Notes under the pieces: model-generated
Seen by the model: only the letters and a program-made list of their open reading frames with translations
What the model was told of the DNA's origin: nothing
Database searches by the model: none
Made by a program: the position numbers and the translations under genes
In this document: positions 1-64,000 of the stretch, piece by piece
How positions within the stretch are numbered: position 1 is the first letter of the stretch
How the letters are laid out: every line of letters starts with the position of its first letter
Origin: Daucus carota subsp. sativus
Taxonomy: Eukaryota; Streptophyta; Magnoliopsida; Apiales; Apiaceae
DNA: 64,000 nt
Reading direction: 5' to 3'
Assembly: GCF_001625215.2 (NCBI RefSeq)
Contig: NC_030385.2
Span: forward strand, 29,971,598 to 30,035,597

Positions 1-78
1 ATCTACGGGCCTTTCTACATTAGGTTATAATTAGGGTTTCTATTCCCTACATAAGCATTGTAATCGCTATATTGCAAC

Positions 79-152
79 CTAGCTTGATTATTGAGATGTT
101 ATTGAATATTGAATTCTAGCTTGATTATTGAGATGTTATTGAATATTGAATT
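79..152. repeat. 37-bp tandem duplication
   Basis: Two head-to-tail copies of a 37-bp unit starting CTAGCTTGATTATTGAG (79-115 and 116-152) read as identical. No coding role is apparent. The surrounding 1-300 region could be the edge of a retroelement or a 3' UTR; neither can be shown. Confidence 0.85.
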
Positions 153-464
153 GGGGCTATTTATGGGTTCCATAGTTTTATCTCCTTTCAGCGGTCTGGA
201 AAACCCTTGAAATTTTTTTGGGATAGTGGGTGTTCTGCTGTTCACCCACCCAACTTCTATTTTTATTATCGTTTTTATATCATAATCGTTCTTTCTGCAT
301 GGTATCCTACTTTAGTAGTTGACGCTAGTAGTTAGATATGATGCCAGGGAGAAGCCATGATTTCCCTGAGGTCATGTAAGTTGCATGTTAACAATATGCG
401 GAGGAATTAATTGGCATGCATTGTTTTTGTGGTGTTAACACGGCTTAGTGGTTTATAATAATTA

Positions 465-697
465 CTCCCTCCGTCCCACCAGGTTCTTTACGTTACTTTT
501 TGACACGCATTTTGAGAATCCTATAAAGTATAGTTCCATAATGTTTTTTTTAATAAATAAAATCCTGAAAAAAAAATTGACGTTTAAACTTTTATTCAAA
601 AAAAATAAATTAAAAAAACGTTATTGAACTATACTTTATAAGAGTCTCAAAATGCGTGCAAACAGTGCACGTAAGCATCCTGATGGGACAGAGGGAG
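465..697. mobile_element. Stowaway-type MITE
   Basis: The ends are CTCCCTCCGTCCCA and TGGGACAGAGGGAG, flanked by TA on both sides (463-464 and 698-699). The inner arms also pair (the TATAGTTC motif near 528 with GAACTATA near 625), so the 233-bp element can fold on itself. The terminal sequence and TA duplication are the hallmarks of Stowaway (Tc1/mariner-derived) elements. No coding capacity. Confidence 0.9.
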
Positions 698-699
698 TA

Positions 700-3600
700 C
701 AACTGAAGAGCAGTGCTTGCAGTTCCTATTGTCTTCATATATAAATAGGCAAATGCGTATATTTCTGAATTCTGAAAGTGTTAAAGAGTATAGTTCCGCT
801 TAATGACATATTAAGTACTTATTAATGATAGCATCTACATGACCGATATTATTTTTGTTTGATTGAAAAATATGATATACTAATCATTAATCAAGCTTGT
901 TCTTGCAGTTGTCCAATTTTCGAGATACCAGATACGGTACTATAGATATGCATTAAGCGGTTAATTAATTTTATAGACTCTTAAAATTTTAATAGTGGAA
1001 TAAATGGTAGGAAATACCGGTGCAAGAATTAGGTCAGCGATGTTGCAGCACTCCTGTTTAGAAAGGCCAAAGATTTGATATGGGACATGGGGCGTAATAT
1101 TACAGGATTTGCCTTTTGGAGCCCAATTAATTCGGGTATTATTTTTTATTTTTTAATTTAGAAATAACATCTCTTAGAATTTGATTTGGATTTATAATCT
1201 AGATGAGTGTATTATATGTAGGATTTCATATTTGTCCTCCAGGCAGAGACTAGTATACTGAAAATTGATATTTTGTTGATTAAGAAGTTCTCTTGCATGA
1301 GATCTCTGTAACCCCATAACCCTAGCTGCCCCAGTCCCTTCCTACATCCATGCAATATATTGAGCAAAACAAATTCAGCTTTCAACTAGGACTTTTGTTG
1401 TGTGCACGCGCAAGGGAACACATTGTGTCTTTAGTTACTCATTTATCCCATTGTAAGTATGCATTGCATAGGTGCAAACTACAATCACAGGGTTATTTCA
1501 AGAAATATTTATTAAGAGCGAAATATGAACACAACTTTTTAAGACGAGAAACATGAGAGCGCGTGCTTGCACACGCAGAGAGAAATCCAAAATCACGCCG
1601 TTATTTAAATAAATTATCATCTGTGCCTTCAATTACTCATCTATCCCCTTATAAATATATTGCAAATTTGCAAACTATATTCTAAAAACATATGGTATTT
1701 CAAGAAATATCATTAATAGTGATATTCGATAGCAACTTCTACTTTCGAGACAAGAATGAAGAAACTTGACGCTGACTCAACTTTTTTGAGTGATACATGT
1801 AGTTAATATATTTTGAAGTATCAGGGTACGTACAACATGGGTGAATTTCGTTACCACGTCTTTCCTCAGTAATGTCAACTTGTTACATGTATGGTCATCT
1901 CTTAAGAGTCACAATATATTAGACCGAAACCCATGTTGGTGTATAGAGTAATTAGTATACAAAATTTCAGTCACAACATGACCTGAATGTTCTGATATTT
2001 CATAAATGACTTGGAGCATGTCAATAATGTGTATGTTTTATACTTCTATTAAATTAAAAATGTCTATTTTATTGTTTGAATTATGTTCTGGTACTATTTA
2101 TCTTGTAAAATGGATCACACAAGCACAAGAAACAAATTTGTTTAACAGCTTTTAAGTGCCTTTATGCTCCAGTGTATATGTTTAATTGTTACCTTTTAGA
2201 GTTCTTTAGTCTCCAGCTTTTATTTAATTTGTATTAGACATTTATGCTAGTATAATGGATATGTTTGTCCTCTTCTTTAAACCTGTAGGTTTTTATTTGG
2301 AGCTCTCATTAGAGCTAGCTCAGGAGTTTGAAGTGATCCTGCTGAAGACACAGACAGGTTCAAAATGTGCATTTGGCAGCTGAGTCAAAAGATAACCACA
2401 TGCAGTTCTTTTATTGTGGGTAACGGTACCAATCTTAGTAATCGGCTATGGAATGGTGCATATTTAAAGTTTCTTAGTTTGCTTTGAGATGTAAGGCATC
2501 ACTTGTGCCTGTAAAGTAAAAAAAATTGTATTGCACTTTTGATCGAGTAGTGATGGACTTATTTTCCCCTATCTGTAGTAGTACATATATGTTCTTAGTA
2601 CTGAACCCCATGCAGCTTTTTTGGAAACAGAAGATTGGGTATTAATAGTTAGACATTGAATTTTGCGACTTTGTCTCGACACATTGGTGTTTTGTGGAGT
2701 TGATCATATTACTGGACCTTCCTACCCTTGGCATCCTCAGAATTCGTGGCCGCATTTTAGTGATTCACTCGAGACAGCTTCATTGCTCCATCGCTAGCAT
2801 GTAACCCTGGATATATTATCTTGATGATCTTTCAGGTGAATTTCCAACACATTAAAATTTTGGGAGAGTTTGTCATTTAACTCGTCAAGTATAATGGTAC
2901 GAGTGTCTTTATATCGACAAATACATGTATGTTTATATTTGTGTGTGCGGCTCTCCCACCTACGTACATATGAATAATTCAGTCTGATCTTTTATCGAAG
3001 CTAACGGCGAACTAAGTTTAACTATACTTGTTATTCCTGTTTGTTCTTGTTAAGAATAAATGGTAGGCTTGTGGTGAATTATTTCAAAGGCTGTGAAAAT
3101 GTGGCATGTAACCAGGGGAAGATGTTTGCTCAATCCACTAGTCTAATAGTCGATCTGAATGCAAATGTTTAACCATATAAAGCATGACTGCTCAGATACT
3201 CTTCAAGTGCAAATCATAATACTCTCCGAGCTTTCCTTAAACTCATTACTTTGCACAGTGTTAACAGTTGCAACAATTTTTTAATTGCCTTCCACAACAA
3301 AACCAAACAAAACTTGAACCTTCGACCTCTCTCATGAAGGGCATAGCATTTCAACACAGAAAAACCCATTTGTTTTTCCAAGACTTGACCACTATGTTTT
3401 GAGTCACATGTCTATACATTTCAGTAGAGCTCTGCTAGAAAAATCCAAAGCATCGTTTTTCCATATAAATAATATGTAACTGAGGTTATAATGTGGTTCT
3501 CTCATTGGAAACTAAAAATGAAGCTCATATCCAAATTCATGTATTCAACAAACAAAACAGATATTGAATCACTAACATGGTACAAACTCCATTTCATTGC

Positions 3601-3700
3601 AAAACAAAGATTTACCAACACAAGATCCAAACGTCAATTACAATAACCCTAACATTATCACCATCCACAATCAACCATAAATTACATACACAAAGGCACT
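700..3700. other. Gene-free stretch with one diverged tandem duplication
   Basis: No convincing gene on either strand. The short ORF at 1350-1556 lies inside a diverged direct duplication: about 1415-1557 resembles about 1620-1752, sharing motifs such as TTACTCATYTATCCC, GCAAACTA and TTTCAAGAAATAT. The part at 2280-2900 is less AT-rich and could be 3' UTR or decayed exon, but no protein could be recognised. Confidence 0.5.
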
Positions 3701-3750
3701 ACAAAGCATAAACACTACACTTCATTTGCACCTAACACTAGTTTAAATTA

Positions 3751-4460
3751 TTAGGCAGCAGCCTTCTTAGGCGATTTCGTCGCCTTGGTCGGTTCCTTTG
3801 CCGCCGCGGCCTTCTCCGACTTCTTAGGCAATAGCACGGGGTTGATGTTTGGAAGAACTCCACCATGGGCAATTGTGACACCAGCTAGAAGCTTTCCAAG
3901 CTCCTCATCATTCCTCACAGCCAACAACACATGTCTTGGGATAATTCTAGTCTTCTTGTTATCCCTAGCTGCATTTCCAGCCAATTCCAAAACCTAACAT
4001 ACATATCATAAACAACAATTAATCAATTTATTCATATACATTGCCTCTGGCCTCGATAAATAACACTAATTTTAACTATCAATTAAATATCTGAACAAAA
4101 CCACAACACGATCAAGCATAACGACAAAAATCTTAACTAATTAAACAATTAATTAGGTTAATTAATTAAAACTAACATGCAACAACAAAAAGCCCTAAAT
4201 TGTAACAATATACAAAACATAAATTCACAATGAAGTTGTTATACCTCAGCAGCAAGATACTCAAGGACAGCGGCAAGATAGACCGGAGCTCCAGTACCAA
4301 CACGCTGGGCATAACGGCCTTTCTTGAGGTACCGGCCGATTCTTCCGACGGGGAATTGTAGACCGGCCTTGACGGACCGGGTAACTGACTTCTTCCTTGG
4401 ACCGCCACCGCCAAACTTTCTTCCGGCAGCTCCTTTTTTCACTTTTCCACCTGTCTCCAT
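3751..4460 (-). CDS. Histone H2A, H2A.W type with SPKK tail
   Basis: Core nucleosomal histone. Two exons, 4245-4460 and 3751-3993, are joined by a 251-bp GT-AG intron and encode 152 residues. The core is canonical: [19 protein letters not shown] near residues 35-53, then [15 protein letters not shown], and after the junction [12 protein letters not shown], followed by [19 protein letters not shown] and [14 protein letters not shown]. The lysine/alanine-rich tail ends with a KSPKK motif. In plants this tail marks H2A.W variants, which bind linker DNA and are enriched in heterochromatin. A TATA-like run lies about 100 bp upstream of the start (rc of 4560-4574). The intron splits the histone fold at a codon boundary. 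The H2A.W assignment rests on the tail and is an inference from family knowledge; H2A itself is certain. Confidence 0.95.
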
Positions 4461-4804
4461 TTTTTCCGAGGAGATTTAGAGAGAGGGTGTTTAGATATAT
4501 AATTTGTATGTATAGGAAGGTGTCGAAGGTTTGAGCGTGAAATGTGATGGATCAACTTTGGGTTATATATATGGTGGTGTATGCAATTATTTAGTCGATC
4601 CTAGTGATATTATATATTCACCGTTGGATGCAAAATTTATCTACGGTTCAATTTGTTTTGGTCCACGATCCGTGTGCTCTGGAATTAATGAATCATGAGT
4701 TTGCCGCGTGTACAGAAGCACACAACCTTTTCTTCTGCGGAGCAAATCATCTATTTTCTGTAACAATCATTTTATTTGGTTATTAGCAAAATATGACCCT
4801 CAGT

Positions 4805-5176
4805 CAGTGTTCTAAAAATCCCCGATTTAACCGATAAATCCCCGATAAATCCTCTGCAAGGTCGGCCACCGATCCGATTTTTGAAATCCGATTAATCTTT
4901 ATATATATTTCATAATCGAAGTATATGTGATAAATTATTAAATTTAAAATACTATATTACTTTAAATATGAATAATTATAGAGTTTATGAATATTGTAAA
5001 TATATTAGTTACTAAATAACTAATATAATAATAACTAAATATTAAATAATATTTTAATATTAAAATAAACCCGATTTTAACTCCGATTAATCCTTCCGAT
5101 TAATCCCCGATTTTCGATTAATCCTTGAATCGGTAGCTCAACCGATTTGGTCCGATTCCCGATTTCTGTAACACTG
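4805..5176. mobile_element. Non-autonomous hAT-type element
   Basis: It begins CAGTGTTCTAAAAATC and ends GATTTCTGTAACACTG, so the terminal CAGTGTT is inverted at the two ends. It is flanked by an exact 8-bp duplication CCCTCAGT (4797-4804 and 5177-5184), the length typical of hAT transposons. The 372-bp element has no ORF. A second copy of the family is at 60676-61444. Confidence 0.88.
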
Positions 5177-5611
5177 CCCTCAGTACAAAAATCTAATTTT
5201 ATCATTTATTTAGATTATTAATTTACATGACAAATGGATATGATACTAAATTAAAAGATCATGATTCAATGTTGTGTTAGGTTTTAATTTTTAAATACAT
5301 GATATATGTTATATAATATTTTAAAATTATAATCTATATATTCATATTTATGTGTATATGCATTTTTACAATACTACATATAAATATAATCTCAACATAA
5401 AAATAAATATTTTCATATAAACATATCTTATAATATTTTTCATGTTTATAAAAATAAATATTCAAATATGTTATTTTTGATGTATAATTATTTATTTATA
5501 TATAGTGTCACATTATGATATTATGATATTATTAAAAAAATATAAAATTGGAAAATACAGGATATGGTCAAAACTGTGACCGGACCACCAGAAAAAAGAA
5601 TTTCAAAAAAC

Positions 5612-5829
5612 TGGGCCGAATAAAAAACTAGACCCAAGAGCTACAGTCTTGGAGAAGAGTGTTGGGTCTACATTCACGGGCCTCAGCTAATGGACTCTCC
5701 CTCAACCCAAACATGAAAACTAACTGGCCCAAATCATAGTTCTATTACAAAACCCTAGCTGCTTATTCATATTGCAGAGTATATGTTATTTCGCCAGAGA
5801 AGCAGGCGGCCATTGTTAACATAATCAAG
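5612..5829 (+). promoter_or_regulatory. Promoter and 5' UTR of the uS8 gene (site II and telo-box)
   Basis: TGGGCC at 5612-5617, GGCCCA at 5726-5731 and a telo-box AAACCCTAG at 5750-5758 lie ahead of a probable 5' UTR exon that ends at 5829 (AATCAAG/GTCAG). This motif pair is established as typical of plant ribosomal-protein promoters. The leader is probably spliced across about 5830-6911 to the exon carrying the start codon; that intron is inferred from splice-site sequences only. Confidence 0.7.
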
Positions 5830-6942
5830 GTCAGTTACATATAACTCCCAGCTTATACACGATGTATGCACGTACATATTTACTCATCAATGACTGTGTT
5901 TGATCTGATTTTACTATATTATATTTGTTGCTATTACGCTGAAACATGTTCTAATGGCTCTGTTTTGTTTTTTTAGTTTCTTTAGTTAGGAAAGCTTGAA
6001 ACATGTTAGAGTAACTATGTTTGATTTAGGTAATTTCATTATTTGAAAATTTTAAGGTTATGTAGGTAACAATGTGAGTTGGAAGTTGCGGCAGAATGAT
6101 GAATTTTTAGGATGCGTAGCTAGAGATGATAGTATAGTGTCAGTGGTTCAATTGAATTGAGTTATAAGGTTAGTAAGATACTAAGATGCCTACTAGTGAA
6201 GCTCTTTGTTACCCCCGACTTGCCCGACATAGATACATGTTCGGGACTTGCACTTTGATTTTTTTGTTTTGGAATGATTCTGGCTTGAAGTGTCCGAGTA
6301 TCCATATCAATGTCGGGGTCCTACATCTTTTATATTTAAAGATGGTAATCATATTGAGTGTCTGGTCTGGAGCATCCTCCAGGTAAGGCAAAATGAAGAG
6401 TCACCAGTCAGGATAACAAAGGGCAAGGTACTTGGGTACTAAGTGCTCATGGTCTCTTATCGGTTAATAACCAAGCGGTCATGGTATAAGTCTACAAGGC
6501 TAGTTGAGGAATTAGCTTTCAAATTTTAAGTTAGTTTTGTTGATAGTGATACAATTATACTAATCAGTTGTCGACACAAACATGGTTTACTTATTGTGTT
6601 TTTTTGTTACCCAATTAATTTAGGTCTTACTCTGATAGCCTGATAACTATGTACAAGGGTGTATAGTTTATATTTGTTCAGCAATTGAAGTGGAGGATTT
6701 TAACAACAATTTTCTGGTGCAGAAAACATAGAATAAGTAATCAAGAGTTCATCTGTTGTATGTGTATTGGGGTTTATTATGACGTGATTTTGCTTTCATA
6801 TTGAATCTTGATGCCCTGTACTTAGAATAGGAAGCATGTCCGTGTCTGCTCCAGATGTTTTCTCGACTCTTATGAAGTTTACTAAATGCCTTATATATTG
6901 TTTAAATGCAGCAGTCTTCTTTGCAAAACCTACATTTGGAAG

Positions 6943-7527
<585 letters not shown>

Positions 7528-10500
7528 GCTAAGCTTATGGACCGTGATGAATACTGGAGATGATAGTCGCATTTATGACCTATGTTTGAGTTTTGTTTCT
7601 TAGAACAATTTTGAATTGTGTGTTTTTTTTTTTTGGCTTATAATATGGAGAGGTGGTATTTGTGAGAACTTACTCTTCTCAGTCTATGGGTTTGTGGAAT
7701 TATGTCCGGGAAGGCACTTGCAGAATTGAACATTAATGCATGGGGATTCTGTCATGGTTTATTTATATCCTTGCACTGAGTTTTTAATTTGTTAAATGTT
7801 CTTCATCTAGCTGATTATAAGCCATTTGCAAAGCACAAAGGCATAGACATTTATGTTTGAAAAGTTTATTGGAATATATGATTGGGAGTCGGATGTGAAG
7901 TTTTTGAGAATAGGTGGCTGTAGTTTGTTGCAAGAGCATGCCTTGGCAGAGGCGCAGAGCTAAGTAATAAAGCGCCATCAAAATCAAATTATGCAATGTT
8001 TTGACCCAAATTGTGTGTCTTGTGAAATTTGTAGTGCAGCTAAATTTTATATATTTGCTTTGTTTGCACTTTTATGTTGTGTTTGGTTGGGGTGAATGAT
8101 TCCGGAAGGAATGGAATGAAAAATGAATTATTTTATAGATAATTTTTAAGAAATTTCATTTCTCCCTCCATTCCATTCCTTACATCATGTCAATTTGAGA
8201 TGGAATGCTTCATTCTCTCTCATCCTCAATTTCTTCTCAAATCTCATCATAACATTTTTGCACTTCTTCAATTTTTTTTCAAAACTTTCTTCCTATCTCT
8301 ATTAGTTTCAAGTATTTTTACTCATTCCATTCTCCCCAACCAAACACAATATTAAAGTTTAATATAAAACAGTTCTCTTTGGACTGCCAGACCGAGCTGA
8401 ATGATTCACGGAGCTATCCCATAATCAACAATCATCTTAATTTATTGTATATATTTCAATCAGCCATACCATTATTAAAATTCTTTTTTCATTTAAATTT
8501 TATAAACAGTGAAATATTTAGTGGGAGTTGGGAATTATTGATTTAGGCGACAGAGAAACATAAGTTGATGCATGAATAGATTTCCACTGGCCAATAATAT
8601 AAGAAAGTGCTGCGAGAATTCGAAAGGGCATTTCCTTTCTAAGACGTCTTCGCATATAAATTAAGAGGATGAGAAACTCGTAAACATGGGAGAAAATGGT
8701 GAGGGTTTTTGAACTAAAATTTGAACTTGATATCTCCACAGCTGTCAGCTGCTAAGTTTTTTATTCATATAGAAATAACTATAAAGGATTGTAGGGGGTT
8801 CTCATGAACCGGCGGCAACTCTGCTTGCAAACTTTTTGTACTAATGCAGCACCATACCACAAATTATCAAATATACAAAGGTATTTTCTTTAGAGTAATG
8901 CAGAGCTATTGACAACAAAATCCACCACAATTATCTCTCGGTTGTCATTAGTCGATAACAATTCTAGTGATGTTGGCCAATTCGTTGTAAACTTTATCTA
9001 ACCAAATTTTATTAAAAGATAGGTTTGAAGTAGAAGAAAGATAACTTAGTTACAATTTTTTTCCACTTTAATAATCCATTATAAATCGAATGACTTTTTT
9101 ACCTAGTTACCATTCAATTTAACACATCATTTCTTATGTGTTGAATAAGGTGGAACTGATAAAGTATCAGGCTTTGATTAAGTCAAACTCAACTTAATGG
9201 TCGTGAATATTTTTTTAATATTTAGTGATCAATTTGCAAGATTTAATTAGTTGAGTGATGTCATGTAAGGGAGAAAAGTATCACTTAACACCGTATTAAA
9301 ATAATTCTTCAATTTCTAAGCTAAGAATGAATACCTTTAACAAAAAGAAAATTAATGTCAGATATGTTTTCAATTTTTTTTCAAATCTAGTTGACAATAT
9401 ATGATTAGTTTAACTCAAATTACAGTAATAATAACAAAACTCATGTATACACATGAATCATCCAATTAAAATTAGCGATGTGTCACGTTATTCGGAAGAA
9501 AAACTCCAAAACGAAAATACCACAAACAAACACGAAACAGAAAGTAGCAAATGTGGTCATGTTAACACACCCACGCAATCAAATAATAACAGAGTTGCAT
9601 TATTGCATATGTAAATAGAAACTGAATTGAATTTCATGACACATACTCTCAGAGTAGTCTCAGTTTTATCTCTTCAACGACATCGATACCGTCCCACCCT
9701 ACGCGACGCCAACGTGTTTTTAAATAGACACTCTTGAGTCTTGATAATCAGATGCTCATGCAGTCCATATCTCTGCTTACAGACTGAGTTACCCGGTATT
9801 CTTTGCCCACACACATCATTTCGTACATAGATGATCATGGACACAATAAGTCAATTACGAGGATTCGGGGATAGTCTAGAGGCAAGCTCTTTCTCTTTTC
9901 CTCTCATACACTCGATTCTGAAGACAAGATGGGCTCGAACCGTTGGTTTTCTTCCCCTGTGCTTGATAAAAACTACTAAAAATAAATAAATAAGCGGATT
10001 ATAAGCAAGGGATGATCAGACGAAATAAATGATGTGAGAGTTTATAATTTGGAAGTGGAGTTTCTGGTGCATTGCTGATGCGGCTATGCATAGAGCATAA
10101 GAATAGAATAAAGCATCAATAATGAGGATTCAAATGCCTTTAAACTTTTGTGTAGGAATCAAGTGACAAACTCAGATCAGGGGACGATTTCAATTTATAT
10201 ATGGAACAGGCCAAACTGATCCCTGCACACATTACATATTCTACTGCAGTGCACACTGCAAAAGCTTATTTAATATATATTGATTCACTTATGCAAAACA
10301 TAACTCCGTTTAGTAATTCATCTCCTAACTCTGTTTGAAGACATGAGCCCCTTCACTTCCCCTCTCATGTTCGACTACTCAATACACGCTCCCTCTGTAC
10401 TTAGAAATTTATATCATTGATAGGTAGCATATCAGACATAGCAAGTTAAACTAACCGCCACTTTAACAAGACAACTTGGCGAAAGATGGAAAAGCAAATC

Positions 10501-10700
10501 CATTAAACGAGTGATCCTAAAACACAAGCTAAGTACTAGTCTAAAGTTTCTTGGTCCCTAGTGGAGCCATTCTCAGGATATCATATCCGAAACTGGGGTC
10601 AGATTACTCCATAACGAGTAATTTCAAGTATATCAGAAGACTGGAGACCCTGACTCACGTGAGATTAAAAGTAAAGAATTAAATGTGGTCTGAGTAAGTT
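7528..10700. other. Intergenic stretch without recognised genes
   Basis: Apart from the MITE at 8077-8349 nothing with a recognisable function was found. The ORFs at 7784-7996 and 8518-8739 show no domain, splice context or family resemblance. The sequence just upstream of 10770 includes a TATA box at 10711 (TATAAAATG), which belongs to the WAT1-related gene. Confidence 0.6.
8077..8349. mobile_element. 273-bp TIR MITE (TTGTGTTTGGTTGGGG family)
   Basis: A perfect 16-bp terminal inverted repeat, TTGTGTTTGGTTGGGG at 8077-8092 and its complement at 8334-8349, bounds 273 bp without an ORF. The interior is rich in ATTCCATTCC-type motifs. A second copy lacking its left end is at about 22707-22964. 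No clear target-site duplication was found, so the superfamily is left open. Confidence 0.8.
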
Positions 10701-10769
10701 TTACATCCACTATAAAATGTGGCTGGCATAGAAGAGGTTCAGTGAGTTGCTTTCTTTGGACAACAAAGC

Positions 10770-12557
10770 ATGTCAACAAGCAAAGTATTTAGGAGGGCAA
10801 AGCCCTTTCTTGCAGTCCTCTTCTTGCAGTTTGGGCTAGCAGGAATGGACATCCTTTCCAAAGCAGCACTAAACCAAGGGATGAGCAATTATGTATTCGT
10901 TGTCTACCGCCATGCCATTGCCACCATCGTAATTGCTCCTTTTGCAATTATCCTCGACAAGTCTCTCTCTCACTCTCTCAGTTTAATCAATTATTTTAAG
11001 GTGCCAACATCTAAATTGAATTATGTACAGGAAAGTAAGGCCAAAGATGACAAAGGCGATGTTCGGAAAGATTATGCTTCTTGGCCTGTTAGAGTAAGCT
11101 TTTAAAGATTATAAGATTATATTAATAAAATCCTACTCAAAAATTTTATATCCTTGTGTGATTAAACATATTTCTTGGTTCTGCAGACCAGTTATCGATC
11201 AGAATCTTTATATTATGGGGATGAAAAACACGACGGCAACATTTGCAGCCGCTATGTGTAATGTGTTACCTGCCATAACATTTGTCATGGCTTGCATTTT
11301 TGGGTAAGCTAGTATACCTACTTCATTTCCTACTTTAGTTGATCCTGCTAAAGATTTTTTTACTAAAAAAGGAAAATTAAAAGCACAAACCCACAAAGCA
11401 GTCGCATTCTAACATGTATAAAATTTCTCGTAGACTTGAGAAAGTTAAATTAAAGAGTATCAGAAGCCAAGCTAAGGTAGGCGGTACACTAACTACTGTC
11501 GGGGGAGCCATGCTCATGACGCTTGTCAAAGGGCCAATTATTGATCTAATATGGACAAAAGGAAGAACAGGAACCCATATATCCCAAACAAATGGCGGCG
11601 TGGATCTTCAGCATTCAGTTAGGGGTTCACTCATGATCACAGCGGGGTGCTTCAGTTGGGCTTGTTTCATGGTTCTACAAGTAGGAATCTACACACTACC
11701 TATATTTTTCTCTGATTAATCTACAAAATATTTTAGACAAACTATAACTTTTGTTTTAGGCAATTACACTCGAGACCTATCCTGCTGAGCTCTCTCTAAC
11801 AGCTTGGATATGCCTGATGGGCACCGTGGAGGGAAGTGTAGTGGCCCTTGTAATGGAGAGGGGAAATGCTGCTGTTTGGTCCCTCAACTTGGACACTAAA
11901 CTACTAGCAGCTGTCTACAGTGTAAGATGGATTTTACGTGCTTATATTGACAGAGTGCCATTTATCTACTTGTATTTAAGGTTTACCCAACGCTAAGTCC
12001 CTAACATCTCCATTCATCATGGTCTAATGAAGCTCCTAACTTATCTACTTGTACTAATTTAATAAAATCTTACAATATGCTTAATGAAAAATATGCAGGG
12101 CGTCTTTTGTTCAGGGCTCGCTTATTATGTGCAAGGAATAATAATGAAAGACAGAGGACCAGTTTTTGTGACGGCATTTAATCCACTAAGCATGATCATT
12201 GTCGCTGTCCTCGGATCCTTCATCTTAGCGGAACAGATGTATCTGGGAAGGTAAAGCCCAAATTTGCTTCTCAATCATGTATAGCTAAAAATAATAGTAT
12301 CCTTCTCTATATGTGAATAAATCAAATCCTGATTAACATCTGCAAACTTTGTTTACAGGGTAATTGGAGCTTTTGTAATAGTTGCTGGACTTTACCTTGT
12401 TGTATGGGGCAAGAGCAAAGATTATAAATCCGATACTAAGACCCCGTCCATGGACGAACAGAAAACAGCAAACTTTGGACAAATGAGAGATGCAAGTAAC
12501 ACTAATGACGAAGAAAACCACAAGGTCATAACCATTAATGAATCTACAATGAAGTAA
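10770..12557 (+). CDS. WAT1-related (UMAMIT/EamA) transporter, copy 1
   Basis: Predicted multi-pass membrane transporter of the plant drug/metabolite superfamily (MtN21/EamA, WAT1-related), whose members move amino acids or auxin-like compounds across the plasma membrane or tonoplast. Seven exons (10770-10960, 11031-11093, 11187-11303, 11434-11680, 11760-11921, 12099-12250, 12359-12557) keep frame through all GT-AG junctions and give 376 residues. Landmarks are AKPFLAVLFLQFGLAGMDI at the N terminus, VRPKMTKAMFGKIMLLGLL in exon 2, TYPAELSLTAWICLMGT in exon 5, DRGPVFVTAFNPLSMI in exon 6 and LYLVVWGKSKDYK at the last membrane segment. The tail is short, hydrophilic and rich in N, D and E. A TATA box (10711) lies 59 bp upstream. 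It is in tandem with the copy at 16159. The substrate cannot be told from sequence. Confidence 0.9.
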
Positions 12558-14688
12558 GAGGAGAAGGAATCGTACAAGGAATACAACACTAGTCTGTTGC
12601 ATTACCTTTTCTATAAAAAATACAACAGTCATCTTAATTTCAGGGGCAATATCCAACTAGGAAGAGTACTTGTAAGCAAAAGAAGTGGAAAGGAGTTGGC
12701 AATGCATAGTACTTCTCATCAATTTTCGAACATGTATATATAATATTATCATCTAATGTAATAAGAAATTACTATAATTTTTGCAAATACTGTTCTCATA
12801 ATAGCGTTGTTGATAAAAACATTGTGAAACTAAATATCTTTCATATCACCATTCAATGCCTCGCTATCACTCCCCTTCTCCCTGTCAGATAATTGTGTGC
12901 ATGTAACGGGGGTCAAGTGTCTACCTCTATCGGCTTGATATGTTGTGTGTGTGTCTGTATGTGCGCTTGAAGAGTTACACCAGGAGATACTTTCACCAGA
13001 ATCCAGATATTCACCTTATATGTGACAACTTAACATGGCATGATCCTGCTAGCCTCCTAACTTGTAAATGAAAAATAATATTAATAAAATATCGCCCCCA
13101 AAAGATGTACTTAAGTTCTCATCCTCGAGTACACTGTGCACATGCCAGGAGCAACTCTGGACATGGAAACGAATTGTAAAGTAAAGCAAAAACACTCTCA
13201 TTGAGTTGAAACATTTTGTTTGATAACAGTGTACACTGAATAGGATGATGGTCCATAATCCTATTAATGATGGTTAGAGCATCTGCTACAGTTTTGGCTA
13301 AATTAGAAATGCAAGATATTGTGCAAATTTGTTGAATCTCTAAGAGATTTTGTTTGGATGATACAATCTATATTGACTATATTTTGAAAATGATATGATA
13401 TTATTATTTTGAATTATTATAAATAGAAAATATTAGTTTAATATGGTATTATGGTAATATATGATGTGAATCTTGCTAAAGGTATGATTATATATGATAT
13501 GAAATCTTGCTACATGTAGGCTGATCAAATATGATCAAATATAAACAACATTAGTTATTCACTATTATATTATATCCTTAATCCTTATAGATAAAAAGCG
13601 TATATAGGATAATTTGGTTGTTTGGTGTAGAACCCTAAAATAATATTCCTTTTATATTCTAAACAAAACAAATAGAGATTTTGTAAAAAACAAACGGAAG
13701 CAAATTTTATAATTAAAATATGACTTCTATTTCTTATATGTCTAAATACTGCAATATAAATACGAACCGTTAGATCTTATTTTTGATAAACAGTTAAGAT
13801 TACAAAATAAATAAAGATAATTCTGTATAATATTTAAATATAATATATAATTTATACTTTTGATGTTCAAAATCAATTAGAAGTGGTTCTTGTAATTAAA
13901 TATAATATGTCCCCTATTCTTTTTATGTTCGAAACAAAATAGAAAGAGGTTTTATAAAAATAAAATACAAGTAGGTTTTTTAATCATAATACGATTTTTA
14001 TTCTTTTTATGTTCTAAAACCCAATAAAAAGAGGTTTTGTAAATAGAATATGACTATTATTATAAAATCCATAACTACTTTTACTACTTCCTATTTTATG
14101 TTCTCATCAAATATAGTTGTTAAATCATTGCTAAATCTTTTATTTTACTAAAATGATAATCTGGATTTAAAAATTATAAACTAGCATATAAAATATTGGT
14201 AACATAATTTATAAAGTAAATCATTATTATAATACATCTACTATATCAATAAAAATATTTTTAAAAATATTTGTACATCATATAAAATTATTTAAATAAA
14301 TTTATATTTTCAGAAAATATTTGTGCATGACACGAATTATAAGCTATCTATACTATACAATAATTAGCAAACACGGGTATAATTTGTAATACTAAATTTT
14401 TGTTATGTTTTTATTGTCTAGTCATGTTTTTTTAGTCATTCCTAAATTATCATGGCTTGAAAATGAAAAAGGGAAAAAATCCAACACTTAAATACCAGTG
14501 GAGCCTCTAGAGGTCACTTACTTTCAGATGATTAAATAGTTCGAAAGACTAGAGGTCAAATTATTACTATATTGTAACTGAAGTGGTTTCAGTGTTTTTG
14601 TTCTAGGTTAAAACTGAAGTGGTGGTAGTGGATGGTATTTACAGTGAATTTAAATTTACTTGAATCAAGATTGTATGTATATCATGTA
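12558..14688. other. AT-rich intergenic stretch with degenerate repeats
   Basis: No gene recognised. A degenerate motif (about TTCTTTTTATGTTCGAAACAA, then AGAGGTTTTGTAAA) recurs near 13645, 13915 and 14000, spaced about 80-270 bp apart, suggesting an old, diverged local duplication series. Confidence 0.5.
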
Positions 14689-15002
14689 CTCCTTCCGTCC
14701 CATTAGATTGTATACAGTTTCTTTTTTGGGACGTCCCATCAATTGTATACATACAAAAAATGGTAAACTTTTATAATATAAAAAACTTAACAACACCCAC
14801 TACCTTCTTCCACTACACCCACTTTATACATTAAATATTAGTAGGTCCCACCATTTTACTAACACTACACTCATTTTACACATTAAATATTAATGGGTCC
14901 CACCATTTCACCCACTTTTCTTACTTTTCATCACCAAATTACACTTTTTCTTAACCTCCGTGCCACTCCCCATACGTATACTAGTCAATGGGATGGAGGG
15001 AG
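14689..15002. mobile_element. Stowaway-type MITE
   Basis: The ends are CTCCTTCCGTCCCATTAGAT and ATGGGATGGAGGGAG, flanked by TA at 14687-14688 and 15003-15004. GTATAC motifs just inside both ends also pair. The 314-bp element is non-coding. Confidence 0.88.
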
Positions 15003-15226
15003 TATGTGCTTAGAGATAACATGAAGGTTGGTAATGTTGGAGGGGAAGTGTTGATTTTGTTACACGTAGATATACATGCAAATGTGTCGACGTGTTGATG
15101 GAGTAACTCAAATCAGAGTGTTGATGCAATAACTCAATTTTTTGTCTTTGATTTTGTGGATATTCAAGGTGTTGTGAATATCTTCCTTGAATTTCTAATG
15201 ACAGGAGATTTAGGTGGAAAATGGTA

Positions 15227-15795
15227 CTCCCTCCATCTCATTTTAAGTGTCCATTTTGCAAATTTCACACATATTAAAAAACAATTAATGTAAATGTTTT
15301 GATCATTATCTTCCACAACTAACCAGCTTAGTTTTCATACATAATAATTATGCACCTCATTAATTACTCTGTATTTGGACCTTTTTTCACTTCAAATTAC
15401 ATTTATTACATTCATAATCCCTCTAAATACATTTATGATTCTATATTGGAAATAGTATAAAATTTACATGGATTAAAGAGTATGACACATAGGGGCCATT
15501 TGGGTGAGCTTAAAATGAGTGCTTCTTGCTTAAAATTAAAAAGTGGAGTAGAAGTTAGAAGCAAGTTAAGACTTATAAGTAATTAAAGTGTTTGGAAAAT
15601 AAGCAGAAGCCCTGAAACAAAAGCTAGCATTCCTAACTTTTTATAAGTGCTTCTCGACTTTTTAAACATACGGTACGAAATAAGTGCTTCTAACTTATAA
15701 ACCAGAAGCCCGGCTTTTAAGCCGAAAACAAACACCCCCATATTTTGGGATTTTTTCTTTTGGCAAAGTGGACACTGAAAATGAGATGGAGGGAG
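15227..15795. mobile_element. Stowaway-type MITE hosting a second MITE
   Basis: The outer ends are CTCCCTCCATCTCATTTT and AAAATGAGATGGAGGGAG, with TA at 15225-15226 and 15796-15797. The inner parts AAGTGTCCA and TGGACACT also pair. It is longer than related copies because another MITE (15492-15739) sits inside it. Confidence 0.88.
15492..15739. mobile_element. MITE of the GGGGCCRTTTGGGTGAGC family, nested
   Basis: It starts GGGGCCATTTGGGTGAGC and ends with AAACACCCCC, flanked by ATA on both sides (15489-15491 and 15740-15742). The body carries the motif AAGTGCTTCT and its complement near both ends. Relatives are at 47657-48174 and, on the other strand, about 62740-63502. Probably Tourist/Harbinger-like from the 3-bp duplication, but that is inference. 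Confidence 0.75.
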
Positions 15796-16158
15796 TACAA
15801 GACAAATCTACATGCATATGCTCCCAAGTCCCAATTCTGTTCTGATTATACTTTATCTCTACATCTCTGAACTTTACAGTTGTTCTAGCAGAAATTTGTA
15901 CTATCCCAATTCTTTTCTTCATTCCATTCTTACCAATTTTAATTTTAACTCAGCTCACCAATTTTAAGATACCTACTAATATATTTTTCACAAACCTCGT
16001 TACAAAATATAAGTATCATTTCATTTATAAAAAAAATCTCACCCTTCACCTCTGCCAACATCCATTTGACCGCATAAGTTGGTCCATATTATATCATCCC
16101 CATTCGTTCTATAAGGCATAAAGGAGGTCTAGTGAGAGTTTTCTCTAAATAACAGATC

Positions 16159-18031
16159 ATGCCAAAAAGCAAAGTGTTTTCGAGGGTTAAGCCCTTTCTT
16201 GCAGTTCTGTTTTTGCAGTTTGGGCTAGCGGGGATGGATGTTATTTCCAAAGTTGCACTCGATCAAATGATGAGCACCTATGTGTTTGTCGTGTATTACC
16301 ACGCTATTGCCACTATTCTTACTGCTCCCTTGGCAATCATCCTCGAGAAGTCTCTTTTGCACTCTTTCTCTTTGTTTCATTACTTATTTAAAGGTGAAAT
16401 AATTATATTGATCTTTGTACAGAAAAGTGAGGCCAAAGATGACAAAAGCAATGTTTGGAAAGTTTATTCTTCTTGCCTTACTAGAGTATGTTGATACTAA
16501 TAACATCCTATATACTTGGAATTTGTGAATCTTCATGTGAAAAGTCCAACTCAATATTTTGCAGACCAGTTATTGACCAGAATCTCTATATGATGGGGAT
16601 GAAAAACACGAGTGCCACGTTTGCAGCTGCTCTATGTAACATTTTACCTGCCATAACATTTGTCATGGCATGGATTTTTGGGTAAACAATTATTAATACT
16701 TTCTACCTACTTTGGTTGTCCAAACAAATCGATGAGTCCTTGATAGAGAAAGTTTAATGTCGAGTAGAAATCCTACATCTACCTGTGGGTAGACATTTAG
16801 TAGAAATCTATTTCAATACATATATCTGGTTTCTGGCAGGCTTGAGAAGGTTAAGTTGAAGAGTATCAGAAGCCAAGCTAAAATAGGCGGCACACTGACT
16901 ACTATCGGAGGAGCCATGCTCATGACGTTTGTCAAAGGACCAGTTATTCATCTAATGTGTACAGAAGGAAGAACCAATCCTGTTCAACGAAGTAATGGAG
17001 TAGGTTATCAACATTCACTAAGGGGTTCTCTTATGATAACTGCTTCATGCTTCAGTTGGGCTTGTTTTATGGTTCTACAAGTGAGAATTTACATATCTTC
17101 TGTAATTAAATTTTGCCAAATCTGCTATGAAAAACCTTATTTTTCCCTCTATCAGGCAAATACACTAGAGACATATCCTGCTGAGCTCTCTTTAACAGCT
17201 TGGATATGCCTGATGGGCACCGTGGAGGGGGCCGTACTTGCCCTTGTAATGGAGAGGGGAAATGCTGCTGTTTGGTCCCTCAATTTCGACGCTAAACTAC
17301 TAGCAGCTGTCTACAGCGTAAGGACTTCTATAAAAAGTATTTGTACAGATTATCAGTTATCTACTTGTGCTAAGGTCTTACCCAGGGCCCAAGATTCCTA
17401 GACCAGCAAGATTTGGGGAAGGTACTAACTTTAATTACCTGCACTAATTTAATTATATCTTACAATTTGTTCAATAAAATATGCAGGGCATAATTTGTTC
17501 AGGACTCGCTTATTATGTTCAAGGAATTGCAATGAAAGACAGAGGACCTGTTTTTGTAACGGCTTTCAATCCACTGGGCATGATCCTTGTCGCCGTCTTA
17601 GGATCCTTCATCTTAGCAGAACAAATACACCTGGGAGGGTAGATACCAGACTCACTTTTCAATCATATATAGACACAAACCTCCAAAAAAAAGGAGTCTT
17701 GAGCTTAAATTAAATTAAGAAGAGCTTAAATAATATTTATACCTTTGTCTGCAGGGTCATCGGAGCCTTTGTGATAGCTGTAGGAGTTTACCTTGTTGTG
17801 TGGGGTAAGAGCAAAGATTACAAGCCCCGGGACCTGTCAATAGACAATGAAAATGCATTGAAGTCTGAACAAATAATAGACGTAAGCAGAATGAATGATG
17901 AGGAAAATCACAAGGTGTCTGAACAAATGATAGAAGCAAGCAGAATTTATGACAAGGATCATCACGAGGTTCTAGCCATAAGTGAATCTATGGAGGAAGA
18001 AAAAGAATCAGACAAGACTCTTGTAAATTAA
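16159..18031 (+). CDS. WAT1-related (UMAMIT/EamA) transporter, copy 2
   Basis: Tandem paralogue of the gene at 10770, with the same seven-exon layout: 16159-16349, 16423-16485, 16565-16681, 16840-17080, 17156-17317, 17487-17638, 17755-18031. Five exon lengths (191, 63, 117, 162, 152) match copy 1 exactly, exon 4 is 6 nt shorter, and the frame is open, giving 400 residues. It shares VKPFLAVLFLQFGLAGMDV, TYPAELSLTAWICLMGT, DRGPVFVTAFNP and VVWGKSKDYK with copy 1. The cytosolic tail is longer because a 54-nt block is tandemly duplicated (17864-17917 and 17918-17971), giving two 18-residue repeats starting SEQIIDVSR and SEQMIEASR. A possible TATA box (TATAAGG) is at 16110. The product is an integral membrane transporter; the substrate is unknown. 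Confidence 0.9.
17864..17971 (+). repeat. 54-nt in-frame tandem duplication in the transporter tail
   Basis: Two adjacent 54-nt units encode related 18-residue segments, each starting SEQ(I/M)I and ending H(K/E)V. Copy 1 at 12359-12557 has only one such segment, so the duplication arose after the paralogues split. Confidence 0.85.
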
Positions 18032-18108
18032 ATAAAGCTTTTAGCTGCTGTCTACTCTTCTTAAATAAAACAAATGCAAAAACTTATTATAAAAACATCC
18101 TAGTCTTA

Positions 18109-18531
18109 GAGGGGTGTATTCGATCGAGATTTTAATGGATTGTTTTTAGTCCATGGATTTTAATGGATCATATGTAATTTTGATTTTGTGCGGATTCTTG
18201 ATATAATGTCGCAGAGTTGATAGGATTTAAGCACAATACTTCGAAATCCCATTGATTTTGGTGGGATTACAAAAAACTTAAAATACACTAAAGAATGCCA
18301 CAAAATCCATCAATTTATGAAATCCAAAAATATCCATCAGCATTTGAATACCATCAGATTTTAATGGATTTTAAACAATCTCAATTGAATATCATCGGAT
18401 TTTAAAGCATAATTTAAAATCCCAATTGAATACCTCAGGATTTTAATGGATTTCAAACAATATCAATCGAATACCCTCGGATTTCATGGGCGCAAAAAAA
18501 TGCTTTAAAATCCCAATCCAATACACCCCTC
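18109..18531. mobile_element. PIF/Harbinger-type MITE (GAGGGGTGTATT family)
   Basis: The ends GAGGGGTGTATT and AATACACCCCTC are flanked by TTA at 18106-18108 and 18532-18534, the TWA-type 3-bp duplication expected of PIF/Harbinger. The 423-bp body is made of variations on TTTTAATGGATT and its complement. It lies 78 bp past the stop codon of WAT1 copy 2, so it may fall in its 3' UTR. Relatives are at 61711-62641 (two copies) and about 40625-41010 (decayed). Confidence 0.85.
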
Positions 18532-19442
18532 TTAGTGGATTTATAGAGACTTGACTATAATCTTTTAATAATGATAATCCCATGTCCGCTTTTTAGAAAA
18601 ATAATTTCTAATATATTGCATGTAATAAAAATAATACTTGTTAGAGGCAATAAAATAATACCTCCTCAACCAAGTATTACAGGAAATTACATAGTCCTAT
18701 ACTCCTATCCTTTAAGGTGAACAAAACACATGTAAGATTGTAGTTTCTTAACGGGCTAAATATACTAGGACCAATAGTTATGAGACTGTAATCTATGGAC
18801 TATAATTCTCTCAAACGAATATAGCCTAAGAGTTATCATATATAAACCATAAGTGGGAAGGAATTGGCATTGGATTCAAGTAATTCAACCCACTTTCATG
18901 ATTGCTTAATGCTACTATGAAAACATCTATATAATTTTATGGAATAAGTGGTTACTACATTCTTTGCTAATACTGCTCTGACAATCACGCTTTGTCAATT
19001 ACAATAATGCGAAAATAGGAGTTTATATATATGTGTGCGTCTTCTCATTTGGCACGATATTAAGTGTCTAATTGTCCTACATAATCATCAGAATTGGTAA
19101 AGATATCCAAAGGTTGGAGGATTACTCATTCCATCTTCTTCCGATCCCCAAAAGGTAGGCTGACTCTTCGATTTATCCCTAACTGCAAATAGCCAAACCT
19201 TTGCTTAAAAAAATATAAGTGCAAACATTTGGTTTATAATTGTTTAACCACTCATTTTATCTTCTAGCTTGACTTCAGATTGTAGTTAAAGTAGCACAGA
19301 ATGGAAAACAATAAAGAAGCTTAACAGTATCAGGACAAATGAATAAATCCAGAAAACTACTGCAAACAAGCAAAAATATTTAATAACTATCTTAGTAGGT
19401 TAGTGCGTCACCCCCAGATCCCCATTAGTAATATATATATAG

Positions 19443-20005
<563 letters not shown>

Positions 20006-20470
20006 AAATGATCTTTACCCAAATGATTCAAGGAAATATAATCATAATAATGTACAGGGTAACTAAAGAAGATACATAGACTGTTTCTCTTAACTGCTCA
20101 AAATTTTAAAACATGAATTAATATCGGTAACCGGGTGACGAGAGCATTACTCATGATCCAAAATTTTATCCAGAAGTGTTGCTTGACCGTGAACTCGATG
20201 TCATATGGAAAATTCTGTTTTCTTTCGATAATTGCAGGACATCCATATCTTCTCTACCTAGTCTCGCTCTTTCAGTCCAGAGGCCAAACGAAAGCAACTA
20301 AAACAAAATGGTGTGCTGTGTTTTGCAATGTCCTACTCATTGGTAAATTAACCCCCAATTCCATGTCCCTGCCAGAAAAATGAACATCTTAATAGCCTCC
20401 TAGATTAAATCAAGATGCACGTGGATTGGATAGAGTGATCTGAATGAATAATTATGAGCACCACTTTGTA

Positions 20471-22700
20471 TATGGGCGTTGACCCTCACTATCGCAATTT
20501 TTAAGAAAAATGCCTTCAAATACCGGTTCCGGAGAAGATGGCCGCGAGCTATCATTTTACGATTCAAAACCCTAAATTCTCTAGTGTTTATTCTCCTTTT
20601 CTTCTTAACACTACACGATCTACGTATTGAAACCCTAATGCTATAGCGTTTTGCTCCTAAAATGCCGGATTGTGTAGCGTTTTGTAGGGTTTTTCAATCC
20701 CAAACACAAAATGATCTAGCTGTCTTCCAAAATCATAATGCTAGATTATCCGGCGTTAATAAATGGTTTACGAGTCATTTTTTTTATTATGTTATTTTGG
20801 ACATTACTCGTGAGTTTTGTGATATCAGGGGCCTTTATCTCTCTGTATATCCACCCAATTTCGCAGACATGCTTACACCGCCACATTAATTAAAATGTGG
20901 TTGATACTTGAAGCTACCTAATAATAAAAAAGCGAGCCCATAAAAATTAAATTAACAGTAGCATGGGCATGATGAACTAAAAGATATGTTTATTAAAAAT
21001 AGAATGCATGAGAGTGAAGCTTCGGAGTTTGCTTACCAGAGTAGTAGCCCTGGAGGAAAAACGTCGTCATATCTTTCGCTCACCTTTCTTCGCACATCTT
21101 CGTGCTTCACACAGAGGATGTTGGGAAGGCTAGACAGGCCCTCATTATCATATCACGTTAAAAAAATGGACACCTGAAACCGTTTATTTTTTTTTTCTTT
21201 TTTTGACAAAACACCTGAAACCGTTTATTAATCCTACTTCACGTGATGTTTGGGATATTCATTTCTTTACATTTTTTTAGGTGACTTACACATAGACGCA
21301 TATAAAATATAGTCATAACTCTTTTTTTTTGAAAACTTTTCTTATTTGTATAAAAATTTAGATATTCAGAAAAAAACTCAAAATAATTTATCAAACTATA
21401 TCTTATGAGAGATTCGAATGCATGCCAACCCTAGTGTAAACAATTGTGGAGGACTTAGGGATTATTGTTTTGTTGATTGTCTAGCATTTTGCTAGGGATT
21501 TAACATCTATTATTTTCTGTTAGGATTTAAAAAACATACCGTATTTTGCTGGGTTAAAACAACAAACTGCTACATAATTCAACGTTTTCTTCTCAAATTG
21601 AAAACACTACATTATCCTACGTTAATAATTGGTATTTAAGATTATTTTTCACAACTATGTTATTCAGGACATTACTATCAGATTTTATGAGATATGGGAC
21701 TGATTTTCTTATTTTTATATATATAGTTCAATATACGCGATCATGATTTTTTTAATTGATTATATTAATTTTTCTTATATTAATTTATATTATATATATA
21801 GTTCAATATACGAGATCATGGTTTTCTTATATTAATATTTCAGAGAGTTCAATCCTAATTTTATGTTATCAGTAACTTATAATTATTAGAAATAACAAAA
21901 GTCCGTGAAATTGATAGATTATTCAAATTAGTGATGCTATAAATTTTATCACTAAAAATCATGTCAATAAAATAAATCATTTATAGAATACACATGCCAC
22001 CTCGGCATTTTAAGTTATTATGTCTATTTCATTCGATTCTATACAATTTCTTTTTTGGGAAATTCTCTAAATATATTTATTTGAAAAATAGTAAATATTT
22101 CATAACAAGAAAATAAAAAATAATAAAATTTTATAATATAAAAGTTTGATTATACTATTTTTTTTCTATTACATACTAAATTACATTTTTTTTAAAATCT
22201 TGTTCGTGTATACTATGGGACTGAGGGAGAATATTTTAAACTTCAGATAAAATCACTTGAAGTTCAGGTTTAAATGTAAAACAAACAAGATCATGGCTCA
22301 AGTCGGAGACTCTCAATCTAGAGTAAAATTAATAGTCGGAATTAGTTGAAATACAAATACATGAAAAACATTGCATTTTATATTAGAAATTCTTATGGAA
22401 AACTGGTGATCAATATAGCTGAGCTATTAATCCATTGCAGTACTACTGAAGAAACTCCAGTCGTTTATGTTAGTTTAAAGTTGATATAAATCATGAATTA
22501 ATCAACTTGAAACCACTTTTCCAGGCTTTAAATAGTGGCCAGGATTGGAAGAGGGAGGATCACCATTCTCCATTTCTCCTATATAAGGCAAACCTGCCAA
22601 CAGAGAAAGCATTTACACATTGATCAAAAGCAAATGGAGCACCCCTTGCTGAATTATGATGAAGTATTTACAAATTGAGAAAGTATTTTAAGTTACAGAC
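20471..22700. other. Intergenic stretch with diverged duplications
   Basis: No gene recognised. About 20730-20845 and 21600-21710 are diverged copies of one segment (both contain CGTTAATAA, TATGTTATT and GGACATTACT in order). A short duplication GTTCAATATACG(C/A)GATCATG occurs at about 21726 and 21801, and ACACCTGAAACCGTTTAT at 21169 and 21210. About 22020-22235 resembles a decayed Stowaway MITE (CATTCGATTCTATACAA at one end, GACTGAGGGAG at the other). Confidence 0.5.
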
Positions 22701-22706
22701 CATTGG

Positions 22707-22964
22707 AATGAAAAATGAACTATCTTATGGACAATTTTTAAGAAATTTCATTCTTTCCTCCATTCCATTCCTTACATCATGTGCTAGATATCACACCTTC
22801 AATTTGAGTGGAATGCTCCATTCTCTCTCATCCTCAATTTCTTCTCAAATCTCATCATAACAATTTTGCACTTCCTCAAATTTTTTCTAAAACTTTCTTC
22901 CTATCTCTATTAGTTTCAAGTATTTTTACTCATTCCATTCCATTCTCCCCAACCAAACACAACA
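22707..22964. mobile_element. Left-truncated MITE, same family as 8077-8349
   Basis: From GAATGAAAAATGAACTA to CCCCAACCAAACACAA it parallels the complete element at 8077-8349, including the long segment beginning TCCATTCCATTCCTTACATC. The left terminal repeat is absent and a few small insertions are present (CTAGATATCACACC near 22783). Confidence 0.8.
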
Positions 22965-23104
22965 TACTCTTATCCATTTAGGTCTCTACTGTGATTGCCA
23001 GAGAAAAGGAAAAACACATCTTTTTCTACAGCACCACTGGTATAGTTTATAGATTCTCACTGGTAGAACCTTGAAACAGGCCCAACCGAAGCATCCAGCA
23101 GTGA

Positions 23105-23545
23105 TCACATAGGTACATCTTGTTCAGGACAAGCTTATTATAAGCATGGAACAACAAGACAGTGTACCTGTTTTTTAACCGCCTTCTAATTAAATGCACA
23201 AGAGTATTGTCGCTATCCTTGGATCCTTCATCTTAGCTGAACACATGTACCTGGAAAGGTGAATCCAAAGTCACTCTTCTATCATATATGATAATATTAT
23301 ATTTATAAAATTATATACATAAACAAATGAAATAAAAGCCTAATTGTATGTCAAAATTTGTTTACAGGGTAACTGGAGTCTTCGATTGTTGCAGGACTTC
23401 ATCTTGTTGCAATTGATAAGAGCAAAGATTACAAGTCCGAGTCCAAACAAAATGATAGAAGCAAGTCATAACAGCAATGAGCAATGAATCTACTGAAGAA
23501 GACAAGAAAACAAACAGCCAGAAATTGCCACCCCTACTAGTTTGT
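23105..23545 (+). pseudogene. WAT1-related transporter pseudogene, last two exons only
   Basis: About 23110-23261 matches exon 6 of the intact copies: TTGTTCAGGAC then GCTTATTAT, and GGATCCTTCATCTTAGC then TACCTGG. About 23369-23520 matches exon 7 after a TTTACAG acceptor, with GAGCAAAGATTACAAGTCCG and a run of Asn/Glu codons. Stops and frameshifts break it: TTTTTTAACC replaces the Phe-Val-Thr codons of the GPVFVT motif, and there is an insertion in the GVFDCC region. Exons 1-5 are not found upstream. It sits tail to tail with the intact 5-phosphatase gene. Confidence 0.85.
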
Positions 23546-24513
23546 TAAAGTTCTCTGGTTCTGCAAATTCCCCATATAAAAATTTATTTCCAGGAGGTTA
23601 TTCTTAAGAGCAATCCAACAGAAGAGTATTGAAACAAGAGAAAAGTAGGCAATGCACTGGAATTATTCTCAGCATTTTCATAACTGTCTAGCTGTGCATG
23701 CTTACACTAATATTAATATGTTGATTATACAGGTAGTCGGGTACGATAAGTCACAAGTGCGTGTATGTTGTCAGAATACAGTCAAGCGACTTTCATGAGT
23801 TAGTATATACACAAAACAAGTGTTACAAGCCAATATGAAGGGGAAATTTAATGTACAGTACTGCAAAGTTCTGGTACACAAAACATAAATTTCATTTAAC
23901 TGACAAAATTGAAGAGATGAAGAAATGAACAACAATTAACAATTCTCCCACCTGTTTCCCATTCTACATACTACCTTACAAACGGCTTATACTACAAAAC
24001 TATTTACCTTCTCCCTCTATTTTCCACCTAATCCAATGATTCTCTCTGAAGTTCAAACAAAAAAACACTATCTTCTGCAAGAAAAAACTCAGAAAGCAAT
24101 AATTCCTAAATCGAAAGGCCTAAGCAGCAGCATCTAGCCACCTTTATGTTCATATCTCTACATGAATGTGCACACTCTGCAGTCTGCACTTCCCATCGGA
24201 CTATCATCATCTTCTACTACCAGATTACTGTATGAGTAGATGAAATATATGCTTCCGCGATGTTTCCCTGATCAAACCATGTATCAATCATCCATAGGCA
24301 CACCGGACGTGATCATCTATCAATATGTATAAAAGCATTGATATGATCTCTAGTAATATAATTTTAGCACTACATATTAAAGAAGCTAAACCCACATTGC
24401 AGATACGCAATCCCTAAAATTTGGCTGAGACAACTGCATTGTCAGGAACATGTTCAATGGTAGTTGTCTAGTTGCAGAGTTTAACAGTTGTCAAACCCTC
24501 CATTGATGACTAC

Positions 24514-27500
24514 TCATGAAGCTATGACTGCAAACTGGTGGGTACTTTTTATGCAAGTCTGTGCTCCATTTAGCAACAACATATCTTGTGGGAGTAGTAG
24601 TCCACACGGTTTGTTGGACGTGTTATGGAGTTCAAACTGGTCTGGAACATTCATTTTGACTGAGAATAGTGAACAGACTGGTCTGTGATCCGAAAACTTG
24701 GACTCAACCCTTTCATACCATATCTGCTTTAGTCCTTCGCCTTTCCAAAGTATTCTGTCACACCTGATAATGTTTCCACATGTCAGTAATAATGCATCAA
24801 ATTTATATAGTGATCAATCACAAGTATTTCATTTGAAATAGTACAAGCTCCTCAAATTTGCAAAACACCAAAAAATTTATTCCCCAAATTGTTCTTATGC
24901 TTATAAGCGTTTTTATGTAGGAATATTTTTGCAGGTAGTAGGAATGCAGTGCGAAACATCTAGGATTAATTTAGCCATCCTTCATGTGAAAACAATAAAA
25001 TATCTGCAATTGGACGGTCCAGAGTTGTGATATTAATGTCAGTTTTCTCTGACTAGATCCTCACAGTAATTTAGTAGTACTGCAGTACATTCTTATCATA
25101 GGAGTACAATAATATATCTTTCCCAACTTAATTATGTCAAGAAATCTACATAAAATAGTATTATACCTGAAGTCATAAGATCAATATATTTTATCTTCAG
25201 TTTTTAGAACATATCTAGATATTTTAAATAACCAATTGTAATCTAACTCAAATAATATTAATTCATATGTTTACGGTATAATTTAATGGATGCCCCTGTC
25301 GGGTTGTGTTTGGAAGTTTTAGAATATGGAAGAACTTAGAGGGAAAAACTAATACAAGTTGCCAGTGGAGTACTCTACCTAATGCAATAGAGAATTCAAC
25401 TAGAGGATTGTATATTGAGATATTAGAAACAGAGAAAGTCAACTTCTTATGTTGAAAATATATATCAACTAAGATTCAGTAAGTTTTGGACTTTTAGTGA
25501 ATGCCTTAGCAAAAACAATACAGAATATGTATTGTATGATAGTTTACGTTAACAGCCTCTATAATCCTGAGGTAGGTAAGGACTACGTGCATTCAAACCT
25601 ACCGCAATATGTTTGGTTGATGGTTATGTATTGTGTAAAGTATATATAAAATAAAGATCATTCATGTTTAAACTTGTAGTAAAAACAATTAGGTGCCCAG
25701 GCAAAAGAAAATTTAGAATCTTACCAAGCAGGAGTTCGTTGCTTCTCTTTAGAAATGGAAGTTTGTCCTACATACTCATCAGAGTTGGTAAGATATTTAT
25801 AGGTTGGAGGAAAATTTATTTTGCCTTCTTCCCATCCCTCAAAAATACGGCCGGCTCTTTGCTCTCTTTTCAACTGCAAGTAGCCAAACCACTGGTTAGA
25901 TAAATATTAGTGGCAATACATGTTGTCTACATAACAACTGATAACTCATTTCATCTTCTAGCTTGACTTTAGCTCTCATTTAAATTAGTCGGGAAAAGAT
26001 AAAATAGTTGACAGGCTTAAAAAAACAATGAAGAGATCCAGAAAAGAACAAAAACTGCTGAAACTAAGCAAAATATTAGGTGTGGCACCTGATCTTTCTC
26101 CAAGAGCGCTTGCCAGTCATTATTGTTGAGTAGCTCATTAGTGTCAGCACCAGATGCCAGTCGGTAATTTAGATCACCCAGCCAAATGATTTTACTACAG
26201 TGATTAACAGAAATAATAATCAATACAATATTCTAGCTCTATTAATTTTTTGAGTTTACACAAGGGAATGATGAAAAGCTTACTCATGATCCAAAATGCT
26301 ATCAAGAGGCCTTGGTTGTCCACGAACTCCACGTGAATGAGGAAACCTAGTTTTCTTTAATATCTCCATGACATCCATATTTCTCTTTACCTCGTCTCCC
26401 TCTTTTTGTCCAGAGGCCAAGTGAGTGCAAACGAAACAAAATGTTGTGTTGTGCAGTGTCATACTCATTGAAATGGATCCCTGCAACAACACAGCGAAAA
26501 TGATAGAAATAAGAACAACAGTTCATAGGCATATATCTGTAAATGTAATAAAATAGATTTAGCATAGATTAATTTGAAAGGTTCCAGAATTGAAATATAT
26601 GCATGAATACCTTGTTTCCAAGGTATCCCATGATACCCCTACCAACGCAGGAAACTTTTAGATTGCTGATATGGCTATACAAATCTGAGCGGACCCATAT
26701 GCAGAGAAAAAGTCCCACCATTTGCTTACTTGCTGCTAAAGTATAACCATTTTCTAAGGGACAATCTAGCCCCATTGAGAACCGAGGCGAACTTGATAGA
26801 TCTTCACCACTGGAGCTTGAATGCCTTAAAAATTCTGCTTGGCTGAATTTAGCATCACTGGTGCAATCGTAGCAATCAGGAGATTGTGGATCAACATTTT
26901 GACTATTTAGAGCTTGTCGAATGATGGAAAGCCATTTCGCAGCTGGGCTAGTGTCCTCTGCACCCAAAACATTTCCTGCATTTAGGGGTACGATCTCCTG
27001 AAACCTGATTTGCATTGCAAGGATATAAAAGGTAAGTGAATGGGTTATAAAGCAAAAAACAATACTATAGTTTTAGCTAAAAGCAAATAAATTTAATTAG
27101 GCAACCACTTAAAAAAAACTTGATATGAACATAACAAACGAAAGGAAATGTAAAAGCCGATTACTCAACACACATTTACGCCATAGCTAAGAAAACAAAA
27201 ATAAAATAAAATCAGAGATTGAACTGTTAGAGAAAGTAGGTGTAGCAGTAGTACCCAAGAACGTAGATATCGGCCAGGGCATGAGTAGTTAGCCAGTGGT
27301 TTAAGTCCATGTCCTCCTTTGGTGATAATCCTCCAACATTCCATGTCCCCACGGCCATCCTACAAATATTTACACCTTATTAGCCTCCATATTCATTGAC
27401 TTACTCAGTATCTCAGTTGTAACAAGCATTAATTTTTCCTGTATACACTTAACTAGGAATATCACCAAGTGATGGATTATTGCATAACATTTCTGGGGTT

Positions 27501-28403
27501 TTTTCAAACTTTAACTTTCAACTTGAATACTACAATACAAATTCATTTAGCACACAGAATCAATCCATGTGAGTTGAGCTTAAAAAATCTGAATACAATA
27601 TTTTCTAGACTATCATATTAATATCAAGAACTAAGCTCATGTAAAAAATAAATAAAAATAAGCGTAAAACTAACATTGACTGACCTGAGATTGAGTGGAT
27701 CTGTGACCCGAGGCATCTCCGGACTAAATCTTGAGATGTCCATACTTTCATCCTTTGACCCTATCACCCACTCTTCTGCTTACAAATACCATCATAAACT
27801 TCAATCAGGTAATCATGTATTATTGACAACAAAAATCTATGCATCTTTCGAACCAGAATATGTAAGCCAGATAAATTTTTTGCCCCTCGAGCCTAATTCT
27901 AAACTTTTTTTATTATTATGGCTAAATTATAATAAACTGATTAAAACATGAAACATGGCATTCACATAATAACAATATGCTGATATCAAAATTTGTTGAC
28001 TATATGACTAAAATAATGAGCACAAAAAACCATCCTGGACCACCAGTAACTTACCGGAAAATTCCTCAGGCACGATCGCACAACTGTTTTCACCGGAGTA
28101 ACTCGTCCTTCCATCTCTTCTAGTTTCCGGCATACCTATATTCTCTAATGTCAATAACTCAATACATAAAAACCCGAACAAAAGAATCCGATTAGGTGTC
28201 AATAAGGCGCACCTTTGACTGAGTGATCCGAATAAAATTCATCAGCACCACTCTGTATGTTCAGCCATTTTCTCACTACTTGCTTCGGCCACGAAGACTG
28301 CTGAGATTCATTACAGTTTCACAAATCAACAACATTTTAAACATAATCACCAACACATAACATTAATGTATAACACATCAAATACCTTCAATTGTCGAGT
28401 CAT
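24514..28403 (-). CDS. Type I inositol polyphosphate 5-phosphatase
   Basis: Removes the 5-phosphate from inositol phosphates such as Ins(1,4,5)P3 and, in some members, from phosphoinositides. Ten exons (28386-28403, 28213-28297, 28055-28135, 27685-27775, 27255-27359, 26611-27004, 26284-26480, 26089-26194, 25725-25873, 24514-24763) stay in frame over 1,476 nt, giving 491 residues. The short start MTRQLK is followed by [15 protein letters not shown], as in plant type I enzymes. Catalytic landmarks are GTWNVGG near 96-102, [14 protein letters not shown] from 128, CTHLASG in exon 7, WLGDLNYR at 328-335, FPPTYKY in exon 9, RTPAW/CDRIL across the exon 9/10 junction (W409) and SDHRPV at 432-437. All phosphatase-superfamily motifs are present, so it should be active. 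The insert after the FQEI motif is long and Ser-rich, as is common in plants. The subfamily member is not assigned. Confidence 0.93.
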
Positions 28404-31400
28404 CTTTCTTGATCAATCTTAGTCTGATCCAATGCCTCTGTAGAAGAATTATATGAGAAGCGATTCCAGCACATATCAGAGTCAATATAAATGTGTGTCT
28501 AATCAAAATTGCAGAATGAACAATCTGTCATATTTAAAGAAGAAGTTCTCCGAATTATTATATTAAAATGAGCATTCAACTGGGAATAAATAACGTCTAG
28601 TTGCTGGGGTAAATGGAGACAGCTTCTGAAGAAGAATATCTTACTGAATTACATATAATTAACAGCAAATAAGTGCAGATATTTATGAATTACATGCATA
28701 AAATATGCTGTAGAAAGGGAGAGGTGATGAATAATATTAATATTGATCTTGTTTTGAATTTACCCTGAGGAGATTAAGACTTTACAGAGGGGAGCAGAGG
28801 GGATATTTTAAACAAGGGTGAGTGATGAAGTTGTCGACATATATATATTATTGAAGCTTTTTTTCGAGATCTCTGGTAATAGAAATTTCAGAGCCTTTTT
28901 CATATTCATCTCACCTGTGTATAGCTTGTTGGTAACAAAGTTAAAAAGATTACTTTAGGCCGGGATATAAAGAATACGAGTATCTATAAAACATCATGAC
29001 AACATATGCAGCTTTGCATATATATAAATATTAAAATTTGAGAAGATTGTTTGTAACCTATACTTATGATTACACCTAGTTTTAAACGAAATAAGATCAA
29101 ACACGAATCGAAATTGTGCCTTCTAAAAAAGAATTTCATGAATAACATATAAATATATAATAACATATTTGTACTATAAGACTTTTGAATAAGGAAGTAA
29201 ATTTCATGAATAAAAAATATATGCACACGATTTTCAAATGAGGAAGAGAATTTCGTGAATATGAATGTTTATATTCATATAAATATACAAATTTTCGAAT
29301 TAGGAAGTGAATTTCGTGAATAAAATGTTATAGAATTTTATCTTATTTTCTGATTTTCCGTTGAAGTGTGTATCGGATCTGTGAAGAATGTCACATGGTC
29401 ATCCGAATTGCACAATGGTTTGGAATCAAAAGGCCACTTATGTAGATGTCAATCAAATCTATAAAAACCAACAAAGATTTGACACATACAAATAAAGTAC
29501 AAGATGGAATAACTCAACCCCTTGAGGCTTATGCATAGAAAAACAAAAAATAACCAAGAAATAGAATGAAAGCACATATTGGAATCATGCAAATGAAAAG
29601 GCTGCCCAACAAGAAACATGAGAATACCCTTACATGTGTAGAGCCAGAAAGCTGGGTGGTTACTGGAGTTGGCTATGTTTCAACGACTGATGTGAAGGAG
29701 CAAGAAAGCTTGCATCTCCTTGTCCACTTTTGGCCACCTTTTCTTGCTTTTGAGAGGAATGATTGACAGATGATATATATGTAAACAGTGTTATTGGCTG
29801 TTGATCTGAGAGAATGTGGTAGTAGACTAGTAGTACTAGTAAGAAGTATGGGAGGTGTTTCCTAGGAAAAGCAAATTGGTGCAGCTGTTTCCGTATATAT
29901 ACAACCTCTTTGGCTCTCATCTTACGTAGAAAGAGAACCAGTGGAGGGACATGCTTCTGTGCTTTCTTTCTCTTTGCTTCATTTTCCTTCTAGATTTAAT
30001 TTTCAACAATTATTGTAACTATGGAGGACCATGTTAAGTATACAAAGAAAAAGATATTTTTTCGTTAATAGCCTATAAACAAATATTAGGAAATAAACAC
30101 AAAATTGAGTGCAAAATGACTTGACAATTAATATGGGATGTTTTAATTGATATTACTTGTATCATTATAAAATATACTCCAATCAAAACTTAACACATGT
30201 TATCTTACGAAAGATTTTATAATCAAATTTGTGCATGGAATATCATCCCTAATAAAATTGAACTTAACATATATTTTTAACTGACACCGAGGCTTCATTT
30301 GGAAATAAAAAGTCATAAATGTATTTCGGGTTACAAGTCGTGTTTGTGTCAGCAATCTGGTCGATTTCGGGTCAAGTTATAATCACTTAAAATTGAATAA
30401 AAGTGAAAATTGAAAATTTTAAAAATAAAATTCTAATTTCATGTCAAAGGGTGATTTTCAGGTCAATTTCGGGTTTTGTCTCAGTAAATCGGGTTACGGG
30501 TTTGGGTCGGGTCTGATATTGCCATGAGCCCAAACAGTTAAAGGCTTATCTCTCAAGTCTGGCTATAAGCCATATTATTAAAAAATTAATTGATTAATTA
30601 ATTATTTTTTAATTAATCTAATTAATTTTTGTTACCTGCATTCAGTTTGAACTCTTAATCTTATTGGCGTGTTTTAGGTAAAGTGCATTATTACTTGGGG
30701 TATAATAGTCAGGAGAAATTAAGAATCTCGCCAGACCGCAACTGAAAAACACTTTGCTACTTTTAGTTTGTCTTGTCGCCGCTTTTAGGCTAGAAAAGCA
30801 GGCAAATGTTAGTTTCAGATTTATTTTTAGTTTAGTACATTTGCAGTGACCAGACGGCGTGGTCTATTGCAGTAACATGATACTATTCCAATTTTCGATC
30901 AACGTTACAAAAAAGCGTGATAGCTATTATTCGAATAAAAACACATATAATACTATTCAACGCTAATTACATTAAACGAGTACAAAAGATTAAAAATATA
31001 TCGAATGCTGTCTCCGATTATTTAATGCGTCGACCGGCCTCGAAACAAGGCGTTTACCGCAAGTTAACGTAATTTGACAAAATCGTAAAACAGAAGTTAC
31101 ATGCGTTTAAATGAGATCAAGATGAAAACGAAACTAGATCCGGAAAAATGATAATGAATTGGAATACATTGACAGCACGGTTAGTTTAATTAGTAGAGCA
31201 CAAACGTGGCTAAGTGGATGAAAAGCTACGAGCTTTGCGCTTTATTTATAAGATGTTTTGTAAAAGGCTAGTGCCTAAACATGTAATTAGGGAACAAGTG
31301 TGATTATGCATCGCATTCATTGTATTAGGAAGATCTTAATTCTTATGTATTAACTCAACCATGGATGGCTGCTGCACCCACCTGTTTGTTCTGGTTGATC

Positions 31401-31921
31401 AAGTCTTTCTCAATTGTTTTGGTATTAACTAATGGCTCTGTACTGCCGTGCACTTGTGCATCAACTTTACGGACTACATATTTAAACTCTACAGTATTTT
31501 GATATATATAAAAATTTCTTCAATTTTGAAAAATTTAGCACGTTCATTTAACTCCAAATCGAGATTTAGAATTATAATATCATATTAAATAACCAACTCG
31601 TGATTTAGAATTATAATATCATATTAAATAACCAATTCGTCTAAAACGTGGTAGAGGAAAACTATCACGTGAACTCTTGTCTAAACAAAAGTCATTCAAC
31701 AAATTTCTCACACATTCCGAACTAATTTTAGAAGAATTCACTGATTAATATTATTATTAGCTTTTTTAATCCTCGGCGCTCAATTCATGTCTTTCCTCTA
31801 TTTTTCTAAGTCATTTTAATTATATATATATACGATTTTCGATTGTATAAATAAAAAATTAAGATGTGAACAAATACAAAGCCAAAATTTAACAATTTTT
31901 ATTCTAAACAGTACAACGTAT
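28404..31921. other. Gene-free stretch upstream of the 5-phosphatase
   Basis: No gene recognised. A degenerate motif, GAATTTC(A/G)TGAATA, recurs at about 29128, 29200, 29249 and 29308, probably an old minisatellite. About 30330-30510 has repeated CGGGTT and GGGTCGGGT motifs of the kind found in some plant MITEs. ORFs at 29566-29766 (+) and 29660-29920 (-) overlap on opposite strands and match nothing known to me. Confidence 0.5.
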
Positions 31922-31930
31922 TTATTAAAA

Positions 31931-32123
31931 CGGTTTTTCTATGATGTGCCCATGGGCACATGCTAAGCGCGGAAAATTTTGTGCTTGGATCATTTTGATT
32001 GGCTCCTATCTAATGATAATGGTGGACCCCCTGCAAATACACCAACCAAACCAATCAAAATCTCCCAAAATACAAAAATTTCCGCGCTTAGCATGTGCCC
32101 ATGGGCACACACTAGCCAAACCG
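31931..32123. mobile_element. Mutator-type MITE with palindromic subterminal repeat
   Basis: Inverted ends share GTGCCCATGGGCACA and then GCTAAGCGCGGAAA (right-hand copy on the other strand). The outermost bases are CGGTTT and AAACCG. It is flanked by an exact 9-bp duplication TTATTAAAA (31922-31930 and 32124-32132), the length typical of Mutator-like elements. Total 193 bp, non-coding. Confidence 0.82.
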
Positions 32124-32132
32124 TTATTAAAA

Positions 32133-33093
32133 AATCAAAACAATTTTATAAAAAATAAATGAAATGTTAAAATATTGTGGAACCGAGGGATCATATGCAG
32201 CCAAACCATTGACCAAAGACCTGCAGACAACGGTGAGGGAGTAGGGGCCACTGGTTGTTATAATAGTCAAACTTTCTTATATGGTTAACTTGACGGGTGG
32301 TTTAACGTTGCCTTGACTGTACATGAATCACATATATTCGGTGATTAATCTTTGCATGATATCAATGCATATGCGCACACAACGATTGAAAGGGAATATT
32401 GTAATCCATGCAGCCAAATGGGCAATTTCTAAGGCAGATTCCAACGATTACAAACATGTTGAATTTTATTTTTTTGGAGGGTGTTGACTTTAGTATTATC
32501 AAACAATTCAACCAGTTGAAATAAGATATCATTATCATTTCAGTCCTCGCTATTGGCTCATCAGTCGATTTCAATTTTTCCCATGTTCATGCTTGTTTTC
32601 TAAGAGAAAGAGATCATCACATATGGGGAGATTTGATTGAATTTTGATAATAGTGTGTGCAGCCAAAATTGCAAATTCTAAGAATATGCTTCGTTTTTAT
32701 CTTTGTTTCACACTGAATCTGAATCGACTGTGTCCTCCAAAAGTCCCGTATTGGAAGATTCGATTCGTGTTTGTGTACATTGTTTGCAAGATTAAACTCT
32801 TACTAAGTTTTATGGTGTTGACTCTTCCGATTCGTCAATGGAGCTTTAAGATGTAAATAATCAAAGAATTTGACAGGAGAAAGTTAAAACGAGTTCAATT
32901 TCTTTATAAACAGTTTGATCTTAAATATAATTTTGTAATAAATTCAGAAATTTGATTATGATAACTCAGTAATTCGTGATCGAATTTAGGTAATATGTTC
33001 GAGAACAAGATTGTGAGAAGTTATACAAGGATCGCTTGGCTCTGACTATAAGAAATTTTATTATTTAAGATAAAAAATGGATTATAAATGATA
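32133..33093. other. Gene-free stretch
   Basis: No gene, repeat or RNA was recognised here. ORFs at 32362-32574 and 32644-32856 have no recognisable features. Confidence 0.5.
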
Positions 33094-33109
33094 AATTGGC
33101 TTCAAACTT
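33094..33109. repeat. Target-site duplication of the LINE, 3' side
   Basis: AATTGGCTTCAAACTT is repeated exactly at 39401-39416. It abuts a short T run (33108-33113), the complement of a poly(A) tail, as expected for target-primed reverse transcription on the minus strand. Confidence 0.88.
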
Positions 33110-33129
33110 TTTTGAGAATGAGAATTTTA

Positions 33130-33648
33130 TTAAAACACCAAAACCTCCGACAATAATGTCTCCAACAAACAAGATGGAGGAGACGAGAATAAAGTAAAAC
33201 AGTTAAGCTCACAAGGAATTCTAGCCAGATTATGCGCTACCTTGTTCGCCTGTTTTTTAACATGACTAACTGAGATCCTAGAAGAACTTCTGATCTCTTC
33301 CTGACATTGTTGCACTAGGTCACCACTCTCCAGAAGATTATCATGGCCATTGTTGATAGCTTGAACACTTAATAACGAGTCGCTTTCCACAATCACAGGG
33401 CTCTCTGCAACATCCCGAGACCACACCATGGCTTCCCATATACCTGTTAACTCAGCTTCCAGGACTGTAACAGCCCCTGAAAATCGCATAGTTTTGCCTG
33501 CAATAAAATGGCCTTGGCTGTTTCTGAGGACCATACCTACAGCAAAAGAGTTCTGTCCCGCTACAACTGATGCATCTACATTTAATTTGAGGTGATCCTC
33601 CTGTGGAGGTTCTCCATTTGTGATCAGCTGAATTTCCATGCTCTCCAT
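33130..33648 (-). pseudogene. LINE ORF2 C-terminal RNase H region
   Basis: The readable frame has LKLNVDASVV near residue 20, then GMVLRNSQGHFIAG, a LEAELTGIWEAM helix, IVESDSLLSVQAIN and HVKKQANKVAHNLAR. This is the RVT_3/RNase H fold with the acidic residues D (NVDAS), E (EAEL) and D (ESDS). It is separated from the reverse transcriptase frame by apparent frameshifts near 33735 and 33600-33640. An intermediate frame at about 33660-33751 reads WSRKQVEEWQLANKK, the linker usually found before this domain. The ATG at 33648 is therefore not a true start. Confidence 0.85.
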
Positions 33649-33671
33649 ACACCTGCACTGAACCAGACTTT

Positions 33672-36241
33672 TTATTTGCTAGTTGCCACTCTTCCACTTG
33701 TTTCCTGCTCCACTGAATCCCAAAGGCTGCTGACACAAAACCTATTTTCAAAGACTCTCTTATTTCTCACAAACCAGATACCCCATAACACAGTGGCGAT
33801 TCTTATCATAACATCATCTGGTGCTTTTGTCAACATATTGAGAAGCCACTCATGAGCATATTCTTCCTCTCTGTCATTGTAGTTGAGATTGACTTCATTC
33901 CAACAATCCTGAGCAAACTGGCAATCGAGGAAGAGATGATTCACATGCTCTATATCTCCCACACACAGAGAACAACCAACCGGGACTAGAACACCTCTAC
34001 CTCTTAGCAGATTTCTAACTGGCAACGAATTACGACAGAACCTCCACATGAAAACCTTGATTTTATGAGGGATCTCCAGTCTCCAGATTTTACTCCAGCC
34101 ATTCGATGGATAAATTCCTTCATTTGTAGTGTGACTTTTACACCATTCAAAGTAACCCGATTTCACCGTGTACCGTCCATTAGAAGTATGGACCCAGGCA
34201 ATCCTGTCTCGAGTACACCCTTGCGGAATACGGGTATTTATTATGGCATCTGCATCATCACTATTAAAATGAAGTCTTGCTTTGTTTTCATCCCAAACTT
34301 TGACATTCTGTTGGAAAAAATCACTCACTGTCATCCGCTCTATTTGGCTATTAACCTCTGTGTTATCAACACAATAGTTGTCTTTTGCTCTCAACCATCT
34401 GTCTTTAGCGATATTAATCGATTTTCCATCACCAAGAACCCATCTCAGGCCTGTTTTCATCACCTCCTTTGCTTGCCATATGCCTGACCACGTGAAACTG
34501 GCACCTCCACTTCTAGCAGCATGAAGAAAATGACAGGTGGGAAAGTATCTTGCCTTCAGCACGCGAGAAACTAGAGTGTTTGGTCTGTTCACTAAATTCC
34601 AACATTGTTTGCCTAATAGAGCCAGGTTAAACCCATGAATATCCCGAAATCCCAAACCTCCGCTCTTCTTTGACATGCACATTCTGCTCCAAGCCATCCA
34701 ACGAATTCCTTTATTAGTAGAAGATTTAGTCTGCCACCAAAAAGCATTCATGATTCTTTCAATTTCTTGGCACAGCGTCTTAGGGATCAAGAAGCATGAC
34801 ATGGCATATGAAGGGATCGCCTGCACTACATTTTTTAACATTATCAGCTTCCCAGCCTTTGATAACAGACTTGAACTCCATCCCTGAATCTTTTGAATGA
34901 CTCTGTCTTTCAAATATCTGAATACCGTTTTTTTCGAGCGTCCTATCAACGAAGGCAGCCCCAAGTACTTACTGTCTCCTATATCCTTATGCACTCCAAG
35001 CTCTTGTTTTATTTCTCTCTGCTTATCCGTCCTGACATTAGAACTAAAAAATATCGCAGATTTTTGATAATTTACTGCCTGTCCTGACACACTTTCATAC
35101 GCATTCAGCAGATTCTTTACTGTCCTTGCTTCTGTATCATTAGCTTTGAAGAATAAAAAGCTATCGTCTGCAAATAATAAATGAGTAACCGCGGGAGCTG
35201 AGCTGCAAATACGACACCCTTTTATTTGATTTGATTCAGCAGCTACTTTTAGAGCTTGTGATAGACCTTCAACACACAACAAGAACAAATAGGGAGATAG
35301 AGGATCTCCCTGGCGGAGCCCTCTAGTTGGAACAATCGGACCTATTATAGATCCTTGGAAAGAAATAGAATAAGAAACCGTCGTCACACAAATCATCACC
35401 CATTTAATCCAAGTTTCCGAGAAACCCATCCCTACCATTCGATTCTTCAAATACTCCCAATTTACACGATCATAGGCTTTACTAATGTCAAGCTTTAAGG
35501 CCACTTCTCCCTCCTGACCACTTTGCTTTCTTTTCATGTAGTGAAGAATCTCAAAAGCTACCAACACATTATCTGTTATATTTCGGCCGGGGACAAAAGC
35601 AGATTGCTCCTCAGAAATAATACCAGGAAGAATTTTTTGAAGCCTATTGGCCAAGACTTTAGCTAAGATTTTATAAAGAACATTACACAAAGCTATTGGC
35701 CGAAGATCTTTGGGATCATCTACATTGTCTTTTTTAGGAATAAGTACCAGTGTAGTGTCATTTACCTCAGCAGGAAGCGCACCGTCCACTAGCCATTGTT
35801 TACAACAATTAAACACCTCTAAACCAATCAGATCCCAGAAGTGCTGAAAAAAGGCTGGATTCAAGCCATTCGGACCACTCGCTTTATCTGGGTGCATGCT
35901 TTTAACAGCTTGAGTAAATTCTGTAAACGTCAGCTCTGCAGTTAACTGATCATTTTGGGAGCTCGAGATAATAAACTCAGAATTCTGCTCTGGTGGGTTA
36001 CTAATGCAATCAGCCTCCTTGAACACTTGACTGAAATAGTCCTTTAACAAACTGCACATTCCTTCATGGGAAGTAATTAGAATTCCTTCTGCATTTTTAA
36101 GGCCAGATAGGTGATTCAATTTCTTTCTACTCGATGCCGCTTCATGGAAGTACTTCGAGTTTGTATCCCCCTCTTTAAGCCAGAAGGTCTTAGCTCTTTG
36201 CTGCCAGTAAGCCTCTTCATGAATTAGCAAATCATTTAATC
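33672..36241 (-). pseudogene. LINE ORF2 reverse transcriptase and zf-RVT part
   Basis: The open frame extends from the hAT insertion point to 33672. It starts at RLNDLLIHEEAYWQQRAK, the usual link between endonuclease and reverse transcriptase. Palm motifs are LIPKKDNVDDPKDLRPIAL, KLDISKAYDRVNW, RGLRQGDPLSPYLF and the catalytic FADD (about 378 residues into the frame). A zf-RVT segment, WRLEIPHKIKVFMWRFC to HLFLDC, follows near the end. About the first 20 residues of the frame as it stands (36242-36302) are translated hAT sequence and do not belong to the protein. Confidence 0.92.
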
Positions 36242-36417
36242 TAGGGGCGAGCAGGAAAAACCGAAACCGCAAAAAAAACCTAAAAAAACCGAAAAACCAC
36301 ACCGAAAAAAACCAAACCGCAAATAAAACCGAAAATAACCGAGATAAAAAACCGAAATTAGTGGTGCGGTTTTATTTTCGGTTTTATGCTAAAACCGCAC
36401 CGAAATTAACCGAACCG

Positions 36418-36467
<50 letters not shown>

Positions 36468-37141
36468 TAGTAATAAAGCACCTTAGTCATTTTTAAACTT
36501 CACATCTAATTTATATGGAGGTTCTTCTTCCATACTTGCATACTTGCTGAGTCACTTAAATAACCGGGCACCCAAATATTTGGAGAAGCGCTTGATCAAA
36601 AACTAGGGCTATTGTGATTTGCCACAAAGTAGAAATATTTCTGTTGTTAATCTGCTGATCAAATTTTATTATGAAACCTATTCTACTTTTTTTTTATTTA
36701 TGTACTTTTTGAAAACTTTTTATTTGAATTTCATGATTAGTTGATTTTGGGTAATTTTATTGACTTGACATCATCTAATTTCTTGTCAAAATATGTATGT
36801 TTTAGTTTTTATTATGTATTAAGGTTCTTTAGATGAAAGTATGTAATATTTCCTATATCCTCATATAGAAACAATAGTAAATAGTAACCGAACATATTGT
36901 ACATGTTCATGAAAATTTTATATTTTTTAAAAAAAATCATTATGCACAAGAGTAGCAAATAATAGTGGAAAAACCGAAAAAAACCGCAACCGCCTAATGG
37001 TTAACCGCAACTGAAAAACCGTTTTAGTTGGTGCGGTTACGGATAATGATGATTAACCGAACCGAACCGCATTCATCGGTTTGGTAACGGTTAATGTCCG
37101 GAACCGCACCAAACCGCACCATGCACACCCCTAATTTAATC
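36234..37141. repeat. 8-bp target-site duplication of the nested hAT element
   Basis: ATTTAATC occurs at 36234-36241 and at 37134-37141, directly on either side of the inserted element. Confidence 0.9.
36242..37133. mobile_element. hAT-type non-autonomous element nested in LINE ORF2
   Basis: The ends are TAGGGGCGAGCAGG and, on the other strand, TAGGGGTGTGCATGG. The subterminal regions are packed with AAACCG/CGGTTT motifs. The exact 8-bp duplication ATTTAATC supports the hAT superfamily. The 892-bp element has no transposase and contains a (TA)n tract at about 36421-36460. Its terminal TAG lies in frame with LINE ORF2 and stops the endonuclease reading frame at the first inserted codon. Confidence 0.88.
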
Positions 37142-38114
37142 TGTCCTTTTCATCAAAGTACATCTGGATCCCGTCATCATCCTCCCGGCTTTTTAACGTA
37201 TCAATAATCTCCTTCTGCTTAATGACTTTCTCTCTAAATTTATTAAAGAACTCTCTCCCCCACTTCGCCATATATTTTGATACCGATAAGAGTTTAGGAA
37301 GAAGATGCATTGCAGGAAGATGCTGCCAGAATTTAGACACTTCCTCATGAAAATTACTTTCTTTCAGCCAGGTATTTTCAAACCTAAACCTGAACTGCTT
37401 CTTTGGGATAGCCGTGTTCATCAGCTCCAACTTTATAGGCTCATGGTCTGAAACTATAGCATGAAAGACAGATAAAGTGCATAAAGGAAATTTTCTCCAC
37501 CACAAGTTGTTTGCAAAACACCTGTCTAATCTTTCGCGCACCCAGTTTGCCGTTCCTTTGCTCTTCTCCCACGTGAAATCACCACCTTTCAGGTCCAATT
37601 CTATTAAAGAACTGTCTTCGACTGCACTTCTAAAACCATCCAGCAATCTCTGAGGATGCTTGTGCTTGACTTTCTTATCACTAGCATAAATCATGTCGTT
37701 AAAGTCCCCAAAAATACACCAAGGTAATTGAGAGACTGATGCTAGAGATCGTAAAAGCTCCCATGAATCTTGCCTTCTTTCTCTCTCAGGAAAACCATAA
37801 AACCAAGTGAGCCGCCAGTCTCCTCCATTTTGCTCCTTTATTACTACATCAATATGATTATTAGACGAATCAAAAACATTGCAAACTAAATTATGTTTCC
37901 AGAACAAAGCTAAGCCACCACCTCTACCTTGCTTGTCTACTGCAAAAAAATTAGCATAGCCCAGTTTCGAAGCTAGGGCCGAAATTTTATTACTATCTGC
38001 AAGAGTCTCAGATAAACACAAAAGATCAGGCTTGTGAGATTTAATCATCTCTTTTAGAACTCGAACTGTACAAGATGAGCCCACACCTCGACAGTTCCAC
38101 CCTAAAGCATTCAT
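37131..38114 (-). pseudogene. LINE ORF2 N-terminal endonuclease part
   Basis: An apurinic/apyrimidinic-type endonuclease (exonuclease-endonuclease-phosphatase fold) that nicks the target DNA. MNALGWNCRG starts the domain, followed by LCLSETL with catalytic E near 36, GDFND at 136-140, RERLDRCF and the SDHEPI motif at 222-227. The ATG overlaps the ORF1 stop (ATGA), suggesting translation by reinitiation. The reading frame ends at RLN, where the hAT element begins; the reverse transcriptase follows in the same frame on the far side. The 900 bp added (element plus one duplication) are a multiple of three. Confidence 0.92.
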
Positions 38115-39313
38115 AATTGATGGCTGGCTTGCCTTGCAAGCTCAGCCGGAACAATTTGGTTAGCAACTGGTAAATCCTCATTGGAAATATCAGCTCCTGT
38201 TTTGTTTTGCACTGTCTGAAACGCAGTCGAACGTTGACCCAAGTCTATCTCCATGTGGCCCACTTCATTAGTTATTCCCCTCCTTCTTTTTCGGTCTTCA
38301 AGCTGGATATCCTCACTGACTTCCTCATTCAGCTCATACAGAATATTTGACGTTGTTGAATATCCCTTTAAATTAGCACCATGTATATCCCATAATTTGT
38401 TATTCTCATCACGGGGATTTGTTTCAACTGTCGCCCGGAAATCACTCCTTGGACTTATCTCCTTTCCACTTTTTGAAAAATTTTCCCCCGCAAATTTCTC
38501 TCGCCCAATCCTGACCTCCCACGTGTCATCACCTTCTTCCCTTAGCCATTTACTCTGCGACTGTCCTGCCACCCTGCGCGGCGGTGCTCGGAGCCAGCTC
38601 CCCCACTCTTTTGTTACACCCTCATCTCCCCTGTTCAGTGGACTCCTACAAAATCTATCTGTGTGACTGACCAAGCCGCAAACAAAGCAAAATTCTCCCA
38701 GTCGCTCGTACTTGCACACCACAGTAAATTCTTGCCCATCTTTCTTCACTATTTTCTTCTTCCTCTTGATTGGTTTCCTGACATCCAGCCGAATTCGAAT
38801 CCTCATGCACTCACGCCATATGGACGTACTGTTTTTAACATCATACTCCAAGAATTCCCCAAAAAAATTCCCCAATTGCTTACCCACCGTTTCCAACATG
38901 TATCCAACCGGGAGGTTGTAAAGCTGAATCCACATATTCAAAAAGCATGGTTGAACACTCGCTGGGTTTTGACCTACCCCCACAGTTTCTAATGCCACCA
39001 TTGCATTATCAAAAGACCATGGTCCTCCTTTTAGAACCCATTGCATATCTTCCTTCCTGTAAAACTGAAACAAGAAGAGACCTTGTTCCAGATCCTTAAT
39101 GTTTATTCCCATTGTTGGTCGCCAGACATCTGCTAATTTCGATTTCATAGCCCTCACGTTAATGCTTTTTTCTGTAAGCAGACGCCCCACAAGACACAGT
39201 TCATACTTATTCACCCCTTCGTCGACATCTCCTTCTAGCACAAATGCTTCATTTTCTTCTTCGTCAATCTGCAGAGACTCCATATGTTGATCAATATCCT
39301 CCTCATTCGCCAT
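38111..39313 (-). CDS. LINE ORF1, DUF4283/zinc-knuckle protein
   Basis: RNA-binding ORF1 protein of plant L1-type LINEs. An open frame of about 400 residues starts MANEEDIDQH (an in-frame ATG seven codons upstream is possible). The DUF4283-like region, with WRPTMGINIKDL, FYRKEDMQWVLKGGPWSFDN and FLNMWIQLYNLP, is followed by a zinc knuckle C-x2-C-x4-H-x4-C (CFVCGLVSHTDRFC, residues about 216-229 from the upstream ATG). The C-terminal part is basic and low in complexity. The frame is intact, in contrast to ORF2. Confidence 0.9.
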   Translation of the reverse strand: MANEEDIDQHMESLQIDEEENEAFVLEGDVDEGVNKYELCLVGRLLTEKSINVRAMKSKLADVWRPTMGINIKDLEQGLFLFQFYRKEDMQWVLKGGPWSFDNAMVALETVGVGQNPASVQPCFLNMWIQLYNLPVGYMLETVGKQLGNFFGEFLEYDVKNSTSIWRECMRIRIRLDVRKPIKRKKKIVKKDGQEFTVVCKYERLGEFCFVCGLVSHTDRFCRSPLNRGDEGVTKEWGSWLRAPPRRVAGQSQSKWLREEGDDTWEVRIGREKFAGENFSKSGKEISPRSDFRATVETNPRDENNKLWDIHGANLKGYSTTSNILYELNEEVSEDIQLEDRKRRRGITNEVGHMEIDLGQRSTAFQTVQNKTGADISNEDLPVANQIVPAELARQASHQL

Positions 39314-39400
39314 GATAGAAAACAAGGCTCCCACAGTATTCTAAAACTTAAGAATATGGAGAGAAAAATAAAGCTCTCACATGAAACTGGAGAGAAAATT

Positions 39401-39416
39401 AATTGGCTTCAAACTT
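39401..39416. repeat. Target-site duplication of the LINE, 5' side
   Basis: AATTGGCTTCAAACTT, identical to 33094-33109. It fixes the 5' boundary of the LINE at 39400. Confidence 0.88.
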
Positions 39417-41872
39417 ATAAATTACAAAAATGTGTAAATATGATGATTTAGGAGTTATTTAAGCTAGGTAAAAGAAACTGCAACCTAAAAAGTTCTCATA
39501 TGTTTTTATTTTTTTAATTTTCTTAAATGTGTTCAATTTGTTTATTCTCCTGGTATCATTTCCCGCAACTTTTATTCATGAAAATTCACCAAAACCATAA
39601 ACTTGCCTGTTAAACTACATTATATTTTCATGCTATTTATTGGTCCAAGTTTTCAAGCATTCAGCTTCCACAAAAAACAGAAAAAACCTCAACTTCTCTG
39701 CAGATTTATTCATTCGAGCCTTCCACGCTGGTTTACTCATTTAGCGAAGCAAAGATAAAGTAACTTGTACAAATGGCCAATCGGTCATAATTAAGTAAAA
39801 AATAACTCGGGCGGATTCTAAACTTTCGCGAAACCGAACTCAAAAAAGTACTTTTCATCTAAGCTCGAACTCAAAAATACTTCTTATCTCAGCTCGAACT
39901 CCAATTTTATGTACGGAGTACTTTCTAAAAGAACTTCAAAGTCAGACTTGGCTCATTTTGCTGCTCTACTAATCAAGACAGAATTTGTAGAATGATTATC
40001 CACTAATCAACCACCTAATGGAATTATGATACGATTAGTTCGACAAACCCTACCCATATTCTCCTCATAGCAATCAGCATTAACCGCAACACTTGGCAAC
40101 ACAACATTTTGCCAACTCGAAAGTGTTATAAAGTACGCGTTAATTAAAATTTCCTAATAGGAGGAAGAAGTTAAAAAACTTTCAGCTTGTCTATCTTTCT
40201 CCCTAACCAAAAGGCAGTCAAAGATGAGCAAATTAAGCACACCATTACACCGTTTAGTCATTTTTAAACTCCTTAATTGGTTTTAGACGTTGGATTAGTA
40301 TACGTGGTACGAGCTCAAGAAAGAGTATAGACATCAAAGATTAGCTTACGAAGAAAATCCGCAGTAGATTCATGCTAATCCAAATTCGCAATATAAAATA
40401 AAATTACCGCATGTCTCGCACTCCATTCATAATAGTGTTACATTTTATTTTATTTTTTGGAATGATGCGTGTTAATAATCGTTTCCTTTTTTATATAATG
40501 TAACATTCATACGCACCTTGACATGTAAAGTAATTTGTTCTGTATACAAGTTTCGGAAATTTCTTTTATCAAGTCTAACCAAATTAGTCATCAAATTATG
40601 GAGTAAAGAAAAAATGAAAAAGAAAATCAATGGATATATTCAACTGAGATTTTAATTAATATATATAATTTATGGATTTTAATTTTATATGAATTTTAAA
40701 TAAAATGTAGTAGAGTTCATATATAGTCTTTAGAATATAACATTATGTTTTGAAATTTTATGGATTTTGGTGAGATTCAAAATTTTATAATACATTAAAT
40801 AATTTCACAAAATTCATCACTTTATGAAGTCCGAAAAACCCTGATGAATTTGAATTTTATCAGATGTTAATGAATTTTAAATAATATCAATTAAATATCA
40901 TCAGACTTTTAAGTATAATTTAAAATAATGATTGAATACCACCAAATTTGTAGCATAATTCAAAATTATAACTGGATATCATATATTTTTTAAAATCCGA
41001 GTTGACCACACCCAAATTTCATAAATGAAAAAAAAAAAATCTTCAAAATCGCAATTGAGCTAACCCCACGAGATTTACTAGTTTTCTTCTGTATGTAAAA
41101 TCTACCTGAATTTCGTTTTGATTTCGGAATTTGACCTGAAAAATGATTATAGAGCACAGTAAAAAAAATTTTACTCAATAAATTTTTAACAAAAATAAGC
41201 CAGCCAGCCAACTAAAGGCCAAAACAAGATTATAGTAAGTTTATATTTGATTAGCGCTGTAAAGTCGTAGAAAGTGTGGTATAAAATAGTCTCGCAATGG
41301 AATTATAGTTGTCTAAATAAGTCGTACGTATTGATACGGGGGGACGAACATAGCAGACGTGACAATGGTGCAAAATTCTCCTACTCCTGGCCTCGTGGAG
41401 CCTTTTCAATGGACAGGAAGATTCGAAAATCATGCCTAAAAAACCTAACCCATATTTACTTAACTTTGATTGGATTGTTTTACATTCTTAAGTCATGCTA
41501 ATCACAAAGTTAACGTTTCATTAATGGGTTTGTTCCGGGGTTGCTTTTTTCCTGTAACACCAAAATATATAAGTAGATCAGTTATGGTTCCAACTGGGGA
41601 GCATTTCACAACGTTATTTTTAATTCTGTACGGAATATATTATGCCTGGAGGGACCCTGGAATGAAGTGTTAATCATGTTCTTTAGGTCCCTTGCGAAAT
41701 TGCCATCGCGTTTCTTAGTTTGGATTATTTTGACATTCTGGTCCCCAAAACTATAAGGAAAATAGTACAATATGAAAGAAATATTTAAGAGCCTCTCTGG
41801 CTCTCGTATAATTGATTTATAGTTGTTTTTGATTTTAAGTCAAAAATGGATGTTTGTATAATAAATTGAAAA
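39417..41872. other. Gene-free stretch with a decayed MITE
   Basis: No gene recognised. About 40625-41010 is a worn copy of the GAGGGGTGTATT MITE family: TGAGATTTTAATTAAT, TTTTGGTGAGATTC, CACAAAATTCATCACTTTATGAA and GATTGAATACCACC correspond in order to the fresh copies at 61711-62601, with many substitutions and lost ends. Confidence 0.6.
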
Positions 41873-43113
41873 TCAATATACTTATATAAAGGAGAAGCGG
41901 AGGCGTGTGGGTGGCGCCTCTCGAATAGCTCTGTTCTATTTTTCCTAATTTTCTGAAATTTTTGAATGAAAAAAATATCAAAAATTAGAACTGTTTTTTT
42001 TAGTTTCGGATATATTGGAGGAAAGTTTCAGAACTATCTTTTTCAAAATATCAAAATCAAATCAGAATCTGAAACTATCATCATATTTTTGGAAAAAGCG
42101 TATATAAAAACAGAAAGTATTTTTGATAAGCCGGTCTTTTCTCAGATCAACCCCTGTAAATTAAGGCCAGACTTCATGAAATTTAACACACACAATTTTT
42201 CTTGAGCTTATTTGTCTTCTCCATCTAATACAAAGTTACACTCTAGATGTTTTGAACGACGATAAAGATGATTGGCTCATAAGAGTAAGAGTTTGTTAGA
42301 TGTGGTAGTCGACAAATCCAAACACGAGTGAACAATATAGTCTTGACATGATATTGATGGATGAAAAGGTCAATAGATTAACGGTCAGGGATGTATGTTT
42401 GTTCTTTATTTTTATTTTATAATATTTGTTTTGTTCATCGGATATATTTGTTATTGTTAATTTTTACATGGTTTACTTTATATACAGGAAATGATTATTC
42501 ATGCAACACTTTCATAATATATGTTTGCTTAGTTAAATTCAAGCACCTTTTAAGTGAAATCTGTTTATACAGCATAAATAAAAGGCTGTTGCAAAGGTAA
42601 TTATAGACCGAGATCTCATGGATTTAAGTTGATGTTTTTGCAGTCAATCAATCGTGAAAAGGAAGGAATCACTAATACACCCGTGCATGAATTAGAGCTC
42701 ATACGTCCCGAGATGATTAATGTTCGTACAACTCGAACACAATGTTTATTCCTATTGAAATTAGGGATGGTTACAGAGTTGTATCTCAATATTATTTATA
42801 CTTTTACGCACCTATGTTAAACACAATCAAAATTAAGATTTGTTGTGTTTTGAATCATTAATTACATGCAGATATTTATTTTCATTGTTTCACTCATGAA
42901 TTATATATAGTACAATCTTACAATTTTATATATTAATATTGGTATTGCATCGAGACGTTTATAATATAAAATTATTTTATTCTAAAATTATTAATTTTGA
43001 ACCATTAATATAATTTTTATAGGCTGCTGCAAATTTATTTTATTTTATAAATTCTAATATTGAATCATTAGTAATATTTTATAGTCTGCCGCAAAGCGCG
43101 GCTTCTCAACTAG
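41873..43113 (+). mobile_element. Small non-autonomous Helitron
   Basis: It starts TCAATATACTTATATAAAGG after an A (41872) and ends CTAG before a T (43114), with no target-site duplication. A hairpin (CCGC-AAAGC-GCGG, 43089-43101) lies about 8 nt before the terminal CTAG. TC at the 5' end, a 3' hairpin plus CTRR and insertion between A and T are the Helitron signature. The 1,241-bp body has no Rep/helicase frame, so it depends on an element elsewhere. Confidence 0.75.
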
Positions 43114-43776
43114 TCGATTAAAATCACATTGAAGAAAGTATGTTTTGTTTAACAACCTGTTTTATTTTTGTAATTATATATGATAATTATTAATATTATA
43201 TTATCATTCAAATGAATAATCTATTAAATTTGATTTTTTGTTTTTTAATAATTTATATATAAGTCATAATAAAAAATTAATCTATTAGCCAATTTTAATT
43301 TTACAAAACAAAATTATTTTAAATTATAAATTATTATTTTAAACTCATCCAAATCATCTTAATAAAAACTCGGATATACAAGTGCCAAAAGAGGGTCAAA
43401 ATGGTATTCACCCTCCAGATTATAACTAATTTCATTTTATTCCTTTCATGGCTAAAATTGAACTTTTTCCCCGCACTACTGATAACTGTATAATTTTTTT
43501 AGCAAAAACAGTATTACATGCGTCAACAAAAATTACGGAAAATGATTCGGGGATGCAAAATCAATGCCAAACGAGTGGATTGCATTTTATGTCCAAGGTA
43601 AAAAATAATCAGGAAAGAAATAAGAACATTTTCTTTCCATTTTCCTTCTCTGATTGTAAGTTATTTTTAAAAATAAATAAATAAAGAGCATGCCGTTAAA
43701 GTACAAACTAAGAGCTTACTACTGAACAGTAAACACGTTTGAATGTTTGATACAGGGTGTACAAATTATGGTTTTA

Positions 43777-44140
43777 GGGTCTGTTTGGGAGTGCTGTTAA
43801 AAATTGCTGTGCTGTCAGAAAAAGTGCTGGTAAAATAAGTGCTGTTGTAGAAATCAGATAACTGTTTGGTAATTTTTTGATATTTGCTTATTTTGAGTTA
43901 TAATATTAAAAAAATAATGTTTTTGATGAGATTTGATAATGAAATCTGTAACAGCTTTCTGCAAAAGCTGAAAAGCAGCTTTTTCCAAAAGCATGGGAGG
44001 ACCTGCTTTCTCCAACAGCAGCTTTTCAGCTAAAAGCTGCTGTTCGGAAAAGCTGCTTTTAGATTTACCAAACAGTTTTTCACCTGCTTTTCAGCAAAAA
44101 GCTGCTGTTGCTGTCTGCAACAGCAGCCCCAAACGGTACC
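43777..44140. mobile_element. Tourist-like (PIF/Harbinger) MITE
   Basis: The ends are GGGTCTGTTTGGG and CCCAAACGGTACC, flanked by TTA at 43774-43776 and 44141-44143. The interior is dominated by complementary AGCTGCTTTT/AAAAGCAGCT motifs, so it folds extensively. 364 bp, non-coding. Confidence 0.82.
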
Positions 44141-44569
44141 TTAAAGCCCACTGGGATTGGAACAACTGTTGGATTACTTATTTTTTCTTGACTGAGAAAT
44201 TTTCTTTCTTTACAAAACTGGGGGAATTTGACATGTTGGAACTATATAAAACTTGTGCAAAGAATTTTATAGCAATCCAAAATATTAAAGCTGAGAACCT
44301 GTAAATTCAAAGAGAGAGAAAAAATATGACTACTCATGAGTCATGCACCTATCTTCCAAAGAACCTCGACGCTACACATTTTCCTGCCCGCTAAAAAAGA
44401 GGTTTTCAATGTGCTAATGATGGCTATATGAAGTTCTTCAAACATCATGAGTAATCTTCTTTCTTCTTATTTTGTTAAGGTATTTGCATTAAAGAAAAGA
44501 AAATAAAAGGAGCAGATAAGAAATCAGCTGCTCATGATTACAGACTAGGAATAAAACTAAAACAAGAGG
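44141..44569. other. Gene-free stretch
   Basis: Nothing recognisable between the MITE and the LINE remnant. Confidence 0.45.
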
Positions 44570-44890
44570 GAAATTAGTTCAGGTAGGGGGAAGAGGATTG
44601 TCAAGTCCAGTAATACAAAGTCTGAAAACAAGCTGAGTGAAGGGGTATTCTAAAAAAAGATGCTGGTTTGATTCTCTACCATTGATACAGAGAAGCAGGG
44701 ATCGCCGTCCACAGTGCCAGAATCCAAAAGTTTATCTAAAGTAGCAACTCTGTTATGCATAATATGCCAATGAAGAAATGAGTATCGAGGAATTGCAAGA
44801 CGATGCCATACACTTTTAGTTTTGTACCAGGAAACAGTAGTGCTAGTATTTGCCAAGAGAGGTCCATAATGAGTAATCTTAAAAATCATA
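44570..44890 (-). pseudogene. LINE remnant, zf-RVT domain
   Basis: The minus-strand frame reads VWHRLAIPRYSFLHWHIM, HNRVATLDKLL and, beyond an internal stop, a segment like the FxxxPF(T/S) end of the domain. This is the reverse-transcriptase zinc-binding region of a plant LINE (compare WRLEIPHKIKVFMWRF in the element at 33110). The usual cysteines are partly lost and nothing else of the element is recognisable. Confidence 0.7.
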
Positions 44891-45576
44891 GACTACAGAA
44901 CAAGAAAAATTGGGATGCACGTATCACAAGGCTGTTATCTAATAACATGTGGTTCTTCACAACTCACAAAAACCGGTACTGTCCGGGAAAACATAAGAAG
45001 CTCCAAAATAGCAAATTAAGCTCCAAAAATTAGTTTTGAAAAAGCTATTTGGTAAAAAAATATCAGTTAGAAAATTGTCATATGACTACTTAGAATACAA
45101 AAAACTAATTAAAAAACTATATACCAAACCAGTTCCATACTAAACTTAATCAAGTTATATTTCCCTGTTCTCCAGTTAATCAAGTTCTCATTCTTCCATA
45201 ATTTAATCTCTTCAAGTGATATAACTATCATAGTTTTGTTGACATTCCAGATCTCCTCTGTTGACATCTTCTGCATAACTTAGCTTCTGTCTTAGCATTG
45301 TACATTTGCACATAAACCCAAGATGAACAAGGGCTATATATACAAATCATACAACTGCTTGCTTAAATTAAAAGTGGAAAACTAGGAATAAGAAACTCAA
45401 AATTGATATTCTAGAATATAACAAAAGAAAACCTTCCAGGTACAGTTCAACAGTTAACTAAAGAAAAAGAGAAATCTTTGAGATACATACGGGAAATGAT
45501 CTCTCATCAAATACTCGAAAACGCAATGTAATTCTAGCAAAATACCATACAACTGTTCCAGACTGCAACAAGTCAT
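44891..45576. other. Gene-free stretch, probably including the uL23 3' UTR
   Basis: No gene recognised. The part next to 45577 is expected to hold the 3' UTR of the minus-strand ribosomal protein gene. Confidence 0.5.
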
Positions 45577-47334
45577 TTAAATTATACCAATCTTGTTGGC
45601 AACATCCAATGCATCGTAGTCAGGAGTCAACCTAACATAGGCTTTCTTTGTTCCGTCAGGCCTGGAATACAACAAATGAAAGTTCTTTTTAACACAGTCC
45701 TCTTTTGACAAAAACACAAAAAAGAAGACCAACAGTGTTAACAAGCACCGTACAGCAATGACAACATATTCAACGAGCAAAATAAAAAAGACCCATACAG
45801 TGATACAGGTTATCCAAGTTGAACATTATTTTCCAAGGTTTACACCAAGGATATGAAGCAATAGTATGAACAATAAAACCTAAGCAATATGTACTCATAA
45901 AGCCCTCAACATACCTACAAAAAAATTCTGTGTCACACACAAAAAGTCCTTAGAGCCAATCCCAGACAAAGTAACAAACTTCTGTTCAAGGGTGAGATTA
46001 ATTCCCTCAAAATACACAAGATACATATCTGGGTTAACATTTCTACTTCATTTACAAAATCATTACAATGTTGACAAAAAAAGGTGCATTGACTGCATTC
46101 AAAATTTGAAGCTAATTCAAACTTCAAAAGTTCACACTGATGCAATTCAAATATATGTTATAATAAAACAATTTCGAGGAACCCAGACCCAAAAGAAAAG
46201 AGCATTCAAGGAAAACAAATAATTAAAGAGATGGAATTTAAGCTTATTTATATGACTTAGTTTATAGAGCCCAGAAATAGTTTCATCTAGGTAAGTTTTA
46301 ACAACTTAACAAGAAACTTTTATACAAACAAGGAGCCAAAATATGAACTGAGTGATTTACCTGATCAATGTGTTGACCTTCTTGGTCTGAATATCATACA
46401 TCTTCTTGACAGCATCCTTAATCTTCTTCTTGTTGGCACGGATGTCAACGATGAAAACCAGAGTGTTATTGTCTTCAATCTTCTTCATTGCAGATTCAGT
46501 GGTCAATGGGTACTTGAGGATCTGGTACTGATCAAGCTTGTTCCTTGGAGTTGCGCTGATACGGGGATATTTGGGATTCCTGTCCTTGGTCAGTGTCCTT
46601 GGCCTGTGAAACGTGACCGAGGTTCTGATCTTCTTGACCTTCTTGAATTTTGTTGTGCCAGATTTCACAGCTTTTGCTGTTTTCAGTGCCTGAGCCTTTG
46701 CATCAGACTTCTTGGTCACATCCACTGACAGAAACATCAACGATTTAAACCCAGGCTAATTATCACTTATTTAGCTCAATATTTTCCACAGTTAGTATTT
46801 ACCCAATTCCAACAGCATTTAATTGCATTATATCTGTTATTGCTTTAAATACAAAAGTGCAAGCTATGCTCATTAGTAGTGACACACATTAAAAAGCACC
46901 CAATTAAAAAAATTAACATATAAAGTCCGTAAATTATCTCAGTTGGAGCTTAACTGCTAATAGATAAACCCTACAAGCAATCCACATAGTTCTCTTCTCG
47001 ATTTCTAAACAGTATTACCACCCAAGTATATCCTTACAAGTCACACTATTCTAAACATCTTGATAACTTACTAGGCAGTCATTACACCAACAATGCATAT
47101 AGCTGCTCGAATTTAATAAAAATATAATTACAAATCAAAAATCATATCATTTCACAAGATAACAAGTGCACCTACACCACTGACCCCATTTTCCACAATC
47201 AACATAAAATTAAAAAAAATTGTGTGCATCAAGCATTCTCAACATAATATCCACAAAATTAATCAAAGACACCAACTAGTATCCAAACACACACAATACA
47301 TTCAGATCGAACAAGTACCTTTAGCCGGCGACAT
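45577..47334 (-). CDS. RPL23A: 60S ribosomal protein uL23 (RPL23a)
   Basis: Large-subunit protein at the exit tunnel, docking site for SRP and nascent-chain factors. Three exons, 47319-47334, 46361-46724 and 45577-45661, total 465 nt and encode 154 residues, the normal plant length. The first exon holds only MSPAK plus one base. Exon 2 carries the basic N-terminal extension and the conserved [39 protein letters not shown] and [19 protein letters not shown]. Exon 3 gives [20 protein letters not shown] and the terminal ANKIGII. A probable 5' UTR intron lies at about 47365-47471. Both phase-split codons (G/TG and AG/G) restore conserved residues. It reads as intact. Confidence 0.96.
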
Positions 47335-47471
47335 GGTTCGATATCAAGACCTGTAAGACTTCACCTGTAACAATAGCAGCAATAATAATTAGGGCATATA
47401 CATATATGTATGTATAGATGTGTATAATGATGAATCGAGAAGAAGATCGAGGTAGAACAAGGGAGACATAC

Positions 47472-47620
47472 CTGAACGGCTAGGGTTTTGGAACTGAAGA
47501 GAGATACAGAGGCGAGTATTTATATAAACGATTGGAATATAGAAGGCCCAAAATGTTCGTTGTTCTCCGAAACCCAGAAGGTGTGTTTCTGTGGCCCAAC
47601 TTCTTTAGGGCCCAAAATAA
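47472..47620 (-). promoter_or_regulatory. Promoter of the uL23 gene (telo-box and site II)
   Basis: On the minus strand a telo-box AAACCCTA (47481-47488) lies in the leader. TGGGCC-type site II motifs occur as GGCCCA near 47546, 47592 and 47608. The arrangement parallels the uS8 promoter and is typical of plant ribosomal-protein genes. Confidence 0.7.
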
Positions 47621-47656
47621 TTTTATGCGTCTCCCTCATCTTTGCTTTGAAAACTA

Positions 47657-48174
47657 GGGCCGTTTGGGTGAGCTTAAAATAAGTGCTTATTGCTTAAAGT
47701 AAAAAAATGGTGATTCAGGCTATCAGAAGTAAGGTTTCCATGGTCTCACCGTTTGGCTTAATAATAGAAGAATGCAGGAAGGGTTGTTCTAGTTTTAACA
47801 AGTGTGTCTTGTTTTTTATTCGCCGATCTGCTAATATGGCTGCTCACTTTCTAGCGAAGGAGGCATATTCATTTCCAGGTCGAGAAATTGATGGGAGAAA
47901 TGTTCCTGTCAATCTGAAAACTATTTTGTTGGCTGATTTACCTTAATATAAGCTTCCCTTTTCTTCCAAAAAAAAAAAAAGTGAAGTAGAAGTTAGAAGC
48001 AAGTTAAGACTTATAAGTGATAAAAGTGTTTGGGAAAGAAGTAAAAGCCGTGAGACAAAAGCTAGTAATCGTAGCTTTTTTTAAGTACTTCTTGACTTCT
48101 TACACAGACGGTACAAATAAGTGTTTCTAACTTATAATTCAGAAACCGGGCTTATATGCCCGTGCCAAACACCC
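47657..48174. mobile_element. MITE split by a LINE fragment
   Basis: The left part (about 47657-47706) starts GGGCCGTTTGGGTGAGC and the right part (47981-48174) ends CCAAACACCC. The two together align with the uninterrupted copy at 15492-15739, including GAAGTTAGAAGCAAGTTAAG. The intervening 275 bp is a LINE-derived piece ending in poly(A). Confidence 0.8.
47707..47980 (+). pseudogene. 5'-truncated LINE insertion: RNase H end plus poly(A)
   Basis: The open frame reads VIQAIRSKVSMVSPFGLI, then VLFFIRRSANMAAHFLAKEA, matching the C-terminal end of LINE RNase H (compare HVKKQANKVAHNLA at 33130-33648). A stop at 47944 is followed by a short 3' tail and 13 A's (47968-47980). It is a classic short, 5'-truncated insertion, landing inside an older MITE. 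Confidence 0.82.
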
Positions 48175-48505
48175 ACTTTCTCTTCTCTTTATATAATAGT
48201 TGCTGAATGTTGTTCCCTACAGTACCCTCTTATGCAAACAACTTCACCCTGCATTGCTGTTTAATTTCAAAAATGCCACTACCCACGTGACATTTCACAA
48301 CCTTATGTGTACGCTGAAGAAAGCGACACATGTCATGGCTAATGCATACAACACAGCTTCTTTTGAAAGTTTGGTGACAACAGCTTGCTTGGGAAGTTGT
48401 TTTTTCAAATTAGAAGCTTGATTTTAGAATCATGTATCTCGCTGCTTTCTTCTTTCACCGCTCCCATTCTTCGACGCACTCGAGGGTGGTTGTTTTGCGG
48501 AGATC

Positions 48506-49730
48506 ATGTCTGAGGTATTGTAGGAATTCTACTTTGCAATGCTCTGTTTTGGCAGCATTTAAATATGTTTGCTATTTTTTTTAATATCTCTACCTGTTAA
48601 TTTCTTGACAGAATGCTGATAAAGACGACTCTTCTTGGCGTTTATTTACATCTGAGGATATGATTAATGGTATGCCACTATCCTTATAAATTCAGATTTT
48701 AGCCATTATCAGACTTCATTAACATATGATCTTTTCATTAATTTAATTTAGGTTACAAGGCTCTTAAAAGAAGGAAAACTGCTAGAAATGTCAAGAAAGC
48801 TTCTGGATTCATGAATAGGGAGGCAGAAGTATTATCTGTCAACAGCGCATATGCACCAAACAGCTCAACAGTGTCTTCTACGACCTCTTGTAATATTCAT
48901 TTGCAGTTTAAATGCATATTTTATGTCATGTTTTATGTAGTGTTGTTAAGTATGTTGTATGTGTTGATGTTTCTATTCGTATATTGTGTACTAATCATTT
49001 GCCCTGTAAATTTTATGTACTGTTGTTAGGTATGTTTTATGTGTTGCTTTATGTGTTGTTTAGTTGATGTTCTGTTTGTAATTTGTCGTACTCTGTTAAG
49101 ATACCAGTAGCCAACCTTAATATGCCTTACATAAAAATTGCTGAACTTGCCTTGATATATAAGACTGTTGTTTTTGCAGCTGAGAATATCAAAAGCACCT
49201 CTTGCAAAAACAAAATGCCACAGAAAACACCTCTAAGGACTCCCTTTACTGATATTACTAATAAATTACCTAGAACCAATGATGACAGAGATAAGGCCAA
49301 TAAAATATAAAATTAGAGGGAATGCCCGACTGAAATACCTTGGTCGGAATCTCCCTGATGATGAGCTGAGTAAAAATCAGACTGCCTCGGCTATTGTGGA
49401 TGATGAGAATTGTGGTATGACTTCTGTATTATATTTTTTGCTATCTATATCATCACCTTTAAAGACAATAAATAGCAGTAATTGATTTTTGGTTATGATT
49501 GAACATACACAGAGATGCTAAGGTTTGAAAATTGTGATGATTCTCTATTTGAAACGGACAGCTCAAATGGTAAGGATAGTTGTGTTTCTTGATTTCTTAT
49601 TGAAACAATGATTAATTTGTTTAATACTTGATTCAACAAAATGCAGCTGAGAGAATGGAAAGCACCTCTTGCAAAAACAAAATGCCACTAAAAACACCTC
49701 TGAGGAAAAAATATAGAATCTCATAGTTGA
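48506..49730 (+). pseudogene. Unknown spliced ORF in the Helitron, degenerate
   Basis: Exon-like segments join in frame: 48506-48514 (MSE), 48612-48669 (NADKDDSSWRLFTSEDM), 48752-48889 (GYKALKRRKTARNVKKASG) and one from 49180 (STSCKNKMPQKTPLRTPF, then TDITNKLPR). Past about 49290 the likely sequence RGNARLKYLGRNLPDDELS lies in another frame. Further pieces follow at about 49512-49568 and 49647-49725, the last repeating SCKNKMPLKTPLR. PL(S/R)-DITN motifs are, to my knowledge, frequent near the N terminus of plant Helitron helicase ORFs, which suggests the remains of that N terminus. Not certain; no domain is nameable. Confidence 0.45.
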
Positions 49731-49758
49731 AGTGCTTAACTCCTTTTGCATGTACTAG

Positions 49759-52700
49759 TGTGACGACTCGTATTTTAAGATATTATTTTATTATTTTATT
49801 TCAAGATTATTCGAGAAAAATGAGAAATAAAATTCAATATTTTATTCCAGTTTAAAATTTTTTCAAAAATATGTGTTTACATTATTTTCCTAGTCATTGG
49901 GATTATGGGAAAATATCTATCAATCGTGCAATTATCTGTTACGAGATTTAATTGAATTATTATTTGTTTATGATTATGTCTGTCTGTGCATTTATTTCCA
50001 CTTTTAATATTATTATATTAATTTATTAAATTTGTTACCCTCTTAAATGGATTTTTATTTTTATAAAAACATAAAGATAATTTGAAAAATTATTTTAATT
50101 GCTCGATAGTGATCATAAATATTTTAGGAGTTTTTAAGATAATAAAAATCTTATTTCTATAAGGACATGATTTTTAACTAGTTTCCGAATGTAGCTAACT
50201 TCTAAATTTTGTATAAATTTTAAAAATGCTCTGTAAACTCCGAAAATTTTATTTTAATAATTTTATAATATTTCAGGATTTATAAAAATATTACAGTAAT
50301 TTTCGGAAGAAATTTTATTGCAAGTTATCTCTGTAAATCAGTTAAAAGCAGGTATACGATGGTTGATTAATCAGCTCAGAAAACAAATGGCAATGTAGGA
50401 TTAAGAAGACGCGTGTTTCTGTAATCTCTATTCTTCCTCCACGTATCTTTTCTTTTACATCTCTTTCTGTTTATTCACAGACTCTCGTCCCTCTTCATCT
50501 CTCTCGTTACTCCTTCTCAATCTCTCCCAGATTCCTCACCCCTCTCAATTCCGCAAGTGTTTCTTTCTCGCAATCCTTTTCTTCCTGACGTTGCCTCTCC
50601 CACCGCCCATGTTCTTCCTGGTTTCTTCCTGAAGTGCGGCCAACACTGTTTCGCCATCTAACGAATCACACACCACTGCTGTTCTTTCCATCTTTCCGGT
50701 CGCCGCGCTACTGTTCTCGAAGCCAATCATTGGCTTTCACTTCTTCGGTCAATTAACTTCGTTTTCTGGCTAGCAGTCCACCCCATCTTTGATTATTCCA
50801 ATTAGGTATATCTTGAATTGTCTCCTCTATTAGTTATGCGTGTATGTATATGTGTATAACTGCTTGTGTGATGTCTATTGCTGTGAATTACTAAATTTTT
50901 ATTCGAATCGGTTACACATAAATATATGCAGTTATATGGGTTGTGTTGATTATAATTTTTGCTAATAGCAAGGTATTAGTTGGTTAAAATCTGAGATTGT
51001 AATTTGTCCGATTAGCTTGTGAAAATCAATAACTGAATTAGTTTTGAATATATAAAGGATCATGTTAGTTCTATTTGAATAGATTGTGAGTAACTAATCA
51101 GGTGATCCTAGAATTATAGATTGAATATTTAAAAGCCAATTAGATGTTATATTACTGCTCTTAGTAAATCAGATTATGTATATGTGTGTAGGGGTGCTTG
51201 GGACGTGATTAGTAATATAAATCAATTCTCTAAAACAAATGAATCAGCTTAGTTTATGGATAGTTAATTATTCTGAAAAGGATTATGATATAAGTCATTC
51301 TGATTTTGTGCAACTAAATTGGGATTTTAATTTAAAAGGACTTACTTTTATTAAATTGTTATATTAAGAAAATATTTGTTCAGGTTATAATTGAGCAACA
51401 TCATATTAAAGTGGCAGCTGGTTTAAAAAGGTTAAGTTGGAGCTACAGTTATTTTGATTTACTATTGGAATTGCTGCAAGTTGTAAGGGTGAGAGTTAAG
51501 CAACCAAGGTTTAAGGTAAAAGGAGAAGTACTTTTCACTTTTGTTAAAGTACTTTGAACATGGTGATCATACGAGGATTAAGAAGATTGAGATTTGATTG
51601 CATACTTATATATGCTTCGATTTTAGGGTATATGTGATTATGTAATTAAAACCTTTATTTTTCTTATAGTATGCAGTTGATGATTTTGGGATTTTGACTA
51701 TCAATATTGATTATACGAGGATTAAGGAATTTAAGTTCTTAGTTATGTATATAAATATACTTCGAGTTTCTTGAGGTATATCTGTGTATATGATTAAAAC
51801 CTTTGTTCTTTATAGTATAAAGTGATATATGGATTGCTAAGTTATAATTATGTTTAGAGTACTATTGGTTGACAGTTGTTGAGTTGTTGGGTTGGAAACT
51901 TGTTGGAATGGTTATTGGTACTAGACTAAAAACAGGTGGATAGTCCGATAAATAGAGGAAATGTTGCCGAATTTTCTTTAGAAATTATATATATTCTATT
52001 GTTAAAGAATATTAAATATTTAAGAATAAGGCGACATTGTTAATTGAAACATGTTATATGTTAGCTTATCAATATTGACTTTTAATAGTTATAAAAGTTA
52101 ATTGTTCAATTATGTGCTATGTGTGTATCTGACTGTAGTATGTATATGGATTTACGAAGGGTAGCTAATTACGGATTTTATACGTTATTCGATATTAGTT
52201 AACTCCGTCGGCATCGACAACTGAAGTACCGTGTCACTCTTGGAGAATCAACCGAGACTTGTCTATCAAGGACATTCAGAAGTAGTTAAATAGCTTTGCG
52301 AATTGAATGAGGAATAGTTCCTTAAAACGAAGCTGTGTTGTGAGATAGTCTGGTAGAATTAAATCGGTATGAAAATCAGCAGAACTGAGGCAAGTATCCC
52401 TATCTTCACTTATTGTTCAAGTGATATTTCCTTTAAACCTTATTATGCAAGTAATTCTATTCTCAACTTGTATTTACTGCAAGTATTCCTATTCAAATGC
52501 TATATTTAAAAGCTGAGTACTCTTTCCTTAAAACTGGTATTTATTACAAATGCATGACTTAAGTACGATTTTGAGTTGGAAAGAGGGACTTATCAAATTG
52601 ATATACATGGTTTCAAAATCTCTATAAATGATTTTCATAACTCGGTTTAGTTCCTCGGTTGTAAGGCTTATCCGTTGTAAGTATACTTCCTATGGAATAA

Positions 52701-53638
52701 ACCTTTTCTTAAAAATGCAATTCTTTAGAACTGGGAAGTAAAAACTCAGATATAATTGGAGTTGCGTAAGAGGACCGTTATTTGGTAACGGCCCAGCCTA
52801 TTTGTTTGCGTAAGAGGACCATTGTAAGGCAATGGCCCAGCGTTATTTGAAGACCTAGCTAGTCTTCAGTTCCGGAACATGTTATTTCAGGGTAATGCGT
52901 AACCATTGTCCAAGTTACTGTAGACTGATCATCTACGTGACTATTAACGTCCAATATATCTGAATGCTTTGGAAATTATATGTACTTTTGAATTGTTTTG
53001 GTTTCAAGTTAAAAGCATGTTGTTTTGTGTACTTCCAGTTCAATTACTTTTTCTAATTTAACTCCTGTTTCTTTTTAACTATTATACTTGCTGGGCATTC
53101 TTTTGCTCATTCTTGCTATTTCTTCTAACCCCTTTCAGATAGTGTTAAAGATGATTCATCTGTCTAGGCTGCGCGTAAGAGTAATGCTAGGCAAGGATTT
53201 CAAGTGATTAGTTGTAACTGAATGATCAGGTAAAGTATTCAGGAAGATGTTTGCGAGATTAGTGGTAATTAGAGTTGGCTTAATTTCGCTTCAAATGTAA
53301 AATAAATTTATTAAATATTATCAGCTACTCTGATAATTTGGGTTGTGTTGTAATAAGATTTATTAGTTATAATTTTGATTTCAATACTATAGCCTGTTCG
53401 CGATCCTGTTTTAAAGGGGGTTAAACTTTGTTCTTTTAAATCTTTTATTAATGCTTTTAGGTTTTAAATTCTTTGATTTTTATTAGCTTTTCAACAATAC
53501 ATGTTTCAAAAGTGTAAATCATTTTTTATATCCAGGTTTGAAATACTTGTTTTTACTTTCGAAAAAAAAATACAGGTTTTCAATTGTTTTTCTTTTGGTG
53601 GCACCAAATCCAGACCACCGGATTTGAGAGCTGTCACA
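49759..53638. mobile_element. Large solo LTR or LTR-type element, non-coding
   Basis: It begins TGTGACGACTCG and ends AGAGCTGTCACA, so the termini TGTGAC/GTCACA are inverted, as in LTRs (TG...CA). An exact 5-bp duplication flanks it. Over 3,880 bp there is no gag-pol frame and no second copy of the terminal sequence was seen inside, so a solo LTR is the simplest reading; a gutted element is possible. Very long LTRs occur in some Ty3/Gypsy lineages, a tentative placement. A C/T-rich leader-like part lies at 50450-50700 and a local duplication at 52765-52845. Confidence 0.7.
52765..52845. repeat. Short tandem duplication in the LTR
   Basis: TGCGTAAGAGGACC recurs at about 52764 and 52808, each time followed by a short inverted GTTATTTGGTAAC or ATTGTAAGGCAAT and then GGCCCAGC. 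Each unit can form a small hairpin. Confidence 0.75.
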
Positions 53639-54240
53639 ACTAGGTGACTGAGATCCAAGAAACTGCACATCAAACTCCAAACACAGGGAATTCTACGAAC
53701 ACGAAGAGCAGAGCACGCAAAATTACTGAACCATTGGCTTACAATCCTACAGACACATCGGCAATTCATCTGGAAAAAAAATGTCAAGGTTGAAAAAGTT
53801 AGCTCATGTTCACAGCTTTTACGTTAATATGAAAATTTCCTCTTCAGAATTTGCATTATTCAACCACATGGTCATTTTGTTTTTCCAGCTGTCGAAGTAA
53901 GCAAATGGTTTTCCAGCTGCCAACAGAACCTCGCAATCAAAAACCTGGATCTTTTGATTATTTTATTTGCAAGATTCGTACTTGAACTCAGATTTTCAAA
54001 CATTTACTTTTGTGGTTGGTTATTAAGGTCTGTAACTGCATTTAACAACACTTTGCTTTTGGATGTGATGCATGGTTCTGTATTAAACTGTTGGATTTTT
54101 TATTTAAGATTATTGCTTGGTTAGTTGTAAACATTTACTGCAGTTACATACATTGCACACTACAAATAACTACACACTTCCATATTTGCTGCCCAAACAA
54201 GAGGAAAACAAAATATCAAATTGAGAGTATCAAACTATTG

Positions 54241-56075
54241 AAAAGCTTAAAGTAGGAAATGAGGACCACAAGATCAAGGTTAGGATTATGCGTTTATGGA
54301 GAAGATCAACCAAGACTGGAGAGGAGTTCAAGAATTTCAACCTAATCCTACTGGACCACAACGTTAGAAAATCACACTTTTTACATTTTTCGGTAAACAA
54401 CATAACACAAAAGTTACATTGACTGATTTGTTCTGTGCAGGGTCAAAGGATCCATGCCTTTGTTCCGACTAAATGCGCTGAGGACATTCATAACAAGATT
54501 ACTGTTGGGAGGATCTTCAACATTAAGAACTTTACAGTCCAGCTTTACAACCAAACAGACAAATTCCGCTTCCTCAGGCTTGACAAACAGTTAGTCTTCA
54601 GCAAAGATACCAACATCCAAGAGTTAGCAGATGATGGGGTTAGCATACCACAGGACGCCTTCGATTTTTACGATCACAGCCAGCTGGAGGAACTTTCAAA
54701 CCAAACTAGGTACCTGGCAGGTAAGCTCACATTTTTTACCAGCCACTGCTCATAAATATAAAAATCCAACAAAACACATAAACTTCTTCTCCAGAGGTTG
54801 TAGGAATAATCAAAAATTATGACAAAGTAAGGGAACTTTGTTTATCAGTGATGGAAGGTACAAATTACATCATTTGTATTAAATCGCCACATATGTTAAA
54901 CAGAAATAATTTTTATGACTTCCAAAAATGTAGCTCTGCTGTTAATGTAACATTTTGGGACAATTTTGGGGTATCATTCGACCAAATGTTGTCGACTACT
55001 GTTCAGAAACCCGTCATTATTATTATATCAGGATGCAAAGTTGGTAAATGGAATGGTGAGTTTTGTTTCCAGACTAATTTACTGTCATTTTTAACTCAAC
55101 TAAATCTCAGTCTAAATTTTTCTCTGAAGGTGAAGTTGATATATCAAACAACCCAGCAACAAAAATTTACCTCAATCACAAGCATCATAGTGTGACACAC
55201 CTGAAGAGATTGTTAGTAAAATCTATTTTGTACTTGGATTTTTGTCTGTTTGTTTTTTATGCATTTTTTCTTTGAAGTTTTGTAATGAACAACTTTGAAA
55301 AAGTTGTTGAACCCTGATTTTGCGAAACGAGCATTATCAGACCACAAAGTGAGAAGGATTTCCATTACAAAGAAGGTCATTGTTGCTGAGTTGAAATGTC
55401 TTGGAATAACTGCTGTTGAGGTATGCAAAATTCATCAGTTATCACGTAATTAGTGCAAGGTGAATAACGCAGTTATCATGTTTGCATACCTTTTTTATGC
55501 TACATGTGAAGTTCAAAAGCATTGACGAAAGTATGGGGTGGTCTTACAATGCCTGCACTAGCTGCGACAAAGAGACAAAAAATGAAGTTCCATGTCATAT
55601 TTGTGAGAGCTGTAATCGCTGTGTTCCTTATCCACAGAGGAAGTGATTTACTTGGGCAAATTTAAACTGACATTTTTTATGAAAACACAATTATTAAATT
55701 ATAATTTTCCTGCTATCTAGGTTCAAAATGCATTTTGTTGCCGAGGACAGTACTGGACACATCCAAGTGGTCCTGGCGGATAGGGAAGTACGCACACTGA
55801 TTGGAAGAAGAGCTTTGGACTTAGTTGCGGAGGTATTAACAGTTTGTGTTTTTTTTTTGTGTGCATTCTTTTAGTACTAAAATAATTTTACGAAGCAGAT
55901 GAAAGATGGTAATGCCATCCCAGAGAGTTTTTTGACTACTCTCAACAAAGAATACAGCGTCGTCATACAAATCAGGGAATCGACTAACATCTGCAATGGT
56001 TTTGTTGACATTCCAAAAGATGCAAGTGCAGTTGTTCCAAACCAAGAAGAACAAACATCACAGATCAAATGCTAA
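54241..56075 (+). CDS. RPA70-like single-strand DNA-binding protein (Helitron-type)
   Basis: Resembles the large subunit of replication protein A as found in plants and in plant Helitrons. Approximate exons: 54241-54362 (LKVGNEDHKIKVRIMRLW, first OB fold), 54441-54720 (GQRIHAFVPTKCAEDI, FRFLRLDKQLVF), about 54796-54836, about 54930-55055 (VTFWDNFGVSFDQML, KPVIIIISG), 55130-55211 (NPATKIYLNH), about 55345-55420, about 55510-55643, about 55722-55833 and about 55899-56075. The seventh holds a zinc-ribbon C-x2-C-x10-C-x2-C-x2-C; the eighth has FVAEDSTGHIQVVLADREV. Splice phases fit. No in-frame ATG was found before the first OB segment, so the start is missing or lies in an unseen exon. Likely a domesticated or transposon-borne copy rather than the host RPA1. 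Confidence 0.75.
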
Positions 56076-56525
56076 AAAACTTAAAGATTCAGATATATTC
56101 CAAAAGTAACTATGTTTCTTTCCTAATGCCTAACCTGATTTCCTCTTCTGCAGGCAACCCTCGACCTACAATGCGCAAGGAATCTCAGATATCAACTTGA
56201 CCTTTACTTGATTTAAAGAATCAGGCTACCATTACTCTGTTTTGCTATTTTCTAAGAATGCTCTTATCAGATTCAGTACTTTTCCTTTTGTCTGCCATTA
56301 TATGTTGTTTGTTGGCATCAGAACAAATTCGGTTTGTATGAAACATGTATCAACAACTGATCAATTCGGCTTACCATCTTTGTTGAATATCTATCACCTA
56401 AGTATCGTTGGGGTTTTCAAATCTCACAAACAACAACTTTCATGTCATTTCAAATTCACAATCATCCTGCAGGCAAATTTAAATTTGGACATGAAAAAGC
56501 CCAGCAGGGCGGGCATAAATACTAG

Positions 56526-57589
56526 TTTCTAATTTTGTCGCCGAAGTTATTATTATTATTTTTTGTCATATGTCGCCGAAGTTATTTGATACTTCATCGA
56601 TACATATTTCCCATGGAAAAAAACACGAGTTTATAATTTTATTTTATTTTGAAAGTAAATGAATTTATTTAGTATAAATTTTAAGGCACATAGTTGTGAG
56701 GAAATATTTGTTAAAAATTTGCTGATATAAGAAAAAAAATCAATATTCTTTAAACTGTTATATTTTAAAATTAATAAAATCACATGAAAATATTGATAAA
56801 ATTTATAGATTTATAGTAAATAAGCTTGCAAAAGTAATAATTCCCCCACATTATCAAAAACATGGCTCCGTCCCTGCCCCCATTTCAATTTCTCGCTGCA
56901 TCGAATATTATTATCGCTCACTCAGACTCACCCATCCTCTGCAATTATAAAGCTAATAAATCCTAAACCTCTTTGTCTTTTTTTAGTCTTTGATAATTTA
57001 CAAATTTCATTTCCTCCCTCTTTTGTATTGAAACTTGTGCATTATCGCACATAATAAAAATAAATCGATAATTTAACCAAACTGGTCCGTATTCATTTGA
57101 ACCAAAATTTGTCATATTCATGTCAGTTCATTGCACACTCGTAAAATCAATGTTTGTCAAGCTATGAAATTAGTTTATAAATCTCACAATTTGCATCCAC
57201 TGCGTATGCATGAGTGGTGAAACAATACACTAGCAACACATTTGCATCCCTGAAAAGTGTTCTACCACATAAAGTCTTAAAATGGCTTCTACACTTCAAA
57301 CTCACTTCAAAATTTTCACTCACTTAAAGGGAACAACTTTGGATCAGCTTATCTCATCTATTCATTGGTCATCTTGAGTGATAAAACATACCATAGAAAG
57401 CTTTCATAATGTTGAAACACAATCCAAACATGACTCTCGCTATGAACAAGCAACTAAGACTCGCTCAATTTCATGATTAGTGACTTGATAATTAACATGA
57501 GACCCATAGCAACATTTGAGAGCTGTTTTAAGAGTTCTACAAATAATAAAACAAAGAAAGAACACAGAATATAGATGCTGAGACTCAGC
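56526..57589. other. Gene-free stretch
   Basis: No gene or classified repeat was recognised. Two direct copies of GTCGCCGAAGTTATT occur just after the Helitron end (56537 and 56571). Confidence 0.5.
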
Positions 57590-58800
57590 AAGCTGTCATC
57601 TGTCTCTTCTTTGCAATTGAACTCTTCTTCGGAAAGGTACGATGAATCACCGCACGTACGAATCCGCCATAAAAAGGATGCCGGACTTTGCCATACTTGT
57701 GGCAATAATAACATCCATTTGTTTTATCTCCCGCTTCATTTCCCGCAAGACAAATTTTAAGAGTTACCAAACTAGGAGCCTGTAAACTTGGTCACCTGAT
57801 AAACAAATAAATCAACAATAAAGCACAAAAAACTACCATATAGGAGTCCGAGTTGATTCAAATTACATGACCACTTCGAGATGTCAGAAACAAACCTGAC
57901 TTTATATCTAAAATTTTGAAAACAGTATAGTCCTCAATCGAAAGATCTCCACTGAAGGTGACTGTCAGTTCTGCGGAAAAGCAACATCTGTGGAGCTCTA
58001 GGATACATCTCCTTAGCCTTAAAGTTGAGATGATAAAGTAAGCATGTCGGCAGGATCACACAGCGTACCGAAACTCGGGTTCAACGGTTCAAATTTTTTA
58101 TTCTGTACATTTTAGGTCAAGGCAATCAGAACACAAAGAAAGATCAAAAGAATCCATGAAAAATGGTAATTCATCGATTTAACTCAGAGGAAATCAAAAA
58201 TTATCATTTAGAAGAAAACTGACTGTTCTTTGGTTGACGAACCTCACGGTTTCAGTTGCATACTGCCTTGCATCATGAACTTCAAGCCTGAACTTTTACA
58301 TATTAGAACCATAATCACCAAGAAGTTTGAGCACATCAAGGCACCAAAGTTTTTAATTTACGCAAAAACAAATGTCAGCGAAAACAAAAAGTATATATCA
58401 TTTGGAAAATAATTGAACCTAGAAAGGGAGAGAAACCAATCAAAAAATGATAGAATCTAAGTATGTCCATGCTTTCAAATGGTTTAATAACTACAGGTGC
58501 TTAATCCAACACAATAACGTTACTATTCGGTATACATGTATATATCACATGTTATAAAGAATAGAGATTTGATACAAACATAGATTCACAGCTGGTGGAA
58601 AATATATGTACAATGAAGTCAAATACAAGAGACCAATAACCACTTACATGGATATGTTGAGCTCTGACTCGTCGAGCATTAGGATGCCACAGATATCTTT
58701 AATTGTTTTGAATATAAAATCCTCACCGCGTAAGAATCCTTCGCTCTTAGGATGCCAAACATTTTTATACTGGCAGCCATTCAATCTTGCTCATGTAGAA
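57590..58800 (-). pseudogene. Exon-like fragments of an unrecognised gene
   Basis: Several minus-strand segments look like exons of one gene. About 58642-58790 is an open frame with CQYKNVWHPKSEGFLRGEDF then KTIKDICGILMLDESEL, ending at AT/GTAAGT. About 58205-58277 has HDARQYATETVRFVNQRTV. 57896-57970, framed by CCGCAG and GTTTG, gives LTVTFSGDLSIEDYTVFKIL. About 57590-57770 is an open frame with Cys/His-rich NGCYYCHKYGKVRH. I do not recognise the family, no continuous splice model was found, and stops lie between segments. It may be a decayed gene, a captured fragment or chance. Confidence 0.3.
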
Positions 58801-59040
58801 GAATTTTAGGGAGTTACCAGGACATGGAGATGGCAAACTAGTGAGCAATTGACAAACAAAAAGATGAAATAAGCAATCAAAGAAGAAAGGCACATACTAG
58901 TAGTAAGACATGGACAAAATGACATGACCACAGTTATATGTCAAGAAACAAACCTAAAGAGAGTTTACTGGCCCCAAGGATAGGCAGAGCCTGGCACGAT
59001 AACCAGTGGCGGAACTAGAAATTCATGTAAGGGGGCGTCA

Positions 59041-59584
59041 TATAAATAACGGGTTAATTATCTGATTGGGCACTCCCTTCACACCAATATATCATCCGGG
59101 ACACTTTCAAATTTCCGGTCTCATTTGAAACACTGTTTTCAGAAATTGTATCAGTCTTAGAAATAAAACGTTAAATTCGAAAACAAATCGATAGTTTAAG
59201 AAGTGTTAATCATAGGGTTTTAACACGGTAGGCTATAGAGATTATGTAGGTACAATTATTTGAATTTCCGCGTCCAAAAAATGGGTAGAATTGATGGTGG
59301 AAGAGTTGGGTTATGAAGAACCCTAATAATCCATATATAGCCATTTTTCGGACGTGGAACTTCAATTAATCGTACCTACGTAATCTCTATAGCCTATTGT
59401 GTTAAATCCCTATGAGTAACACTTCTTAAACTGTCGATTAATTTTCGAATTTAATATTATAATTTTAAGACTGATACAATTTCTGAAAACAATGTTTCAA
59501 ATGAGACCGAAAATTCGAGAGTGCCCTGGATGATATATTGGTGTGAAGTGAGTGCCCAATCAGATAATTAACCCTATAAATAAC
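59041..59584. repeat. Target-site duplication of the foldback element
   Basis: TATAAATAAC at 59041-59050 and 59575-59584, immediately outside the inverted termini. Confidence 0.85.
59051..59574. mobile_element. Mutator-type foldback element with long inverted repeats
   Basis: The ends GGGTTAATTATCTGATTGGG and its complement begin arms that stay complementary for well over 200 bp each (for example CACCAATATATCATCC, GGTCTCATTTGAAACA, TTTAAGAAGTGTTA and TAGAGATTAYGTAGGTAC all recur inverted). They leave a loop of only about 50-80 bp. The 524-bp element has a 9-10-bp target duplication, as for MULEs. Non-coding; a transcript would form a long hairpin. Confidence 0.88.
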
Positions 59585-60667
59585 ATAACATTATAATGGT
59601 CTTTAAATTTCTGGTCGGAGCTTCCGGAGAACGGTGTTTTGTTTGCTCGGCGAGATGGGTAGTATCTTTACTCTATTTCTTAACTCTGTTTCTTGACTTT
59701 ATGTTTTACTGCGTGTATTTCTTTCTTCTGTTTTAAGTGAATTTGCTGGGTGGGCTTGGGCTATTGTAACCTGTGGACTTGGCAAATTTATGTGTACAAA
59801 GGTTTTGGTTTTATATTTTAAGCGAGGCAGCCAAGATCAATCAACAAAATTAAGCCTGTAAAATATTTTTAGATACTAGTTAAGCAGGGGCAATGGACCT
59901 CCCAGACTCACCGCGTGAGTACTTGAGGAGTGATGCTAGGGGCACATAATCGTGCACGTAAAATTTATATATAATGATGTGTCAATTAATGTTTTAATTA
60001 AGGTGATTGATGTAAATACAAATGGCACATTCCAGTTAAAACTAACCATGTGTCATTATGTACAAGATTTTGTACATAATTATTATATGCACCAAGTATT
60101 TTCCATACGTGAGAGTCGGAGAGTGGGAATACTTGAGAGCTTAGCGATATTTCTTTGATTCTTTTTTGAATTTTAAATACATAAAAATAAAAATTACCTT
60201 TTATTCATTCAAAAATGTTATAAGAAAATTTAATTGACAATGTTGAAATTTACAAAAAGTTTCTGAATTGCAAGAATGATAATATAGAAAAATAGGAACT
60301 ATCATTTTAGTTTCAAGTTTATTCGAAAAAAATACTAATGACTTAAGCCAAAATAAGTTAACTATAAAAATTAAAAAGAAACTTTAAATACCTATTAATA
60401 TTTTATTTTAAATTTCAAATTAGATTATAGTGTATGATTATTTTATTCAAATTTGTTTCCATTCTTAAATTTACATATTATATTACATAATGATAGAATT
60501 ATCCATTAAAACTATATGAATATATTAAATTATATAATTTATTCATGTAACGATCAAAATTCGAAATATATCGTTATGAATAATCTATGTATAATACTGT
60601 ATAATAAAACATTCATTTATTTATGAATTTATTTAAAATAATATTACGGTACAGCCGCGAAGCACTG
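59585..60667. other. Gene-free AT-rich stretch
   Basis: Nothing recognised. The ORF at 59952-60158 shows no known feature. Confidence 0.5.
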
Positions 60668-60675
60668 TTTATAAT

Positions 60676-61444
60676 CCGTGTTCTAAAAATCCCCGATTTA
60701 ATCGATTAATCCCCTGCAAAGTTGGCCACCGATTCGATTTTTGAAATCCGATTAATCCTTATATATATTTCTTAATCGAAGTATATATGATAAATTATTA
60801 AAATTAAAATACTATATTACTTTAAATATGAATAATTACAAAGTTTACGAATATAGTAAGTATATTAGTTACTAAATAGCTAATATAATAATAAATAAAT
60901 ATTAAATAGAGTTAAGTTCAATGGAGACCCCATTTTATCTAAAGACCTGGAGACCACATATGTTCTGCAAGTAAAATATTTCATAAAAACATTAGTTTTA
61001 CAAATCATGTTTTACGAAATCATTATTTCATTTAAAATTTTAAATATCATATAAGTTTTACATGTGGAACATTACAAAATGTTTTGTTCAATGAAATATG
61101 TTTAGTTTGCAGAACATTTGTTCAACTTGCAGAACATACATTATCTACTTATTAAACATAGATGATCTTCAACAATTTTAGTGAATACATGATATTTCTC
61201 ATAGAACATATTTTACAAAATAATATATTTTATAGTGTTTTGATTGCAGAACATACGTGGTCTTCGAGGTCTCCGATTAAATAGCGGTCTCCATAAAACT
61301 TTCCTCATATTAAATAACATTTTAATATTAAAATAAATCCGATTTTCACTCCGATTAATCCTTCCGATTAATCCCCGATTTCCGATTAATCCCTGAATCG
61401 GTAGCTCAACCGATTAGGTCCGATTCCCGATTTCTGTAACACTG
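60676..61444. mobile_element. hAT-type element, second copy, with nested insertion
   Basis: Same family as 4805-5176: CCGTGTTCTAAAAATCCCCG at the left and GATTTCTGTAACACTG at the right, flanked by an exact 8-bp duplication TTTATAAT (60668-60675 and 61445-61452). The leftmost CAGTG has become CCGTG. A 398-bp element at 60909-61306 interrupts it. Confidence 0.86.
60909..61306. mobile_element. Mutator-like MITE nested in the hAT element
   Basis: The ends are GAGTTAAGTTCAATGGAGACC and, inverted, GAGGAAAGTTTTATGGAGACC. The arms continue with GGAGACCAC and AAGACCACG followed by TATGTTCTGCA. It is flanked by ATATTAAATA (60899-60908 and 61307-61316), and comparison with the uninterrupted copy at 4805 confirms the insertion point. 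Confidence 0.82.
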
Positions 61445-61710
61445 TTTATAATCCAGTTTTTAAAAAGTGATGTGTTTGTAGGTTGCTTCTTAAAAAATAC
61501 TATAATGCATAGATAAGGTGTAATGTTTAGTCAAAAATTGGTCAATTTGACTCCTCGAAAACCAAAATGGAAATGCAAAAGAGGACAAAGGGAGTATATA
61601 ATAAATCTTTTATGTTTTATTTCATTTCATTAGAAATTTCTAAATTTTCACTTTAGAAAAATATATATAATTATTTTAAAATATTTAATTAATAAATTAT
61701 AAAAAACTAA

Positions 61711-62641
61711 GAGGGGTGTATTGGATTCGGATTTTAAAGCATTTTTTTGCATTCATGAAATCCGAGGGTATTCGATTGGGATTGTTTGAAATCCATTAAA
61801 ATCTTGAGGTATTCAATTGGGATTTCAAATTATGCAACAAAATCCGGTGGTATTCAATTGGGATTTTAAATTATGCTTTAAAATCCGATGGTATTCAATT
61901 GGGATTGTTTAAAATCCATTAAAATCTGATGGTATTCAAATGTTGATGGATTTTTTTTCATTTCATAAAATGATGGATTTTGTGGCATTCTTCAGTGTAT
62001 TTTAAGTTTTTTGAAATCCCACCAAAATCAATGGGATTTTGAAGCATTGTACCTAAATCCTATCAACTCTACAACATTTTATCAAGAATCCGCACAATAT
62101 CAAAATCTCATACAATTCATTAAAATCCATAGACTAACGGGAGTGTATTCGATTGGGATTTTAATGGATTGTTTTTAGTCTATGGATTTTAATGAATTGT
62201 ATGAGATTTTGATATTGTGCGGATTCTTGATAAAATGTTGTAGAGTTGATAGGATTTAGGTACAATGCTTCAAAATCCCATTGATTTTGGTGGGATTTCA
62301 AAAAACTTAAAATACACTGAAGAATGCCACAAAATCCATCATTTTATGAAATGAAAAAAAATCCATCAACATTTGAATACCATCAGATTTTAATGGATTT
62401 TAAACAATCCCAATTGAATACCATCGGATTTTAAAGCATAATTTAAAATCCCAATTGAATACCACCGGATTTTGTTGCATAATTTGAAATCCCAATTGAA
62501 TACCTCAAGATTTTAATGGATTTCAAACAATCCCAATCGAATACCCTCGGATTTCATGAATGCAAAAAAATGCTTTAAAATCCGAATCCAATACACCCCT
62601 CTAAAAACAATCCATTAAAATCCCAATCGAATACACTCCCG
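61711..62641. mobile_element. Outer PIF/Harbinger-type MITE carrying an inverted copy of itself
   Basis: It begins GAGGGGTGTATT and ends AATACACTCCCG, flanked by TAA (61708-61710 and 62642-62644). Its sequence is continuous from 61711-62137 to 62605-62641 once the internal element is left out. Same family as 18109-18531. Confidence 0.88.
62138..62601. mobile_element. Inner MITE of the same family, inserted in reverse
   Basis: It starts CGGGAGTGTATTCG and ends AATACACCCCTC, with TAA at 62135-62137 and 62602-62604. The 426-bp segment 62176-62601 is the reverse complement of 61711-62136; no mismatch was found by eye. Near identity implies very recent transposition or sequence homogenisation. 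Confidence 0.88.
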
Positions 62642-62739
62642 TAAATAATACTCCGTTATGCTATAATTTTTTTTTTAAACTCCGTTATGCTATAAATTGA
62701 AATATATTTTTGGAGTCCGTGTACCATTTATATTGTAGG

Positions 62740-63502
62740 TGTTTGGGAAGAGGGCTTCTGGGCTTAAAAGCCTAGAAGCCCACGCGTTTGGGTGTTGGTT
62801 TGAAGCGCTTATAAATGGTATAAGAAGTCAAAGAAAAAAAGCTCTGAAACCCCGCTTTTTTTTTGCCATCAGCTTCTTCTTTTTTCGATTCCTCCTGCTT
62901 TTTATTTTTTATTGCTGTTATCACATCATGTTATCTCCGTGACTCCATCCATTGAATATAAGGATTAAGCTTTTGTCCTCATTTTAATAAATACTCAAAT
63001 ATATTAATATTTTATATTAATATTTATATAAATTGTTAAACACACTTATAGATCACTTAAATATTTAAATTTGAGACATTTTAGTCTGTTACAATATATA
63101 ATTTCAAATCATAATTTCACTTATTTAAATTTGGTTAAATCTTTTCATTCATTCCTATATTATATTTTAATATAATCTTAAGAAATAAATAAATGAAACT
63201 TATAACAAAATGTGAGACAAAGCAAACCAAAAATCAATTTTTTTATATGATATAAATATTAATCTAATCTAATATTTTCATCTAACTTTACTCAATATAT
63301 ACCGTAAATATCAAATAATATATTACAAAACTACGAAACTATACCAACTTATAAGTTAAGCTATCCAAACACTTAAAAAATTATAAGTCACGATATCCAA
63401 ACACTTCTAATAGCTTATAAGTCCAAACCAACTTCTCATTTCTAATCCACTTCTTTATTTTAAGCAATAAGTCACTTCTTTTAAGCTCAGCCAAACGGCC
63501 CC
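62740..63502. mobile_element. Relative of the GGGGCCRTTTGGG MITE family
   Basis: The right end, AAGCTCAGCCAAACGGCCCC, is the complement of the family terminus, followed inwards by AAGCAATAAGTCACTTCTT. The left end resembles a related terminus (GTGTTTGGGAAGAGGG, then GGGCTTAAAAGCC). The interior is AT-rich. Boundaries are approximate and no target duplication was identified. The ORF at 62739-62942 is chance translation of it. Confidence 0.55.
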
Positions 63503-63757
63503 ATTATTTTGCAAACCAACCGAGGCTCGGTTAATTACTAAAAGGCTGGAGTTAAAAAGTAACCAGGGTTAGCTTAACCAACCCACCCAGTCTCTTCTCT
63601 CCCACTGATACACAGATCTTTTCTTCATCTCCATCGCTATGCTGCTTCTCAAAATATCTTCCAGATCTGATCTTAATCACGCTTCATCTTCATATTTCTA
63701 ATCATTTTTATCTCAAATGTTTGATTTTATTCAATTGTATTTGTAATTAAAAGATAA

Positions 63758-64000
63758 ATGGAGACGCAAAGAATGTTGGATTTTGCTCATAACATGGATA
63801 ATCGTCCCAGGAAGCGTCAGAGATTGACATGGGACATGCCTCCTCCTCTTCCTTATCCAAAGGTTGTATCTTTATACATCTCTCTTGTATGTATCTGTTT
63901 CAATTTGTATGCATTTCTATCTTATTTTGCCGTGCCTAGTAATCTTGTAATTTGTTTATTGTGTTTACGATACATAATTGACTGTAGGCTTGGGATGATT
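63758..64000 (+). CDS. LAMMER-type (AFC/CLK) dual-specificity kinase, 5' end
   Basis: Only the start is in the window. Exon 1 (63758-63862) encodes 35 residues: METQRMLDFAHN, then DNRPRKRQRLTWDMPPPLP, ending at CCAAAG/GTTGTATC. The basic PRKRxRLxWD segment is the conserved N terminus of plant AFC kinases, which phosphorylate SR splicing factors. The catalytic domain would lie beyond the window, so the assignment rests on this short motif. A possible second exon starts at 63988 (CTGTAG/GCTTGGGATGATT) and is cut off by the window end. The 5' UTR, with C/T-rich leader sequence, lies at about 63590-63757. Confidence 0.7.
   Translation, partial: METQRMLDFAHNMDNRPRKRQRLTWDMPPPLPYPKVVSLYISLVCICFNLYAFLSYFAVPSNLVICLLCLRYIIDCRLGMI

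What the first reader, a model, noticed from the sequence alone, without database searches (positions are those of the whole stretch)
16159..28403. Duplicated convergent gene pair with opposite partner lost in each copy
Copy A has an intact WAT1-like gene (16159-18031, +) followed by decayed 5-phosphatase pieces on the minus strand (19075-20470). Copy B has a decayed WAT1-like gene (23105-23545, +) followed by an intact 5-phosphatase (24514-28403, -). Gene order, orientation and even intron sequence match. The simplest history is one tandem block duplication followed by reciprocal decay, which restored one working gene of each kind but moved them about 6.5 kb apart. A third WAT1 copy at 10770 shows the array expanded more than once.
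Basis: partly seen in the sequence, partly recalled or inferred. Interest (0 to 1): 0.75.

Follow-up and report, generated by a model that had tools for sequence, protein, structure and literature searches.

The report
Plant gene pair duplicated, partly lost
A neighbouring pair of plant genes (a WAT1-like transporter and an inositol 5-phosphatase) was copied side by side long ago and different members then died in different copies, leaving two transporters, one phosphatase and broken remains: a clear example of an ordinary evolutionary process.

Summary
Copy A has an intact WAT1-like gene (W2, 16159-18031) followed by collinear minus-strand relics of a 5-phosphatase: exon 9 with part of intron 8, exon 7, exon 2. 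Copy B has a wrecked WAT1-like 3' end (W3psi: exons 6-7 plus an inverted exon 4/5 piece) followed by an intact 10-exon 5-phosphatase (P2). A collinear locus on contig C4 keeps one intact W and one intact P, convergent and 0.9 kb apart, the likely ancestral unit. Relics keep intron sequence and no enclosing repeats were found, so retroposition or TE capture is unlikely. The interpretation needs changing. A third gene, W1, is intact, and it, not W2, is the constrained copy with the conserved left flank; W2 evolves three to four times faster in protein. So decay did not restore one gene of each kind. Three W and two P copies need more than one duplication, and no P exon was found between W1 and W2. 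W3 may have been born truncated. Tandem duplication and the C4/C5 split have similar silent divergence (0.5-0.7); their order is open because the outgroup search did not complete. An ordinary birth-and-death locus (tandem duplication, differential loss).

The parts
10770..12557 (+). W1: intact WAT1/UMAMIT-like gene, 7 exons, 376 aa; positional counterpart of the C4 gene
   Evidence: exon model with GT-AG introns; EamA Pfam E 3.7e-24; pieces of 9534-12778 collinear with C4:33646081-33649457
16159..18031 (+). W2: intact WAT1/UMAMIT-like gene, 7 exons, 400 aa; protein-divergent copy with an in-frame 54-bp tail duplication (17863-17970)
19072..19294 (-). psiP: relic of 5-phosphatase exon 9 and part of intron 8
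   Evidence: 73.6% to 25763-25988, E 7e-30; exon 9 score 370 vs shuffle max 215; intron part 77/96 identical to P2
20147..20342 (-). psiP: relic of exon 7, stops in all three frames
   Evidence: 75.3% to 26280-26470; score 568 vs shuffle max 231; frames
20412..20521 (-). psiP: relic of exon 2
   Evidence: score 180 vs shuffle max 167 with P2, 187 vs 151 with the C4 gene; alignment
22979..23107 (-). W3psi: inverted piece of WAT1-like exon 4 end, intron 4 and exon 5 start (exon 5 part weak)
   Evidence: 58 bp at 84.5% inverted to 17034-17091, 65 bp at 83% to 11634-11698, exon 5 part 36 bp at E 0.036; alignment
23117..23545 (+). W3psi: relic of WAT1-like exons 6 and 7 with intron 6 (BLAST similarity ends at 23443)
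   Evidence: stops in all frames
24514..28403 (-). P2: intact inositol polyphosphate 5-phosphatase-like gene, 10 exons, 491 aa
   Evidence: Exo_endo_phos2 E 5.9e-75; INPP5B, OCRL and synaptojanin chains E 4e-55 to 2e-50
23884..24513 (.). W-P intergenic stretch, collinear with the C4 intergenic stretch
   Evidence: 23884-24871 vs C4:33649485-33650413 at 64%

Best explanation
An ancestral convergent pair (WAT1/UMAMIT-like transporter, then an inositol 5-phosphatase on the other strand, under 1 kb apart) was multiplied in tandem on this chromosome by DNA-level duplication, at about the same time as the C4/C5 segmental or whole-genome duplication. Different members then died: P after W2 (relic psiP) and W before P2 (relic W3psi); a P after W1, if it ever existed, left no recognised exon. 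Shown: relics, order, orientation, intron sequence, the intact C4 pair, neutral-looking change profile of both relics. Inferred: number and order of duplications, and that repeat insertions widened the gaps. What survives is W1 and P2 at the outer ends, which match the C4 pair in flank and constraint, plus W2, an extra open copy under weaker constraint. The process is tandem duplication followed by differential loss.
For: Self-comparison and C4 comparison. Outer-end collinearity, in pieces, of 9534-12778 and 23884-29984 with C4:33646081-33654624. Three further anchors to the left in the same order. Exon-by-exon shuffle test. Intron 8 sequence kept in psiP. Private changes at codon positions 1/2/3: psiP 20/22/13, W3psi 16/23/10, against W1 0/0/16 and C4W 1/2/10. 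Silent divergence: W1-W2 0.61, W1-C4W 0.68, W2-C4W 0.61, P2-C4P 0.50; RPS15a anchor 0.47 +/- 0.10.
Against: No outgroup was obtained (genome search did not complete), so the tree of copies is unrooted. Four-way site patterns are few: 5 vs 2 vs 3 in exons 6-7, 13 vs 6 vs 6 with the intron, 4 vs 2 vs 1 in the inverted piece. No duplication breakpoint is preserved: the gaps gave only marginal matches to W or P flanks (best E 5e-4 and 8e-4). W3 may never have been complete.
Confidence: 0.8

Rival explanations
1. Partial-copy model (a variant of the best explanation): the second duplication had a breakpoint inside W, so W3 was truncated at birth and only the redundant P of copy A decayed. The loss is then not reciprocal decay of two whole pairs.
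For: No W1 exon stood out at 20522-22960. W3 private changes show no functional period, 16/23/10 by codon position.
Against: psiP has the same profile (20/22/13), so early death alone does not single out W3. A repeat at 22704-22965 (86% to 8112-8352) abuts the W3 remnant, so later insertion or deletion could have removed its 5' part. The inverted piece shows that W3 was rearranged. A marginal match of 22349-22401 to the stretch upstream of the C4 W (55 bp, 72.7%, E 8e-4) could be a trace of a W3 upstream region.
Confidence: 0.4
2. Older-array model (a variant of the best explanation): the tandem array predates the C4/C5 duplication, and C4 later shrank back to one pair by unequal crossing-over or deletion.
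For: With exon 5 left out (a choice made after seeing the data), silent differences W1-W2 (102.5 of 221 sites) equal W1-C4W (102.7 of 222), and W2-C4W is slightly lower (93.7 of 223), summed. Exon 5 of W1 and W2 is unusually alike (8 of 500 shuffles), suggesting local gene conversion.
Against: Intron 8 of psiP is closer to P2 (77/96) than to C4P (66/92). In intron 6 the C5 copies are closer to each other (JC 0.52-0.65) than to C4W (0.65-0.94) (about 100 sites). Only one W and one P were matched on C4 in the 40 kb compared. Confidence intervals overlap widely.
Confidence: 0.45
3. The relics are separate retroposed or TE-captured fragments, not parts of a tandem block.
For: Repeats lie near the relics: 18094-18536 between W2 and psiP, 22704-22965 beside W3psi.
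Against: Relics keep intron sequence, keep gene order and strand, and sit beside the right partner twice. The flanks of psiP (18032-19071 vs 20522-22700) and of W3psi (20522-22978 vs 23546-24513) share only 9-15 bp matches; 22300-24600 has no inverted repeat of 20 bp or more. For 18400-22600 one search listed 25 of 265 pairs, all in the AT array, so it says nothing there.
Confidence: 0.04

Closest known systems
Tandem duplication-random loss (TDRL) model of gene-order change, best known (recalled) from mitochondrial genomes
   Same: A segment of adjacent genes is copied in tandem and some copies are lost (definition read in passages of PMC13061750).
   Different: Nuclear plant locus; the order of live genes (W then P) has not changed, only copy number and spacing; one extra W is kept.
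Birth-and-death evolution of tandem gene arrays with gene relics
   Same: Arrays mixing live genes and relics; relics in 11% of tandem arrays in nine yeasts (passages of PMC2822764, abstract passage included).
   Different: The unit here holds two unrelated genes, so each relic sits beside a live gene of the other family.
DPY19L2: functional copy relocated after silencing of the ancestral copy
   Same: Loss of one duplicate moves the working gene to the other copy's place (abstract of PMC1475853).
   Different: There the functional gene lies at a new, non-syntenic locus inside low copy repeats; here any shift is a few kb at one locus, and W1 stayed in the ancestral place.

Membership tests
Tandem duplication with differential loss (TDRL / birth-and-death) | Two or more tandem copies of a segment holding the same genes in the same order and strand | tested here: met
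   W+ then P- seen in copy A and copy B, with relic exons in order
Tandem duplication with differential loss (TDRL / birth-and-death) | A locus with the unduplicated state | tested here: met
   C4:33647473-33653686 holds one intact W and one intact P, convergent; same genome, not another species
Tandem duplication with differential loss (TDRL / birth-and-death) | Different members lost in different copies | tested here: met
   P relic after W2, W relic before P2
Tandem duplication with differential loss (TDRL / birth-and-death) | Both losses happened to complete copies born in one duplication | tested here: inconclusive
   no W3 exons 1-3 found, both relics have a neutral-looking profile, tree unrooted
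WAT1/UMAMIT (plant EamA transporters) | Two EamA domains in a protein of about 350-400 aa | tested here: met
   Two EamA stretches in W1 and in W2. Subfamily name recalled; no solved structure matched W1 at E 0.001
WAT1/UMAMIT (plant EamA transporters) | Transport activity | not testable with these tools
   no expression or transport data
Plant type I inositol polyphosphate 5-phosphatase | 5-phosphatase catalytic domain | tested here: met
   Exo_endo_phos2 E 5.9e-75 over 96-439; INPP5B chain E 4.2e-55. The label type I is recalled, not tested
Pack-TE or retroposed fragments | Fragments enclosed by TE ends, or lacking introns | tested here: not met
   intron sequence kept; no enclosing repeats longer than 15 bp in the flanks compared

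The most novel reading that the evidence does not exclude
Loss was not random: the tightly packed convergent arrangement (0.9 kb on C4) is harmful in multiple copies. At this locus none of the surviving genes (W1, W2, P2) has a live convergent neighbour next to it, and W2, beside a dead partner and under weaker constraint, is taking on a new role. Selection against convergent transcription between duplicates would then drive the pattern.
Probability: 0.05. Interest if true: 0.5.

Novelty: new member of a known kind. Interest (0 to 1): 0.25.

Why it matters
It is a well-preserved nuclear case of tandem duplication followed by complementary loss, with an internal control (the intact pair on the duplicated C4 segment). 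It shows how copy number and spacing of neighbours can shift without any targeted rearrangement, and it warns that the nearest intact copy (W2) need not be the counterpart of the ancestral gene (W1). It does not change any general picture.

Tried and rejected
P relic between W1 and W2: no P exon found. Against the P2 gene and flanks (24300-30000) the stretch 12558-16158 gave one hit, E 0.45; against C4:33649288-33655500 (P gene plus about 1.8 kb beyond its start) it gave three hits, all beyond the start of the gene, the best 56% over 367 columns at E 5e-4 (14094-14452 vs 33654646-33654990). That hit could be a faint trace of a P upstream region or a chance AT-rich match; I did not resolve it. 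In the exon scan of four regions (12558-15480, 20522-22960, 5300-9500, 28900-33000) 25 exons of at least 40 nt (7 of W1, 9 each of P2 and C4P) made 100 tests against 40 shuffles each; 6 reached the reporting limit of 2/40, about what chance gives, and none was accepted. In the left-over stretch after copy A the marginal flank hits were 22349-22401 to C4 W upstream (E 8e-4), 22034-22178 inverted to C4 P upstream (E 0.003) and 21703-21773 inverted to 28969-29037 (E 0.006); none was accepted.

Dating by silent divergence: the estimates overlap, so the order of tandem and segmental duplication stays open. Unrooted site patterns were too few to decide. The MAFFT alignment of intron 8 misaligned the C4 sequence; it was replaced by pairwise alignments, and the exon 9 pattern counts that include that intron are not used. 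The first C4 P exon model had exon 3 started too far in, so the scan used a shortened C4P exon 3; it was corrected.

Two short W2 pieces sent to Pfam gave no family; the whole proteins did.

Arabidopsis neighbours: I recall that AT2G37440 is a 5-phosphatase next to UMAMIT genes AT2G37450/AT2G37460, which would make the pair old. No paper held two of these names, and 11 held at least one of AT2G37460, UMAMIT12 or UMAMIT13 (listing only, none opened). It stays a recalled lead. Species identity was not determined.

Literature on the pattern: searches were seen as listings only, except PMC1475853 (abstract), PMC13061750 (passages) and PMC2822764 (passages).

Full report
What is there. The window lies on contig C5 of a 441-Mb, 11-contig genome, whose gene content reads as a plant (inference). 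Three WAT1/UMAMIT-like copies lie on the plus strand: W1 (10770-12557) and W2 (16159-18031), both with seven exons, GT-AG introns and open frames and two EamA stretches each, and a relic W3psi (22979-23545). One intact 5-phosphatase, P2, lies on the minus strand (28403-24514, ten exons, 491 aa; Exo_endo_phos2 E 5.9e-75; best solved-structure match INPP5B, E 4e-55). A relic of a second phosphatase, psiP, lies at 19072-20521, minus strand.

Is psiP real? Self-BLAST finds two pieces, 73.6% and 75.3% identical to P2, at E about 7e-30. Smith-Waterman of each P2 exon against copy A and 100 dinucleotide shuffles gives exon 7, 568 (shuffle max 231), exon 9, 370 (215), and exon 2, 180 (167); with the exons of the C4 gene the scores are 529 (261), 360 (210) and 187 (151). 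The pieces lie in gene order. Exons 1, 6 and 10 do not stand out from shuffles. Isolated low counts for P2 exon 4 (1/100), P2 exon 3 (4/100), P2 exon 5 (6/100) and C4P exon 8 (1/100) lie out of place or on top of exon 7, fail with the other query, and were not accepted. The intron 8 part matches P2 at 77 of 96 positions, so this is a copy of genomic DNA. Exons 7 and 9 have stops in every frame; in the 89-bp exon 2 piece one frame stays open.

Is W3psi real? Exons 6-7 with intron 6 align to W1 (72%) and W2 (69%). A further 58-65 bp of exon 4 (83-84%) lies inverted just upstream (23043-23107), with intron 4 and exon 5 sequence following out to 22979, the last part at E 0.036. No W1 exon stood out further upstream (20522-22960).

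The control locus. The phosphatase search also hit contig C4. C4:33647473-33649287 is an intact W and 33653686-33650167 an intact P, on opposite strands, convergent, with 879 bases between (exon coordinates; open frames). C4 matches the outer parts of the window locus, in pieces: 9534-12778 (W1 with both flanks) against 33646081-33649457, and 23884-29984 (intergenic stretch, P2, its upstream side) against 33649485-33654624. W2 shares with W1 only about 45 bp upstream of its start codon. Three further genes left of W1 match C4 in the same order (window -2190, 3755 and 6886). Right of 31.2 kb only repeat-like matches were found on C4 up to 33,699,999. So C4 and C5 are duplicated segments, and one W plus one P is the likely ancestral state. 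The stretch between about 12.8 and 23.9 kb (W2, psiP, W3psi and repeats) is extra on C5.

Which W is the counterpart of the C4 gene? Of 372 aligned codons, private amino-acid changes are 14 in W1, 14 in C4W and 55 in W2 (12 more positions differ in all three). Branch dN/dS intervals (500 bootstraps) are 0.05-0.16 for W1, 0.05-0.14 for C4W and 0.23-0.60 for W2. W2 also has an in-frame 54-bp tail duplication. So W1 is the constrained copy and W2 the divergent survivor. This overturns the idea that reciprocal decay left W2 and P2 as the restored pair.

When did the relics die? In psiP exons 7 and 9, private changes fall 20, 22 and 13 on codon positions 1, 2 and 3. In W3psi they fall 16, 23 and 10, while W1 has 0, 0, 16, C4W 1, 2, 10 and W2 8, 4, 10. 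Neither relic shows the third-position excess of a working gene, so both died soon after birth or were born broken (inference; few sites).

When did the copies arise? Silent divergence is W1-W2 0.61 (95% 0.48-0.78), W1-C4W 0.68 (0.52-0.86), W2-C4W 0.61 (0.47-0.76), P2-C4P 0.50, and the RPS15a anchor 0.47 +/- 0.10. These do not separate the tandem duplication from the C4/C5 duplication. Exon 5 of W1 and W2 is unusually alike at silent sites (0.19; the lowest 54-codon window was reached by 8 of 500 shuffles, against 314 and 313 of 500 for the two pairs with C4W), which hints at local gene conversion. Without exon 5, W1-W2 equals W1-C4W. Pointing the other way, intron 6 is more alike among the C5 copies than with C4W, and intron 8 favours psiP with P2. 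In exons 7 and 9 psiP shares with P2 alone 7, 2, 6 sites at codon positions 1, 2, 3 and with C4P alone 1, 3, 7, which does not decide. Unrooted four-copy patterns lean to W2 with W3 (5 vs 2 vs 3 in exons 6-7; 13 vs 6 vs 6 with the intron; 4 vs 2 vs 1 in the inverted piece), too few to rely on. The outgroup search did not complete.

Mechanism. Kept intron sequence, matching order and strand in two places, and lack of enclosing repeats argue for DNA-level tandem duplication. Three W and two P copies need at least two duplication events, or one triplication with one P lost; a P after W1 was sought and no exon found, with one marginal 56% match to C4 P upstream sequence left unresolved. Repeats (15224-15798, 18094-18536, 22704-22965, and an AT array at 19845-20003) probably widened the gaps.

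Verdict. It is a tidy but ordinary case of tandem duplication with differential loss.

Noticed in passing
window 33130-39340, minus strand: Long open frames read as a non-LTR retrotransposon (LINE): reverse transcriptase-like frame of 899 aa, endonuclease-like frame, and a zinc-knuckle gag-like frame (labels recalled, no domain search made).
   Followed up: no
window 61710-62602: An 893-bp near-perfect palindrome (97%), related to the repeat 18094-18536 between W2 and psiP (83%); that repeat also has relatives at C4:33668411-33668864.
   Followed up: no
window 15224-15798: A 575-bp element with 39-bp terminal inverted repeats (GTACTCCCTCCATCTCATTTTAAGTGTCC...), Stowaway-like by recall, just upstream of W2.
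   Followed up: no
L010 about 7808-8428 (window -2190 to -1570): The C5 copy of an unnamed gene appears to have an in-frame stop (RVW*W) where the C4 copy at 33618977-33619552 is open, so another C5 duplicate may be dying.
   Followed up: partly
window 17863-17970: W2 C-terminus carries an in-frame 54-bp tandem duplication (two copies, 81% matches) absent from W1 and the C4 gene.
   Followed up: partly
W1 11760-11921 and W2 17156-17317: Exon 5 of W1 and W2 is unusually similar at silent sites (0.19 vs 0.36-0.57 in the other exons; 8 of 500 shuffles), possible gene conversion.
   Followed up: partly
window 3755-4475, 6886-7524, 46357-46755, 54423-55195: Neighbouring genes read as histone H2A, RPS15a, RPL23a and an RPA1-like OB-fold protein (names recalled). 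The first two match C4 in order.
   Followed up: partly
window 14094-14452: A 56% match to the stretch upstream of the C4 phosphatase (E 5e-4), lying between W1 and W2: a possible faint trace of a lost phosphatase after W1, or a chance AT-rich match.
   Followed up: no
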